From the NCBI RefSeq assembly GCF_900100665.1, contig NZ_FNCS01000020.1, positions 1 to 52,923 of the forward strand: a stretch of DNA of 52,923 bases, read 5' to 3'. The notes below the pieces were generated by a model. That model worked only from the letters and a program-made list of their open reading frames with translations, searched no databases and had not been told where the DNA came from. Below are positions 1 through 52,923 of this stretch, one piece after another. A program made the position numbers and the translations under genes. The DNA comes from Pelagibacterium luteolum. Its GTDB lineage: Bacteria; Pseudomonadota; Alphaproteobacteria; Rhizobiales; Devosiaceae. Numbering within the stretch: position 1 is the stretch's first letter; each line of letters begins with the position of its first letter.

Positions 1-2
1 TG

Positions 3-131
3 GACGATGAGGTTGAGGCGCTGCGTCCTGCGGGCCCACGGCGCAAGCACGCCATGCTCCACTCGCTCGGCAAATATCTTCTGTCCACACAGCACGCTGT
101 TGCATCGAAATCGGCGGGCTTTGACGAGTAA
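3..131 (+). CDS. C-terminal fragment of an unrecognised protein, cut by the window edge
   Basis: An open frame enters from the left edge and stops with TAA at 129-131, giving 42 residues ending KSAGFDE. It is rich in Arg, Lys and His in the first half (GPRRKHAML), with a short helix-like end. No start or domain is visible, so no function is offered. It may be the last gene of a mobile or accessory segment, because the following genes are small DNA-binding proteins. It could also be a chance open end; 43 codons without a stop is weak evidence. Confidence 0.4.
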   Translation, partial: DDEVEALRPAGPRRKHAMLHSLGKYLLSTQHAVASKSAGFDE

Positions 132-442
132 CCTGACTCGACGGCCGCCAAGCGGGAGGTCGGAGGCCTTTCGCCAATAATGACTATGGATACTTCGGCT
201 GCTCCGCCCACAAGAGGGGCAAGCACTTCCCGTTTGACGAGGGCGGACGCTGATCTCGAGATGACTGTCTCTCTCCAGCGTCGTCTCGATGATGAAACCT
301 GACGGTAAAAGCGACGAAGTTCCAAGCTTGCGCGCCATTGCAGTGATTCCTCTCAAAAGGAAATCACACCGCTCGATTGCACCAAATGTGAGTCAGAGCC
401 AATATTCCATGCCGAATGACATGGGGTAGGGCGGCTTGGCGC
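132..442. other. Intergenic stretch with no supported gene
   Basis: About 310 bases between the partial gene at the left edge and the leftward gene ending at 443. Stops are frequent in all frames. I see no tRNA, no convincing terminator and no long repeat here. A short leftward frame overlaps the end of the next gene but has no ribosome site. Confidence 0.5.
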
Positions 443-958
443 TTAGAAGTCACTTGAACGCCCCTTGCTCTGCCGCTCGCGCTTCCAGCGATCGACCTTC
501 TTGAGCGCGTCTCGTCCAGCGGGCGATATGACCACCAACTTGTGTCCGGCCGGATCTTTCCCGCGATCGACCACAAAGCCCTTTCCGAGTAGGTCCTCAA
601 TTGTGCGAGGACCGCATCTGTCGATGTCGGCGAATGTCTTGGGTCTCTTCTGAGTGGCAAGCCAGCGGAGGATGACAACGGTGCGCCTGTCCAAGGGCAC
701 CAAAGGCCGCGAAAACAAAAAGCTGCTCACTTCGCGAGTCTTGATGCCCTCATGGATCGTTCTTAGGGCTCTGCTTGATCGTGGCGCCCGCATCTCCTGC
801 CATATGGCCAGAAGGTCGGCTTCGCTGAACAGGACAGTGCGGCCCGTCACAGAGCAGTTGCCGGTACGGCGCCCCAAGCGCGCCAAGGCGTTTTTGTTCA
901 AGCGCAGGCGTTCCGCTGCCTCGGCCAAGCTGTAGATTTTGTCTAGCTGCTCGCTCAC
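443..958 (-). CDS. Helix-turn-helix DNA-binding protein, excisionase-like N-terminus
   Basis: A 171-residue protein. Residues about 9-55 (SLAEAAERLRLNKNALARLG, then a beta-wing with TVLFSEADLL) fit a MerR/excisionase-type winged helix in which a hinge selects a DNA site. The C-terminal half (LRWLATQKRPKTFADI to DALKKVDRWK) looks like a second winged-helix module of the kind that reads a Lys/Arg-rich end onto DNA. The start codon overlaps the stop of the upstream gene by four bases (ATGA), so the two are translationally coupled and probably act together. Role is inferred as a regulator or recombination directionality factor; no integrase partner is in view. Confidence 0.6.
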   Translation of the reverse strand: MSEQLDKIYSLAEAAERLRLNKNALARLGRRTGNCSVTGRTVLFSEADLLAIWQEMRAPRSSRALRTIHEGIKTREVSSFLFSRPLVPLDRRTVVILRWLATQKRPKTFADIDRCGPRTIEDLLGKGFVVDRGKDPAGHKLVVISPAGRDALKKVDRWKRERQSKGRSSDF

Positions 959-1227
959 TGAGCTGCCTCGTAATCTACGACGGCCTGCCGAGATATTCTG
1001 ATTAGCCTGCCGGCGCGAAACGATTGCAGGTTGCCGGCATTTACCAAGTCACGCACATGCTGGTGTGAGCAGTTCCAGCGCTTGGCCAGTGTTTCTGGAG
1101 TGTAGGGTCGCAGCGACTCGTCGGGTTTCGCAAGCACTGCCTTCTTAAGTAGGCGCAGCCGCTCTGTGACCGAGCATATGTCACGCTCGATCGCCTCTAT
1201 TGCTTCCTCAAGTTCTGAATTCGTCAA
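955..1227 (-). CDS. Small excisionase-family (HTH_17-like) DNA-binding protein
   Basis: 90 residues. The N-terminal 35 residues are an amphipathic coiled-coil-like helix (SELEEAIEAIERDICSVTER). Residues about 42-88 match the excisionase/HTH_17 pattern: YTPETLAKRWNCSHQHVRDL followed by a basic turn (GNLQSFRAGRLIRISRQAV) ending in the typical DYE. Such proteins bend DNA at attachment sites or act as small repressors. It is the first gene of a two-gene leftward unit with the 171-residue protein, overlapping it by ATGA. The coiled coil suggests dimerisation. Function beyond DNA binding is not shown. Confidence 0.65.
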   Translation of the reverse strand: MTNSELEEAIEAIERDICSVTERLRLLKKAVLAKPDESLRPYTPETLAKRWNCSHQHVRDLVNAGNLQSFRAGRLIRISRQAVVDYEAAQ

Positions 1228-1325
1228 TGCACCACCTTTACTCGTTGGATTTCGGGTTTCTCCGTTCTCCTCGAGTGGTGGTGCGGTGGTGACGCGTTAT
1301 TAGGTTAGCAGGGAGAGGCGAGCCG

Positions 1326-1556
1326 TCAAGCTTTCAAGGCAACGCCTGGGCCAGTTGCTGTGTCGTCGGGATCGAGGAACTGGACGCCGGCTGCCTCGAA
1401 GGTTTTCACCAGTAAGTTGTTGGTCGCGAACTGCAACGTCGAGCGACCCGCTTCGAAGTTCCGAATGGTCGCGTTGCCAATGCCAGATTCATCCGCAAGG
1501 CGCCGCTGTGACCAGTCGATAAGGGCTCTGGCTGCGCGGCATTGTGCGGGTGTCAT
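1326..1556 (-). CDS. Small XRE-family transcriptional regulator
   Basis: 76 residues, almost entirely one Cro/C1-type helix-turn-helix: helices at about 4-14, ADESGIGNATIRNFEAGRS as the turn and recognition helix, then a short tail FEAAGVQFLDPDDTATGPGV. The GPGV-type ending is common among small orphan XRE proteins of rhizobia and relatives. It is read leftward, 98 bp upstream of the excisionase-like pair, and separated by AT-rich DNA from the small rightward gene at 1700. It probably controls the neighbouring accessory genes or itself; targets cannot be seen. Confidence 0.7.
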   Translation of the reverse strand: MTPAQCRAARALIDWSQRRLADESGIGNATIRNFEAGRSTLQFATNNLLVKTFEAAGVQFLDPDDTATGPGVALKA

Positions 1557-1699
1557 GTGCTTCGTCTCCGGTAGGTCATTGCACCCACCTTTAGCACCAG
1601 AGAAACAATTTCGCCACTCCTAGCGATTTTAGCTTGCAACGTGGTTAACTATCGTTTATCGCTAGTTTTAACGGAAATCATTACTTTAGGAGGATCGAC

Positions 1700-1852
1700 A
1701 TGAGCACCAAGCACAAGGCCACCGACCGTACCATTACCCTCGGCGACCTAATTATCATTCTTCAGGCGGCACGCGAGGCAGAACGCGACACAGGTGCCGA
1801 CATTGCGGACTCGTTGATGGACATCCTACTGGAAGAGGCAGCGGAGGCGTAA
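1700..1852 (+). CDS. Small acidic hypothetical protein (50 aa)
   Basis: ATG at 1700 is preceded by a strong Shine-Dalgarno AGGAGG at 1688-1693 with a normal 6-base gap, which is the main reason for calling this gene. The product starts MSTKHKATDRTITLGDLI and ends in acidic residues (DILLEEAAEA). It is predicted mostly helical, with no cysteines, signal or membrane segment. It ends 8 bp before tRNA-Arg. I do not recognise the family; small acidic proteins of this size next to XRE regulators are common in mobile elements, but that is context only. Confidence 0.55.
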   Translation: MSTKHKATDRTITLGDLIIILQAAREAERDTGADIADSLMDILLEEAAEA

Positions 1853-1860
1853 CGTAAAAC

Positions 1861-1937
1861 GGTCCCGTAGCTCAGCTGGATAGAGCAGCCGACTTCTGAT
1901 CGGCAAGTCGCACGTTCGAATCGTGCCGGGATCGCCA
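1861..1937 (+). tRNA. tRNA-Arg (anticodon TCT)
   Basis: A full cloverleaf is readable: acceptor GGTCCCG pairing with CGGGATC, a D arm with CTCAGCTGGATAGAG, an anticodon stem GCCGA/TCGGC around loop CTTCTGA giving anticodon TCT, a T arm with GTTCGAATC, discriminator G and encoded CCA. It reads AGA codons. No partial copy of its 3' end was found elsewhere in the window, so there is no sign that it serves as an attachment site here. Confidence 0.93.
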
Positions 1938-2226
1938 CAGCTTGCCGCTGCCTCTCACCACAGGCCCGTACCTATATGGTCGGGTCGAGCCACCCGTAAG
2001 GGCGCTTGCAGGGGTAGCGGGAGAACTAGTTCAGCTTGACACGCTCGGCTGAATTCGTATGGTTGAGACATCGCCCTAACAAGGCCAGTCGCCGCTCGCA
2101 ACCCATTTCGCGGCTCTTCCGTACATCGTAACCGCCCGCAAGGGCATGTTTGGCACGTCCATACAGTGGGCTTCCGCCGAGCACGTTTTGACATGCGCTC
2201 GAGTGGCGCAAGCGAGGAGAATTGAA

Positions 2227-2526
2227 ATGGATCAAGATACACTGGCGGAGACTTTTTTAGACCAAGCCGAGTGGCGCGAACGGAAAGCAGCCGAGTTTCC
2301 TGACGACGAGCGAAATACCGCAGCGGCAAAGCACCTGCGCGCGTTAGCTGCGACAGCCAATGAAGTGGATCAGACGCTACTCACAGCGGCCGAGGAATTG
2401 TTCGAAGATGCACCCGATATTGAAGTGTGGACCGAAATGCTAAGGCAAGAAGGGTTTGCCTCTGAGCACTCTTCAGCGGCGGAGTTTGTGAAAGCGTTTA
2501 TCAGCAAGAGGTCTTCGGGCCACTAA
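2227..2526 (+). CDS. Hypothetical acidic helical protein (99 aa)
   Basis: ATG at 2227 follows a GAGGAG ribosome site at about 2214-2219. The product begins MDQDTLAETFLDQAEW and is dominated by Ala, Glu and Asp helices (AAKHLRALAATANEVDQTLL, EELFEDAPDIEVWTEML), ending SKRSSGH. There are no cysteines, membrane segments or motifs that I recognise. Longer in-frame starts exist upstream but lack a ribosome site and cross the preceding non-coding stretch. A perfect 6-bp hairpin and a terminator-like hairpin follow it, so it is probably a single-gene unit. Confidence 0.6.
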   Translation: MDQDTLAETFLDQAEWRERKAAEFPDDERNTAAAKHLRALAATANEVDQTLLTAAEELFEDAPDIEVWTEMLRQEGFASEHSSAAEFVKAFISKRSSGH

Positions 2527-2553
2527 TCTGGCACTGTTGCCAGATACAGGCGG

Positions 2554-2584
2554 ACCCCATCGCTTAACGGTGGTGGGGTTTCTC
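2554..2584 (+). terminator. Rho-independent terminator after the 99-aa gene
   Basis: ACCCCA at 2554-2559 pairs with TGGGGT at 2574-2579, extended inward by several wobble pairs, and is followed by TTTCTC. It lies 28 bp after the stop of the gene at 2227-2526. A smaller perfect hairpin (TCTGGC/GCCAGA, 2527-2544) sits between them. The T tract is short, so strength is uncertain. Confidence 0.55.
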
Positions 2585-2626
2585 TATGCGGGGCAGGGGA
2601 TGGAAACACGCGGAATCCGTGTCGCG

Positions 2627-2730
2627 CATGTCGCGCGTGTGTCGTGGTCCGCTGCCTGCGCTGATTGTCATTCGTTACAAATCAAAGGCTTAGCTTCCCA
2701 TCCATTCCGCGACACATGCGACATGTTTTT
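2627..2730 (+). other. Long imperfect inverted repeat ending in a T5 tract
   Basis: The arm at 2627-2644 (CATGTCGC, then TGTGTCG) is complementary to 2710-2725 (CGACACA, then GCGACATG) with a small internal bulge, and is followed directly by TTTTT at 2726-2730. The loop is about 65 bases. It lies just outside the 3' end of tRNA-Gln. It may be a terminator for rightward transcription or the stem of a small RNA; no promoter is evident. Confidence 0.35.
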
Positions 2731-2763
2731 GAGAGATTTTCGGACTAAGTCATTGATTTTGTT

Positions 2764-2837
2764 TGGCTGGGGAACCTGGATTCGAACCAGGACTAACGGA
2801 GTCAGAGTCCGTGGGTCTACCGTTAACCTATTCCCCA
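2764..2837 (-). tRNA. tRNA-Gln (anticodon CTG), reconstituted at the prophage left end
   Basis: Read on the minus strand the gene starts TGGGGAA at 2837, has an anticodon stem ACGGA/TCCGT around loop CTCTGAC (anticodon at 2805-2803), a T arm with GGTTCGAATCC, acceptor TTCCCCA, discriminator G and encoded CCA ending at 2764. Its 5' half, from the first base to just past the anticodon loop, is the left copy of the prophage attachment core. The gene is complete, but its upstream DNA is now phage DNA: int ends 43 bp upstream on the same strand. Confidence 0.95.
2800..2837. repeat. attL core, 38-bp direct repeat
   Basis: Identical over 38 bases to 36460-36497. It covers tRNA-Gln from its first base through the anticodon loop. 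Flanks diverge at both ends (base 2799 against 36459, and 2838 against 36498), which fixes the limits. The strand-exchange point is likely in the anticodon stem-loop, a common position for tyrosine recombinases; this is inference. Confidence 0.93.
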
Positions 2838-2859
2838 AAAGCCTTTTGGATCAGTGTCT

Positions 2860-2908
2860 TACCGTTACGGTATTTGATGGTTAGACACTCTTGCGAGAGC
2901 GGTTAGAC
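2860..2908. promoter_or_regulatory. Candidate left-arm integrase sites
   Basis: Two copies of GGTTAGAC, at 2879-2886 and 2901-2908, spaced 22 bp, lie inside the left phage end and overlap the 3' end of int. A perfect TACCGT-T-ACGGTA palindrome at 2860-2872 lies between them and the core. Matching GGTTAGAC copies occur on the right arm. Lambda-type integrases bind short direct repeats of this kind outside the core, so these are proposed as arm-type sites. Confidence 0.45.
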
Positions 2909-3957
2909 AATTTCCGTTCTCGTGATGTGCCGCCTTGTAGCAGATTTGCCATGTCGATCAAGACCCCATTTGCGTCTGCGTTCGACGCATAGTGTTCTGT
3001 CATCTTCCAATTCTCGTGGCCGACGTAATCCTTGATCTGGTCCAAGGAATAGCCCAGCGCTCTCAGGTCCGTTGCCACCGAATGGCGCAGGCCATGGAGC
3101 GTTATGCCGGGATCCGCAATCCCGCGCTCGATGCACTTGGCGAAGAACTTCCGCTGAGAGGCTGTAAAGCCCGCATCAGACCATCCCTCCCCATACGAAT
3201 TTAAACAGAGCATGACGGCATCGCCCTGGGGCGCCACTGCTATTGCCGCGTCCAGAATCGTGCGGAGCTTGCCGACCACAGGCAGCTTCATCGTCTTGCC
3301 GGTCTTGCTGGTCCGAAACGACAGGAAACCATTCTTGTAGGCAGACTGCGGCAGCTTGAGAATGTCGCCGCGGCGCATGCCCAGATAGCGTGCGAGGGCC
3401 AAGGGCAGGCGTAAGTGATCCGGTGCGACTGCAAGCACGTTGTCGCGCTCTGGCAGGCTCCACGGTCTATTCTCGCGCTTGCGATCCGCCGCCATTTTGG
3501 CTTTGGCCAGCCCGGTGACGGGGTTCTTCTCAACCAGTCCGTATTCGGCGCCGTGGCGAAACGCGCTCGAAAGCATGGCCATCATGTGATTGGTGAAGCC
3601 GGCGCGCTTTGCCTTGATCGCCTTGTCGCGGAGCTTGGCCATGAAGGCGGTGTCCATCAGGTGCAGCGGCGTGCCAGCGATCGGCTGCAGATAGTCCATG
3701 CACTTTTGATAGTCGGACTTGGTGCGCGTCGCCAGATCGGTAAAGGGCGGAGCTTTCTTGTAGCTCTCCAACAGCCCAGCCAGCGTGCCAGACTTCGGCG
3801 CTGCCGGCGCATGGAGTTTGTCGAGGCGGGCAACCTCGGCGGCTATCTCGGCGCCTGATAGTGTGGCGTCGATCGCCGTTCCGCTCTTGCGGTGATAAAG
3901 GCGCAGCGTGCCGTGGCGGTCCTTGTACCGCTTAACGCCCTTCACTTGCACCCTCAT
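2881..3957 (-). CDS. int: Tyrosine-recombinase phage integrase
   Basis: 358 residues. It catalyses site-specific recombination between the phage site and tRNA-Gln. The N-terminal arm-binding and core-binding region spans about 1-160 (SAM-like helices around SDYQKCMDYL). The catalytic domain carries Arg195 (GMRRGD), Lys near 219-221 (SKTGKT), His288-x-x-Arg291 (HGLRHS), His314 (VGHENW) and nucleophile Tyr323 (TEHYAS), all six in order. It overlaps the upstream excisionase-like gene by 26 bp and is the last gene of the leftward early operon. Its stop codon lies 43 bp before the 5' end of tRNA-Gln, so read-through could supply tRNA transcription. Confidence 0.96.
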   Translation of the reverse strand: MRVQVKGVKRYKDRHGTLRLYHRKSGTAIDATLSGAEIAAEVARLDKLHAPAAPKSGTLAGLLESYKKAPPFTDLATRTKSDYQKCMDYLQPIAGTPLHLMDTAFMAKLRDKAIKAKRAGFTNHMMAMLSSAFRHGAEYGLVEKNPVTGLAKAKMAADRKRENRPWSLPERDNVLAVAPDHLRLPLALARYLGMRRGDILKLPQSAYKNGFLSFRTSKTGKTMKLPVVGKLRTILDAAIAVAPQGDAVMLCLNSYGEGWSDAGFTASQRKFFAKCIERGIADPGITLHGLRHSVATDLRALGYSLDQIKDYVGHENWKMTEHYASNADANGVLIDMANLLQGGTSRERKLSNRSRKSV

Positions 3958-4189
3958 CGAGTTTCCTTAGCCAGTCGTCTGCCATTGATGGCTGGCTAAG
4001 CGATTGGGCATCTGCCCAACGGTCAAGGTCTCGCACGTCGTAACGCACGCTTTCCCCGATCTTAACAGGCGAAACCCGGACATGTGCCTTGAGGCTGTTG
4101 ACTGAGCCCAGCCCGAGATAAGCAGCGGCCTGCTGTGGCGTGAGCATGCGACGTGGGGGAAGGGGCGGGACGTGCGATATTTCAGTCAT
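3932..4189 (-). CDS. AlpA/excisionase-like DNA-binding protein
   Basis: 85 residues. Residues about 16-60 match the excisionase/AlpA helix-turn-helix: RMLTPQQAAAYLGLGSVNSL, a basic wing (HVRVSPVKIGESVRYDVRDL) and the usual DRWADAQ. Such proteins direct the integrase towards excision or switch on int. It lies directly upstream of int and overlaps it by 26 bp, which strongly suggests coupled expression. It may be Xis or an activator; the sequence alone does not separate these. Confidence 0.75.
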   Translation of the reverse strand: MTEISHVPPLPPRRMLTPQQAAAYLGLGSVNSLKAHVRVSPVKIGESVRYDVRDLDRWADAQSLSQPSMADDWLRKLDEGASEGR

Positions 4190-4358
4190 CGTACCATCCC
4201 GCCGCTGTTCTGATTGCGGCCAAAACCCAAAAGAACGCTGGCACCCACCAGAGCCAAACAGCCCTGTCAGATAATATCACTTGTTCTGATAGGCCCGTGG
4301 CCATGTTGGCGCACTCCCACGCGATGAGGGCACAAGCGACCGTCCACGAAAATCTCAT
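4182..4358 (-). CDS. Small membrane protein of the early operon (58 aa)
   Basis: ATG at 4358-4356 overlaps the stop of the upstream gene as ATGA, which decides this start over a longer one at 4382. The product MRFSWTVACALIAWECANM has one hydrophobic segment at about 3-20 and a second Trp-rich one at about 33-52 (AVWLWWVPAFFWVLAAI). It overlaps the excisionase-like gene by 8 bp. Small two-segment membrane proteins in early prophage operons sometimes act in superinfection exclusion, but nothing here proves that. Confidence 0.55.
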   Translation of the reverse strand: MRFSWTVACALIAWECANMATGLSEQVILSDRAVWLWWVPAFFWVLAAIRTAAGWYDD

Positions 4359-4600
4359 GCAAGCCCTCGGATTTCCTGCCACTTCGCATTGGCGGCATCC
4401 TGTGCGCCCTCGAAGCTGTCAAACGGCCCCATGATAGTGCTGGACGCGCTGACCGCGCTCTTGGGGTTGCGCAGGCGATAGGAGGCGGTGAACAGGCCAC
4501 GATCCTCTACGATGAGGAACTGCCATGCCCCTGCCCGGGCGAGGTAGCTGGGCAGGGGCATCATTGGATGCGGGTGTGGTTTGAAGGTGAGCGTGTTCAT
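4355..4600 (-). CDS. Hypothetical early phage protein (81 aa)
   Basis: Start ATG at 4600 overlaps the stop of the upstream gene by four bases, and the stop overlaps the next start, so it is tightly packed in the leftward operon. The sequence begins MNTLTFKPHPHPMMPLPSYL and ends FDSFEGAQDAANAKWQEIRG, an alpha/beta pattern like small phage proteins with a single sheet and a C-terminal helix. No catalytic motif or membrane segment is present. I do not recognise the family. Confidence 0.6.
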   Translation of the reverse strand: MNTLTFKPHPHPMMPLPSYLARAGAWQFLIVEDRGLFTASYRLRNPKSAVSASSTIMGPFDSFEGAQDAANAKWQEIRGLA

Positions 4601-4806
4601 GTGCGCGGCCCATCCTTGTGCATGCCCAGCAACCCTTGCGCATCGAGCATCTTTTCGCGGGCCTCAAAGAGCGTGTCCGCGATGCACTGCTGGTCGTATT
4701 CGGTTTCGGCGCTCTCCATTGCCAGATGGATTGCAGAGACCATGGCGATGGCTCTATTGAGCGCATCGCCGGCCTTGCCGACTGGGTTTGTTTCGGTGGC
4801 GCTCAT
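4597..4806 (-). CDS. Hypothetical helical early phage protein (69 aa)
   Basis: The product MSATETNPVGKAGDALNRAI is predicted nearly all helix, with acidic and Ala-rich faces (MESAETEYDQQCIADTLFEA) and one cysteine. It overlaps both neighbours by four bases. No known domain is visible. Its place in a run of overlapping small genes between the CI-controlled promoter and int suggests an accessory early role such as host takeover or regulation; this is inference from position. Confidence 0.6.
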   Translation of the reverse strand: MSATETNPVGKAGDALNRAIAMVSAIHLAMESAETEYDQQCIADTLFEAREKMLDAQGLLGMHKDGPRT

Positions 4807-5174
4807 GCTGCCACCACTGGCTTTGCTGACCAGAACGCCATGCGCTGCAGGAGCTCGGGGAGAGTGTCCCCGCCGGAGCCAAAGCTGCAGTGGTGGTGCA
4901 TCAGTAGGCGCAGGCGGCGGTCTTCGTCTGCGGGATTGGCAAATCGCACTTGCTCAAGGCGCTTGATGAGCGCATCGGCAAGACCAAGGACGTAGGTTTC
5001 ACCTATATCTGCAATGAAATCCGCTCCGGGGTAATAGCTGTGATCGCTGCGACTTGCCCGGGGTTGGTTCTGGATAGAGAGGCTGGCCAGGTTGAGCTGC
5101 TGCAGTCCGTCATAGGCCAGCTCGAAGTCGAGAATTGCCCAGCCGGTCATATCGAATTTTGGTGCGGTGATCAT
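4803..5174 (-). CDS. Hypothetical early phage protein (123 aa)
   Basis: Begins MITAPKFDMTGWAILDFELA and contains a His-rich central stretch (RRLRLLMHHHCSFGSGGDTL). No membrane segment is seen. The mixed hydrophobic pattern suggests a small globular fold. It overlaps the upstream gene by four bases and the downstream gene likewise. The HHHC cluster could bind a metal, but spacing does not fit a known zinc motif. Family not recognised. Confidence 0.6.
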   Translation of the reverse strand: MITAPKFDMTGWAILDFELAYDGLQQLNLASLSIQNQPRASRSDHSYYPGADFIADIGETYVLGLADALIKRLEQVRFANPADEDRRLRLLMHHHCSFGSGGDTLPELLQRMAFWSAKPVVAA

Positions 5175-5458
5175 TGGGCAACCCTGTCTTGTGCGAGCAG
5201 GTAATCTGTTGCGAACTCGGCCTCTTTGAGCAGTGCTTCGACGCGGCGCGATGATTCAAAAATGAGCCGCTGGGCGAGAGCTAAATTTTCCTTCGACGGC
5301 ACGGCGTCCTCAAGCAGGGTTTCGACGCGTAGCATCAACGTGGTGGTGATGGTCAGGTCGATTGCGACTTCGTTCATCATGTCGACAGCGCTGTTGCTGA
5401 TGACCTGAAAAGGCTTGCGCTCTTTTGGTGTTTCGGTGTTAGTTTGCAGGGAAACCAT
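5171..5458 (-). CDS. Hypothetical helical early phage protein (95 aa)
   Basis: The start is ATG at 5458-5456 (MVSLQTNTETPKERK) because GGAGG lies 5 bases upstream; an earlier in-frame ATG at 5470 would sit inside that ribosome site. The rest is helical (MMNEVAIDLTITTTLMLRVE, ALLKEAEFATDYLLAQDR), possibly a coiled-coil dimer. The leader pairs with the ribosome site (see 5463-5487). Family not recognised. Confidence 0.6.
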   Translation of the reverse strand: MVSLQTNTETPKERKPFQVISNSAVDMMNEVAIDLTITTTLMLRVETLLEDAVPSKENLALAQRLIFESSRRVEALLKEAEFATDYLLAQDRVAQ

Positions 5459-5462
5459 ATTT

Positions 5463-5487
5463 ACCTCCAACGGTGTTTGGTTGAAGG
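5463..5487 (-). promoter_or_regulatory. Hairpin sequestering the ribosome site of the 95-aa gene
   Basis: On the minus strand CCTTCAA (5487-5481) can pair with TTGGAGG (5470-5464), 7 bp with one G-U, loop about 10. The GGAGG needed for initiation at 5458 is inside the stem. The 14-nt segment ACACCGTTGGAGGT is repeated exactly before the gene starting at 5851. Confidence 0.5.
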
Positions 5488-5526
5488 CTCGGGACAGGTT
5501 GCCGCCTGCCCGAGCCCTTTTGTTTT
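5486..5526 (+). terminator. Terminator-like hairpin facing against the early operon
   Basis: GGCTCGGG (5486-5493) pairs with CCCGAGCC (5509-5516), with further pairing of AGG/CCT inside, and is followed on the plus strand by CTTTTGTTTT. In the minus (operon) direction no T tract follows. As drawn it would stop rightward transcription running antisense to the early operon, and only impede the operon itself. Confidence 0.5.
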
Positions 5527-5851
5527 AGGCGCGGTAGGCGTCGAAGCTGTCGAGCAGCAAGAACAACTGTTCCCTGTCCAAGCATTCCGATGTCTGCATA
5601 TGCATGCGGAGATAGCCGATCTTCCGGCGCATCTCCCCACAGTTGGCAGGGGTGTGCGCCAGAAGGGCGTAGAGCGTCGCGTTCTCGTGCTCGTCGGCTG
5701 CTTCGTGCTCTTCGCGCTGCTCGTCAGTGACGGTGCGGCCTTCTTCTTCGGCCGCCATTTCGTCGGCTAAGGTGATGGCACGATCAAACCGCGCCATAGC
5801 GGCAGAGTGATCTGCAATCCGGTCGTAGATATTGATGGTCGAAGCGGACAT
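5525..5851 (-). CDS. Hypothetical early phage protein, first gene of the leftward operon (108 aa)
   Basis: ATG at 5851 has GGAGG 7 bases upstream. The product MSASTINIYDRIADHSAAMA is helical and acidic in the middle (DEMAAEEEGRTVTDEQREEH), followed by a second helix pair ending LLLDSFDAYRA. It is soluble and lacks recognised motifs. As the first gene after the leftward promoter, it is expected to be made earliest on induction. Its ribosome site lies within a perfect hairpin (5859-5882). Confidence 0.6.
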   Translation of the reverse strand: MSASTINIYDRIADHSAAMARFDRAITLADEMAAEEEGRTVTDEQREEHEAADEHENATLYALLAHTPANCGEMRRKIGYLRMHMQTSECLDREQLFLLLDSFDAYRA

Positions 5852-5857
5852 TGAAAA

Positions 5858-5882
5858 ACCTCCAACGGTGTGTCGCTGGAGG
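5858..5882 (-). promoter_or_regulatory. Hairpin sequestering the ribosome site of the first leftward gene
   Basis: On the minus strand CCTCCA (5882-5877) pairs perfectly with TGGAGG (5864-5859), loop 12. The pair hides GGAGG. Together with the same arrangement at 5463-5487 it suggests translation-level control of two genes in the operon. Confidence 0.5.
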
Positions 5883-5884
5883 TC

Positions 5885-5938
5885 ATTTAATGCCTAATGC
5901 ATTATTAAGTCAATGCGCATCGTGCGAAAATCGTGCGA
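5885..5938 (-). promoter_or_regulatory. Leftward early promoter with candidate CI operators
   Basis: On the minus strand TTGACT (5913-5908) and TTAAAT (5890-5885) are separated by 17 bp and point at the gene starting at 5851. Upstream, TCGTGCGA occurs twice at 5920-5927 and 5931-5938, 11 bp apart, one helical turn. The same TCGTGC word occurs at the rightward promoter. A TAATGCATTA palindrome at 5895-5904 lies in the spacer. Confidence 0.6.
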
Positions 5939-5942
5939 TTTG

Positions 5943-6710
5943 TCAAAGTCGCCCGATCCTGCCTACTGCACGACCGAGAATGCGTATCTCTGCGGCTGGG
6001 ATATCCTGCGGCTTGACTGCTTCGTTGTCGGATATCACCATCAGCCTTGCGGGCTTACTGCCAACCACTTTTGAGAGGCGTTTCACGCGGGGTTCGCCGT
6101 CGCCGTCGTCAAAGACGTAAATGCCATCACTGCGAAACGCTGGGTTTGTGGTGTCGACAATCACTCTGTCGCCGGGCTGCAGCGTTGGCAGCATGCTGTC
6201 GCCGGTCACTGACATCAAGATTATCCCGTCGCGCTGGGCGCGCAGCTCGTGACGGAAGAACGATTCGGGCAGCATCCACTCGGCAACGACCTGATGGCCA
6301 ATGCCCGTTGTGCCGTCCGGTAGGGTGATTTCGTTGCTCTCGCCTATCTGCCCGTCCCCGGCGCCGGCTGAAACGTCGATCTCAGGGAATACGCCTTGCG
6401 TTGCTCCGTGGTAGCGATGACCTGGGACAAATACGCCATGCGTCGTTTCTGCCAGGTCTCTCTGCCAATCGCGAAACGCCTGTTCCTTGTCCTCTGGCCA
6501 CTGCCTCGGCTCATCTCCGACTAGTAGCCAGGACTCTCGAACATTAAAGAAATCCGCATATCGTTCCGCTGCCTTCAATGTCAGCCCTCGGTGCCCGTTC
6601 TCGTGCGCGTTGTAAGTGGCCACAGATATTTTCATCGCCTGCGCAGCATCGGTCCCGGTCTTATATCCGGCTGCAATTCGGGCGTCTTTCAGTCGTTCGT
6701 GCTGGTCCAT
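5943..6710 (-). CDS. CI-type prophage repressor with S24/LexA autocleavage domain
   Basis: 255 residues. The N-terminal helix-turn-helix spans about 4-60 (RLKDARIAAGYKTGTDAAQA to SWLLVGD). The C-terminal S24 peptidase domain spans about 105-250 with nucleophile Ser172 (VTGDSMLPTL) and general base Lys210 (EPRVKRL). The likely self-cleavage bond is in the Ala-Gly pair of DVSAGAGDG at about 113-120, as in LexA/CI. So the repressor should be inactivated by RecA during DNA damage. It has a good GGAGG site before ATG 6710, is divergent from the Cro-like gene, and is transcribed separately from the leftward operon that follows it. Confidence 0.93.
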   Translation of the reverse strand: MDQHERLKDARIAAGYKTGTDAAQAMKISVATYNAHENGHRGLTLKAAERYADFFNVRESWLLVGDEPRQWPEDKEQAFRDWQRDLAETTHGVFVPGHRYHGATQGVFPEIDVSAGAGDGQIGESNEITLPDGTTGIGHQVVAEWMLPESFFRHELRAQRDGIILMSVTGDSMLPTLQPGDRVIVDTTNPAFRSDGIYVFDDGDGEPRVKRLSKVVGSKPARLMVISDNEAVKPQDIPAAEIRILGRAVGRIGRL

Positions 6711-6795
6711 AGTGGCCTCCGTTCATTCGTTCGTGCGTGTAGCACGATCCTGTCATGCGCGGGGCATTGACTATCATTCGTGCTTAACGCATTAT
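6697..6795 (+). promoter_or_regulatory. CI/Cro operator region and rightward early promoter
   Basis: The rightward promoter is TTGACT (6767-6772), 17-bp spacer, CATTAT (6790-6795). A perfect inverted repeat TCGTGC-N5-GCACGA lies at 6731-6747, a half-matching TCGTGC-N5-GCATTA at 6778-6794 inside the promoter, and another TCGTGC at 6697-6702 within the first codons of cI. These fit one repressor controlling cI and the rightward genes. Confidence 0.65.
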
Positions 6796-6832
6796 GGCCC
6801 TCGATTTGCATTATGCGAAAAGGGTCCGGGAG

Positions 6833-7063
6833 ATGGACGACGAGAACATCCCTTCAAGGTTGAAGGCGCTGAGAGAGGCCCGTGGATGGTCGCAATACAA
6901 GCTGGCCGAACACATCGGATGCAACCAGTCCACAGTCCACAGGATCGAGAACGGGGACCGCATTCCGCGCGGGGCTCTCAAGAAGATGATCCTTCTCGTG
7001 ATCGATAGCAGTACTGCCGGGAAACCAGCGGGCGAAAATGAACGGCCAGCGATGGCTGTCTGA
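6833..7063 (+). CDS. Cro-like XRE-family regulator
   Basis: 76 residues beginning MDDENIPSRLKALREARGW, a compact Cro/C1 helix-turn-helix (SQYKLAEHIGCNQSTVHRIE) with a short basic tail. Start 6833 is chosen over the upstream in-frame ATG 6794 because that ATG overlaps the -10 box, so it cannot be in the transcript, and AAGGG lies 8-12 bases before 6833. As the first rightward gene, divergent from cI, it probably represses cI or lowers early transcription in lytic growth. Confidence 0.8.
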   Translation: MDDENIPSRLKALREARGWSQYKLAEHIGCNQSTVHRIENGDRIPRGALKKMILLVIDSSTAGKPAGENERPAMAV

Positions 7064-7114
7064 CTTTAACCGGGTCGGGCAGGCAAAGTGGGAACGAGCC
7101 GAACGACCCCAACC

Positions 7115-7348
7115 ATGGATGACACTATGCAACGCGATGATTTCGTGAGCGGGGAAGATGTGCCTGAGCCTGATGGGGGGATGATGCCCTTGTCTGTGTT
7201 CATGCAGAAAGAGCCAGAAACGCGGGCGTTTAACGCATACCGCGTGGCTTTCAGGGCCAACGAGGCGCACCCCAACCTCCGCAACGCTGCTGCTCTGGTG
7301 AAGGCATGGAATGCCTTTGCCGACATTATGGGGCTGGCACACGTATGA
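7115..7348 (+). CDS. Hypothetical protein of the replication operon (77 aa)
   Basis: Begins MDDTMQRDDFVSGEDVPEPD and has a helical C-terminal half (ETRAFNAYRVAFRANEAHPN). The start is uncertain: GTG at 7088 and ATG at 7127 are also in frame and none has a strong ribosome site. The stop overlaps the next start as ATGA. Position between Cro and replication genes suggests an early regulator or replication accessory factor; no motif supports a particular role. Confidence 0.6.
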   Translation: MDDTMQRDDFVSGEDVPEPDGGMMPLSVFMQKEPETRAFNAYRVAFRANEAHPNLRNAAALVKAWNAFADIMGLAHV

Positions 7349-8088
7349 CCGCAGACTACGCGCCAAACTTTTCCCAACATGTGTTGCCCTATGTGAAGTG
7401 GTTTCAGGACGACTTCATCAACGGCGTGCGCGGCATGAAGGCGCACGAGATCGGGATTTACACGACCCTGCTCATGGAAATGTATGCCAGGGGCAAGCCT
7501 CTCGACCTGTCACACGATCGTCTTGCGCGTCTTTGCGGCGCCGACCGGCGGACATTCACTCGCGCTCTCGCCATGCTGATCGAAGAGGGGAAAATCGTTC
7601 GTCTCGATAGCGGTCTCTGGAATGAAAGATGCGAAAATGCGTTCAGGGAGCGCGCAAAAATGCAGGAGCAACAAAGCGCGGCTGGTAGAACTTCGGCAGA
7701 AAAGCGCAACAAAATCAATGCTCCAAGTCAACGACCGTTGAACGCCCGTTCAACGCCCGTTCAACCAATCTTAGAAGCTCAGACTATAAGAGAAGATACC
7801 CCTAACGGGGACGTTCCCGTCGTTGGGAAAGCCGGTCCAGTTGGGGGCAGTCCGGGCCTGGAAAAGCAGGCATACGATTTCGGAAAGACCGTGCTGGGCA
7901 AGTCGGCCGGCGGCGTCATCACAAAACTGAAAAAGCACCATCGAGGCGACTGGGCGGAAGTGCTGGCCACTCTGCGCATGGCGGCAGATAAGGCGGACCC
8001 GTCCGAATGGGTCGGGGCTGTGCTGGCCGGAAAGCGCGACCTGAGCTGGGAAAAGCGTGAAGCCGACATCTATGCGAGTGTCCAATGA
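7345..8088 (+). CDS. DUF1376-family phage replication protein
   Basis: 247 residues. The N-terminal 100 residues match the DUF1376 winged-helix family (FSQHVLPYVKWFQDDFINGV, GIYTTLLMEMYARGKPLDL, LARLCGADRRTFTRALAML), which resembles primase/replication-initiator N-termini. The middle is a low-complexity linker (QRPLNARSTPVQPILEAQ) and the C-terminus a helical domain with SEWVGAVLAGK typical of replication initiators that recruit helicase. ATG at 7345 overlaps the previous stop. It overlaps the helicase gene by four bases, consistent with an initiator that loads it. Confidence 0.8.
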   Translation: MTADYAPNFSQHVLPYVKWFQDDFINGVRGMKAHEIGIYTTLLMEMYARGKPLDLSHDRLARLCGADRRTFTRALAMLIEEGKIVRLDSGLWNERCENAFRERAKMQEQQSAAGRTSAEKRNKINAPSQRPLNARSTPVQPILEAQTIREDTPNGDVPVVGKAGPVGGSPGLEKQAYDFGKTVLGKSAGGVITKLKKHHRGDWAEVLATLRMAADKADPSEWVGAVLAGKRDLSWEKREADIYASVQ

Positions 8089-9887
8089 GCGACATCACAG
8101 CAGTTTCCCGGGCACTGTCTGACCGCGCGGCGGCGGTGGCCGAAATGCTTCTGCCCAACGGCAAGCGGGTCGGGCGTGAATGGCGGGTTGGATCGCTCGG
8201 CGGTGAGAAGGGCGAGAGTTTCGGGGTGTGCCTCACTGGCGACAAGGTGGGCGTCTGGAGCGATTTCCAGAGCGGCGAGGGCGGGAAAGACCTGATCGAC
8301 CTGTGGGCGGCGGTGAAGAGCCTCACGCTCTCGGAAGCGCTGCAGGAAGCGCGGAACTACGTCGGCATGACGCGACCCGTCGCTTATCGGGAGCCTCGGC
8401 AGGAATACACGCGCCCACCAAAGCCCAAATGCACGACGGCCTCGGGCCGGGTGTTGGATTATCTGCGCGAAGACCGCAACATTCCTGCGGAAGTCATCGA
8501 GCGCTACAAGATCGCGGCGCAGGGCAACGCAATCGTTTTCCCCTTCCTGCTGCCTGATGGCGTGCTGGCACTGGCCAAGGTGCGCGATGCGGTCGACGGG
8601 GCCAAACCTAAACCGACTGCGCCCAATTGTGAGCCGGTGCTGTTTGGCTGGCAGGCGATCCCGCCCGACGCGCGCGACGTGATCATCACAGAGGGCGAAA
8701 TCGACGCGCTATCGTGGGCGGCATATGGCTTTGCGGCCATGTCCGTGCCGTTCGGCGGCGGTGGCGGAAACAAGCAGCAGTGGATCGAAAACGAGTTTGA
8801 CCGCCTGGACCGCTTTGAGCGGATCTATCTTTCAACCGACATGGACAAGCCGGGTGACGAGGCGGCAGACGAAATCGCCAAGCGTCTTGGGCGCCATCGG
8901 TGCCTGCGTGTGCGCCTGCCGCGAAAGGACGCCAACTCGTGCCGGGTGGATGGTTTCACGCAAGAGCAGATGGCCCAGATATTGGCCGATGCGGAAAACC
9001 TCGACCCGGAAGGGCTGCGCAAGGCCAGCGACTATTACGACGAGCTGGCAGATGTCTTTCAGCCCGTGGAAGGGTCGCGGCCCGGCTACAGCACGCCATT
9101 CTCGAAACTTGAGGGGAAGGTGTATTTCCGGCCCGGCGATCTGACCGTGTGGACAGGTGCCAGTGGGGCAGGGAAGAGCCAAGTTCTATCGCACTGCATC
9201 GTGCATTGGGTCGATCAGGGCAGCAGGGTTTGCCTGTCCAGTCTCGAAATGCGGCCAGTGCAAACGCTGCGCCGCATGGTTCGGCAAGTGGGCGCGGTGG
9301 AGAACCCGACGAACGAATTTGTTAGCGAGGCGCTGCATTGGCTGGATCGTGGGCTGCTGCTTTACGAAAAGATCGGCAAGGCCGGCGTCGACAGCTTGCT
9401 GGAAGTCTTCGACTATGCCCGGGCCCGATACGGGTGCGACCAGTTCGTGATCGACAGCCTGATGCGGCTGGGCATCGCCTCTGACGATTACAACGGGCAG
9501 GAAACGGCAGTGTTTAAGCTCGTTGACTGGTGCGTCGCCAACAGCGTCCACATTCATCTGGTGGCCCATGCCCGCAAGGGTGAGAGCGGTGGCGGTCCTC
9601 CAGCGACCGACGACATCAAAGGGGGGATGGAAATCGGCGGCAACGCCGCAAACATCATCAGCATTTGGCGCAATCGCAAACACGAGGACGCGATCCAGGC
9701 GGCAAAGACCGACGAGGAACGCGACGAGCTCAACGAGAAGCCGGGAACGATCCTCAACATTCCGAAACAGCGTAACGGTGACTTTGAGGGCAAGATCGGC
9801 CTGTGGTTCGATCAGGCCACCTACCGCTACCATTCATCCTTTGATCGCGGTCTGTGGCCGCGCCAGTACATCAGCAACGGAGATTGA
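8085..9887 (+). CDS. TOPRIM-DnaB-like primase/helicase
   Basis: 600 residues. The N-terminal region (about 15-95) resembles the primase zinc-binding module but without its cysteines, so it is degenerate. The TOPRIM domain lies about 140-290 with the acidic motif ITEGEIDALS near 203 and the DxD-type YLSTDMDKPGDEAADEIAK. The RecA/DnaB helicase domain follows, with Walker A TGASGAGKS near 356-363 and Walker B FVIDSLMRLG near 455. This is the architecture of T7 gp4-like and Twinkle-like proteins, which unwind and prime the phage genome. It follows the DUF1376 initiator with ATGA overlap. Whether primase is active without the zinc cysteines is unknown. Confidence 0.88.
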   Translation: MSDITAVSRALSDRAAAVAEMLLPNGKRVGREWRVGSLGGEKGESFGVCLTGDKVGVWSDFQSGEGGKDLIDLWAAVKSLTLSEALQEARNYVGMTRPVAYREPRQEYTRPPKPKCTTASGRVLDYLREDRNIPAEVIERYKIAAQGNAIVFPFLLPDGVLALAKVRDAVDGAKPKPTAPNCEPVLFGWQAIPPDARDVIITEGEIDALSWAAYGFAAMSVPFGGGGGNKQQWIENEFDRLDRFERIYLSTDMDKPGDEAADEIAKRLGRHRCLRVRLPRKDANSCRVDGFTQEQMAQILADAENLDPEGLRKASDYYDELADVFQPVEGSRPGYSTPFSKLEGKVYFRPGDLTVWTGASGAGKSQVLSHCIVHWVDQGSRVCLSSLEMRPVQTLRRMVRQVGAVENPTNEFVSEALHWLDRGLLLYEKIGKAGVDSLLEVFDYARARYGCDQFVIDSLMRLGIASDDYNGQETAVFKLVDWCVANSVHIHLVAHARKGESGGGPPATDDIKGGMEIGGNAANIISIWRNRKHEDAIQAAKTDEERDELNEKPGTILNIPKQRNGDFEGKIGLWFDQATYRYHSSFDRGLWPRQYISNGD

Positions 9888-9889
9888 CC

Positions 9890-10159
9890 ATGGAACAGTG
9901 TGGAACGTGCAAATTCTGGCGCATTCGGTCTGACGAGGCGGCAGGGAAGGGCGGCGGATACTGCGTCCGATTCCCGCCATTCGCGCCGGCGGCGTTCAAC
10001 GTGTGGATGACGAGCAGTGGCCAGACCGGCGAGGTGACGGCTAGTTCTAGCCACCTCAATGACGCGTGGCCAAATGTGCATATCCAGTCGTGGTGTGGCG
10101 AGTATCAGCAGGCGCTCGAAGCAGAGCAGCCCAGCAATGAGAAGTGGATCGAGTTCTGA
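9890..10159 (+). CDS. Small Cys-containing hypothetical phage protein (89 aa)
   Basis: ATG at 9890, two bases after the helicase stop. The sequence MEQCGTCKFWRI has CxxC, followed by GGYCVRFPP and QSWCGEY, four cysteines in all, suggesting a single zinc or iron-sulfur site. The Pro-rich strand region and absence of a basic surface argue against a plain DNA-binding zinc ribbon. Proteins of this layout occur near replication genes of alphaproteobacterial phages; function is unknown. Confidence 0.65.
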   Translation: MEQCGTCKFWRIRSDEAAGKGGGYCVRFPPFAPAAFNVWMTSSGQTGEVTASSSHLNDAWPNVHIQSWCGEYQQALEAEQPSNEKWIEF

Positions 10160-10527
10160 TGACCTTGCAAGGCGTAGTGCAGCGGCCAGATGGGCTGTTT
10201 GATGTGGTGGTCGACGGCAGGGTGGTCGCCGGAGCCGTAGGGACCAACAGAGAGGCATGGAGGGCATACGATCGAGCGACCGGGGACGTGGTAAGCCCGT
10301 CTGAAAAGCGGGCGGATTTCGCTTTTCAGCGATCCCTCGATGTGAAGGTCAAGGAGCCAGTGACGCGGCGTCCTCCAATGACCGTGGCTCAGATAGAGGC
10401 GGGGCGATCACCAAAGGGCGGATGGACAGCCAAGACACTGCGCGGGTGGGGTGTGCCCTGGCCCCCGCCAAAGGGCTGGCGGCGTAAGCTGCTGAAAGGC
10501 GAGCCTGTTGCACGCAACGCGAAGTGA
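10159..10527 (+). CDS. Hypothetical basic phage protein (122 aa)
   Basis: ATG at 10159 overlaps the previous stop (TGATG). The product starts MTLQGVVQRPDGLFDVVVDG, a small beta unit, and continues into a basic Trp/Pro-rich end (LRGWGVPWPPPKGWRRKLLK). Such ends often bind nucleic acid. The context of replication genes fits that idea but does not prove it. Family not recognised. Confidence 0.6.
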   Translation: MTLQGVVQRPDGLFDVVVDGRVVAGAVGTNREAWRAYDRATGDVVSPSEKRADFAFQRSLDVKVKEPVTRRPPMTVAQIEAGRSPKGGWTAKTLRGWGVPWPPPKGWRRKLLKGEPVARNAK

Positions 10528-10560
10528 GGCTATAAGCGTGGCATCCCACTTTGCCTGCCC

Positions 10561-10583
10561 GACCCCTCCCATTTCGAGGGGTC
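10561..10583 (+). promoter_or_regulatory. Hairpin covering the ribosome site of the 181-aa gene
   Basis: GACCCCTC (10561-10568) pairs perfectly with GAGGGGTC (10576-10583), loop 7. GAGGGG is the only ribosome-site candidate for the GTG at 10589. There is no T tract, so this is not a terminator. Confidence 0.5.
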
Positions 10584-10588
10584 ATTCT

Positions 10589-11134
10589 GTGACTGAAACA
10601 CTTGGTTTCCGGCTGGTTCAAGATCCCGCCGTATCTGACGCGCAATTCTGGCACCTCCGGGCCCAACACCCGGATAATCCCGATGTCGGGAAGGTGCTGG
10701 CGGCGGTTAATCTCCACACATACATTGGCGGCTTTGCCAAGTTCTACGGGGCAGAGCACCAGATCATGGCGGCGGCGAAGTTCCGGCGCCTGTATGACAT
10801 GGCACAGGTCGGCGGCTCCAAGGCTTGCGACATGGAACGCGAACCCGTCGACGGCGGCGGCTTCAACCCAGATGCCGTGTTTGAGATCGGCGCGGACGCT
10901 CGGCGCGAGTTTGTCCTGATGCAGCAACACCTGGGGCGCAAGATGTTCCAGCGCTTCGAGTTCGTGGTTGTCGGCGGCAAAGGCCCCACTGCCTATGTCC
11001 GGTGGATCACTGGAATTGCCAAGCCCAACGCCAAGCTGGTGAGCCGGGGCAAGGTCGAGGTCCGACGCATAGCGAACAACCTTGCGGAATACTGGGGGAT
11101 GGCTAGCAAGTCACCGATTGACCGAGTGGCGTAA
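10589..11134 (+). CDS. Unrecognised phage protein at the early/late boundary (181 aa)
   Basis: GTG start at 10589 with GAGGGG 8 bases upstream, although an open frame extends further left without a ribosome site. The product begins MTETLGFRLVQDPAVSDAQF, has a central helical region (HQIMAAAKFRRLYDMAQVGG) and a mixed C-terminal half (FEFVVVGGKGPTAYVRWITG) ending in a helix with NNLAEYWGM. It is soluble. In temperate phages this slot, last before the terminase region, often holds a late-gene activator, but no helix-turn-helix is clear. A terminator follows 46 bp later. Confidence 0.6.
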   Translation: MTETLGFRLVQDPAVSDAQFWHLRAQHPDNPDVGKVLAAVNLHTYIGGFAKFYGAEHQIMAAAKFRRLYDMAQVGGSKACDMEREPVDGGGFNPDAVFEIGADARREFVLMQQHLGRKMFQRFEFVVVGGKGPTAYVRWITGIAKPNAKLVSRGKVEVRRIANNLAEYWGMASKSPIDRVA

Positions 11135-11180
11135 AATCAGATAGGTTTCAGGCACGGTCGCAAAATGCGACTTTGAACAA

Positions 11181-11205
11181 GGCTCTGCTTCGGCGGGGCC
11201 TTTTT
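11181..11205 (+). terminator. Rho-independent terminator ending the replication operon
   Basis: GGCTCTGC (11181-11188), loop TTCG, GCGGGGCC (11193-11200), then TTTTT. It marks the end of the early rightward unit and implies a separate promoter or antitermination for the late genes. Confidence 0.8.
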
Positions 11206-11311
11206 GCGTTTCAGGTTGCCAGCGTCGTTGATTTTCCCAGCGGCCATGGCGGTGTGCGCGGCACGGGTAGCTCCCAATCCGCGAAGTCGTTCTGTGCACA
11301 GGGCGCATCTT

Positions 11312-11348
11312 GGCGGCTCCGTGGTGTCCAACCAGTTCCGGAGCCGCC
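11312..11348 (+). other. Strong hairpin in the late-region leader
   Basis: GGCGGCTCCG (11312-11321) pairs perfectly with CGGAGCCGCC (11339-11348), and TGGT/ACCA pair inside the 17-nt loop. There is no T tract. It lies 24 bp before the first late gene, in a 237-bp non-coding leader after the terminator. It could be an RNA-processing site or protect the 5' end of the late mRNA. Confidence 0.55.
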
Positions 11349-11371
11349 TATCCATCTCACAGGGGAACGCT

Positions 11372-11599
11372 ATGCGCCTCATTCGCAAGCTGCTGCGCCT
11401 TGAGCCAGCGGGCTACACACTCGTGCGCGAGGACGGCAAGCGCCACAACCGAATCCGGGGCGATCTGATCCCAGTTGGCGTGTCGGTCATCATCGATGAC
11501 GGGCGGTATTTTGTGCGCACCGATACAGCGGACCACGACGGTTTCGAGGTGTATCGCGAAGGCCACAGCAGCCACATTTATCATTCTGCCAATTCGTAG
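11372..11599 (+). CDS. Hypothetical small basic protein (75 aa)
   Basis: ATG at 11372 with AGGGGAA 5-11 bases before. The product starts MRLIRKLLRLEPAGYTLVRE and is rich in beta-strand pattern (DLIPVGVSVIIDDGRYFVRT), ending HIYHSANS. It may be a small SH3-like or OB-like barrel. The long non-coding leader upstream suggests that it opens the late transcript. Family not recognised. Confidence 0.55.
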   Translation: MRLIRKLLRLEPAGYTLVREDGKRHNRIRGDLIPVGVSVIIDDGRYFVRTDTADHDGFEVYREGHSSHIYHSANS

Positions 11600-11628
11600 G
11601 CCACTCCCCACAACCAGAGGCAACTACC

Positions 11629-12054
11629 ATGGACACTGCAACCTCTGCAGCCATCAAGGCTGCGCTTCTCAAACTCGATCACGGCAATGACGATCATTGG
11701 ACGACTGGCGGCAAGCCGGCCATGAAGGTGGTCGAAGAGTTCGCCGGCCAGAACGTCACGCGCGCTCAGGTCGAAGAGGTCGCGCCAGATTTCGAGCGCG
11801 TCACCGATGAGGCCCAATCCGGCAACCGCGCCGCGCTCACTGCCGTGGCAGGCTTTGACAGCATTATGGGTATCGGTGACAGCTTCGTTGATGCCGACGT
11901 CGACTTGGCTGCGAACGCCAAGGACGGCGACGACTTTTGGCGCCAGTGGATCAAGGCGCACGATCCGGAAAAGCTCCACAAGCGGCCCTATCACATGCTG
12001 AGCCGTATCGAGCAGGCGCGCATTGCCGTCTTCCTCGCAGTGGCGAAGGACTGA
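11629..12054 (+). CDS. Hypothetical protein upstream of terminase (141 aa)
   Basis: Begins MDTATSAAIKAALLKLDHGN. Residues about 18-50 (HWTTGGKPAMKVVEEFAGQN, then VTRAQVEEVAPDF) resemble the small helical nucleic-acid-binding module found at the start of several phage structural genes, in which DDHWT and G.P are typical. The rest is acidic, with a Trp/His-rich helix (FWRQWIKAHDPEKLHKRPYH). It is directly followed by terS. Role unknown; packaging accessory or scaffold-like use is possible. Confidence 0.65.
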   Translation: MDTATSAAIKAALLKLDHGNDDHWTTGGKPAMKVVEEFAGQNVTRAQVEEVAPDFERVTDEAQSGNRAALTAVAGFDSIMGIGDSFVDADVDLAANAKDGDDFWRQWIKAHDPEKLHKRPYHMLSRIEQARIAVFLAVAKD

Positions 12055-12059
12055 CATCA

Positions 12060-12581
12060 GTGCCGGCGCTTTCTAACGCCAAGCACGAGGCTTTCGCACA
12101 GGGCATGGCACAAGGCATGTCAGCGTCGGAAGCCTATGTTGCTGCCGGGTACAAAGAAAGCCGCTCTGCTGCATCGCGCTTGTCAACAAATGTGAACATT
12201 GAAGCCCGAATAGCTGAGCTGATCGAACAAGGGGCTGAAAAGGCGCAGACGAGCATTGAGCGTGTGCTGGCTGAGATGTCGCGGCTCGGCTTCTCGGACG
12301 TGCGGAAAGCATTTACTCCAGGCGGTGCGCTGCTGCCGCCCAGTGAGTGGGATGAAGAGTTCGCCGCGGCTGTTGCTGGCATCGAGGTCGTAACTCGGCC
12401 CACTGGTGAGCGCGACGAGAAAGACCGCCCGATCATCGAGCACATCCACAAGATCAAGCTCTGGGACAAGAACAGTGCCCTCGACAAGATCGCCAAGCAC
12501 TTGGGCATGTTTGTTGATCGCATCGAGCATAGCGGCTCGGTGAGTGTGACGATCGATCGCGACGACGCAAAGCTGCTCTAG
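12060..12581 (+). CDS. terS: Terminase small subunit
   Basis: 173 residues from a GTG start at 12060. The N-terminal helix-turn-helix (AKHEAFAQGMAQGMSASEAY, AAGYKESRSAASRLS) is the DNA-recognition part of the Terminase_2-type small subunit. The middle (EMSRLGFSDVRKAF) and the C-terminal DRIEHSGSVSVTID fit the oligomerisation and large-subunit contact regions. It selects phage DNA for packaging and stimulates the motor. It is followed 2 bp later by the large subunit. Confidence 0.88.
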   Translation: MPALSNAKHEAFAQGMAQGMSASEAYVAAGYKESRSAASRLSTNVNIEARIAELIEQGAEKAQTSIERVLAEMSRLGFSDVRKAFTPGGALLPPSEWDEEFAAAVAGIEVVTRPTGERDEKDRPIIEHIHKIKLWDKNSALDKIAKHLGMFVDRIEHSGSVSVTIDRDDAKLL

Positions 12582-12583
12582 CC

Positions 12584-13963
12584 GTGACATTCCAGCTCAC
12601 GCGCAAGCAAGAAGCGCAGCGCGACCTGATGGGCTCGGACGCTGCGCATGTGATGGCGTTTGGTGGCTCTCGATCGGGCAAAACATTCGGCTTTGTGCGC
12701 GGGACCGTGACCAGAGCAGTGGCGCACCCCAGCCGCCATGTCATGCTGCGGTATCGGTTCAACGCCATCAAGACGTCGATCATCCTCGACACACTGCCCA
12801 AAGTGATGGAGCTCTGTTTCCCTGATCTGGCGCCTAAGTGCTCGATGGATAAAACGGACTGGTTCTTTGCCATCCCGACTGATGACAGCAACAGCCGGCA
12901 CTCTCGGAAATGGTCGGAAATCTTTTTCGGTGGGCTCGATGACAAGGCCCGGACTGAAAAAATCCTCGGCCAAGAATATGCGACGGTGTTTCTGAACGAA
13001 TGCTCGCAGATCCCGTGGGCGTCTCGCAATATCGCCATGACGCGCCTGGCGCAAAACACGCCGCTGCGGCTCAAGGCATATTACGACTGCAACCCGCCGG
13101 GGATGGCGCATTGGACGTATCGGCTGTTCATCGAGAAGCGCGACCCTGACAGGCGCACTGGCATAGCGAACCCGTCCAATTACGGGGCGCTGCTGATGAA
13201 CCCCGCCGACAATCAGGAAAATCTGCCGCCTTCCTACATGGAAGAGCTGCAGGCCATGAATGAGGCCATGCGGCGGCGCTTCCTGCTGGGCCAGTTCGCT
13301 GACTTGTCCGAATCGGCGCTGTGGACGCTCGAGCTGCTAGACCAGCAGCGCATCGTTGACGGCAACATTCCCGAGATGGTGCGGATCGTTATCGCGATCG
13401 ATCCTTCTGGCGCCTCCGGTGAAGAGGACAAGCGCTCTGATGAGGTCGGCATGGTGGTGGTCGGTCTGGGTCGCGACGGCAGGGGATATCTGCTCGAAGA
13501 CCTTTCAGGGCGCATGGGGCCAGCCCAGTGGGGCAAGGCTGCTGTTGCTGCCTTTGATCGGTACGAGGCCGATTGCATCGTGGCGGAAGAGAATTTCGGC
13601 GGCGCTATGGTGGCGGAAGTCATTCGGGGCGCTGCAACCGATCGAGACCGCAAGACAGGCGGACAGGTTCCTTACCGGGCAGTGCATGCCAGTCGCGGCA
13701 AGATCGTGCGGGCTGAACCCATTTCGGCGCTCTACGATCAGCAGAAGATTTCACATGTCGGCTATTTCCCCGACTTGGAAGACCAACTCTTGGCCATGAC
13801 GACGGCAGGCTATGTCGGCAGCAAATCCCCGGACAGGGCTGACGCTCTGGTCTGGGCGCTGGCGCATCTGTTCCCCGCAATGACCAAGAAAGAGGCGCCC
13901 GAGGGCGGGCACAGGAAACCACAGGTATTGCGCGGTCGCACGCGCTCAAGCGCCAGGAGATAG
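12584..13963 (+). CDS. terL: Terminase large subunit
   Basis: 459 residues from GTG 12584, the ATP-driven DNA packaging motor and nuclease. Walker A is GGSRSGKT at 27-34. Walker B is in YATVFLNECSQIP near 130, and a coupling region follows. The C-terminal RNase H-like nuclease shows IAIDPSG, DCIVAEENFGG and SPDRADALVWAL, supplying the acidic metal ligands. Length fits the family. The gene lies between terS and the portal module, as expected. Confidence 0.94.
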   Translation: MTFQLTRKQEAQRDLMGSDAAHVMAFGGSRSGKTFGFVRGTVTRAVAHPSRHVMLRYRFNAIKTSIILDTLPKVMELCFPDLAPKCSMDKTDWFFAIPTDDSNSRHSRKWSEIFFGGLDDKARTEKILGQEYATVFLNECSQIPWASRNIAMTRLAQNTPLRLKAYYDCNPPGMAHWTYRLFIEKRDPDRRTGIANPSNYGALLMNPADNQENLPPSYMEELQAMNEAMRRRFLLGQFADLSESALWTLELLDQQRIVDGNIPEMVRIVIAIDPSGASGEEDKRSDEVGMVVVGLGRDGRGYLLEDLSGRMGPAQWGKAAVAAFDRYEADCIVAEENFGGAMVAEVIRGAATDRDRKTGGQVPYRAVHASRGKIVRAEPISALYDQQKISHVGYFPDLEDQLLAMTTAGYVGSKSPDRADALVWALAHLFPAMTKKEAPEGGHRKPQVLRGRTRSSARR

Positions 13964-13965
13964 CC

Positions 13966-14217
13966 ATGGGCGGACTTTTCGGCGGCAAGCGTCGCAGCGA
14001 ACCAGTAGCAACGCCGGCCAAGCCTGCGCCACAGCCAGACAGTGCGCTGGCGGACGATCCCCGCCCGATGCCGGACCCGGAATCGCCCGCTGCGCGTCGA
14101 GCCGCAACGGAAGAGCGCAACCGCGTGTCTCGGCGTTCCGGGCGTGTTTCCACTGATCTGACCATGCGCCAGCGGCGGCAGCGTGAGCAGCCTCGCTCGG
14201 CGCTGGGGAGCTTTTAA
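13966..14217 (+). CDS. Small Pro/Arg-rich hypothetical protein (83 aa)
   Basis: ATG 13966 has AGGAG 7 bases upstream. The product MGGLFGGKRRSEPVATPAKP is low-complexity, Pro-rich in the middle and Arg-rich at the end (RRQREQPRSALGSF), so it is probably disordered. Small disordered proteins just before the portal are common in podoviruses of this type; they may link packaging and head assembly. The stop overlaps the portal start by one base. Confidence 0.65.
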   Translation: MGGLFGGKRRSEPVATPAKPAPQPDSALADDPRPMPDPESPAARRAATEERNRVSRRSGRVSTDLTMRQRRQREQPRSALGSF

Positions 14218-15857
14218 TGGATACTCGCGCAAAAGAGCTTTGCAGGATTGGTAAGGGGCTGTTCACCAAAAAGCACTCCTGGCACAACCTCTGCCAAGAC
14301 ATTGCGGAAAACTTCTATCCGATGCGTTCCGACTTCACGCAGACGATCGACTTCGAGGATTTTTCCAGAGAACTTGCCGAATCCTCTCCAGTGCTGGCCC
14401 GTGAAACGCTGGGCAACGCCATCCATGCCATGCTGCGGCAGGGTAAGTGGTACGAGGTTCGCACGGGGATCGAGGAAATCGATGAAGAGGACAGCAACCG
14501 CATAGCGCTGGACTATGCCTCCAAGCGCTTGCGCCAACTGGTGGACGATCGCCGGTCGCGTTTCGTGCCGGCTATGATCGAGGCTGACCATGATTGGGTC
14601 GCGTTCGGCAATCCCGTCATTTCGGTCGAGGAAAGCCAGAACCGCGATCATCTGCTGTTCAAGGCGCACCATCCACGTGACGCTGCATGGCTCTACAATG
14701 CCGACCACAAGGCCGACCATATCCATCTCAAGGTGCCGATGACTGCCAAGACGCTGGCCGGCAAGCGGGGCTGGACGCTTCACCAAGAGGTCAAGGACGC
14801 AGCGGAGAAAGACCCATCGCGCAAGGTCAACGTTGAGCTCGTCGTGTGCCCGTTTGATCTGCTCTATGGCGACGATCCCAAGAAGCGGCGCGAGGCGCGG
14901 GGCATGGAGTTCCGCGTGCTCTATATCGACGTGGACCACGAAGTCACGATGTACGACGGAGCGCTGCCGGTCTTCAACTTCGTCCTGCCGCGCTGGCGCC
15001 AGATGGGTAACTTCGCGCAGGGTTTCAGCCCGGCTGCGACGATCGCGCTGCCTGACGGTCGCATGATCCAGTCAATGCGCAATGTCCTGATGGAGCAGGG
15101 CGAAAAGGCTCTTGATCCTCCGTTTGTCGCCAAGGGTGAAATCTTTCGCAATGACGTCTTCGACGTGCGGGCCGGTGGCCTGACGTATGTGGACATGGAA
15201 GAGGACAAGGATATCCGTGAAGCGCTGATGATGCTGGACAGCTCCGGCGCCGTGGGCTTCGGGCTCGACATGGTTCAGGATGTGCGCGGACTTATTGCCG
15301 AGGCGTTCCTGCTCAACAAACTGACCCTGCCCAACACGCGGGAAATGACGGCATATGAGACGCAACAGCGGATGGAAGAGTTCCGGCGCGCTGCGCTACC
15401 GTTCTTCCAGCCGATCGAGAGCGAGTATCATCTGCCGCTGCTCGATATCGCCTTCTCTCTGGCTGCTCATCGCGGGGCGATCCGCTTTGACGAGTTCCCC
15501 GACGCGCTCAAGGGCGAAGAGGTGACGTTCCAGTTCGACAGCCCGCTGAACACTGTGGACGGTCGCAAGCGTGTTGCCGCCCTGGCTGAGACGCTGCAGA
15601 TCGCTGCGGCCTCGGCAGAGTTCGACAATACGGTGCCCTCGATGCTCGATGTCCGGAAGGCAACGAAAGACGCCATCATCGGCACGGGCGCAGAACCCGA
15701 CTGGCTCAAGAGCGAAGAGCAGCAGGCGACGGAAGCGGAGCGCGAGCGGCAAACCCAGCAGCTCGCACAGGCAGCACAGGCTGCGCGCGAGGGGGCAGGG
15801 GTTGTCAGTGACGTCGCGGCAGCGACCAAGGCGGCGCAAGAGGCGGGCTTGGCATAA
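14217..15857 (+). CDS. Portal protein (head-to-tail connector)
   Basis: 546 residues. It matches the T7-like/BPP-1-like head-tail connector family (PF12236): an N-terminal helical start (WHNLCQDIAENFYPMRSDFT), the conserved LARETLGNAIHAMLRQGKWY, the wing with EVRTGIEEID, the clip and stem region around NFVLPRWRQMGNFAQG, and a long helical barrel end (TREMTAYETQQRMEEF) leading to an Ala/Gln-rich tail (QLAQAAQAAREG). Twelve copies would form the DNA channel. It follows terminase and precedes the Bbp19-like and scaffold genes. Confidence 0.93.
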   Translation: MDTRAKELCRIGKGLFTKKHSWHNLCQDIAENFYPMRSDFTQTIDFEDFSRELAESSPVLARETLGNAIHAMLRQGKWYEVRTGIEEIDEEDSNRIALDYASKRLRQLVDDRRSRFVPAMIEADHDWVAFGNPVISVEESQNRDHLLFKAHHPRDAAWLYNADHKADHIHLKVPMTAKTLAGKRGWTLHQEVKDAAEKDPSRKVNVELVVCPFDLLYGDDPKKRREARGMEFRVLYIDVDHEVTMYDGALPVFNFVLPRWRQMGNFAQGFSPAATIALPDGRMIQSMRNVLMEQGEKALDPPFVAKGEIFRNDVFDVRAGGLTYVDMEEDKDIREALMMLDSSGAVGFGLDMVQDVRGLIAEAFLLNKLTLPNTREMTAYETQQRMEEFRRAALPFFQPIESEYHLPLLDIAFSLAAHRGAIRFDEFPDALKGEEVTFQFDSPLNTVDGRKRVAALAETLQIAAASAEFDNTVPSMLDVRKATKDAIIGTGAEPDWLKSEEQQATEAERERQTQQLAQAAQAAREGAGVVSDVAAATKAAQEAGLA

Positions 15858-16165
15858 TGGCAAAGCATGCACACACGCCGGCCGAATATTCTGCGGCAGA
15901 TGTCGCAGCCATCCGCGCGCTGCATGAGGGTGTCGCCAATGAGGGGCAACAGCGTCGCGCAATGGAATGGATCATCCGCAACGCCTGCGGAATGTACGAT
16001 CTGAGCTACCGACCCGGTGGCCAGGATGGGGATAGAGCAACGGCTTTTGCGGAAGGCAGGCGGTTTGCCGGTCTCCAGATTGCCAAGATGCTCACGCCCG
16101 AAGTGCTCAAGGCTGTGTCAAGAGGTGACGCGGCATCGAGCGACAGCAAAACGAGGCAAGAATGA
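15857..16165 (+). CDS. Bbp19-like phage virion-region protein (102 aa)
   Basis: Begins MAKHAHTPAEYSAADVAAIR. The core (QRRAMEWIIRNACGMYDLSY, FAEGRRFAGLQIAKML) matches the short protein found between portal and scaffold in BPP-1-like phages, where the GRRFxGLQI end is characteristic. It overlaps the portal by one base and the scaffold by four. Biochemical role is not established in the family; a small helical assembly factor is likely. Confidence 0.7.
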   Translation: MAKHAHTPAEYSAADVAAIRALHEGVANEGQQRRAMEWIIRNACGMYDLSYRPGGQDGDRATAFAEGRRFAGLQIAKMLTPEVLKAVSRGDAASSDSKTRQE

Positions 16166-17151
16166 TGCGATTTCTCGATGCGGACGTGATCCGTTATCCC
16201 CTATTTGCGCCAGAAGACGGCGGCGCTGCTGCTGGTGATGGTGCCGAACCCGGCAAAAAAGAGCCCGCTGACGGCGGGGAAGGCGGCGCGGCGGCTGATG
16301 GTGCTGCCGGTGACGACAAGGGCGTTGACAAGAGCGCGCTGAACGCTGGCGCCGGTAAAGACGATGGGGCAGGCGACAAGCCCGGCACTTGGGGCGATGA
16401 CTGGCGCGACAAGATGGCGGACGGCGATGCCGATCTGGCCAAGTTGCTGTCTCGCTATGGATCTCCGCGCGATGCGGTAAAGGCCCTGCGCGATACCCAG
16501 ACCAAGCTGCGCACTGGCAAGGGCAAGACGGACGCGCCTGACGGCTCGGACCCCGAAGCGCTCAAGGCTTGGCGCAAGGATAACGGCATTCCCGACGACG
16601 CAACGGGCTACGGCATCCCCGATACGGTCAAGGACTTGGTGACCGACGACGACAAGCCATTGCTGTCGAGCTTTACCGAGTTCGCCCATGAGCGGAATTT
16701 GCCGCAAGGCGCGCTCGATACCGCGCTGGAGTGGTATTTCCAGAGCCAGGACCAAATCCTGACCGAACAGGCCGCAACCGACAAACTGGCGTCTGAGACG
16801 GCGATCGATGAGCTGCGACAGGACTATGGCCGGGAATACCGGGCCAACAGTCAGTTGGCGAAGGACTTCATTGCCAGCATTCCCGGTGTCGGTGATAGCT
16901 GGGGTGAGGCGCGCATGCCTGACGGCCGGCGCCTGGGCGATAACCCGGATTTCATTCGCTGGGCAGTCGAGCAGGGCCGTTTGACCTTCGGGGATTCGGC
17001 CTTTGCCAATGCTGACGCCGAGGCGAAACACAACAGCCGCAAGGCTGAAATCGAGCAAATCCGCAATACCGACTTCGAGCGGTACGAGAGCGAAGGGCTC
17101 GACAAAGAGATGCGGACGATCCTGGAGAAGGAGGAAAAGCGAAAGCGCTAA
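16162..17151 (+). CDS. Capsid scaffolding protein
   Basis: 329 residues. After a short start (MMRFLDADVIRYPLFAPE) comes a very acidic Gly/Ala/Asp/Lys-rich disordered region of about 100 residues. The folded part contains WRKDNGIPDDATGYGIPDTV, a scaffold/protease-like signature of this family, and a long helical C-terminus with a basic end (EMRTILEKEEKRKR) that would bind capsid subunits. It organises procapsid assembly and then leaves. Position directly before the major capsid gene supports this. A terminator follows. Confidence 0.82.
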   Translation: MMRFLDADVIRYPLFAPEDGGAAAGDGAEPGKKEPADGGEGGAAADGAAGDDKGVDKSALNAGAGKDDGAGDKPGTWGDDWRDKMADGDADLAKLLSRYGSPRDAVKALRDTQTKLRTGKGKTDAPDGSDPEALKAWRKDNGIPDDATGYGIPDTVKDLVTDDDKPLLSSFTEFAHERNLPQGALDTALEWYFQSQDQILTEQAATDKLASETAIDELRQDYGREYRANSQLAKDFIASIPGVGDSWGEARMPDGRRLGDNPDFIRWAVEQGRLTFGDSAFANADAEAKHNSRKAEIEQIRNTDFERYESEGLDKEMRTILEKEEKRKR

Positions 17152-17172
17152 CCTCACTCTGATCGACCACGT

Positions 17173-17195
17173 AGCCGCCTTCGGGCGGTTTTTTC
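17173..17195 (+). terminator. Terminator between scaffold and capsid genes
   Basis: GCCGCC (17174-17179), loop TTCG, GGCGGT (17184-17189), then a run of T to 17194. It could cut transcription before the capsid gene, or act partially to set capsid:scaffold ratio. A further capsid promoter may lie in 17196-17311. Confidence 0.75.
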
Positions 17196-17311
17196 TTGCC
17201 AGACTGACAGCCCCGAATTGCTGCGGCCTCCCCGGAAACGGCCCCGCTTGCTTTTCGGCCTCCCTCGATGTGCAGGCGCTCCCTCAAACGACATTCTGAA
17301 AGGACTGAGCA

Positions 17312-18148
17312 ATGGCTATCGAAGCCGCTGTTACCCAGTACCGTAAGGACTTCGTGCCGGCCTTTGAGCAGAAGGCATCCATGCTGCGCATGGCGGCGAC
17401 GAAGGAAAGCGTTGTCAACGGCAACCAGGCCACCTTTGTGGTGACTGGCTCCGGTGGTGACACTGCCGTGACCCGTGGAACGAACGGGCTCATCCCTTAC
17501 GGCAACCCCACCAACAACCAGTACACGGCAACGCTGGTTGAGAAGCACGCACCCTATGAGCTGACCGGCTTTAACGTGTTTGCTTCGCAGGGCGACCAGA
17601 TCAAGGGCATGCGTAATGCCTCGATCAACGTCATCAACCGCGACATCGATCTGACGATGCTGTCGGAATTGTCTAACGCGACGCAGGACTTCAACACGGG
17701 CACCAATGCCGTTGACGCTCTTGTGGGTGCACAGGCGATCCTCGGCAACTCTGACGTCGACGTCGAGGAAGAGGACAACATGTTTGCAATCATCAGCCCG
17801 GCATTCCGTGCCGCTCTGATGGGGCTCGATGAGTTCTCGAGCGCAGACTATGTCGACATGAAGGTTTACGCCGGTCCGGCCCGCAAGGTGCGGCGCTTCG
17901 CAGGCATGAACCTGATTACCTCCAGTCGCGTGACCGGCAAGGGAACGGCCAGCGAAGAGCTGTTCGTCTTCCATCGCTCGGCCATCGGCTACGCGATCAA
18001 CGTTGGCGAGGACAAAGTTTTCGCCGGCTACGACGAAAAGCAGGACCTGTCCTGGTCCCGTGCCACGGTCTATCACGCTGCCAAAATTCTCCAGAATAGC
18101 GGCATCGTGAAAATCACCTGGAACGGCTCGGGCTACGTGGCCACGTAA
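17312..18148 (+). CDS. Major capsid protein
   Basis: 278 residues, ATG with GAAAGGA 7-13 bases before. It fits the BPP-1-like capsid family with HK97-type fold: N-terminal arm MAIEAAVTQYRKDFVPAFEQ, E-loop region with GNPTNNQYTATLVEKHAPYE, the spine helix around MRNASINVINRDIDLTML, and a P-domain/A-domain end (HRSAIGYAINVGEDKVFAGY). No separate delta domain or protease is present, consistent with the scaffold gene upstream. It should be the most abundant late product. Confidence 0.88.
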   Translation: MAIEAAVTQYRKDFVPAFEQKASMLRMAATKESVVNGNQATFVVTGSGGDTAVTRGTNGLIPYGNPTNNQYTATLVEKHAPYELTGFNVFASQGDQIKGMRNASINVINRDIDLTMLSELSNATQDFNTGTNAVDALVGAQAILGNSDVDVEEEDNMFAIISPAFRAALMGLDEFSSADYVDMKVYAGPARKVRRFAGMNLITSSRVTGKGTASEELFVFHRSAIGYAINVGEDKVFAGYDEKQDLSWSRATVYHAAKILQNSGIVKITWNGSGYVAT

Positions 18149-18161
18149 GGAGATCTGATCG

Positions 18162-18443
18162 ATGGCATATTCGACTGACAACCCTCCCGCCCTCATTGCG
18201 CAGGGCATTGGTGGTGGCGGCCGTCTGTGGTTCTACAAGTCCACCGACGCCGCGACCGCTGTCCGTGTTTCGGGCTACTTCACCAATGGCTATGACCTCG
18301 GCATGCGTGCCGGCGATCTGGTTATTGTCGTGGACACCGACGCCGCACCAATTGCGATGCAATTGATGATCGTCACTTCGGCAACATCGACTGCTGTCGA
18401 CCTGTCGGATGGCGTCGCGGTCACGGCGACCGACACCGACTAA
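18162..18443 (+). CDS. Probable head decoration or minor head protein (93 aa)
   Basis: Starts 13 bp after the capsid stop. The product is small and beta-rich: MAYSTDNPPALIAQGIGGGG, then YDLGMRAGDLVIVVDTDAAP and QLMIVTSATSTAVDLSDG. The motif RAGDLVxV...D...QLxV is shared with the next gene, so both may use the same fold, probably on the outside of the capsid. No enzymatic motif exists. Decoration is inferred from position and composition. Confidence 0.6.
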   Translation: MAYSTDNPPALIAQGIGGGGRLWFYKSTDAATAVRVSGYFTNGYDLGMRAGDLVIVVDTDAAPIAMQLMIVTSATSTAVDLSDGVAVTATDTD

Positions 18444-18547
18444 GGCCACTCCCGGCTTCGGCTGGGCAAAGTGCCTCCTTTACCCGGTCGAGGGGCGGGC
18501 CTTGAGCCTGCCCCGAACCGACCGCGCAACCTCAGAGGTGAATTTAA

Positions 18548-19006
18548 ATGAAGACCTTGCAACCGACCGCGATGCGCGCGGCTGGCGCTGATTACGTTCG
18601 CACCTATCATCACGTCACCGTCGACAATGATGTGACGATGGACGACATTCTGCGCCCCAATTTCTGGGCCCACCACACTGGCACGCTACGCGCCGGCGAT
18701 CTGGTTGACGTTCTGTCGAAAGACATGTCGCTGGACGTGCAGCTGCGCGTGATCGGTAAGGGTGTCGGCTACGTCAACCTTCGGCCTCGGATGGCCTATG
18801 TCGCCAAGGACCGCGACGAAACGATTGTCGCAGAGAACGGCGATGACCTGCCGGACATTCCGGACAATTACACGGTGACCTTCACGCCGATGACGAAATG
18901 GCGGGTCCACACCAAACAGCCGCACAACGAAATCCAGCGCGATCTGCCTTCGAAAAAGGCCGCGATCGAGGCGGCGATTGAACACAGCGCCAAGGCCAAC
19001 GGCTAA
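18548..19006 (+). CDS. Probable second head-surface protein (152 aa)
   Basis: Begins MKTLQPTAMRAAGADYVRTY. The central beta-rich part (GTLRAGDLVDVLSKDMSLDV, QLRVIGKGVGYVNLRP) lines up with the 93-residue protein just upstream. The C-terminal part holds YTVTFTPMTKWRVHTKQPHN and a Lys/Ala-rich helix (KKAAIEAAIEHSAKANG). A hairpin (GGGGCGGGC/GCCTGCCCC, 18492-18514) lies in the 104-bp gap before it. It is proposed as a minor head or head-completion protein; function is not proven. Confidence 0.6.
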   Translation: MKTLQPTAMRAAGADYVRTYHHVTVDNDVTMDDILRPNFWAHHTGTLRAGDLVDVLSKDMSLDVQLRVIGKGVGYVNLRPRMAYVAKDRDETIVAENGDDLPDIPDNYTVTFTPMTKWRVHTKQPHNEIQRDLPSKKAAIEAAIEHSAKANG

Positions 19007-19026
19007 GGCGAAAGCGAGGGCTGAGC

Positions 19027-19641
19027 ATGGCAACGGATCGTCTGCGCCAGTACAATGGCGCTCTGCAAATGCTGGGGCAGACCCGCATTGCCAATCTTTC
19101 GGTCAATGAGAAATCCCGCCGCGAACTGGATGCGGCATGGGATGAGGCGAATGAATACATGCTCTCAAAGGGGCTGTGGAATTTCGCCATTCGATCGTCG
19201 GAAATGGCTTTTGACGATGATGTCGAGCCGGTCAGTGGATATCGTTACGCGATCAAAATCCCTGACGACTTCGTGCGGATTGTGACGCTCTCTGCGACCG
19301 GCTTTGCCGATCAGGAAATGGAGCGGTATCAGAACGAAAACGGCTACTGGTTTTGCGATTATAGCGAGGCATTCCTGCGCTATGTCTCATACGACGCTGA
19401 ATATGGGATGGACCTCGGGAAGTGGCCCCCGGCATTTGCTCTGGCCCATCAAGCCTATCTCGCTTTCAAGTCTGGCCTGCCGGTCACTGGCGACAAGGGC
19501 ACGCGCAACGACGTATGGGGGCTGCACAAGCGGCTTCTGAGCGAGGCGAAGGTGAGTGACGCCATCGAGCAGCCTGTTGCCCGCCGTCCGGCTGGGCGTT
19601 GGGCCAGAGCGCGTTACGGGCGCCACGGGAGCCAACGCTAA
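19027..19641 (+). CDS. Tail tubular protein A-like (T7 gp11-type adaptor)
   Basis: 204 residues. It has the gatekeeper/adaptor pattern of T7 gp11-like proteins: ALQMLGQTRIANLSVNEKSR near the start, the helix pair with LDAAWDEANEYMLSKGLWNF, a beta part with KIPDDFVRIVTL and GYWFCDYSEAFLRYVS, and a helical end (PPAFALAHQAYLAFKSGLPV). It joins the portal to the nozzle. The Arg-rich C-terminus (GRWARARYGRHGSQR) is the expected disordered arm. The next gene overlaps its stop. Confidence 0.83.
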   Translation: MATDRLRQYNGALQMLGQTRIANLSVNEKSRRELDAAWDEANEYMLSKGLWNFAIRSSEMAFDDDVEPVSGYRYAIKIPDDFVRIVTLSATGFADQEMERYQNENGYWFCDYSEAFLRYVSYDAEYGMDLGKWPPAFALAHQAYLAFKSGLPVTGDKGTRNDVWGLHKRLLSEAKVSDAIEQPVARRPAGRWARARYGRHGSQR

Positions 19642-22352
19642 TGGCCAAGATGGAGACCGTTAACCAGCAGTTTAATGTCGGCGTTATCGACAAGGAAAAG
19701 CTGCACCGGCAGGACTTGCTGCGGGTCCAGATCGGCGCTGAGGTGCAAACCAATCTGCTCGGGGCCGTGACAGGCGAAATGTTTATGCGGCCTGGATTTG
19801 AGTATCTGGCTCCGGTCAAGGACAACGATCGCGGACGCATCTGGGCCTACTACCGGTCGGACGAAGAACGGGCGATCCTTGAATTCACCGACGAGACGAT
19901 GCGCGTCTGGGTGGAAGACGAATTGCTGACCCGCACAGCGGTCTCTGCGACGGTGACAAACGGTGATTTCAGCTCGGGAACGGGCTGGGTCACATCGGCA
20001 AGCCCATCCGTCTTGATCGGCGGTGGCATGCTGCAGATCGCCGCTGTCGGCAAGGGGCGAACCGGGTATTGCCGCCGCGAGGTTACGGGCAGCAATCCCG
20101 GTGTTGAGCACGCCCTGCGCATTGTTGTGACGCGCGGGCCGGTCACGTTCAAGGTGGGGGGTGGGGCTGGATCGTCAAATTACTTTGGGCCAACCGTTTT
20201 GGGGACTGGCGTCCACTCTGTGGCCTTTACGCCGGTTGGCTCCGGCAATTTCTGGGTGGAGTTCAGCACCGACCAGGTGCTTGACCGCGCCTTTGTCGAC
20301 TCGATCCAGATCGAGGCCGCTGGCGTCGTGGAAATTCCGACCCCCTGGACCGTGGACGATTTGAGCCGCCTACGGCTTGATCCTAGCCTCGATGTCATCT
20401 TCGCGGCATGCCCCGGGCACCAGCAGAGACGCATAGAGCGGCGCGGGCAGACCTCGTGGTCCGTCACCAAGTATCAGGCGTTTGATGGCCCCTTCGCCTC
20501 TGGCAAGCCGTTTGAAGGCACTGTCACCGACTTTATGGGCACCAATGGGCTGCAGACGTCCACGGCATGGATGCAAGTGAGTGATGTCGGCGGGCTCATT
20601 CGCACATTCTCGGAGCGCAAAGAGTTTTCGCAACGCCTTGCTGCGGGTGGCGTCTATACCGATCCCATTCGGGTGACCGGCGTCAATGCGACTGACTACA
20701 ACGATCGGGAATTTAGCGTCTCGATTACCGGCACATGGTCAGGCACACTCAAGACGTTTCGCAGCTTTGACGGCCCAGACTTTGGCTACCGTCCGTTCCG
20801 GCGTGAGGCGCCGGGCTCAACGATCGATATCACGGCCAATGCAAGCTTTACGAACGACGATGACGACGACAATGCCATCGTTTGGTACCGCGTCGGGTTT
20901 GAGCCGGGCGACTATACCAGCGGAGTGGCCCTTGTCGGGATGGAATATGCCGGCGACCAGGCAATCAACGTCTTTGAAATCGAGACCGTCAACCCAACCA
21001 CGCAGTTGACTGCTGACGTGGCTATCCGGCGCCTCGAGGATGGCGACTACGAAACAAGCGAATGGGAGGTCTCGGACTGGCCATTCGTCTCAGGGTGGCC
21101 CACTGCGGTATCGCTCCATGAAGGGCGTCTGTTTTGGTCCGGCCGCGATAAGCTGTGGGGTTCGATTTCGGACGCGTTCGATAGCTTTGACGACAGTTTC
21201 GAGGGCGAGGCCGGGCCGATCAACCGCGCGATTGCAACCAGCGGCTCGAATGAGGCGCAGTGGATGCTCTCGCTTGAAGAGCTCGTCATTGGCACGGGCA
21301 CATCGGTTGTCAGCGCCAGGGCGTCGTCTCAGGGCGAAATTCTGACCCCGGACAGTCTGACCATCAAGGTTTTGAAAGGGTCTATCGGCTGCGCCCCGAT
21401 AGGGGCCGTCCAAATCGGTAATGAGGGTCTGTTTGTCGATGCGACGCGGCGCGGCATATTCCTCGTTCGCTGGACTGGCGCGGGCTACGCGGTAAACGAC
21501 ATCTCGAAGCTGACCAAAAGCATTTTTTCCGCGGGGATTGTTGAGCTCGCCGTACAGCGTTCGCCTGATCCGCGCGTATGGGCGGCACTGGAAGACGGCA
21601 ATCTGGCCTGCGTTCTCTATGATCCCGACAATGAGGTGCTGGGCTTTTTTCTGGTCGAGACAACGGGCGCCGTGGAATCGGTCACAGTGCAGCAGAGTAC
21701 TGTGCAGGATCGCGTCTATGCATCGATCCGTCGCGAGGTCGATGGAGAGACCGTTCGCTATTTTGAGAAAATGGCGCTCGACAGTGAGGTCAAGCCTTCC
21801 ACGCTTTGCAAGACAATGGACAGCTTCGCTGTGTTGACGCCCACAGGGACGCTGATCAGCGGCCTTGATCATCTTGAAGGTGAAACTGTTGTCGCCTGGG
21901 CTGCAGGCGGTCCGATCGTCAACGGTGACGGATCGCGGCGCGAGTTTGTCGTGACGGGCGGGAATGTGTCTCTGCCGGCGGGCTACGAGAACACCCAGAC
22001 GGTTCTGGGTCTTCCCTATCGCGGTCGGTATAAATCGGGGCGTTTGGGCAGTGGCGTTGAGGGGTATAGCCCGACCATGAAGCGCAAGCGGCTGGTCGAT
22101 ACGGGCCTGCTTATGACGGATTTTGTTCGCTCCGGTGTGAAGTTCGGTTCGGACTTCGACGCGCTCGATGACATGCCCTCGCTCGATGAGAGTGGCGCGG
22201 CAGCGCAGGCGATCGTGCTCAATGATGTGCGGGATGAGCAGCCGTTTCCGGTTGACGATGGCTTTGACCTGGATAGCCGCGTGTGCGTTGAGGTCAATTC
22301 GCCCTTTACGGCCAAGTTTCTGGCGATGCGCCTGGGGATCGAAACTGTCTGA
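19641..22352 (+). CDS. Tail tubular protein B-like nozzle protein with a jelly-roll insertion
   Basis: 903 residues from ATG 19641, overlapping the adaptor stop. Characteristic gp12-like signals are QQFNVGVIDKEKLHRQDLLR and EMFMRPGFEYLAP near the start, SRLRLDPSLDVIFAACPGHQ and PTAVSLHEGRLFWSGRDKLW in the middle, and a C-terminal YKSGRLGSGVEGYSPTMKRK. Residues about 100-235 (VTNGDFSSGTGWVTSA to VDSIQIEAAG) look like an inserted jelly-roll carbohydrate-binding-type module. It forms the short tail tube and may touch the cell surface. Confidence 0.82.
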   Translation: MAKMETVNQQFNVGVIDKEKLHRQDLLRVQIGAEVQTNLLGAVTGEMFMRPGFEYLAPVKDNDRGRIWAYYRSDEERAILEFTDETMRVWVEDELLTRTAVSATVTNGDFSSGTGWVTSASPSVLIGGGMLQIAAVGKGRTGYCRREVTGSNPGVEHALRIVVTRGPVTFKVGGGAGSSNYFGPTVLGTGVHSVAFTPVGSGNFWVEFSTDQVLDRAFVDSIQIEAAGVVEIPTPWTVDDLSRLRLDPSLDVIFAACPGHQQRRIERRGQTSWSVTKYQAFDGPFASGKPFEGTVTDFMGTNGLQTSTAWMQVSDVGGLIRTFSERKEFSQRLAAGGVYTDPIRVTGVNATDYNDREFSVSITGTWSGTLKTFRSFDGPDFGYRPFRREAPGSTIDITANASFTNDDDDDNAIVWYRVGFEPGDYTSGVALVGMEYAGDQAINVFEIETVNPTTQLTADVAIRRLEDGDYETSEWEVSDWPFVSGWPTAVSLHEGRLFWSGRDKLWGSISDAFDSFDDSFEGEAGPINRAIATSGSNEAQWMLSLEELVIGTGTSVVSARASSQGEILTPDSLTIKVLKGSIGCAPIGAVQIGNEGLFVDATRRGIFLVRWTGAGYAVNDISKLTKSIFSAGIVELAVQRSPDPRVWAALEDGNLACVLYDPDNEVLGFFLVETTGAVESVTVQQSTVQDRVYASIRREVDGETVRYFEKMALDSEVKPSTLCKTMDSFAVLTPTGTLISGLDHLEGETVVAWAAGGPIVNGDGSRREFVVTGGNVSLPAGYENTQTVLGLPYRGRYKSGRLGSGVEGYSPTMKRKRLVDTGLLMTDFVRSGVKFGSDFDALDDMPSLDESGAAAQAIVLNDVRDEQPFPVDDGFDLDSRVCVEVNSPFTAKFLAMRLGIETV

Positions 22353-22362
22353 CATTCGCGTC

Positions 22363-22725
22363 GTGGCGGTGAGCCGGGCGCAGTTGGCCGAACTGACCGG
22401 CTATGACGTCGATATGCCGATCGCTGGTTATGTAGGGATCCGCGACAATCGCATGTTTGGCTGGGGCGGTCTCGCGTGGGGCGGCGGGCGCTGTTGGCTT
22501 TTCCTGTCCGTTCTCGAAGAGCCCAGCGCTATCGTCGTGTGGCGCTGGGCCAAGCGAATGCTGGTCAAAGCCGTCCAGCTTGGTGAGACCGAAATCTACA
22601 CGCCGCGCGATCGGCAGCATGAAACCTCCGAACGCCTTCTGTCGCGGCTCGGGTTCACCTTCCACGGTATGGAACAAGGCGAGGAAATCTGGCTATGGCA
22701 CCACTCCCAGTCATCGCAGGCATAG
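22363..22725 (+). CDS. GNAT-like phage protein of the tail module (120 aa)
   Basis: The frame is open from before the nozzle stop; GTG 22363 is taken as start, with GTG 22369 also possible, and neither has a strong ribosome site. The product contains YVGIRDNRMFGWGGLAWGGG, a central helix (WAKRMLVKAVQLGETEIYTP) and the ending ERLLSRLGFTFHGMEQGEEI, which is the typical C-terminal strand-helix-strand of GNAT acetyltransferases. The acetyl-CoA loop is weak, so activity is uncertain. It overlaps the next gene by 31 bp. Proteins like this recur in this spot in BPP-1-like phages. Confidence 0.62.
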   Translation: MAVSRAQLAELTGYDVDMPIAGYVGIRDNRMFGWGGLAWGGGRCWLFLSVLEEPSAIVVWRWAKRMLVKAVQLGETEIYTPRDRQHETSERLLSRLGFTFHGMEQGEEIWLWHHSQSSQA

Positions 22726-23192
22726 CCGGGGTTGCCGGTGCCGGCCTTCAAATTGTTGGCACGATGGCGCAAGCGCGTGGGCAGCGCGAAGCTGGAAAAG
22801 CTGCGGAAGAAGACGCCTATTTCGAGGCTGCGCAGCTTGAAGACAACAGCAAGGAAGAGTTTGCCGCCTCTCAGCGCGATGCACTTGAACGTCGTCGCGA
22901 GGGGCGGCTTGCAAACTCAGCCGCACAGGCCCGCGCTGCGGCGTCGGGTGGCGGCGCTGGTGCAGATGCTCCGACGATCATGCGTATCATGGGCGACATC
23001 GCCTCAAGGGCTGAATACGGGGCGCAGGCGGCGCTGTTCGGCGGGGAAAGCCGCCGTGCTGGCATGTTCACTCAAGCTGAGGCTACGCGCCGCACAGGGC
23101 GCTCTCAGCGCCGTGGTTCCGAACTGAGCGCAATGGGCACGATGTTCTCGGGCTTGAGCAGTGGTTTCTCTTCCTTGGCGGGGGCATTTTAG
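22695..23192 (+). CDS. Internal virion protein (T7 gp14-like), 165 aa
   Basis: Begins with a hydrophobic helix MAPLPVIAGIAGVAGAGLQI and continues as Ala/Gly/Arg-rich amphipathic helices (AARGQREAGK-type segments, ASQRDALERRREGRLANS) ending in GTMFSGLSSGFSSLAGAF. This is the usual make-up of the smallest ejection protein, which inserts into the outer membrane during DNA entry. It is directly followed by the two large internal proteins, giving the standard gp14-gp15-gp16 order. Confidence 0.75.
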   Translation: MAPLPVIAGIAGVAGAGLQIVGTMAQARGQREAGKAAEEDAYFEAAQLEDNSKEEFAASQRDALERRREGRLANSAAQARAAASGGGAGADAPTIMRIMGDIASRAEYGAQAALFGGESRRAGMFTQAEATRRTGRSQRRGSELSAMGTMFSGLSSGFSSLAGAF

Positions 23193-25829
23193 ATGGCGCG
23201 TATTCCAACAGCGGCGGAAATCTCCGGGCCGGGCTCATTGCGGACGGGGCGTTCCATTGCGCGCCAAGACACGACGGCGGAAGGGCGCGGGCTGGCCGAT
23301 TTTGGCAGCGGATTGCGTCAAGCCGGGGCGGTGGCGGTCGCATTCGGGGAGCAGGAGCGGCAGAAGGCCCTTGCGCTCGAGCTTAGCAAGGCCGATGCCC
23401 AGTACAATAGCGGCCTGATCGGCATCGAAAACGGCTTCAATCAGGATGGGAATTATTCGACCTGGGGGCAGCGAGCGCAGCAGTCGACGCAAGAGCTACT
23501 CTCAAGCTCGGCAAACCTGATTTCCGACCCGGAAGCGCGCCAGTTGTGGCTGCTGGACAAGCAGGCGCACGCCACTGGCTTTGTGGATCGCATCGGGGAT
23601 CGTTCCTTTGCCCGCGTGCAAGAGCAGCAAGTGGTCGATCTCGGGCAGGCGATCGAAACGAACTACAATATCCTGACCGACCCCAGCCGGCCAGAAGAAG
23701 AGCGCGAACGCGCACGCCTCGACATCGAAGGGGCAATTGCGGTCAATGAGCAGACGGGACTACTGGCGCCCGGAACGGCTCAAGAGTGGCGCGAAACCTT
23801 CCTGCAGCAAGGCGACTATGCTCTGGGGCAGAACGCTGTCGATTCCGGGGAATTTACCGGCCCGCTGCCCCAAGGTGATACGGCGGCAATCCTGCGGTCG
23901 TTTGAAGGGTTCCAGACAAGCCCTTATTGGGACGTGAACGCCTATCGCATTGGCTATGGCTCGGACACGATTACGCGGGCCGATGGCTCTGTGGTTCGGG
24001 TGCAGCCTGGAATGATGGTGACGCGGGAAGATGCGGAGCGCGATCTGGCCCGGCGCATTCGGGAATTTGAGCAAGTCGCGGTGCGCAATGTCGGCGTGGA
24101 CGCCTGGGCAGCATTGCCGCCCCAGACGCGCGCTGCGCTGACATCGGTTACCTACAACTATGGCGAAATCCCTCCCCGGATTCGGGACGCGGTGCGCGGT
24201 GGTGATCCCGTGGCGATTGCAGATGCTGTGGCCTCGCTCCAAAACGACAATGGCGGCGTCAATCGGGAACGCCGGCTAAAAGAGGCTGCGATCATTCGGG
24301 GCGAAGGCAATCCGGAATGGTATCAGCGCTTGCCGCCAACGCAGCGGATCGCCATTGACCAGATGGCCGCGTCGCGCCAGTCGCAGCAGGCGTCTGCGGC
24401 ACAGGCTCGTGCGCAATCGGAATATGCGGCACACAAGGGCAGCATTGAGCTTGGCATCCGGACGCGGGACATCGTGTCCGAACAGCAGATCCTCAACGAT
24501 GCGATGCTGACCGACAGCGATAAAGCAACGCTGTTGAATACGCTGCGCACTGAGGTCGGGCGCGTAAGCGATGCGCAGAATTTTCTGGCGAGCTGGCAGG
24601 CAGGGCAAAGTGCCGGGCTCAACCCCTTCAACTCGGACAACCGGCGGTTGGTTGATGATGTCTTCGATGAGTTGCAAACGGCTGTGCCGGCAGAGCAACG
24701 AGAAGCGGCCACAACCCAGCTTATCGCTGACACTGGCGTCGTGCCGTCTCAGGCCATTGCGGACGTGCGGCAGGGGCTTACGGGCACAGATACGGCTGCG
24801 GTAACGCGTGCGCTGCAGACTGCTGCGATGCTGACCGATACCGCCCCGCAAGGGCTAATGGCTGTGGAGCACGGCAGGGAAGTGCGCGACGCTGCCGACA
24901 TGTACAACGCTCTAGTCAACGGTCGTGGCTTCACTGCCGAACAGGCGGCGCAGCAATACATGCGGATGAATGACCCGGCGCAGCAGCAGCGTGTCGAGGT
25001 TTTGCAGGCGCGCTGGACTGAGGATCGCAAGTCGCTTGGCCCGCAAGATATCGTGCAAGAGTTCGGGGCCGGGTTCCTCGGGTTCGGCGCTGTGTCCACA
25101 GGCGTGACGATCGAACAGCAAGAGGCAGTCTTGGCGGACTATATGTCCTTTGCCGAGGACGCCTATCTGCAGGCGAACGGTGATATCGCTGTGACCAAGC
25201 AACTGGCCATCCAGGAGATGCGGCGGACCTATGGGGTGAGCAGCGTTTCGGGCAATGCCGCACTGATGAAATTCCCCCCCGAGAATTTCTTTCCATCCGT
25301 TGCCGGCAGTCATGACTATCTGCGCGATATCGTCATGCGTGATGCGCGATCAATCGAAGCGACATCTCAGAATGCCATGCTGGTGGGAACGACAGAAACG
25401 GCGCAGGACGTCTCGGCAGGCATGGTGCCGCGATATAACCTCTACTACCAGACGCCTGACGGGGTCTGGAACATGGCGCCGCAAATGTTCACGCTGGGCG
25501 ATGAGGTCCAGCAGCTCCAGACACTCCAGAGCCAGCGAAACCAGCTTGAAGGCGAACGCGCCCGGGTGATGGTTCAGTGGCGCCAAGACGTTCAGAGCGG
25601 CATGCCGTTGGAAGAGGCGCAGGCGCGGGCCGAGGCCGCTGATGCAGCGCTGGTCGAGCAGATGAATGCCCTCGGCGGGCAGGCCAGCGAAGTGCGGGGC
25701 AATGGTCCTGTCGAAGAGAGCAGCGATTATTTCATTCCCAACGATATGGCCGAAAGACTGATGCAAGAGCAGGAGAACTTTGTGCCGGGACAGCCGATTG
25801 ACTGGTTTAATCAGCAGGGGCGCAACTAA
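23193..25829 (+). CDS. Internal virion protein with an embedded GH24-like lysozyme domain
   Basis: 878 residues, in the place of T7 gp15. Residues about 229-372 are a lysozyme-like domain: Glu238 in LRSFEGF, Asp247 nine residues later in YWDVNAYRIGYGSD, then DAERDLARRIREFEQVAV, the ALTSVTYNYG motif and RRLKEAAII. In T4-type lysozymes a Thr precedes the IGxG; here it is Arg252. The rest is long helical, Gln/Ala-rich ejection protein. It would make a local hole in peptidoglycan for DNA entry. It overlaps the next gene by one base. Confidence 0.82.
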   Translation: MARIPTAAEISGPGSLRTGRSIARQDTTAEGRGLADFGSGLRQAGAVAVAFGEQERQKALALELSKADAQYNSGLIGIENGFNQDGNYSTWGQRAQQSTQELLSSSANLISDPEARQLWLLDKQAHATGFVDRIGDRSFARVQEQQVVDLGQAIETNYNILTDPSRPEEERERARLDIEGAIAVNEQTGLLAPGTAQEWRETFLQQGDYALGQNAVDSGEFTGPLPQGDTAAILRSFEGFQTSPYWDVNAYRIGYGSDTITRADGSVVRVQPGMMVTREDAERDLARRIREFEQVAVRNVGVDAWAALPPQTRAALTSVTYNYGEIPPRIRDAVRGGDPVAIADAVASLQNDNGGVNRERRLKEAAIIRGEGNPEWYQRLPPTQRIAIDQMAASRQSQQASAAQARAQSEYAAHKGSIELGIRTRDIVSEQQILNDAMLTDSDKATLLNTLRTEVGRVSDAQNFLASWQAGQSAGLNPFNSDNRRLVDDVFDELQTAVPAEQREAATTQLIADTGVVPSQAIADVRQGLTGTDTAAVTRALQTAAMLTDTAPQGLMAVEHGREVRDAADMYNALVNGRGFTAEQAAQQYMRMNDPAQQQRVEVLQARWTEDRKSLGPQDIVQEFGAGFLGFGAVSTGVTIEQQEAVLADYMSFAEDAYLQANGDIAVTKQLAIQEMRRTYGVSSVSGNAALMKFPPENFFPSVAGSHDYLRDIVMRDARSIEATSQNAMLVGTTETAQDVSAGMVPRYNLYYQTPDGVWNMAPQMFTLGDEVQQLQTLQSQRNQLEGERARVMVQWRQDVQSGMPLEEAQARAEAADAALVEQMNALGGQASEVRGNGPVEESSDYFIPNDMAERLMQEQENFVPGQPIDWFNQQGRN

Positions 25830-28800
25830 TGGCCCTGGTTGATCGCCCTCAAACTCGGATCAGCAATCCCAACGACATGACGGGGATTGACCTGCGGCCG
25901 CCCTCGGAAGAGGTGGACGTTGGACCGGGTGCTTTGATCGGCGCCGCGTTCCGGATGGAAAACCCTCTTGTGTCGATGTTGTCGCGGCAATCTGCGGGCG
26001 GGCCGGTCGATCCTGACTTTGATTGGTGGGGCTCGATTTCAGGCACGCCATATGAGCCATACAGTGCGCGCTTTGCAAACGTCTTCAACCGGGCGCAGGC
26101 CGATGCGCTGAAAGCCCAGATCGACAGGGAGAATGCTGACCGTCGCACGATCGATGCTGCGGGCGGATGGGGTCTTCTGGCTTCAATAGGTGCTGGCGTG
26201 TTCTCGCCCGAGATACTTCTGCCCGGTGGCAACATCTATCGCGGGGTAAGGGCTGGGCAGGCCGCGGCACGCACAGCGGTCTCTACAGCGACGTGGGCGG
26301 GCGTTGGGGCCACTACAGCGGAACTTGCGCTCCAGTCCACTCAGGAGACGCGCACGGCCACGGAAAGCGCCTTGAACATCGGCGGGTCTGTGATCCTGGG
26401 CGGCGCGCTCGGCGGTGGCATCTCTGCAGCGGTTTCGCGCATGGATTGGGCGCGGTTTTCAGCGGCGGCTGATGCTGATCTGCGCCAGCCCTTTGATGGC
26501 GTCGACCCACAGCGCGCCAATGAGGATGCGCTGCAGGGCGAATTGCAGCGACGACTGGCCAGCAACGAGACGGCCAGTGATGCTGGCGCTGCGGCGCGAA
26601 CCGTCGACACACTCGAAGACCTGACCATTGCCGGGCGTGCTGCCCAGTTCACGGGGCAGGCGTTTGGCGGGCTCAATCCTGTCTTGCGGACGCTGCAAAG
26701 CCCGTCCGTTGAGGTGCGCAACATTGCCACTCGCCTGTATGAAAACCCGATCTACATGCGCAAGAACATGGAAGGGCAAGCCTCGGCACCGGGCGTCGAA
26801 ACACTGGTCAAGGAATACACGCAAGGCCATGTGGCGCGTGCGATCGAGCAACACCAAAATATCTATCGCGAGTTCCGGCAGAATGGCGGGACCATGAGCC
26901 AGTCCGATTTCAATCGGGCAGTGGGCCAAGCTATGCGGCGATCTGATACCGCGGCGGATCCCCGCGTGTCCAAGGCAGCGGAAGCGTGGCGGCGCGATGT
27001 GTTCAATCCGCTGAAAGAGCAGGCGATCGAGGCGGGGCTGCTGCCGGCCGATGTGTCGGTCTCGACAGCGGAATCGTATTTCAGCCGGGTTTACAATGTG
27101 CCGATGATGATTGCGCAAGAGCAGCGCTTCAAAGGCATTGTGCGAAACTGGGCCGATGAGGTGATTTCCTCGCTGCAGTTCAAGTCGGAAGAGATCACAA
27201 TCGGCAACAGGATTGTTGAGGCTGAAACGGCAGCGGATCAATTCTCGGCGGCTCGGCAGCGGTTCGAGACGTCGACGCAAAACCTTGAAGCGCGAGAAGC
27301 GCGCCGGGCCGGGATGGTTCGCAATCTTGAAGAAACAGAGCTGTCGCTTATGCAGGCTCGTGAAGAGGCCCCGCCGCCTGAGCTGCTGCGCATCCTGCGC
27401 AATGCCGGTGACACTCAGGACGCCATCACTGCCGTGCGGGAAGCGCGCCAGGCGCGGCGCTCTGGCGCCAATCGCAGCTATCGCGAACGCTTCCCCGTTC
27501 TAAGCCTGCTGCGCGACCGTGGCGGGGTTCGGGTGGGTACGCCACTTGATGCGGATCTTCGGGCGCTGGGCGTCACTCCCCAGTCGCATCCTGGGCTATT
27601 CCGCAAGGCTGGCGGACGAAGCGATGTCGATAATCTGGTCTGGGGGGAAGACGAGATTTTGACACAGAACCTCAACCCGATCGAGAACGGCTATCTCGCG
27701 CCCAATGACATCATGGAAGCAATTCGCGCCGAAATTGGCGGCACTCCGCTGCGCACGGAAGACCAACGGATGATGGATCAGAACGTTGATGCGCTGGTCG
27801 ACTATGCCGATTCGTGGTTGGATCAGGTCGGGCTGGGTCGCAATGCGTCGGTCAAGGAGGTGCGGGACTATCTGCGCACCATCACCGCGGCAAATCGCCA
27901 ATATGACGACATGATTGCCCGTGTCGATCGGCTTGAGGCTGAGCTTCAAAAGTTCGACACTGCGACCGATCCGCTGGTCAATGAGCGCATTGTGCGGGAA
28001 GAGGCCATGATCGAGGCCGAAACCCAGATGCAGGCGCTCAATGAGGAAATCCTGCAGTACCAGGATATCGCGCGCGCTTCGCCGAATGTCGGCATCATCC
28101 TCGACTATGCGACTGCCAAACGTGACCTGGGCAAACAGCGGATCAGGCAGAGCGCTGTGGCGCGCCGTGTCCAAGCGCTAAAGCGTGTCGAGCAGCGCGG
28201 GCGCCTCAACGATGATTTGGCCCGCGAATTGCGTCTGAAGACAGACGAGCTGACACGGTTCGATCCTGCCATCAATCGGCTGGAGGCCAAAGTTGAGAAG
28301 CTGCAGCCGATGCTGCCCAAGATGCGCCAGGAGCTTCCTGATTTCGTCTCGGATGCCGACCGGCAAGACTACGTCAACGAGATCGTCAACAACATCTATG
28401 ACACGCTGTTGGGTCGCAATGCGGACGGGGAAATCCCGCGCGATATCGTGGCTGCGACGCGCGGGCCGCTGAAAGAGCGGACGTTCAACATTCCTGACCG
28501 CATGATTGAGGACTTTCTTGAGAGTGACGTGGAGAAGGTGGCCCGGCGCTATGCCCGTGTGATGGCGGCTGATGTCGAGCTGACGCGGACATTTGGCCGG
28601 GCGGATATGAAAGAGCAGATCGATGCTGTGCGGGCTGAGTACACGACGGCACGCGAACGCGTTGAGGCTGACCTTGACGATGCTGGCAATCCCAAAAATA
28701 CGCCGCGCGCCCAGATCGAAAAGCGCCTCCGTGAGCTGACTAATCGGGAAAAAACGGACGTGCAGGATATCCGCGCGCTGCGCGACCTGATCCGGGGCAC

Positions 28801-30052
28801 ATACAAGCGCGAAGAGAACGCCAGCAACTACGCTCGAGTGGCGCGCGTCGCTGGCACACTCAACTATCTGCGGGCGCTGGGCGGTGTGACCATCTCGTCG
28901 CTGTCCGACGTCTCGCGCCATGTGATGGTCCACGGGCTGGGGCCGGTGATGAATGACGGGCTGGTGCCGATGATCCGAAACCTGAAGGGGTTCAAGATGT
29001 CGGTGCAAGAGGCAAAGACCGCCGGAGCTGTCACTGAACGGCTGCTCAACACAAGGCTGGCGACCTGGGCGGACATCGCTGACCCTTATTCCGCCTCGTC
29101 GCCTTTTGAGCGGTTTATGGACAATACCGCGGCAGTGTTCTCCAAACTCAACGGCCTTGTGTTCTGGAACGACTTTCAGAAGAGCTTTGCGTCGGTGCTG
29201 ACCCAGAGCCGCATCCTGCGCGGTTCCACCGACTATGCCAGCCTGGGCAAGCGCGAGCGGGCTTATCTTGCCTATCTCGGGATTGATGCGGGCATGGCAG
29301 AGCGGATTGGGCGTCAATTCCAGCGCCATGGCACGACAGAGGACGGCGATATTCGTGTGGCCGGCACTGACGACTGGGATGACATCGAGGCGCGACGCAT
29401 CTACCGCGCTGCAATCAACAAGGACGTCGACACAACGATTGTGACGCGCGGTGTTGGTGATGTGCCGCTATTCATGCACACGCCCACGGGGCGGCTCGTG
29501 GGGCAGTTCAAGAGCTTTGCGTTGGCCAGTAACCAGCGAATGCTGATGCGGGGCTTGCAGGAGCGGCCATCAGGATTTGTCGCCGGCACGATGATGGCCG
29601 CGACTGTCGGCATGATGATTTACTGGCTCAAGTCGGTGGAATCGAACCGCATGGATGATATATCCGACAATCCGGGCCGATGGATCGCAGAAGGGCTCGA
29701 CCGATCAGGCATCTTCGCCTTGGCCTTCGAGGTCAACAATACTGTGGAAAAGGCTTTCGGCGTCGGTGCGTATGGGGCGCTCTCGGCATTGTTCCCGAGC
29801 TCGGATCAGGACGGCAAGTCGAGCCGCTACATTATGCGCTCGACGGCAGCAGGCTTCGCGGGGCCAACGGCTGATTTCATTGATACGGCGGTGCGTGCTG
29901 TGGCCGCGATCAAGGACACGACAAGCGGCGACGGGCTCACCGAAGGCGATATCAACGCCATTCGCAGGCTGGCGCCGTTTGCGTCTCTTCCTGGCATTCG
30001 ATCATTCGTTGAGTATGTCGGCATTCCGGCAGTTGTCGAAGGCGTAAACTAG
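25829..30052 (+). CDS. Very large internal virion/ejection protein (T7 gp16-like), 1407 aa
   Basis: The largest gene. It starts MALVDRPQTRISNPNDMTGI, has a Gly/Ala-rich membrane-active region at about 110-210 (GGWGLLASIGAGVFSPEILL, LNIGGSVILGGALGGGISAA), long coiled-coil stretches in the middle (RFETSTQNLEAREARRAGMV, VDRLEAELQKF, IRQSAVARRVQALKRVEQRG), and a hydrophobic C-terminal segment (GTMMAATVGMMIYWLKSV). Ejected with the genome, it is expected to build the channel through the cytoplasmic membrane. No transglycosylase motif is apparent here; that activity seems to lie in the preceding protein. Confidence 0.82.
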   Translation: MALVDRPQTRISNPNDMTGIDLRPPSEEVDVGPGALIGAAFRMENPLVSMLSRQSAGGPVDPDFDWWGSISGTPYEPYSARFANVFNRAQADALKAQIDRENADRRTIDAAGGWGLLASIGAGVFSPEILLPGGNIYRGVRAGQAAARTAVSTATWAGVGATTAELALQSTQETRTATESALNIGGSVILGGALGGGISAAVSRMDWARFSAAADADLRQPFDGVDPQRANEDALQGELQRRLASNETASDAGAAARTVDTLEDLTIAGRAAQFTGQAFGGLNPVLRTLQSPSVEVRNIATRLYENPIYMRKNMEGQASAPGVETLVKEYTQGHVARAIEQHQNIYREFRQNGGTMSQSDFNRAVGQAMRRSDTAADPRVSKAAEAWRRDVFNPLKEQAIEAGLLPADVSVSTAESYFSRVYNVPMMIAQEQRFKGIVRNWADEVISSLQFKSEEITIGNRIVEAETAADQFSAARQRFETSTQNLEAREARRAGMVRNLEETELSLMQAREEAPPPELLRILRNAGDTQDAITAVREARQARRSGANRSYRERFPVLSLLRDRGGVRVGTPLDADLRALGVTPQSHPGLFRKAGGRSDVDNLVWGEDEILTQNLNPIENGYLAPNDIMEAIRAEIGGTPLRTEDQRMMDQNVDALVDYADSWLDQVGLGRNASVKEVRDYLRTITAANRQYDDMIARVDRLEAELQKFDTATDPLVNERIVREEAMIEAETQMQALNEEILQYQDIARASPNVGIILDYATAKRDLGKQRIRQSAVARRVQALKRVEQRGRLNDDLARELRLKTDELTRFDPAINRLEAKVEKLQPMLPKMRQELPDFVSDADRQDYVNEIVNNIYDTLLGRNADGEIPRDIVAATRGPLKERTFNIPDRMIEDFLESDVEKVARRYARVMAADVELTRTFGRADMKEQIDAVRAEYTTARERVEADLDDAGNPKNTPRAQIEKRLRELTNREKTDVQDIRALRDLIRGTYKREENASNYARVARVAGTLNYLRALGGVTISSLSDVSRHVMVHGLGPVMNDGLVPMIRNLKGFKMSVQEAKTAGAVTERLLNTRLATWADIADPYSASSPFERFMDNTAAVFSKLNGLVFWNDFQKSFASVLTQSRILRGSTDYASLGKRERAYLAYLGIDAGMAERIGRQFQRHGTTEDGDIRVAGTDDWDDIEARRIYRAAINKDVDTTIVTRGVGDVPLFMHTPTGRLVGQFKSFALASNQRMLMRGLQERPSGFVAGTMMAATVGMMIYWLKSVESNRMDDISDNPGRWIAEGLDRSGIFALAFEVNNTVEKAFGVGAYGALSALFPSSDQDGKSSRYIMRSTAAGFAGPTADFIDTAVRAVAAIKDTTSGDGLTEGDINAIRRLAPFASLPGIRSFVEYVGIPAVVEGVN

Positions 30053-30083
30053 AGGCATAATCCTGCAAGTTAGAGGATCTGTG

Positions 30084-30233
30084 ATGACTGACTTGCTGGC
30101 GACGCTTGTGATTTTCGGCCTGACGTTATGGGCCGTCAAACACGTATCGAACGCCTATGGCATAGCCTGGGGTGTCGCGACGTTTGTTGCCGTTCCAGTA
30201 GCGGCTGGCGCGGGGCTTGTCCTGCTGGGATAG
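30084..30233 (+). CDS. Small two-segment membrane protein (49 aa)
   Basis: ATG 30084 with AGAGGA 6 bases upstream. The product is MTDLLATLVIFGLTLWAVKH, a short polar link, then AWGVATFVAVPVAAGAGLVL. Two hydrophobic segments of 15-20 residues fit a holin-like or small envelope protein. It stands alone between the ejection protein and tail fibre, 4.4 kb before the endolysin, and is followed by a terminator. Holin is only one possibility. Confidence 0.6.
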   Translation: MTDLLATLVIFGLTLWAVKHVSNAYGIAWGVATFVAVPVAAGAGLVLLG

Positions 30234-30264
30234 CCCAACCACCACATCATTAATTGATCCCCCA

Positions 30265-30297
30265 AGGGCTGCTCTCGCGAGTGGCCCTTTTTCTTTG
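30265..30297 (+). terminator. Terminator before the tail fibre gene
   Basis: AGGGCTGCTC (30265-30274) pairs with GAGTGGCCCT (30279-30288) using two G-U pairs, followed by TTTTCTTT. It separates the virion core operon from the tail fibre, whose ribosome site GGAG follows at 30297-30300. Confidence 0.75.
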
Positions 30298-30308
30298 GAG
30301 CAAATCGC

Positions 30309-32795
30309 ATGACGCAAATCGATCGCCTGGACGGGCTGTCGTCCTCGACCGCCATCAAGGGACCGTGCCGGGTGGCGACCTCGGCCAACATTACGCTGTC
30401 CGATTTACAGACGGTCGATGGCGTTGTGCTGGCCGGTGGCGATCGCGTGCTGGTGCGTGCGCAGACCGATGCCAAGCAAAACGGCATCTATGTCGTTGAT
30501 ACAGGAGAATGGCGGCGGGCTCGGGACTTCGCCAGCAATCGTGATATCCGCAAGGGGACGCGCATCGTTGTGACGTCTGGCACGACCTATGCGACCTCTG
30601 AATGGATTGCTACCACAGATGACCCCGTTGTGTTGGGCGCATCCTCTATCGGCTTCGCTCAGATATTCTTTTCCACGGGTTCGGATGTAACGATAAATTC
30701 CCCGGGGCTGGTCACTAAGCTTACCCTCCCAGACCTCAACGCGGTTACCCCGCCGGATGAAACCTTTGGCGGTGTCGTCCTCAATGATCCCGACGCCGAT
30801 AACAATGGTTATTACTATCGCTCGGCCAATACGTGGGTTCGTGGGCTCGGATTTCCTAAAGCATATGGGATTGAAGAGATTGTTAGCCTCGGCGGCACGG
30901 CAAACGCTCAAACAGCCACTTTAGAGCCGGGCCTCTCTCCTGACGACGTGCGTGTGTTTTTTGCGCTGGTGGCCACTGACAACACCGGATCCATGACGCT
31001 GTCGGTCGGCGGCGAGACCCCGCGCCCTGTCCTCAACGTCGCCGGCAATCCTCTCTCTGCAGGCGAATGGACCGGTGTCGTGCTGTTCGTGCGCGACGGG
31101 AATGACTATCGGCTAATTATTGATGCGGGGGCTGCAGCCAGCGCGGCGCAGAGTGCGAGTGAGGCGGGTGATAGCGCCCTCTCCGCTGGTACCGACGCCG
31201 ATCGAGCCGAAGCAGCCCGCGATGCCGCACTTGGGGCAGTGCCCAACGAGTTCACGCCCAACCGAACCACGCTCAAGGCTCTAGATACCGATACGATTAC
31301 CCACGTTTACCTTACCGAACGGGGCCGTGAGGGGCAATTTATCTGGCGCACTGGCGACTACAGCGATGAGGTGGCGGCAGACACTGCCGAGGGCACTTAC
31401 ATTGAGGCTGACGCCGTTGCGGCAACGCACGGTGCGTGGGTGCGATCCAGGGAAACCTACACCGTCCTGATATTTGGAGCGGACCCTACTGGCGTTATGC
31501 CGTCAAATGACGCCTTCTCGATCGCGGCCAAAGTTTCACCTGCGCAGAATGAGGTGGAAGGCCCGCGCCGAAGCTTCCCTGCTGCAGATATCGCTCATGT
31601 CCGTATCCCACCAGGGGTCTACGAACTGACGGAACTGATCGATGTTGGCGGAAAGGAAATCTATTGGATTTTAGAGCCGGGCGCGCGTGTCATTGGTGCA
31701 GATTTCCTCAATGGGCATTTGATCCGCCATGATGGCACTGTCCTGAACAAAACACAGCCTTACGGCATCGTCTATGGAGCAGTTGGCACCGCTGCCAGGA
31801 TCAGCGGTTCACTCGATGACAACCCTGAGATCACGGGGCTGAACGATGTAAATCTGTTGGGTGTTTATCCAACGCGAGATGCGGTCGCTATTTTTGCGCA
31901 GGCGGAGAGCCCCCCTGCGCTCGTCACGGTCGAGGCCCCCTCCTACACCGCCACCAGAATAACTCCGGTGTCTCCACTCTCCGCTGACGTTGTAAAGCGA
32001 CTGCGCCGCGGCATGATCATCGATACCATCAGCAGTCCGGTTTATAGCGGCGCTATAAGCACATGGGCGGAGGACGGTTCATGGGTCGAGGTCGAAGATG
32101 GCTGGTTTGAAGTCACAGGGTCAGTCACAGAGCCCACCACACCGCCTGACGGCGCCGACGCCATATTCAATTCTTTCACCAAGATTTGGGCATTCAACGG
32201 GAATACAATCTTAAGAGAAAATAGCCCTGCAAGGGTCGCCTGCACCATGGAGCTTGGGTTCATCAACCAGACTTCCACGCCCATGACGGACGGACTCACT
32301 CCAGGGGAGCCATACGCATGGATATACGATGCGGTAGCATTGGGTGGGGCCGGCTCAAAAGCGACTGCTGGCTATATAGCCAGAGAAAACATGTTCTTCG
32401 GCTTCCAGAGCGCTGGTCCGGACATCGCGTTCTCAGCCAAACAGAACAATTCACTCGTTTTCTCGGTCAGTGGTGCAAATGGCAGCATTGAGATGGGTTC
32501 GAGGCTCGTCGCTGATCCAAGCACTATAGATTTTCACACATCCGGCACCGACAACGACTACGATACCAGGTTAATAGCTTTCGGCGGCACCTCCACTGCC
32601 GGGGAGGGCACATTGCGGCTAGACGCGGCCACCTTTGACATAAATTCTTCAGGAGGCTTGAGAGTGAACGGAACCAAGGTTTTGGGGCCGCAGCAAGGGG
32701 TTGTCAATAACTGCACCGATGACCCGGCCAATATACGAGACGTGGTGAACGACCTACTCTCAAAACTCAGAGCCCACGGATTGATAGCGACATGA
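30309..32795 (+). CDS. Tail fibre/tail spike protein
   Basis: 828 residues. Residues about 1-115 form the virion-attachment module typical of phage fibres (VLVRAQTDAKQNGIYVVDTG, WRRARDFASN). A Gly/Ser/Ala linker (AASAAQSASEAGDSALSAGT) precedes a spike neck at about 310-400 (VYLTERGREGQFIWRTGDYS, VLIFGADPTGVMPSNDAFSI), the usual entry into a pectate-lyase-like beta-helix. The body has parallel-strand repeats; the end (NNCTDDPANIRDVVNDLL) is a short helical trimer cap. It binds host surface glycan and may degrade it; catalytic residues are not evident. The later third is AT-richer than its start. Confidence 0.82.
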   Translation: MTQIDRLDGLSSSTAIKGPCRVATSANITLSDLQTVDGVVLAGGDRVLVRAQTDAKQNGIYVVDTGEWRRARDFASNRDIRKGTRIVVTSGTTYATSEWIATTDDPVVLGASSIGFAQIFFSTGSDVTINSPGLVTKLTLPDLNAVTPPDETFGGVVLNDPDADNNGYYYRSANTWVRGLGFPKAYGIEEIVSLGGTANAQTATLEPGLSPDDVRVFFALVATDNTGSMTLSVGGETPRPVLNVAGNPLSAGEWTGVVLFVRDGNDYRLIIDAGAAASAAQSASEAGDSALSAGTDADRAEAARDAALGAVPNEFTPNRTTLKALDTDTITHVYLTERGREGQFIWRTGDYSDEVAADTAEGTYIEADAVAATHGAWVRSRETYTVLIFGADPTGVMPSNDAFSIAAKVSPAQNEVEGPRRSFPAADIAHVRIPPGVYELTELIDVGGKEIYWILEPGARVIGADFLNGHLIRHDGTVLNKTQPYGIVYGAVGTAARISGSLDDNPEITGLNDVNLLGVYPTRDAVAIFAQAESPPALVTVEAPSYTATRITPVSPLSADVVKRLRRGMIIDTISSPVYSGAISTWAEDGSWVEVEDGWFEVTGSVTEPTTPPDGADAIFNSFTKIWAFNGNTILRENSPARVACTMELGFINQTSTPMTDGLTPGEPYAWIYDAVALGGAGSKATAGYIARENMFFGFQSAGPDIAFSAKQNNSLVFSVSGANGSIEMGSRLVADPSTIDFHTSGTDNDYDTRLIAFGGTSTAGEGTLRLDAATFDINSSGGLRVNGTKVLGPQQGVVNNCTDDPANIRDVVNDLLSKLRAHGLIAT

Positions 32796-32950
32796 CCCCA
32801 GAACTAGCTAGGGCAACGTTGCAATTTTTGCAGCGTATCCAGCTGCAAGGCGCAGAAGTGCCAGCGTTTAACGCGGTTTGCGAAACGCCACCGTTACAAT
32901 GCCGCACCCCGAAGACGATCAAGACGATAGAAGTGCGGCTAACCAGATGA
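32792..32950 (+). CDS. Small hypothetical protein coupled to the tail fibre (52 aa)
   Basis: ATG 32792 overlaps the fibre stop as ATGA. The product MTPELARATLQFLQRIQLQG continues AEVPAFNAVCETPPLQC and ends basic. The helix followed by QLxGAEVPAF is a pattern I associate with short phage proteins encoded after tail fibre genes. Coupling suggests a fibre assembly or accessory role. Short length keeps confidence moderate. Confidence 0.55.
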   Translation: MTPELARATLQFLQRIQLQGAEVPAFNAVCETPPLQCRTPKTIKTIEVRLTR

Positions 32951-33045
32951 CCCGCGCCGACTAATGGAGTGGCATCGACAAATGACATTGGTCTTTGAAT
33001 TTCTCTCGGTAGAAATATACTGACGCGAGTGCTGCTCTCTTCGGG

Positions 33046-34530
33046 TTAGCTCGGCGCGGGCCACTTGGAAAACAGCATTCGCATGTCGGGCACTGGTGGC
33101 AGGCTAGTCTCGACATGCTTGACCAGCGGAACCGGGAATCGCTCTTCAAACAAGCGGTCTATCACTCTGTCCGAAAAACAATGGCTCTGCTCCCCAGAGA
33201 TAAGAGCCATTTTTACGAACGGGAAGCCGTCATCTAGCAGACGATCCCAATCCCATACCGTTGGGTTCCGCATGTGTCGATGAGCGGGGAAGATCGCGCC
33301 GCAGCTTACCCCGGCGCTGCGTAGCCGAGGGGCTAAAGTGATCTCATACTCTCGGATAACCTGGCTTTTCTCCGGGAGATTTACGATTTCACGGAAAAAG
33401 TCACGCGTCGCAGGGGACGCGAGCGCTTCGGACTTTAGTGAAAGATAGTAACTTTGCAGATGTTCAGCGTACTCAAAGTTCGAGGTTAAGCCTACTAACC
33501 CGCAGGAAGATGTTCGTATCTCCTGGGTAAGCTTGTGCAAGTTGTCTGTGCGTACTGGCCCGCAAATGCTGTCATTGGTCAGCAGGAGCTCATCGCCTTC
33601 TAACAGCCATGGAAGAGTCTTGACCACATGCGCCCAAGCAGCGAAGTCATACCCTACGTTTTCCCTTACGAAGACGTTCTTACAAGCGAACTGCAACATT
33701 GATGGGACTTCTACGTGCCGTACATCAGCCGCGACGATGAGATGCACGGCATATCCCGACTCATTCAGGGCAGTTGAGAGGCGGGTAACGTGCGGCTTGA
33801 TGTTACCGTTTGCGCTGTGGGTAACGAGTAAAGCGTTTCGGTGGTATGCCTGCTGTGAAGCTATAAGTCTGTCGATCCAAGCAGATTCCACGCGCTCGCG
33901 GGGCTGCCCTGGTCGCGATCTGCTAACCCCATAGCCCTTGCCAACCCCTTCGCTTAGGTAGTGGAGGAGGGGGTTTGTAGTCCCTGTCTTGTACTGTTCA
34001 ACATAGGTTTTGGAACAAAACCTCGGGGATGGGTCGAAGCCCTCATGACCATGCAGGATGAAGTGCTTAAGTGGCTCCATCCCGTTTAGGTGATCGCCAT
34101 ATTCGCGCAGATAAAAGTCCGTTTCAAAGTATGGGTTTGGGTGAAACCCTTTGGCGGAACCTTTATCGAGGAAATGGAACAGCGGGTTGTCCGCTCTCGC
34201 TTCTGCATACCGATCAGCATACCAATCCGTGCGGAACATGTAGCTTGCCCAGCGCCCTTCTTTGGCGCCACGGCTAAGGTAGTGCTCCTCTGGGTCAAGC
34301 CCTGCTTCCGCGATGTCGGGGTAAAAGTCTAGATAGAAGTCGGGGTCGAAGAGCTTGCTTTCCCGCAACCGTTGTAGGTCTGCGTCGGAAACCGGGATGA
34401 ACTTATACGGGCGCCCCTCTTGGTGCCCGTGATTGAGCCAATGGCTCGTTGCGTCAACACCTGCGCGTGCAACGTCTGGATTGAGACGCAAATAAATCTC
34501 AGGATCGAAGTCTACCGGCAGTCTCTGCAT
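33046..34530 (-). CDS. RgpF-like surface-glycan synthesis protein, prophage cargo
   Basis: 494 residues from ATG 34530 (GGGAG about 6 bases upstream). Residues about 8-204 hold five repeats of roughly 36 residues, each with a FDPxxYL-type start, an NPDVA/YPDIA centre and an HYLxxGxxEGR-type end. Residues about 232-450 match the RgpF (rhamnan synthesis F) glycosyltransferase-like family: ALLVTHSANGNIKPHV, VRENVGYDFAAWAH (288-301), ELLLTNDSICGP (314-325), GLVGLTSNFEYAEHLQSYY and PHRH-like AHRHMRNPTVWDWD. Cytoplasmic; no membrane segment. It faces against the late genes and a sampled 60-base line (33481-33540) is 50 percent G+C against 65 percent in the endolysin gene (34681-34740), so it looks acquired. 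Likely changes the host polysaccharide in the lysogen. Confidence 0.8.
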   Translation of the reverse strand: MQRLPVDFDPEIYLRLNPDVARAGVDATSHWLNHGHQEGRPYKFIPVSDADLQRLRESKLFDPDFYLDFYPDIAEAGLDPEEHYLSRGAKEGRWASYMFRTDWYADRYAEARADNPLFHFLDKGSAKGFHPNPYFETDFYLREYGDHLNGMEPLKHFILHGHEGFDPSPRFCSKTYVEQYKTGTTNPLLHYLSEGVGKGYGVSRSRPGQPRERVESAWIDRLIASQQAYHRNALLVTHSANGNIKPHVTRLSTALNESGYAVHLIVAADVRHVEVPSMLQFACKNVFVRENVGYDFAAWAHVVKTLPWLLEGDELLLTNDSICGPVRTDNLHKLTQEIRTSSCGLVGLTSNFEYAEHLQSYYLSLKSEALASPATRDFFREIVNLPEKSQVIREYEITLAPRLRSAGVSCGAIFPAHRHMRNPTVWDWDRLLDDGFPFVKMALISGEQSHCFSDRVIDRLFEERFPVPLVKHVETSLPPVPDMRMLFSKWPAPS

Positions 34531-34558
34531 ACCCACTCCCAAATTGGCAGTCCTGTAA

Positions 34559-34564
34559 ATAGTA
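34559..34564 (-). promoter_or_regulatory. Candidate -10 box for the RgpF-like cargo gene
   Basis: TACTAT on the minus strand lies 29 bp upstream of the ATG, in a local AT-rich stretch. A matching -35 is not clear, so this is tentative. It would let the cargo gene be expressed from the silent prophage independently of the late genes. Confidence 0.3.
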
Positions 34565-34633
34565 CAAAAGCGGGATCGTGAGAAGGACTACTTCCACACC
34601 CCACCCCGATCTAATCAACCATAGGTGACATCC

Positions 34634-35410
34634 ATGAACAGCGCGTTTTTCGACGCGGTGCGCGCTTCCGTGTTCGGAGGGCGCATGACGCAGGCACAGG
34701 TGGACGGCACCATTGCCTTGCTGGAGGCCGGGAAACGCTATGGCGTGACCGACCGGCACCACATGGCCAATGTCCTTGCACAAGTTTTCCACGAGACAGG
34801 GCAGAACATGCTCGGGATCAAGGAAACCGTCATGCCCTCGCACAAGGACAAGAACCCGTCCGATGCGGAGGTTATCCGCCGCCTCGACCGCGCTTTCGCA
34901 GCCGGTCAGTTGCCATGGGTCAAAACCCCATATTGGCGGCAAGGGTGGTTCGGTCGCGGGCCAATCATGCTCACCCATGAGAACAACTATCGCAAGATGG
35001 GCAAGGCCATCGGCGTCGATCTGGTAGCGAACCCAAATCTGGCCATGGACCGCAACATTGGCGCATCCATCGCCGTGGTCGGCATGAGGGATGGCATGTT
35101 CACCGGGCGCAAGCTCTCGGACTATGCGTTCCCCGGCGCACTGGACGCGGCTGTTGCATCAAACCCCCGGCGCATCGTCAACGGGCAGGACGGCACAGAC
35201 AAGCTCGTAGCCGACTATCACCGCAAGTTCCATGCGGCACTGACACATGCGGGCTGGAGCGTAGCAAGCCCCGCACAGCCGTCTAAGCCCAAGCCCGCCC
35301 CAGCACCCTCGCCAATCACTCCAGAGCAGCCCAACGGCTCCGCTGGCGCAGCGTTGGCCATTATCGCGGCGATCCTCGCCGCTGTCTCCTACTTCATCTT
35401 TGGTCGCTGA
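34634..35410 (+). CDS. GH19-like endolysin with a C-terminal membrane anchor
   Basis: 258 residues from ATG 34634 (AGGTGA 6 bases before). The catalytic domain spans about 1-205 with the general acid Glu in LAQVFHETGQNML, then IKETVMPSH, the GH19 motif WFGRGPIMLTHENNYRKMGK and DLVANPNLAMD. A Pro/Lys/Ala-rich linker (PSKPKPAPAPSPITPEQPN) leads to a terminal hydrophobic helix ALAIIAAILAAVSYFIFGR. It cleaves peptidoglycan at lysis. The tail anchor, unlike an N-terminal SAR signal, would put the enzyme on the cytoplasmic face until a pore or inversion event. The two following genes are membrane proteins. Confidence 0.85.
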   Translation: MNSAFFDAVRASVFGGRMTQAQVDGTIALLEAGKRYGVTDRHHMANVLAQVFHETGQNMLGIKETVMPSHKDKNPSDAEVIRRLDRAFAAGQLPWVKTPYWRQGWFGRGPIMLTHENNYRKMGKAIGVDLVANPNLAMDRNIGASIAVVGMRDGMFTGRKLSDYAFPGALDAAVASNPRRIVNGQDGTDKLVADYHRKFHAALTHAGWSVASPAQPSKPKPAPAPSPITPEQPNGSAGAALAIIAAILAAVSYFIFGR

Positions 35411-35422
35411 AAGGAAAGCACC

Positions 35423-35842
35423 ATGTCGCCAATCCTCATCAACACCCTCATCGAGCATCTGCTTGTGCCGTTCGTCATTCTGCCATTCGTGGCGTGGATC
35501 GCTGCTCGCATCCATCAATGGACGGGCAAGGAAGTCGAGGCGCGTCACCGCGAGGCCCTGCAATCAGCGCTCCAGAACGGCGTGCTCTATGCCATCGACC
35601 TCTTCATCGAACGTGGTGGAAAGATAGACGTCACCGATCCGAACCTGATGGGTTCGCTTCTGGCCGACGCCAAGGACTATGTGTTCGACAGCGTGCCCGA
35701 TGCGATCAAGCACTTCCGCCTGGACGATTTCAGCCTTGAGAAGTTGCTTCGACCGAAGCTTCCCACCTTCACCGACGCCGAGGCGCTTGCGATGAATAAC
35801 GCCGCGACGGGACACAATCAGACGCACATCCCGCGCCGCTGA
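35423..35842 (+). CDS. Lysis-cassette protein with one N-terminal membrane segment (139 aa)
   Basis: ATG 35423 with AAAGGAAAG before it. Residues about 8-28 are hydrophobic (IEHLLVPFVILPFVAWIAA), followed by a soluble helical region (EVEARHREALQSALQNGVLY) and an Ala/Asn-rich tail. It lies 12 bp after the endolysin. A holin or antiholin-type role is plausible; similar layouts are found in phage lysis cassettes of alphaproteobacteria. No spanin lipobox is seen. Confidence 0.6.
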   Translation: MSPILINTLIEHLLVPFVILPFVAWIAARIHQWTGKEVEARHREALQSALQNGVLYAIDLFIERGGKIDVTDPNLMGSLLADAKDYVFDSVPDAIKHFRLDDFSLEKLLRPKLPTFTDAEALAMNNAATGHNQTHIPRR

Positions 35843-35884
35843 CCCTCGCCCTGCCTGCCCACCCCTCAACGTGACGGGGGTCTT

Positions 35885-36160
35885 ATGACACTCAAAGACG
35901 ACGAGCCGTTCTCGGCCATACAACTGGCGCAGCTCAAGATGGTGGTCCGAGAGGCCGTCAAAGAGGAAATGGCCGATGCTGGGCTTCGCATTGACGACGC
36001 CAGTCACCAGGACGAAGCCAAGGAGGATTTCCGTTTCGTGCGGAGGCTCAGGAAGGCCGTTGACGGGGCGACGGGCAAGATCGGGGCGGCAGTGGTGCTC
36101 GGGTTGACCAGCGGCGTTCTATGGTTGATCTATCAGGGCATCAGGATTGCTGTGAAGTGA
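35885..36160 (+). CDS. Holin-like protein with one C-terminal membrane segment (91 aa)
   Basis: The soluble N-terminal part (AQLKMVVREAVKEEMADAGL, EAKEDFRFVRRLRKAVDG) is charged and helical. The C-terminal segment GAAVVLGLTSGVLWLIYQGI spans the membrane. The layout fits small phage holins that put a cytoplasmic helix before a single transmembrane end. It sits in the lysis cassette with a GTGA overlap to the next gene. Membrane topology is deduced from sequence only. Confidence 0.65.
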   Translation: MTLKDDEPFSAIQLAQLKMVVREAVKEEMADAGLRIDDASHQDEAKEDFRFVRRLRKAVDGATGKIGAAVVLGLTSGVLWLIYQGIRIAVK

Positions 36161-36321
36161 TCCGATGCCCAAAATGCGATGCCGATGTGCCCGACTGGAA
36201 CGCTCATAGGGTGTCTGGGCGGCTGCTCATCACCTTCCGGCACTGCGATCGATCTTACACCGCTGAGGCTGATTTCGTCGTTACAGAGATTCGGGAAGGG
36301 TTGAGGCTGGTGAAGCGGTAG
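36157..36321 (+). CDS. Small zinc-ribbon-like protein at the prophage right end (54 aa)
   Basis: GTG 36157 overlaps the previous stop (GTGA). The product MIRCPKCDADVPDWNAHRVS has CPxC, then GRLLITFRHCDRSYTAEADF, which gives three Cys and neighbouring His, fitting a small incomplete zinc ribbon. The remaining sequence is beta-rich. As the last gene before the right attachment site it could be a late accessory or moron. Family not recognised. Confidence 0.5.
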   Translation: MIRCPKCDADVPDWNAHRVSGRLLITFRHCDRSYTAEADFVVTEIREGLRLVKR

Positions 36322-36344
36322 GGTGTGGTCATCATGACCATACC
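36322..36344. repeat. Near-perfect inverted repeat at the prophage right end
   Basis: TGGTCAT-C-ATGACCA at 36326-36340 is perfect, and the outer GGT/ACC also pair. There is no T tract. It lies between the last gene and the candidate arm sites, so it may bind a dimeric protein such as Xis or a regulator. Confidence 0.45.
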
Positions 36345-36365
36345 TTCGACAACGCCGCCCAAAAA

Positions 36366-36414
36366 GGTTAGACGTTTTGCCGCTAAGTCATTGATTTGGG
36401 ATGATGGGTTAGTC
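36366..36414. promoter_or_regulatory. Candidate right-arm integrase sites
   Basis: GGTTAGACGTTTTGCC at 36366-36381 and GGTTAGTCGTTTTGCG at 36407-36422 are direct repeats 41 bp apart, 46-94 bp from the right core. The GGTTAGAC word is also found twice at the left arm. They fit arm-type binding sites of the integrase. Confidence 0.5.
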
Positions 36415-36459
36415 GTTTTGCGAAAGGCTAAGTGCTTGGAAACGCTTGCGGACTGTTGC

Positions 36460-36497
36460 AGTCAGAGTCCGTGGGTCTACCGTTAACCTATTCCCCA
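36460..36497. repeat. attR core, 38-bp direct repeat
   Basis: Perfect copy of 2800-2837, carrying the 5' half of tRNA-Gln (minus strand) without the 3' half. The host DNA to its right, from 36498, was originally directly upstream of tRNA-Gln and should contain its native promoter. Confidence 0.93.
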
Positions 36498-36499
36498 GT

Positions 36500-36601
36500 A
36501 ATTGCGGGCTTGCCGCCGAGCACTGCATGGCCCGCCTCGGCGTCGGTGCGACGAGTGGCGCCTGTTTAGCGGCAGAAGGGGGTGATTTCAAGCCCGCAAT
36601 T
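36500..36601. repeat. 13-bp perfect inverted repeat enclosing 76 bp beside attR
   Basis: AATTGCGGGCTTG at 36500-36512 is repeated inverted at 36589-36601, followed by GCATTCTTTTTATT. The interior is GC-rich and can fold further. It begins 3 bp from the right core, in the native upstream region of tRNA-Gln. It may be a small RNA, a terminator of the rightward phage transcript or a promoter element; none is proven. Confidence 0.45.
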
Positions 36602-36683
36602 GCATTCTTTTTATTCCCGAGCGCAGTCGGCAAATAGAGCACCGGCTTTACGCCCAGGCGTTGGCGTCATAAGCGCAAGCGCC

Positions 36684-37106
36684 TTAGTGGACGACCGGCG
36701 CGCGCCAGGCGATGGCGCGGCTGGGGCTGTAGCAGCCCAGGGCAACGGAATTGGAGTAATTGCCCGAAACGATCTGCACCTGGCCATTGCCGCAATCGCC
36801 GACGACGACGCCCACATGGTTGGCCATCACCATGATCGACCCGATCTCGCCGGGCTGTGCGTTGGCGCCGTAATCGGCAAAATCACGCGCCATGTTCGAT
36901 CCATGGGGTGCCAATCCGGTGCGGGCCAAAACGGTGTCGAGATAACAGGCGCACCAGCGGCCGGGGCAACCCGATGGCCGGCGTGCGCCCAATTCGTTGA
37001 GCATCACATTGATGACGGTTTGCGCATCGCGCGCTGGGGCCGGGTGGGCAAATAGAGGCAGAGACAGGAAGCCGACAAGGCAAGCAAAGACAAGACGCAA
37101 CAACAA
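36684..37106 (-). CDS. Secreted cysteine-peptidase-like protein (CHAP/TIGR02594 type), 140 aa
   Basis: The TTG start at 37106 is supported by GAGGA 6 bases upstream and by the signal peptide it opens (LRLVFACLVGFLSLPLF, then AHPAPARA-like cleavage region). The mature part shows a likely catalytic Cys in GRWCACYLDTVLA and His in VMANHVGVVVGD, the layout of CHAP-like peptidoglycan amidases found widely in alphaproteobacteria. It acts outside the cytoplasmic membrane. It is the first host gene after the prophage, transcribed towards it. Confidence 0.7.
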   Translation of the reverse strand: MLLRLVFACLVGFLSLPLFAHPAPARDAQTVINVMLNELGARRPSGCPGRWCACYLDTVLARTGLAPHGSNMARDFADYGANAQPGEIGSIMVMANHVGVVVGDCGNGQVQIVSGNYSNSVALGCYSPSRAIAWRAPVVH

Positions 37107-37474
37107 TGATTGTCCTCGAGTTTTGGGCCAGTTGATCTGGCCGTGTAGAACAGGTCAAAAATATCGGGCCCGGACAGACCCGATGGTGGTGACGATGACT
37201 GGGCTGAAGACCGGCTGGACTGGACAAAACCAGACGCATTGAGGGCCCGTCTTCCGCCCCCCTCCCGGAAGCCGGCGATAAACGTGAATTTTGTGGCAAG
37301 AAATTGGCCCGGCCCGGATCGAGAGCGAGATCTGCGCAAAGATTGCGTTGCTCGCCATCATGGACTACCGTGATCGGTGAACAGCAATTGATCTGTCTCG
37401 GGCGCAAAATCCACAAGGACCGCTGACGGCACACGCCGTCGCCCTTGGCGACCGGACAGTACGGAGTATTCACG
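37107..37474. other. Intergenic region upstream of ppx and the secreted peptidase gene
   Basis: About 370 bp between divergent genes. It holds small hairpins: ATCGGG/CCCGAT around 37164-37185 and GACGGC/GCCGTC around 37425-37440. No open frame with a good ribosome site is present. Promoters for both neighbours should lie here, but no consensus boxes stand out. Confidence 0.4.
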
Positions 37475-38662
37475 TTGACCGATCACGATCGGTCCGCCGT
37501 TGTGCCAGAAGGGCATGCGCCGTCGCGCGCGCCTGAACCTGTGCGCCAAAATCGCGACGAGCCGTCCTCGGGCGGCAAGCGACCGTCACGGTGGACGTCA
37601 GCCCCAAAGCCCAATGGCCAGCGCAAGCGGCGCCCGCAGACCTACGCGGCGCTGGATCTCGGCACCAACAATTGCCGCCTGTTGATAGCGCGCCCCACCG
37701 AATCCGGCTTTCGTGTTCTCGATGGATTTTCGCGCATCGTCAGGCTGGGCGAGGGTCTGTCCCAGACCGGCCGACTTTCGACAGCAGCCATGGACCGCAC
37801 CATCGAGGCGCTTAAGATCTGCAGCACGAAACTTGCCCAGCATGATGGCGTTAAGGCGCGCATCATCGCGACGGAAGCCTGCCGGTCGGCCGATAATTCG
37901 GCTGCCTTCCTGGCGCGCGTCAAGCGTGAGATCGGTCTCGAATTTGAGGTGATCGACCGCAAGACCGAGGCCGAATTGGCGGTTACGGGCTGCGCCGATC
38001 TCATAGAAACGGACTCCCCGGGCGCAATCCTTTTCGATATCGGCGGCGGCTCATCCGAACTCGCCTGGCTCGATTTTCGCGGCGGACGCCCCCGCAATCA
38101 GGGCAAGACCGCAGCCTCCATACGCTCATGGCAGTCCCTGCCGGTCGGCGTCGTCTCCATCGCGGAAAAATTCGGCGGCGTTGATGTCACGCCAGAGATT
38201 TTCGAGGCCATGGTTGCCCATGTCGGCAGCCAGTTGCGCCACTTTCGCGGGCGCGACAAGTTGCGCGAAATGCTTGGCGCCCATCCCGTTCACTTCCTGG
38301 GCACGTCCGGCACGGTTACCACGCTTGCCGGTCTTTACCTCGGGCTGGAACGCTATGAACGCTCCAAGGTCGATGGCCTCTGGATGCAGGCGGCCGATGT
38401 CGATGCGACGATGCGCGTCCTGCTTGCCATGAGCTATGAAAAGCGCATGGCCAATCCGTGCATTGGCCGCGAACGCGCCGATCTTGTCATTCCTGGTTGC
38501 GCCATTTTCGAGGCGATCCGCCGGGAGTGGCCATGTACCCGCATTCGCGTCGCCGATCGGGGCCTGCGCGAGGGCATTTTGATTTCACTGATGTCGGATG
38601 ATCGCGTCTGGATGCGCGGACGCCCGGCCCGCAAGCGCCAGGGAGGCCGCAATGCCAAATAA
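37475..38662 (+). CDS. Ppx/GppA exopolyphosphatase or pppGpp phosphatase
   Basis: 395 residues if started at TTG 37475 (GGAG 9 bases upstream); GTG 37502 is the other candidate and the first 40 residues are poorly conserved. The actin-like ATPase domain begins at [20 protein letters not shown], with the second phosphate loop [18 protein letters not shown] and catalytic glutamates around [27 protein letters not shown] marks the second half. It hydrolyses polyphosphate or pppGpp. It overlaps rlmE by 11 bp, a pairing conserved in Hyphomicrobiales. Confidence 0.9.
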
Positions 38663-39368
38663 GCCGACAGGCAAGGGCAGTGGTCGCCGCGGCGATCGCG
38701 ACCTCAAGACCCGCGTGAAGACCGCGCGCAAGCGTACGACCTCATCGACCCTGTGGCTGCAACGTCAGCTCAACGACCCCTATGTCGCGCGTGCTCGCGC
38801 CGAGGGCTGGCGCGCGCGCTCGGCCTATAAGCTGCTCGAACTTGATGAAAAATACGAGCTCTTGAAACCCGGCATGCGGGTCGTCGATCTTGGTGCGGCG
38901 CCGGGCGGCTGGTGTCAGGTTGCGGTAAAGGCTGTAAAGTCCGACCCGGAAAACCCCAGCGTCGTCGGCATCGACTATCTTGAAATGGACCCCGTGCCCG
39001 GTGCCGTCCTGCTTCAGAAGGACTTTACCGAGGACGACGCGCCCCAGGCGCTGTTCGATCTGTTGGGCGGGCACAAGGCCGATATCGTCCTCTCCGACAT
39101 GGCGGCCCCGACGACCGGCCACAAGCCCACCGACCATCTGCGCATCATCGCCCTTGTCGAAATCGCCGCCGATTTCGCCCTGGATGTCCTGGCCCCCGGC
39201 GGTACGTTCATCGCCAAGGTGTTCCAGGGCGGCACCGAGCACGAGCTTTTGGGGATGCTCAAGCGCAATTTCGCATCGACCTTCCACGCCAAGCCGCCCT
39301 CCAGCCGCGCCGAATCCGCCGAGACTTATCTCGTTGCGCGCGGTTTTAAAGGTCAGCGGCAGGATTGA
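38652..39368 (+). CDS. rlmE: 23S rRNA (uridine-2552-2'-O)-methyltransferase RlmE (FtsJ)
   Basis: 238 residues. It methylates U2552 in the ribosomal A-loop using SAM. The catalytic tetrad is readable: Lys in [11 protein letters not shown], Asp in [11 protein letters not shown], Lys in [10 protein letters not shown] and Glu in [14 protein letters not shown] motif I is [18 protein letters not shown] basic N-terminal extension ([20 protein letters not shown]) is typical of alphaproteobacterial members and probably helps RNA binding. It ends 10 bp from the convergent MFS gene. Confidence 0.95.
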
Positions 39369-39378
39369 TACGGAAGCG

Positions 39379-40824
39379 TCAGAACCGCGGCGAGCGCCCT
39401 TCGTAGCCCTGTTCTTCGGTCTTTTCGATCGCAGCTTTGCGTTGCTCGGCGCTCAAATGCCCCGAGACCTCGCTGCCGGCTTCCTTGGTCATCCGCAGGA
39501 AGGGCAGGGCGGCCAGCGACGAGATTGCCGCGATCACGAAAAACGCGATCTGGAAGTCGACTGTCCCCAATGGCTCGCCGCGCCAATGGCTGCTTAACTC
39601 CAGCACCGCGCCGGCCAGCGCCACGGCAAAGGCCGTCGCGATCGGTCGCATCACTGAGTGGATCGCCGTCGCTGGTCCCGCCTGCGCGTCGTCGATATCG
39701 GCAAAGGCGAGCGCATTCTGGCCGGTGAAAAACACCGAACGGACAAGCCCGGAGAAAAAGATCACGAGCATCATGATGATGATCGGCGTCTGGGCAACGA
39801 ACAGACCCTTGCCCGCAAGTGAAATCGCCGAGAGAACTGCCGCCGCCGCCAGCGCCGTCCGAAACCCGATGCGCGCAAATAGCCTCTTGGCCACGAATTT
39901 CATGACCAGCGATCCGAGCGCACCCACGAAGGTGATCATCCCGGATTCGAACGGGGAATAGCCAAACCCCACCTGCAGCATGAGTGGCAACAGAAATGGC
40001 GTCGCGCCCGCCCCGATCAGAAGGATAGACGTGCCCACCACCGCAGCGCGATAGGTCGGCTCGAGCAGCAGCCTTGGATCGAGCAATGGATGCTCGATCC
40101 TCAGGGCATAGGGAACGTAGATTGCCGCTGCGATAATCCCGGCGACAGTCGAGGCGATCGCCACCCACAGCGGCAGGATGGGCATCGAAAGCAGCGAAAA
40201 CCCGAACGTGATGCCTGAAAATGCGATGGCCGACAGAAAGAACCCGGGAAAATCCATCGGTCGCCTGGGCGCCGGCTCCACTTCCGGAAGGTATTTGGTG
40301 ATCAGCACCAGCCCCACCAGCCCGATCGGCACGTTGACGATGAAAATCCAGTGCCAAGAGAGGAACGTGGTCAGAAACCCGCCGATCGGTGGCCCCAGCG
40401 TGGGCCCAATCAGCGCAGGGATAGTGAGCCACGCCATGGCGTTAACGAGGTCATTTTTCGGGGTCGTGCGCAACAGGATGAGGCGCGCGAGCGGCGTCAT
40501 CATCGCCCCGCCCATGCCCTTGAGGAACCGGGCGAAAACGAACTCCTGCAGCGATCCTGAAAACGCACACGCGATCGACCCGACGATGAACACCGCGACC
40601 GCCGCGCGAAACACCGATTTGGCGCCGAACTTGTCGGCAAGCCACGCGCTGATCGGGATGAAGATCGCGAGCGCCACGAAATAGGCGGTAAAGGCCAGCT
40701 TGAGCGCCACCGGCGTCGTGCCGATATCCGCGGCAATCGCCGGCAGCGACGTGGCGATGACGGTAGCGTCCATGTTTTCCATGAAAAGCGCCACCGCCAG
40801 GATGAGCGGGATCAGTCGGGGCAA
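39379..40824 (-). CDS. MFS drug/proton antiporter, DHA2 (EmrB/QacA) family
   Basis: 481 residues with about 14 membrane helices. Motif D1-like LFMENMDATVIATSLPAIAA opens helix 1, motif A-like WLADKFGAKSVFRAAV follows helix 2, and antiporter motif C is PALIGPTLGPPIGGFL. It exports toxic organic compounds from the inner membrane using the proton gradient. The start is TTG 40824 without a strong ribosome site, so a few residues may differ. It converges on rlmE and diverges from the lipid kinase gene. Confidence 0.92.
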   Translation of the reverse strand: MPRLIPLILAVALFMENMDATVIATSLPAIAADIGTTPVALKLAFTAYFVALAIFIPISAWLADKFGAKSVFRAAVAVFIVGSIACAFSGSLQEFVFARFLKGMGGAMMTPLARLILLRTTPKNDLVNAMAWLTIPALIGPTLGPPIGGFLTTFLSWHWIFIVNVPIGLVGLVLITKYLPEVEPAPRRPMDFPGFFLSAIAFSGITFGFSLLSMPILPLWVAIASTVAGIIAAAIYVPYALRIEHPLLDPRLLLEPTYRAAVVGTSILLIGAGATPFLLPLMLQVGFGYSPFESGMITFVGALGSLVMKFVAKRLFARIGFRTALAAAAVLSAISLAGKGLFVAQTPIIIMMLVIFFSGLVRSVFFTGQNALAFADIDDAQAGPATAIHSVMRPIATAFAVALAGAVLELSSHWRGEPLGTVDFQIAFFVIAAISSLAALPFLRMTKEAGSEVSGHLSAEQRKAAIEKTEEQGYEGRSPRF

Positions 40825-40987
40825 ACGATAATAGTCCGGAAGGATTGAGTCTGTTGTGTTATGGTCATCATCTTCGCCCCATAAACGCGGGCTTGCAATC
40901 GGCTCGAGCGATTATTCGTTACGCGCGAACCTTTCCCATCCCCGTGCGTTCATACCCTTGGGTGGACTTTCAAGGACGCAACACGCC

Positions 40988-41965
40988 ATGACTCAACGGC
41001 GCTTTCATCTCGTACTCAACGTCAATTCCGGCACGGTTCAGGCGCTCGGCGTCACCGAACCCGATCTCGAAGCGATGTTTAAGGAATACGGTCTCGAAGT
41101 CGAAATCGACGCTGATCCGGACCTGTCGCTCGATCAGCGTATCGAAAAGGCTCTTGCGAGCGATGCCGACACGGTTATCGCCGCCGGTGGCGACGGCACG
41201 GTCACTGCATTGGCAACCGCCGTCATCGATTCCGACAAGAGCCTTGCAATCCTGCCCCTCGGCACCGCCAACCTTTTGGCGCGCGATTTGGGCCTGCCTC
41301 TCGATCTCAAGGAATGCGTCGCGGCGCTGGCGGCCATGGAGCCACTTTCGATCGACGTGTCGGAAGTCAATGGCACCATCTTCTTGCACAAAGCCGTCAT
41401 TGGCGTACTGCCTGAACTTGCCGCTGGCCGCGAACGCATTCGCGGGGAGGGCTGGGGCGCCAAGATCGGTTATATGCGTTACTTCTTCCGCCGCCTGTCA
41501 CGCGCCCGCCGCCTCGCATTGGAAATCTCCACCGGCGATGGCCAGACGCGCATAGAGCGGGTGCAATCGATCGCCGTGGCGTGCAATGCCTATGACGAAG
41601 GCCTGGGGCGGTTTTTCCACCGCGATAAGCTCGATACAGGGCTTTTGACGATCTATGTCCTGCGCCACCTCAACGCTGGCGATATCTTCCGCCTCGCCGC
41701 CGGCATGATCGCCGGACGCTGGCGCGACGATGAAGCAATCGATATCTCTACAGCTCGTAGCGTGTCGATCCGTTCCAAGAAACCGAGACTGCAAGCCATG
41801 ATTGATGGCGAGGTGCAGTCAGTGGAGGTCCCCCTGAATTTCAAGATTTACCCCCGCGCACTCACCGTTCTTGCCCCCATCAAGGCGGTGAAGGAAGAAC
41901 TGGCCGAAGATCAGGCTGAAAACCGCTCCGAAGATTTGCCGCAAGCAGCGAGGCTGCCTGCCTAA
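40988..41965 (+). CDS. Diacylglycerol kinase-family lipid kinase
   Basis: 325 residues from ATG 40988 (AAGGA upstream). Nucleotide-binding motif TVIAAGGDGTVTALATAV and LAILPLGTANLLARDLGLPL define the DAGK catalytic domain. The C-terminal beta domain contains AVACNAYDEGLGRFFH and IDGEVQSVEVPLNF. It phosphorylates a lipid head group, probably diacylglycerol or sphingoid/ceramide-type lipid, at the cytoplasmic membrane. It overlaps the next gene, a metallophosphoesterase, by one base, so the two are co-expressed and may act in the same lipid pathway. Confidence 0.9.
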   Translation: MTQRRFHLVLNVNSGTVQALGVTEPDLEAMFKEYGLEVEIDADPDLSLDQRIEKALASDADTVIAAGGDGTVTALATAVIDSDKSLAILPLGTANLLARDLGLPLDLKECVAALAAMEPLSIDVSEVNGTIFLHKAVIGVLPELAAGRERIRGEGWGAKIGYMRYFFRRLSRARRLALEISTGDGQTRIERVQSIAVACNAYDEGLGRFFHRDKLDTGLLTIYVLRHLNAGDIFRLAAGMIAGRWRDDEAIDISTARSVSIRSKKPRLQAMIDGEVQSVEVPLNFKIYPRALTVLAPIKAVKEELAEDQAENRSEDLPQAARLPA

Positions 41966-42795
41966 TGAGACTGATCCACCTTTCTGACCTGCATTTCGGT
42001 GCCCATGACGATGGTGTCGTCGCCTCGATGGAAGCTGAAATTACCACCCAAAATCCCGATCTCGTCGTCGTCTCGGGCGATTTCACCCAGATCGGCAGCG
42101 CCAAGGAATTCGCCAAGGCGCGCGAGTTCCTCGACACCCTGCCGTGTCCCTATCTCGGGGTTCCGGGCAATCACGACGTTCCAGAGCGCAATTTGATTAA
42201 GCGCTTTCTCAATCCTTACGGCCATTACCGTCGCCACATCGACGCCGAGCTCGAGCCATTCCTGCATCAGGACGGCGTGGCCATAGCCGGCCTCAAGACC
42301 TCGCGACGCGCCAATTGGCGTGGCCTCAACTGGTCGGATGGGGCCATCAACAAGGGCCAGCTTCAGCGGCTGGAGGCGCGCTTCGACGGGGTGCCAGACG
42401 ATGCCGTCAAGATCGTCGTGGCGCATCACCCCTTGATGCATCCTGAAGAAGAGATGGTCCGCCACCAGAACCGCGTTCGCCGCGCCGACAAGGCGCTGGA
42501 AGTCTTCTCGCGCATTGGCGTGCGGCTGGTGCTCTCAGGACATTTCCATATGTCCTATGTGCGCCGCCACGACCAGCCGGGCTCGATCCGTGAAGCCGAG
42601 CCGGTCGGCCCCCGTGAAAGCGCCGCCGGGCACATTCTCGTCGCCCAGGCCGCGTCGACCACCTCCACCCGTTTGCGTGGAGAACCCAACGCCTACAACC
42701 TCATCGACATCGCCGAAGGAGAGATCACCATTTCCGTCCGCGAATGGCTCGGTGACGACTGGCGGACACGCGAACAGGCGCGCGAAGCTGCATGA
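41965..42795 (+). CDS. Calcineurin-like metallophosphoesterase
   Basis: 276 residues. All five metal-binding signatures occur in order: DLHFG in LIHLSDLHFGAHD, GDFTQ in LVVVSGDFTQIGS, GNHD in LGVPGNHDVPER, the VVAHHPL motif and GHFH in RLVLSGHFHMSY. Family members cleave phosphodiesters or phosphomonoesters such as cyclic nucleotides or lipid phosphates using two metals. The tight overlap with a lipid kinase points to a lipid phosphate substrate, which is inference only. Confidence 0.9.
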   Translation: MRLIHLSDLHFGAHDDGVVASMEAEITTQNPDLVVVSGDFTQIGSAKEFAKAREFLDTLPCPYLGVPGNHDVPERNLIKRFLNPYGHYRRHIDAELEPFLHQDGVAIAGLKTSRRANWRGLNWSDGAINKGQLQRLEARFDGVPDDAVKIVVAHHPLMHPEEEMVRHQNRVRRADKALEVFSRIGVRLVLSGHFHMSYVRRHDQPGSIREAEPVGPRESAAGHILVAQAASTTSTRLRGEPNAYNLIDIAEGEITISVREWLGDDWRTREQAREAA

Positions 42796-42932
42796 CGAAA
42801 CGCGTCAGCGCGCGGACATCCTCGCCCGCCGATCGCCCCACAATGTGGAAAAAACGCCATCGTGCACTTATTGATATGAGTCTCCGGCGGACCGTGTAAT
42901 AAATCTCCCCGTAAATAAGGGAGATACCCATC

Positions 42933-44510
42933 ATGCAAAAGACTATCGTTGCGATCGCAGCGGGCCTAATGGCTACAACCACACTGATCGGCTCTGCCAA
43001 TGCAGAAACGCTTCGGTGGGCCCGCTCGTTTGATTCGCTGACACTGGACCCGCACTCGCAGAATTCAGGCGTCACTCACAATTTCAACAGCCATATCTAT
43101 GACAGCCTTATCGGCCGCGATATCGACGGCGAGTTCCTGCCGCTTCTCGCGACCGATTGGTACCTCAAGGAAGGCGACGACACCGTTTGGGTGTTCGAGC
43201 TACGCGAAGGCGTGACCTTCCACAATGGCAACGAGTTTACCGCTGACGACGTGGTGTTCTCGATCGATCGCGCCCGGTCGGAAATTTCCAACATGCGTCA
43301 GCTTCATGCCGACGTGGAATCCGTCACGGCCATCGACGACTATACTGTGGAAGTACAGATGAGCGGCCCAAGCCCGCTTTATCCCAACAACCTCACCAAC
43401 ACCTTCATCATGGACCGCGAATGGTCCGAAGAAAACGATGTGGTCGAAGTGCAGGATTTCGCCGCTGGTGAAGAAAACTACGCAGTGCGCAATGCCAACG
43501 GCACCGGTGCCTACGAACTCGTCTCGCGCGATCCAGACGTGCGTTCGGTCCTGACCTACAATGAAAACTATTGGGGCGAAGAACCCCAGGTCACGGAGAT
43601 CGAATATGTCGTGATTTCCGACAACGCCACCCGCATGGCGGCCCTGTTGTCGGGCGAAGTCGATTTCGTTCAGGACGTGCCGTTCCAGGACGTCGAGCGT
43701 CTCGCCTCCACCGACGGTATCGTCGTGGAAAGCGGCCCTGAAAACCGCGTGTCGTTCTTCGGCTACTGGGTTGGCGAAGAGCCACTGTCCTCGTCCAACA
43801 TCACCGACGCAAACCCGCTCGCCGATCCGCTGGTGCGTGAAGCGATCCACCTTGCCGTGGACCGCGATGCCATCCGTCAGGTCGTGATGCGTGGCTATTC
43901 CGTCCCGACATGTACGCTGGCGCCCCTGCGCGTGAGCGGCTGGACCGAAGAAAACGACACATGCCCCGAGGTCGATATCGACCGCGCCAATGAACTGATG
44001 GCGGAAGCCGGCTATGCCGATGGTTTCTCCATCGCGCTCGATGCGGCTAACAACACCGCAGGCAATGACGAAGCCATCGCTCAGGCTGTGGTTGGCATGC
44101 TCGGCCAGATCGGCATCGAAGTGAACCTCACCTCGCGTCCGCAGGCTCAGCATTCCCCGCTCATCACCAGCGGCGAATCCGAGTTCTACATCATGAGCTG
44201 GGGCGTCCCCACCTTTGACTCGGCCTATATCTTCAATGATCTGGTCCACACCAAGGGCGGCAATTACGGCACCTACAACCCGACCGGCTATTCCAATCCC
44301 GAACTCGACGCGATGATCGAGTCCCTGGGTACGGAAACCGACACCGCGGTGCGTGACCAGACTGTCGCAGACATCTGGGACGTGGTTCAAGAAGATCGCT
44401 TCCTGCTGCCGCTGCACAACAACCCGCTGGCCTACGCCATGCGTGAAGGCATCAACATGCCGATCCATCCTGAAAACAAGCCGCAGATGCGCGACCTGAC
44501 TTTCGATTGA
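42933..44510 (+). CDS. Periplasmic ABC-transporter solute-binding protein, SBP family 5
   Basis: 525 residues. A classical signal peptide (MQKTIVAIAAGLMATTTLIG, cut after ANA) leads to ETLRWARSFDSLTLDPHSQN, the SBP_bac_5 start. NGNEFTADDVVFSIDRAR and the NGTGAYELVSRDPD motif are family marks. It would bind di/oligopeptides or similar solutes. GGGAGA precedes the ATG. No permease or ATPase gene is adjacent and a strong terminator follows, so it is an orphan binding protein in this window. Confidence 0.93.
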   Translation: MQKTIVAIAAGLMATTTLIGSANAETLRWARSFDSLTLDPHSQNSGVTHNFNSHIYDSLIGRDIDGEFLPLLATDWYLKEGDDTVWVFELREGVTFHNGNEFTADDVVFSIDRARSEISNMRQLHADVESVTAIDDYTVEVQMSGPSPLYPNNLTNTFIMDREWSEENDVVEVQDFAAGEENYAVRNANGTGAYELVSRDPDVRSVLTYNENYWGEEPQVTEIEYVVISDNATRMAALLSGEVDFVQDVPFQDVERLASTDGIVVESGPENRVSFFGYWVGEEPLSSSNITDANPLADPLVREAIHLAVDRDAIRQVVMRGYSVPTCTLAPLRVSGWTEENDTCPEVDIDRANELMAEAGYADGFSIALDAANNTAGNDEAIAQAVVGMLGQIGIEVNLTSRPQAQHSPLITSGESEFYIMSWGVPTFDSAYIFNDLVHTKGGNYGTYNPTGYSNPELDAMIESLGTETDTAVRDQTVADIWDVVQEDRFLLPLHNNPLAYAMREGINMPIHPENKPQMRDLTFD

Positions 44511-44525
44511 TCGGCCAATAGCCAA

Positions 44526-44559
44526 AAAGAAGGGGCGGGAAAATTTCCCGCCCCTTTTT
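44526..44559. terminator. Bidirectional terminator after the solute-binding protein gene
   Basis: GGGGCGGGAAA (44532-44542) pairs perfectly with TTTCCCGCCCC (44544-44554), flanked by an A-rich stretch on the left and TTTTT on the right. It lies between convergent genes and can serve both. Confidence 0.88.
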
Positions 44560-44580
44560 CATGTCCGATTTCAGCAGAAA

Positions 44581-44880
44581 TCAGTGATGATGGTGCTCAG
44601 GCATTTCCTTGAGCTCATCCTTTGTCCATGTCGTTGCTGCATGGACGTCGCCATGTTCGTCGCGCATGAATTCGAGCTGGCTGAGCGGAACCGCTACCGG
44701 CTTTGCGCCGATCCCGAGAAATCCGCCGACATCGACGATCGCCTGGGCCGCAGGGCCGGTGCCATGCAGGTGCGAAATCTTGCCGACCTTGTGGTCGTCA
44801 GCGCCATAGATCGTCGCATCCTTGAGCACGGCTTCGTTGAGTTCTGTCGTGTTCAGGCGAACGTGTTGAGTGTGATCCAT
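44581..44880 (-). CDS. PRC-barrel domain protein (99 aa)
   Basis: ATG 44880 has GAGGAG upstream, which rules out the longer frame. The product MDHTQHVRLNTTELNEAVLK is followed by the PRC-barrel pattern ATIYGADDHKVGKISHLH, AIVDVGGFLGIGAKPVAVPL and LEFMRDEHGDVH, and ends MPEHHHH. Small PRC-barrel proteins of this type are common in Rhizobiales and linked to stress or envelope functions. The terminal His run might bind metal but is unproven. Confidence 0.85.
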   Translation of the reverse strand: MDHTQHVRLNTTELNEAVLKDATIYGADDHKVGKISHLHGTGPAAQAIVDVGGFLGIGAKPVAVPLSQLEFMRDEHGDVHAATTWTKDELKEMPEHHHH

Positions 44881-45127
44881 TGTGGTCTCCTCTTGGCTTG
44901 GGGTCAGAGTAACCCGCTCGACGCCAGGCCGTTCCATCGCAACAATTTGAGTAACCGCGTCCAGACCGTCCCAGCCCTAAGAAAGCCCTAGTAAAACAAT
45001 GACTTGAGCCAGTTTTTCTTTTCCTTCACGTGTCGAACGCACTATCATTGGGCAAATTGTGCATCACCCTGTCGGAACGGCTGAACCAGGATCGTCCTGT
45101 GATCGAACACCATCGAAGGGGAAGTTG

Positions 45128-45661
45128 ATGACCACCACGCAACTCGCGTGCAAATGCGGCAAAGTCCATCTCGACGTCCAGGGACGTCCGTTCATCACCA
45201 CCGAGTGCCATTGCAATTCGTGCCGCGAGGCTGCCCAACGCCTCGGTGGCCTGCCAGGGGCACCTGCAATACTCGCCGACAATGGCGGCACGCCATTTAT
45301 TCTCTATCGCAAGGATAGGGCGCACATCACCCAGGGCGCCGAACACCTCAAAGCCTTTCGGCTCACCCCCAAATCAGTCACCCGCCGCATTGTCGCTACG
45401 TGCTGCAACACGCCGATGTTTCTCGAATTCAAGGGCGGACACTGGATGAGCATCTATGCCGCGCTTTGGCCGGAGGCGGACCGCCCTGCCATGACCATCC
45501 GCACCATGACCGCCGACCGCAACGACCTTCCTGCGCTCGACGACAGCATTCCCAGCGGCGCACTGCACACGGCGGGCTTTTACGCCAAACTCTTCGGCGT
45601 CTGGGCAGCAATGGGCTTTCGCAGCCCCGAAGTCATCGTCGACGGCGAGATAAACGCATAA
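45128..45661 (+). CDS. GFA/CENP-V-type zinc-binding protein
   Basis: 177 residues from ATG 45128 (AAGGGGAAG upstream). The zinc ligands of the glutathione-dependent formaldehyde-activating family are visible: CKCG near the start, ECHCNSCREAAQ, and ATCCNTPMFLEFKGG. Family members activate formaldehyde-glutathione adducts or have related roles. The second half (IRTMTADRNDLPALDDS, AGFYAKLFGVWAAM) resembles a common DUF-like extension. Substrate not known. Confidence 0.82.
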   Translation: MTTTQLACKCGKVHLDVQGRPFITTECHCNSCREAAQRLGGLPGAPAILADNGGTPFILYRKDRAHITQGAEHLKAFRLTPKSVTRRIVATCCNTPMFLEFKGGHWMSIYAALWPEADRPAMTIRTMTADRNDLPALDDSIPSGALHTAGFYAKLFGVWAAMGFRSPEVIVDGEINA

Positions 45662-45749
45662 AAATTCGCGTCGAGATGTCGGCCCGAAGCCGTCCCACCC
45701 GTCTTAAAATCATAACGGGGACGCTGTCCCAACCAAAGAGGAACCCGAA

Positions 45750-46160
45750 ATGCCAAAGATGATCTTCATCAATTTGCCCGTCAAAGATCTAGACGCCTCC
45801 ACCCGCTTTTACGAAGCCATCGGCTGCACCAAGAACGCTGATTTCTCCAACGACGATGTGTCGTCCATGATGTGGTCCGAAGAGATAACCTTCATGCTGC
45901 TCAAGCATGCCTACTTCTCGACCTTCACCACAAAACCTATCGCCGATGCCCACGCAACGGCGGCCGCGCTGATCGCGCTGTCCATGGACAGCAAAGCGGA
46001 GGTCGACGCCATCACGGAAACCGCAGGCAAGAACGGCGGCAAATCCGATATCCGCGCCCCACAGGACCTCGGCTTCATGTACGGCCGTGCCTTCGAAGAT
46101 CCCGACGGCAACATCTTCGAGCCCGTCTGGATGGATATGTCCGCCTCGGCGGAAGCCTGA
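45750..46160 (+). CDS. VOC-superfamily glyoxalase-like protein (136 aa)
   Basis: It has the paired beta-alpha-beta-beta-beta units of the VOC fold: MIFINLPVKDLDASTRFYEA in the first and the ending GFMYGRAFEDPDGNIFEPVW in the second, with a metal-binding Glu at the end. Its closest style is the lactoylglutathione-lyase-like group also annotated as glyoxalase/bleomycin-resistance proteins. AGAGGAA precedes ATG 45750. It probably detoxifies a small reactive compound; substrate is unknown. Confidence 0.88.
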   Translation: MPKMIFINLPVKDLDASTRFYEAIGCTKNADFSNDDVSSMMWSEEITFMLLKHAYFSTFTTKPIADAHATAAALIALSMDSKAEVDAITETAGKNGGKSDIRAPQDLGFMYGRAFEDPDGNIFEPVWMDMSASAEA

Positions 46161-46173
46161 TCGCTCCAACACG

Positions 46174-46196
46174 CGGCCACGCATCCTGCGTGGCCG
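46174..46196. other. Perfect 10-bp hairpin between convergent genes
   Basis: CGGCCACGCA (46174-46183) and TGCGTGGCCG (46187-46196) with a 3-nt loop, in the 39-bp gap between the VOC gene and the leftward reductase gene. No T tract on either side, so any termination would be weak or Rho-assisted. Confidence 0.5.
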
Positions 46197-46199
46197 GTC

Positions 46200-47573
46200 T
46201 CACGCGTCCTCCAACTCACCCAGGATCGTCGGGATCAATTCGCTGACCGTCGGGTGAATATGCATGATCGCCTTGAGCTCCTTCGCGGTCATACGCGTCT
46301 GCACAGCATCGACCAGCACATGCACGGCCTCGTCGCCACCAACGCCAAAAATCGCCCCGCCTAAAATCCGGTCGCTGTCGGCATCAACGATCACCTTCAT
46401 ATACCCCTCGCTCTCGCCCTTTTCCTTGGCGCGCGACACCCTTGTCATGGCGCGCTTGCCCACGAGAATTTTGTGGCCGGCGCGCTTCGCCTCGGCGATT
46501 GTCATCCCGGCTCGCCCGAGCGGTGGATCGGTATAGAGCGCATAGGCATCGACCCGCGCCTCGACCGAGCGATGCCCACCATCCAGCGCATCGGCGATGA
46601 CCTCGAAGTCATTATACGCCGTGTGCGTGAACGCACCCCGCCCGTTGCAATCGCCCATCGCCCAGATGCCCTCCACCGGCGTCCTCAGCTGCGCATCCGT
46701 GCCGATATACCCGCGCTCGTCCGTAGCAACGCCCGCTTGGTCCAGCCCCAGATCATCGGTATTGGGCCGCCGTCCCACAGCCAGCAGCACATGCGAGCAC
46801 GCAATCGACGGCGCGCCCGCCGTGCAGTCGACCCGAACCTCTGGCCCATCCGCCGTCTGGCTGAAGGCGATGCAGTTGGCGTTCAGCCGAAGTTCCACCC
46901 CGTCATCACCCAGTATCTTCGCCACAGTCTCGGACGCATCCTTGTCCTCACGCTTGATCAGCCGGTCCCCGCGCTCGACCAGCGTCACCTTGCTGCCGAA
47001 CCGTGCAAACATCTGCGCGAACTCGAGCCCGATATACCCACCGCCCACCACCACGAGGTGGCGTGGCGTCTCGGTCAGCTCCAGAATTGTGCTGTTGGTC
47101 AGCGGCGAAATATCCTCAACCCCGGGGTACTGCGGAATAACCGCGCGCCCACCCACATTTAGGAAAATCTGCGGCGCCGTAAGCTCCCGCTCGCCGACGC
47201 GGAGCGTCTTGGCGGACACAAACCGCGCATGCCCCTCGATGACATCGAGATTGTCAGTGCCGCCCAACCAGTCCTGCAGCCCCTTGCGCGACGCCGCTAC
47301 GATCTCGTCCTTGCGCCTGATGACAGCTCCCAAGTCCACCCCGACATTGCCGCCGATCACGATCCCATAGTCACGCGCCCGCCGCGCCATATGGGCGACA
47401 GAGGCACTGGCCACCATCGCCTTGGTCGGCGTGCATCCGGTGTTGACGCAAGTGCCGCCCAACAGCTTGCGCTCGACGAGCGCCACACGCATGCCTTTGC
47501 CCGCCAGCCGCGCTGCCAGCGGAGGTCCCGCCTGTCCGGCCCCGACGACGATGGCGTCGAACCGCTCCGCCAT
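46200..47573 (-). CDS. Pyridine-nucleotide disulfide oxidoreductase (mercuric reductase-like)
   Basis: 457 residues from ATG 47573. FAD binding: DAIVVGAGQAGPPLAARLAG. Redox-active pair Cys42/Cys47 in GGTCVNTGCTPT. NAD(P)H binding at about 173-184 (LVVVGGGYIGLE). Second FAD contact in GIWAMGDCNGRGAFTHTAYN. The dimerisation end has MHIHPTVSELIPTIL. It lacks the N-terminal heavy-metal domain and C-terminal vicinal Cys of true MerA, so it is a general flavin disulfide reductase of unknown substrate. Its ATG overlaps the upstream stop (TGATG). Confidence 0.9.
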   Translation of the reverse strand: MAERFDAIVVGAGQAGPPLAARLAGKGMRVALVERKLLGGTCVNTGCTPTKAMVASASVAHMARRARDYGIVIGGNVGVDLGAVIRRKDEIVAASRKGLQDWLGGTDNLDVIEGHARFVSAKTLRVGERELTAPQIFLNVGGRAVIPQYPGVEDISPLTNSTILELTETPRHLVVVGGGYIGLEFAQMFARFGSKVTLVERGDRLIKREDKDASETVAKILGDDGVELRLNANCIAFSQTADGPEVRVDCTAGAPSIACSHVLLAVGRRPNTDDLGLDQAGVATDERGYIGTDAQLRTPVEGIWAMGDCNGRGAFTHTAYNDFEVIADALDGGHRSVEARVDAYALYTDPPLGRAGMTIAEAKRAGHKILVGKRAMTRVSRAKEKGESEGYMKVIVDADSDRILGGAIFGVGGDEAVHVLVDAVQTRMTAKELKAIMHIHPTVSELIPTILGELEDA

Positions 47574-48034
47574 CAGGCGAGCCACACGACGATCAGCGCC
47601 AGAATGACGGCCACTGGATCTTCGAGCAGCGCGATCGGGCGATCATTGCCCCCATTGGACGCCACCAGCCGCCTGCGCGCCTCGTAGCCGCCCAGCGTGC
47701 CGATCACCGCGCCAACCACACCGGCAACCGCCCCACCGAGCCACAGGCCCGAGGGCAGGGCGAGTATGCCGCCCGCCAGCGCACCCATCACCAGCCGCGC
47801 CCCGAACTGAACGGGCACCTTCCGGCTCGGCGTCTGCGGCAATTGGTCGGTAACGAATTCACCCAGTGCGAGAAGCGTAAGGATCCACGGCGTCACGGGG
47901 TGTCCAAGAAAGGCAAATGGGGTCGCCGACAGGTCGATCCACCCCAAAAATGCGGCCCAGCTCAGCGCGGCGGCGGGGGTCATCGCCCGCAACCCCGCAA
48001 CCAGACCCAAGAGGAGACAGAACAGATAAATCAT
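47573..48034 (-). CDS. DUF4126-family membrane protein (153 aa)
   Basis: ATG 48034 with GGAGGG 7-12 bases upstream, chosen over the longer frame. The first helix (MIYLFCLLLGLVAGLRAMTP) with GxRAMTP is typical of DUF4126. Further hydrophobic segments are WILTLLALGEFVTDQLP, LVMGALAGGILALPSGL and AGVVGAVIGTLGGYEAR. Function of the family is unknown. It is translationally coupled to the disulfide reductase. Confidence 0.85.
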   Translation of the reverse strand: MIYLFCLLLGLVAGLRAMTPAAALSWAAFLGWIDLSATPFAFLGHPVTPWILTLLALGEFVTDQLPQTPSRKVPVQFGARLVMGALAGGILALPSGLWLGGAVAGVVGAVIGTLGGYEARRRLVASNGGNDRPIALLEDPVAVILALIVVWLA

Positions 48035-49852
<1,818 letters not shown>

Positions 49853-49855
49853 CCG

Positions 49856-50290
49856 ATGACCTCGACCACCCTGCTGATCCTTTGCGCGCTCTGGGCGCAG
49901 GGTGTTCTCACCATGGCGCTGCTGTTCATCCTCGGACGGCGGCGCCTGCCATTGGTCGCGCAAAAAAAGATCGCGGTGCGCGACATCGCGCTCAAGCGCG
50001 ACCCATGGCCGGAAGAGGTGCAGAAGGCCTCCAACGCCTTCGACAACCAGTTCCAGCTCCCCGTCCTGTTCGCCATCGGCGCCGGGATGGCGATCTATCT
50101 CGGGGCGGGCTGGATTGAGGCCGTTCTGGCCTGGATGTTCGTCGGCACGCGCATCGCGCATGCCACCATCCACGTCACGTCCAACCACGTCTATCAGCGC
50201 TTCACAGCCTATGTGCTTGGCTTTTTCACCCTCATCGCACTCTGGATCGCCATCCTCGTGCGGCTCATTTTAGCTTTCGGAGCCCTTTGA
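49856..50290 (+). CDS. MAPEG-family membrane protein (144 aa)
   Basis: Starts 3 bp after guaB. Four membrane helices: LLILCALWAQGVLTMALLFI, then LPVLFAIGAGMAIYLGAG, VLAWMFVGTRIAHATIHV and FTLIALWIAILVRLILAF. The NQFQLPVLF and TRIAHATIH motifs are typical of MAPEG (membrane-associated eicosanoid and glutathione metabolism) homologues. The bacterial role is unclear. Its stop overlaps the RNA methyltransferase start. Confidence 0.88.
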   Translation: MTSTTLLILCALWAQGVLTMALLFILGRRRLPLVAQKKIAVRDIALKRDPWPEEVQKASNAFDNQFQLPVLFAIGAGMAIYLGAGWIEAVLAWMFVGTRIAHATIHVTSNHVYQRFTAYVLGFFTLIALWIAILVRLILAFGAL

Positions 50291-51579
50291 TGCGCCTTCC
50301 CGGACGGATCGCTGCGGCGATTGAAATCATCGCCGATATGGACCAGCGTAAGCGTCCCGCCTCAGAAGCGCTCAAGGGCTGGGCCCTCGACCATCGCTTC
50401 GCCGGCTCCGGCGACCGCGCCGCCATTGGCAACCTTGTCTACGACGCCCTGCGCAAACGTGCTTCCCACGCCCACCGCATGGGCGAGGATACGCCCCGTG
50501 CGCTCGTCCTCTCGGTCGTCGTCAGCGAGTGGAATCAAGACATTAACGCCTTGAATCAGGACTTCAGCGCCGACAAGTTTGGCCCGGAATCAATTTCCGA
50601 AGCCGAAGCGGCAAACCTTTCTTCCGATTCAGCTTTTTCCGACGCGCCCGACCACATCAGGGCCGATATTCCGGAATGGCTCGCCCCATCGCTCGAACGC
50701 AATTTCGGCGAAGGCTGGGTCGAGCAGGGCAGGGGCATGACAGGCCGTCCCCCCCTCGACATGCGCGCCAATCGCCTCAAATCCGACCGCGTGCGCGTCG
50801 CAAAATCGCTCGCCCGTTTCACCCCGCAAGAGACCGCCATCTCCCCCGACGGTCTTCGTATCCCTTCTGGCCCCGCCGATGCCCGCACCGCCAATGTTCA
50901 GGCGGATGAGGCGTACCAAAAGGGTAAGTTCGAAATTCAGGATCAGGGCAGCCAGATCGTCTCGCTCCTGGCCGGCGCCAAGCCGGGCGAACAGGTGCTC
51001 GATCTCTGCGCCGGGGCAGGGGGCAAGTCCCTCGCCCTGGCCTCTGCCATGGCCAACACCGGCCAGATATTCGCCTTCGACACAGACCGCACCCGCCTTG
51101 CGCCCATCCACGAGCGCCTTAAGCGCAACGGCGCCCGCAACGTCCAGGTTCGCAACCCCGATCCCAACGCGCTCGACGATCTCACTGCCCGCATGGACCG
51201 CGTCGTCGTCGACGCACCCTGCACGGGCACGGGCACCTGGCGCCGCCGTCCCGATACCAAATGGAAGCTCACCCCCGCCCAGCTCGAAACCCGCATCGCC
51301 GAGCAAATCGAGGTCCTCGATCGCGCCACAACATTCGTCAAACCCGGTGGCGAGTTGATCTACATAACCTGCTCCATCCTGCCGGAAGAAAACGACGATC
51401 AGGTCGATGCCTTCCTGGCCCGCCATCCCCAATTCGAACTCGTCTCTTTGACGCAGCGCTGGGACTCCCTGTTCCCCGACGCACCAAAACCTTTGAGCCG
51501 AAACGGCAATACGGTTACCCTGACCCCAGCGGCGACCGACACTGACGGATTCTTCTGCGCCGCATTCCGACGGGGGTAG
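50290..51579 (+). CDS. RsmB/NOP-family rRNA cytosine-5 methyltransferase
   Basis: 429 residues. SAM motif I is LDLCAGAGGKSLALASAM, motif IV holds the catalytic Cys in VVDAPCTGTGTWRRRPD and motif VI TCSILPEEN gives the second Cys. The N-terminal NusB-like region (MRLPGRIAAAIEIIADM to NLVYDALRKRASH) is as in RsmB. It methylates a cytosine in 16S rRNA or a related RNA. Translational coupling with the MAPEG gene (TGATG) is noted. It could be a paralogue of RsmB, so no symbol is given. Confidence 0.92.
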   Translation: MRLPGRIAAAIEIIADMDQRKRPASEALKGWALDHRFAGSGDRAAIGNLVYDALRKRASHAHRMGEDTPRALVLSVVVSEWNQDINALNQDFSADKFGPESISEAEAANLSSDSAFSDAPDHIRADIPEWLAPSLERNFGEGWVEQGRGMTGRPPLDMRANRLKSDRVRVAKSLARFTPQETAISPDGLRIPSGPADARTANVQADEAYQKGKFEIQDQGSQIVSLLAGAKPGEQVLDLCAGAGGKSLALASAMANTGQIFAFDTDRTRLAPIHERLKRNGARNVQVRNPDPNALDDLTARMDRVVVDAPCTGTGTWRRRPDTKWKLTPAQLETRIAEQIEVLDRATTFVKPGGELIYITCSILPEENDDQVDAFLARHPQFELVSLTQRWDSLFPDAPKPLSRNGNTVTLTPAATDTDGFFCAAFRRG

Positions 51580-51582
51580 GCG

Positions 51583-51975
51583 ATGAAGCGGCGGTGGATT
51601 GCGATCATCCTGGGCTCCGCCGTGTTTCTGGCATTGGCCATGTTGGCCGTCCTCGGGGCGCTGTTCTTCGCTGCCGACACCACCGGTGATGCCCGCCACG
51701 CCTTCACATCACCATCCGGCCAGATCGACCTCTACCTCGTTGAGACCTGCGAGCCCGGCGGATGCACCCATCAGGCGGTCATCGAAGTCCCCGGCCCCGA
51801 TCTCGCCGCGCGCCAAATCCGCTGCGGCATCGACATCGAGGCCATCGAGCCTGTCTTTATCAATATCGATCTCGTCTGGACGCCCAACGAAAGCGGCGTC
51901 CTGATCAACTACCAGGACGGCGACGGCAGAACAGGCAGCCATGCCCTCGATTTCGAGCGCGATTGCAACGCCTGA
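51583..51975 (+). CDS. Membrane-anchored hypothetical protein (130 aa)
   Basis: Starts 3 bp after the methyltransferase. MKRRWIAIILGSAVFLALAM plus LAVLGALFFAAD is a membrane anchor or uncleaved signal. The outside part is beta-rich with two cysteine pairs (VETCEPGGCTH, IRCGIDIE) and ends FERDCNA, suggesting disulfides in the periplasm. No homologous family is recognised. Confidence 0.75.
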   Translation: MKRRWIAIILGSAVFLALAMLAVLGALFFAADTTGDARHAFTSPSGQIDLYLVETCEPGGCTHQAVIEVPGPDLAARQIRCGIDIEAIEPVFINIDLVWTPNESGVLINYQDGDGRTGSHALDFERDCNA

Positions 51976-52009
51976 ACCAAACGCGATCCCGCATCGTTTA
52001 AAGCTCATC

Positions 52010-52495
52010 ATGAGCACAATCACAGTCAACAACCTCAAAAACCCCCGCGCCCTCGCCATCCTCGCCGCCTTCATTGTGGCGGTGGTCGGCATCGGTGCAC
52101 TCATCGGCACCCAGACGGCCCCCGGCCTTTGGTATGCCGGCCTCGAAAAGCCGCCCTTCAATCCGCCCAACTGGGTCTTCGGCCCCGTCTGGTTCACGCT
52201 CTACGTGATGATCGCGATTGCCGGCTGGCGCACGGTCATGACGGAGGGCTTTTCCGCCGCCATGGGCCTCTGGATCGCCCAGATGCTCCTCAACTGGGCC
52301 TGGTCACCAACCTTCTTCGGCGCCGAAAACCTCTGGCTCGCGTTGGCCGTAATCATCCCCATGCTGGCCACCATCCTCGCCTTCATCGTAAACCGCTGGC
52401 CCCGCGACCGCCTATCAGCGCTGCTGTTCATCCCCTACGCCGCCTGGGTAAGCTTCGCCACCATCCTAAATCTCTCCCTGGCTCTTCTGAACTGA
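52010..52495 (+). CDS. tspO: TspO/MBR-family tryptophan-rich sensory protein
   Basis: 161 residues, ATG 52010. Five membrane helices. Key family motifs: GLWYAGLEKPPFNPPNWVFG, VWFTLYVMIAIAGWR, QMLLNWAWSPTFFG and PYAAWVSFATILNLSLALLN. TspO binds porphyrins and modulates photosynthesis or stress responses in alphaproteobacteria. It follows the 130-aa gene after 34 bp and is the last host gene before the insertion element. Confidence 0.92.
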   Translation: MSTITVNNLKNPRALAILAAFIVAVVGIGALIGTQTAPGLWYAGLEKPPFNPPNWVFGPVWFTLYVMIAIAGWRTVMTEGFSAAMGLWIAQMLLNWAWSPTFFGAENLWLALAVIIPMLATILAFIVNRWPRDRLSALLFIPYAAWVSFATILNLSLALLN

Positions 52496-52610
52496 CGTTC
52501 CCGACAAAACGCCCCAAACACCCCGCCTGAATCCCTCTCCCTTGGGGATAGAGCCGGGTGAGGGGGTCGTCTGGGTCAGTTAGATGAACCGCGTTCCCCC
52601 CAACTTCTCC

Positions 52611-52923
52611 GTAAGCGCGAAGGTCACCCCGTCTGTTGCCGTCTTTCCTGGGGCGCTATTGGCACCTGAGAGTTTGTGATGGGTGTCATGTTCTATGTCT
52701 GCGACTATGCCTGGGGATAGAAGTTTCCATCTGATCGAGGCGGTGCCTGATCGGCTGGAAGGCGCACCGATGGCACGACGGCGTCGATGGTCTGATGCGT
52801 TCAAGGCAGAGGTAGTGGCGCGGAGCTTTGAACCGGGGACGAACGTTTCGGCCCTGGCGCGCGAGATCGGGATACAGGCCTCTCAGTTGTTTGGCTGGCG
52901 AGCGGAAGCCCTCAGGCGGGGTG
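52611..52923 (+). mobile_element. Left end of an IS66-like insertion sequence, cut by the window
   Basis: GTAAGCGCGAAGG at 52611 has the GTAAGCG start seen at IS66-family termini. A typical IS66 first gene begins 84 bp inside. The 8 bp before it (ACTTCTCC) would be the target duplication if the boundary is right. The other end lies outside the window. Confidence 0.65.
52695..52923 (+). CDS. IS66-family first transposition protein (TnpA/OrfA), partial
   Basis: ATG 52695 opens a frame that runs off the window edge, with another in-frame ATG at 52770. The sequence after it, MARRRRWSDAFKAEVVARSF, then NVSALAREIGIQASQLFGWR, is the helix-turn-helix (IS3/IS66 OrfA) that binds the element ends. The upstream part HLIEAVPDRLEGAP matches the short lead-in usual for IS66 TnpA. 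The rest of the element should be TnpB and TnpC. Confidence 0.8.
   Translation, partial: MSATMPGDRSFHLIEAVPDRLEGAPMARRRRWSDAFKAEVVARSFEPGTNVSALAREIGIQASQLFGWRAEALRRG

What the first reader, a model, noticed from the sequence alone, without database searches (positions are those of the whole stretch)
33046..34564. Reversed RgpF-like glycan gene next to the tail spike: likely lysogenic conversion of the surface polysaccharide
The gene is on the opposite strand to all late genes, AT-richer, with its own possible promoter, and sits between receptor-binding protein and lysis genes, the classic cargo position. It combines five FDPxxYL...NPDVA...EGR repeats with an RgpF-type domain (VRENVGYDFAAWAH, LLLTNDSICGP). 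Changing the polysaccharide that the neighbouring spike recognises would block superinfection and free progeny from debris. The repeat-RgpF fusion on a prophage is, to my knowledge, not a described conversion system.
Basis: partly seen in the sequence, partly recalled or inferred. Interest (0 to 1): 0.72.

Follow-up and report, generated by a model that had tools for sequence, protein, structure and literature searches.

The report
Prophage sugar-coat gene beside tail spike
A dormant virus in a bacterium carries a gene for a sugar-attaching enzyme right next to the gene for its own tail spike, and some related dormant viruses keep other surface-sugar enzymes in the same place, so the gene probably changes the host's coat to keep rival viruses off.

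Summary
A 494-aa gene (33046-34530, minus) lies in a prophage bounded by a 38-bp tRNA-Gln repeat, opposite to the late genes, between tail spike and GH19 endolysin. It is AT-richer and joins FDPxxYL...EGR repeats (three clear, two degenerate) to a Pfam RgpF domain that models as a GT-A glycosyltransferase. No promoter was found. Lysogenic conversion is supported by comparison, not by function. Of 81 non-redundant related loci, 33 showed a lysis gene; 8 of these 33 hold a sugar-modifying gene in that interval (glycosyltransferase 4, acyltransferase 2, sulfotransferase 1, methyltransferase 1). Neorhizobium SOG26 (one of the 8) and an IMG/VR provirus found through RgpF carry the same repeat-RgpF fusion there. 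On a tree the window's RgpF pairs with a chromosomal fusion, not with other phage copies, suggesting separate captures. Phages such as P22 and BTP1 work in a like manner; this enzyme type in this slot I did not find in print. Against: 20 of 33 intervals showed no such gene, and expression, substrate and glycan are unknown. Verdict: new variant of a known kind.

The parts
2800..36497 (.). Prophage, bounded by a 38-bp direct repeat (attL 2800-2837, attR 36460-36497) lying in tRNA-Gln 2764-2837(-)
2881..3957 (-). Tyrosine integrase
   Evidence: Pfam Phage_integrase 7e-13
5943..6710 (-). S24/HTH repressor
   Evidence: Pfam Peptidase_S24 1e-15, HTH_3 1e-6
12584..13963 (+). Terminase large subunit
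   Evidence: PHROG 979, 9e-65
14217..15857 (+). Portal / head-tail adaptor (podovirus type)
   Evidence: PHROG 332, 1e-60; best matches 27-29% to Pelagibacter phage connectors
25829..30052 (+). 1407-aa protein, probable internal virion protein (by position and size); marker used to find related prophages
   Evidence: homologues
30309..32795 (+). Tail spike / fibre (828 aa)
   Evidence: PHROG tail-fibre and head-decoration matches at the N-terminus; residues 403-785 and 426-779 32-33% identical to annotated tailspikes H41 and H42
33046..34530 (-). Repeat + RgpF-domain glycosyltransferase (494 aa), the finding
33931..34509 (-). Repeat region (residues 8-200)
33169..33711 (-). RgpF (PF05045) match, profile 12-207 of 503
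34625..35410 (+). GH19-type endolysin
   Evidence: Pfam Glyco_hydro_19 4e-9; PHROG 181 endolysin 1e-30

Best explanation
The gene is a lysogenic-conversion gene in a variable cargo slot of a temperate podovirus-like lineage found mainly in Hyphomicrobiales. Shown: it sits between spike and endolysin, opposite to the late genes, and that interval in some related prophages holds other surface-sugar enzymes, including the same repeat-RgpF fusion in two others. Shown by sequence and a medium-confidence model: the C-terminal domain is of the RgpF family with a GT-A glycosyltransferase fold. Inferred: being outside the late operon it is transcribed in the quiet lysogen; the repeats dock the enzyme to the host's glycan machinery; the enzyme adds or changes a sugar (rhamnose is the family precedent) on LPS, capsule or EPS; the changed glycan is no longer bound by the neighbouring spike, so sibling phages cannot re-adsorb.
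For: RgpF domain above the Pfam cut-off. GT-A fold: model pLDDT 70, pTM 0.74; of the 50 PDB matches listed, all but three (nucleotide-sugar pyrophosphorylases or thymidylyltransferase) are glycosyltransferases (ABO transferases, glycogenin, ArnC, chondroitin synthase and others; E 3e-6 to 5e-5, TM by query 0.26-0.42). In 33 of 81 non-redundant loci with a recognised lysis gene, 8 of 33 hold a Pfam-identified sugar-modifying gene in the interval. Neorhizobium sp. SOG26 (L080): repeat-RgpF-2xGT2, 31% to P0001 over residues 135-445, E 6e-28. L169: repeat-RgpF-GT2, 897 aa, plus acyltransferase-3, opposite strand, between spike and lysis-position gene. Devosia sp. A8/3-2 (L085/L064): GT-B opposite the late genes, beside a 10-TM protein on the late strand, between spike and endolysin. 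Control on 47 whole virus records (45 of the 72, plus L169 and L170): without the two found through RgpF, all four GT2-bearing records have it within 6.3 kb after the marker (15% of the bases; post hoc p about 5e-4). Only RgpF gene found in the draft host genome. BTP1 gtrC, convergent with its tailspike gene, blocks infection and lowers adsorption (PMC4413052, passages); S. mutans rgp mutants, rgpF among them, lose phage adsorption (PMC12178566, passages).
Against: No expression data, and no consensus promoter. In 20 of 33 intervals I found neither a sugar enzyme nor an unknown minus-strand gene, so the slot is not dedicated. Acyltransferase-3 also lies elsewhere: in 2 of the 4 unbiased records that have it, and a second copy in L169. 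Pfam RgpF matches only 12-207 of 503 positions. The window's virus record has no GT2 or acyltransferase-3 gene, so no such companion. TM-scores of the fold matches are low. Kapi1 genes, one of them chosen for its place beside the tail spike gene, did not singly change LPS (PMC8787464, passages). What the spike binds is unknown.
Confidence: 0.68

Rival explanations
1. Host-fitness moron: the enzyme alters EPS, capsule or LPS in the lysogen, but what is selected is biofilm, drying resistance or soil/plant interaction, not phage exclusion.
For: The repeats occur on a chromosomal methyltransferase of the same genome (L003) and on an RTX-like protein (L006; by eye); repeat-RgpF fusions exist outside recognised prophages (L016, L022).
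Against: Recurrence beside the spike, with unrelated enzyme classes filling the place, fits receptor change better than one host trait.
Confidence: 0.17
2. Glycosylation of the phage's own spike or other virion proteins by the adjacent enzyme.
For: Gene adjacent to the spike; phage-coded enzymes that modify virion proteins are known (recalled, not searched).
Against: Opposite strand to the late genes; the interval elsewhere also holds acyltransferase-3 genes and, beside a GT-B, a 10-TM protein, which fit membrane-linked glycans better.
Confidence: 0.06
3. Transient, silent passenger gene picked up by recombination, without function.
For: Low GC, no promoter seen, many intervals without such a gene.
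Against: Intact 494-codon frame with family-conserved residues kept; similar fusions kept in two other prophages of the lineage.
Confidence: 0.09

Closest known systems
P22 / BTP1 gtr O-antigen modification beside the tailspike gene (Salmonella)
   Same: Prophage-borne; BTP1 gtr is convergent with the tailspike gene, changes the glycan that the spike binds, and lowers adsorption (PMC4413052, passages).
   Different: The GtrABC make-up (flippase, bactoprenol glycosyltransferase, polytopic GtrC) is recalled; here a single protein without predicted TM segments and no GT2 gene in the window's virus record. Here the other neighbour is the endolysin.
RgpF of streptococcal rhamnose-glucose polysaccharide
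   Same: Pfam family PF05045; RgpF is a rhamnosyltransferase for a glycan that serves as phage receptor, and its mutants lose adsorption (PMC12178566, passages).
   Different: Streptococcal RgpF extends a rhamnose backbone in a Gram-positive; here only profile 12-207 is matched, behind an N-terminal repeat array, on a prophage of an alphaproteobacterium.
Repeat-RgpF fusions in other genomes of the order (L016 in G325, 1557-codon frame; L022 in G217, 1202-codon frame)
   Same: Same repeat family, then RgpF domain; L016 is the nearest on the tree (94/95; 34-36% identity).
   Different: Much longer; L022 adds GT1 and GT2 domains; L016 has about a dozen repeats (by eye). Surroundings not tested for phage genes; G217 has further GT2 genes 6 kb away.
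Pseudomonas phage D3 serotype conversion cassette (recalled; named in the text seen)
   Same: A whole cassette for O-antigen change on a temperate phage, which the Devosia A8/3-2 interval resembles.
   Different: The window carries one enzyme gene only.

Membership tests
Pfam RgpF (PF05045) | Score over the curated cut-off | tested here: met
   65.8 bits against 25
Pfam RgpF (PF05045) | Match over the whole profile | tested here: not met
   12-207 of 503 only; L059, L080 and L060 match the same part
Pfam RgpF (PF05045) | Family-conserved residues (R-x-N-x-G-x-D-F, N-x-S, H-x-x-S, E, K) | tested here: met
   14 invariant columns over 11 sequences, the window protein among them
Pfam RgpF (PF05045) | Rhamnosyl transfer | not testable with these tools
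   -
GT-A glycosyltransferase fold | Structural match to solved GT-A enzymes | tested here: met
   Foldseek: 215 matches with E <= 0.001; of the 50 listed, 47 glycosyltransferases and 3 nucleotide-sugar enzymes; TM by query only 0.26-0.42. That these are GT-A is recalled
Lysogenic (sero)conversion gene | Carried inside a prophage with attachment repeats | tested here: met
Lysogenic (sero)conversion gene | Outside the late operon, beside the spike | tested here: met
Lysogenic (sero)conversion gene | Expressed in the lysogen | not testable with these tools
   no promoter match, not decisive
Lysogenic (sero)conversion gene | Changes surface glycan and phage adsorption | not testable with these tools
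   -
gtrABC cassette | GtrB-type GT2 with GtrA flippase and polytopic GtrC (recalled) | tested here: not met
   no GT2 in the window's virus record (L093); single gene without TM segments. L126 of the lineage does have GT2, methyltransferase and 8-TM protein after its spike

The most novel reading that the evidence does not exclude
A podovirus lineage of Hyphomicrobiales uses the spike-endolysin interval as an exchangeable 'coat-swap' slot, and repeat-RgpF fusions are a conversion enzyme type not yet described: the FDPxxYL repeats would be a docking module that plugs a phage glycosyltransferase into many hosts' glycan machines, letting separately captured enzymes work at once.
Probability: 0.35. 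Interest if true: 0.72.

Novelty: new variant of a known kind. Interest (0 to 1): 0.55.

Why it matters
It would extend phage-driven change of surface sugars, known best to me from enteric bacteria and Pseudomonas, to soil and plant-associated alphaproteobacteria, and gives a simple rule (look between spike and endolysin) for finding receptor-changing genes. Spike and likely counter-enzyme lie side by side, so spike-glycan-enzyme pairs could be tested across several prophages. It also suggests that RgpF-family enzymes, which make phage receptors in streptococci, are carried by phages themselves.

Tried and rejected
Close relatives: none in INPHARED (tblastn E 0.01), only the window's own provirus in IMG/VR, none in the first genome scan. 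Portal, endolysin and terminase searches gave few or distant relatives. PHROGs and NCBIfam gave no family for the protein at the limits used. PDB sequence searches gave nothing convincing. The first AlphaFold job on the whole protein was poor (pLDDT 47) and is not used; the domain alone gave a usable model.

Minus-strand ORFs L079, L090, L162, L096 (both), L101 (327 aa), L076 (259 aa), L071, L127, L128, L078 (231 aa) and L121 (195 aa) were set aside as antisense artefacts, by eye, from arginine-rich look and codon-position GC. L103's methyltransferase-like ORF overlaps its lysis gene and was not counted. L082 and L074 have host-type genes after the spike region (Pfam), L084 likewise by ORF size; not counted. 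L110's GT2/capsule gene is followed by an RTX gene, so its right border is unsure; it is counted in the GT2 control but not among the 33. Methyltransferase-type genes after the spike in L078, L094 and L126 are outside the 33 too.

Rows dropped: of 96 loci were not used in the survey (the window's own L093 and nine with short or partial matches); 86 became 81 after removing near-identical ones; 16 were too short, 32 had no recognised lysis gene, 33 remain. Lysis genes were recognised with seeds of GH19, phage lysozyme, GH108 and a fourth group (cl9) without a Pfam match; 6 of the 33 (L117, L120, L136, L159, L161, L162) rest on that fourth group.

Full report
What is there. The window holds a prophage, 2800-36497, in a tRNA-Gln gene, with a 38-bp repeat at each end. 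It has an integrase and an S24 repressor on the minus strand and a plus-strand region with primase-helicase, terminase, head-tail adaptor, probable internal virion proteins, spike and endolysin. The connector's best matches are 27-29% identical to Pelagibacter phage connectors.

The gene. ORF 33046-34530 (minus, 494 aa) is intact and convergent with the spike gene. Residues 274-454 match Pfam RgpF. The first 200 residues carry three clear and two degenerate copies of a repeat. The same repeat is on a methyltransferase in the host chromosome, on proteins of other genomes and on an RTX-like protein (by eye), so it is a general module rather than a phage invention. No transmembrane segment was predicted by hydropathy. 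The RgpF domain alone models at pLDDT 70, pTM 0.74; 47 of the 50 solved matches listed are glycosyltransferases, at low TM-scores, and the best predicted viral matches include proteins named 'rhamnan synthesis F' in giant viruses. In the draft host genome no other RgpF gene was found; in the family 9 of 136 genomes have one, this one included, and 0 of the 12 other genomes of the same genus.

The slot. A protein of the lineage, the 1407-aa probable virion protein, was used as a marker (alignment A4). It found 24 loci in named genomes and 72 in IMG/VR. Of 96, 86 were used and 81 are non-redundant; 33 of 81 showed a lysis gene downstream. In 8 of 33 the interval holds a Pfam-identified sugar-modifying gene: L080 RgpF+GT2, L085 GT-B, L119 GT61, L105 GT2+GT-B and methyltransferase, L112 and L116 acyltransferase-3, L155 sulfotransferase (4 bits over cut-off), L076 methyltransferase (could have another target). 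In five of these eight such a gene is opposite to the late genes (L085, L119, L112, L116, L076). Five more of 33 have a minus-strand gene without a Pfam family over its cut-off (L100, L107, L134, L136, L161; of L100's two, one was scanned). In the remaining 20 of 33 I saw neither; not every plus-strand ORF there was scanned. Outside the 33, L126 has GT2, methyltransferase and an 8-TM protein in a row, all minus, right after its spike. L053, found by its endolysin, has spike then endolysin with no large gene between.

Same fusion elsewhere. L080 (Neorhizobium sp. SOG26; L129 is near-identical) has two repeats, RgpF and two GT2 domains between spike and endolysin, on the late strand. L169 (IMG/VR 2915646033_000006) has two repeats (by eye), RgpF and GT2, plus an acyltransferase-3, opposite to its late genes, between an 802-aa spike and a lysis-position gene. 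L170 has RgpF on the opposite strand near an 842-aa gene that I read as a tail fibre (32% to the spike of L152, E 9e-10); in the 10.7 kb seen it matches no window protein but RgpF, so it seems to be of another lineage. RgpF also lies beside terminase-like genes (by eye) in L059 and beside a GT2 gene in L060; the 145-kb contig L061 has the same genes. L169 and L170 were found through RgpF and cannot count as unbiased.

Control. 47 whole virus records were searched (45 of the 72, and L169 and L170). GT2 occurs in 5 of 47, each time after the spike. Without the two found through RgpF it is 4 of 45 records, all 4 within 6.3 kb after the marker, an interval that makes up 15% of the bases (post hoc p about 5e-4); for two of the four (L110, L126) no lysis gene was recognised on the far side. 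Acyltransferase-3 occurs in 4 of those 45 records, 2 in the interval and 2 elsewhere; L169 has one in the interval and one elsewhere. RgpF occurs in 4 of 47: the window's own record, L129, L169 and L170.

Descent. In a 23-row tree the window's RgpF pairs with the non-phage fusion L016 (support 94/95, below the tool's mark for firm branches), while L080, L169, L059 and L170 form their own branch (98/93). The window row and several others are long, so this is a lead; it fits separate capture of such enzymes into the same slot.

Mechanism. Shown: place, strand, family, fold type, recurrence. Inferred: transcription in the lysogen, docking by the repeats, sugar donor, target glycan, escape from the spike. 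The nearest worked example is BTP1 GtrC, whose gene is convergent with the tailspike gene; it protects the O-antigen from the spike and lowers adsorption (PMC4413052, passages). RgpF itself makes a phage receptor in Streptococcus mutans (PMC12178566, passages). A caution is Kapi1: candidate genes, one chosen because it lies between spike and integrase, did not singly change LPS (PMC8787464, passages).

In print. Searches (1 paper; 9 listed of 10; 10 listed of 41) for RgpF or rhamnan synthesis with phage or prophage terms listed no paper on a phage-borne RgpF conversion gene; titles and starts of abstracts were seen. Searches (16 of 16 listed; 12 of 63; 1; 3) on conversion in general listed none on this lineage. 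These cover open-access papers only.

Noticed in passing
window 2764-2837: The attachment core is the 5' part of tRNA-Gln (minus strand), rather than the 3' end that I recall as more usual.
   Followed up: no
L064 9521-13149 (Devosia sp. A8/3-2 = L085): Flippase-like pieces (Polysacc_synt 0.22, below cut-off), GT-B and a 10-TM protein between spike and endolysin; several frames broken.
   Followed up: partly
L126 14105-17525: gtr-like row: GT2, methyltransferase and 8-TM protein, minus strand after the spike.
   Followed up: partly
L006 (G030:C8): The FDxxYLxxNPDVA repeats sit at the C-terminus of an RTX-like protein (by eye).
   Followed up: no
L061 7150-8641: 145-kb phage contig with an RgpF-domain gene followed by a GT2 gene.
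   Followed up: no
L059 9119-12301: RgpF plus two GT2 stretches, 1060 aa, beside terminase-like genes (by eye) of another phage contig.
   Followed up: partly
window 36684-37106 (-): CHAP-like ORF (below the Pfam cut-off) just outside attR.
   Followed up: no
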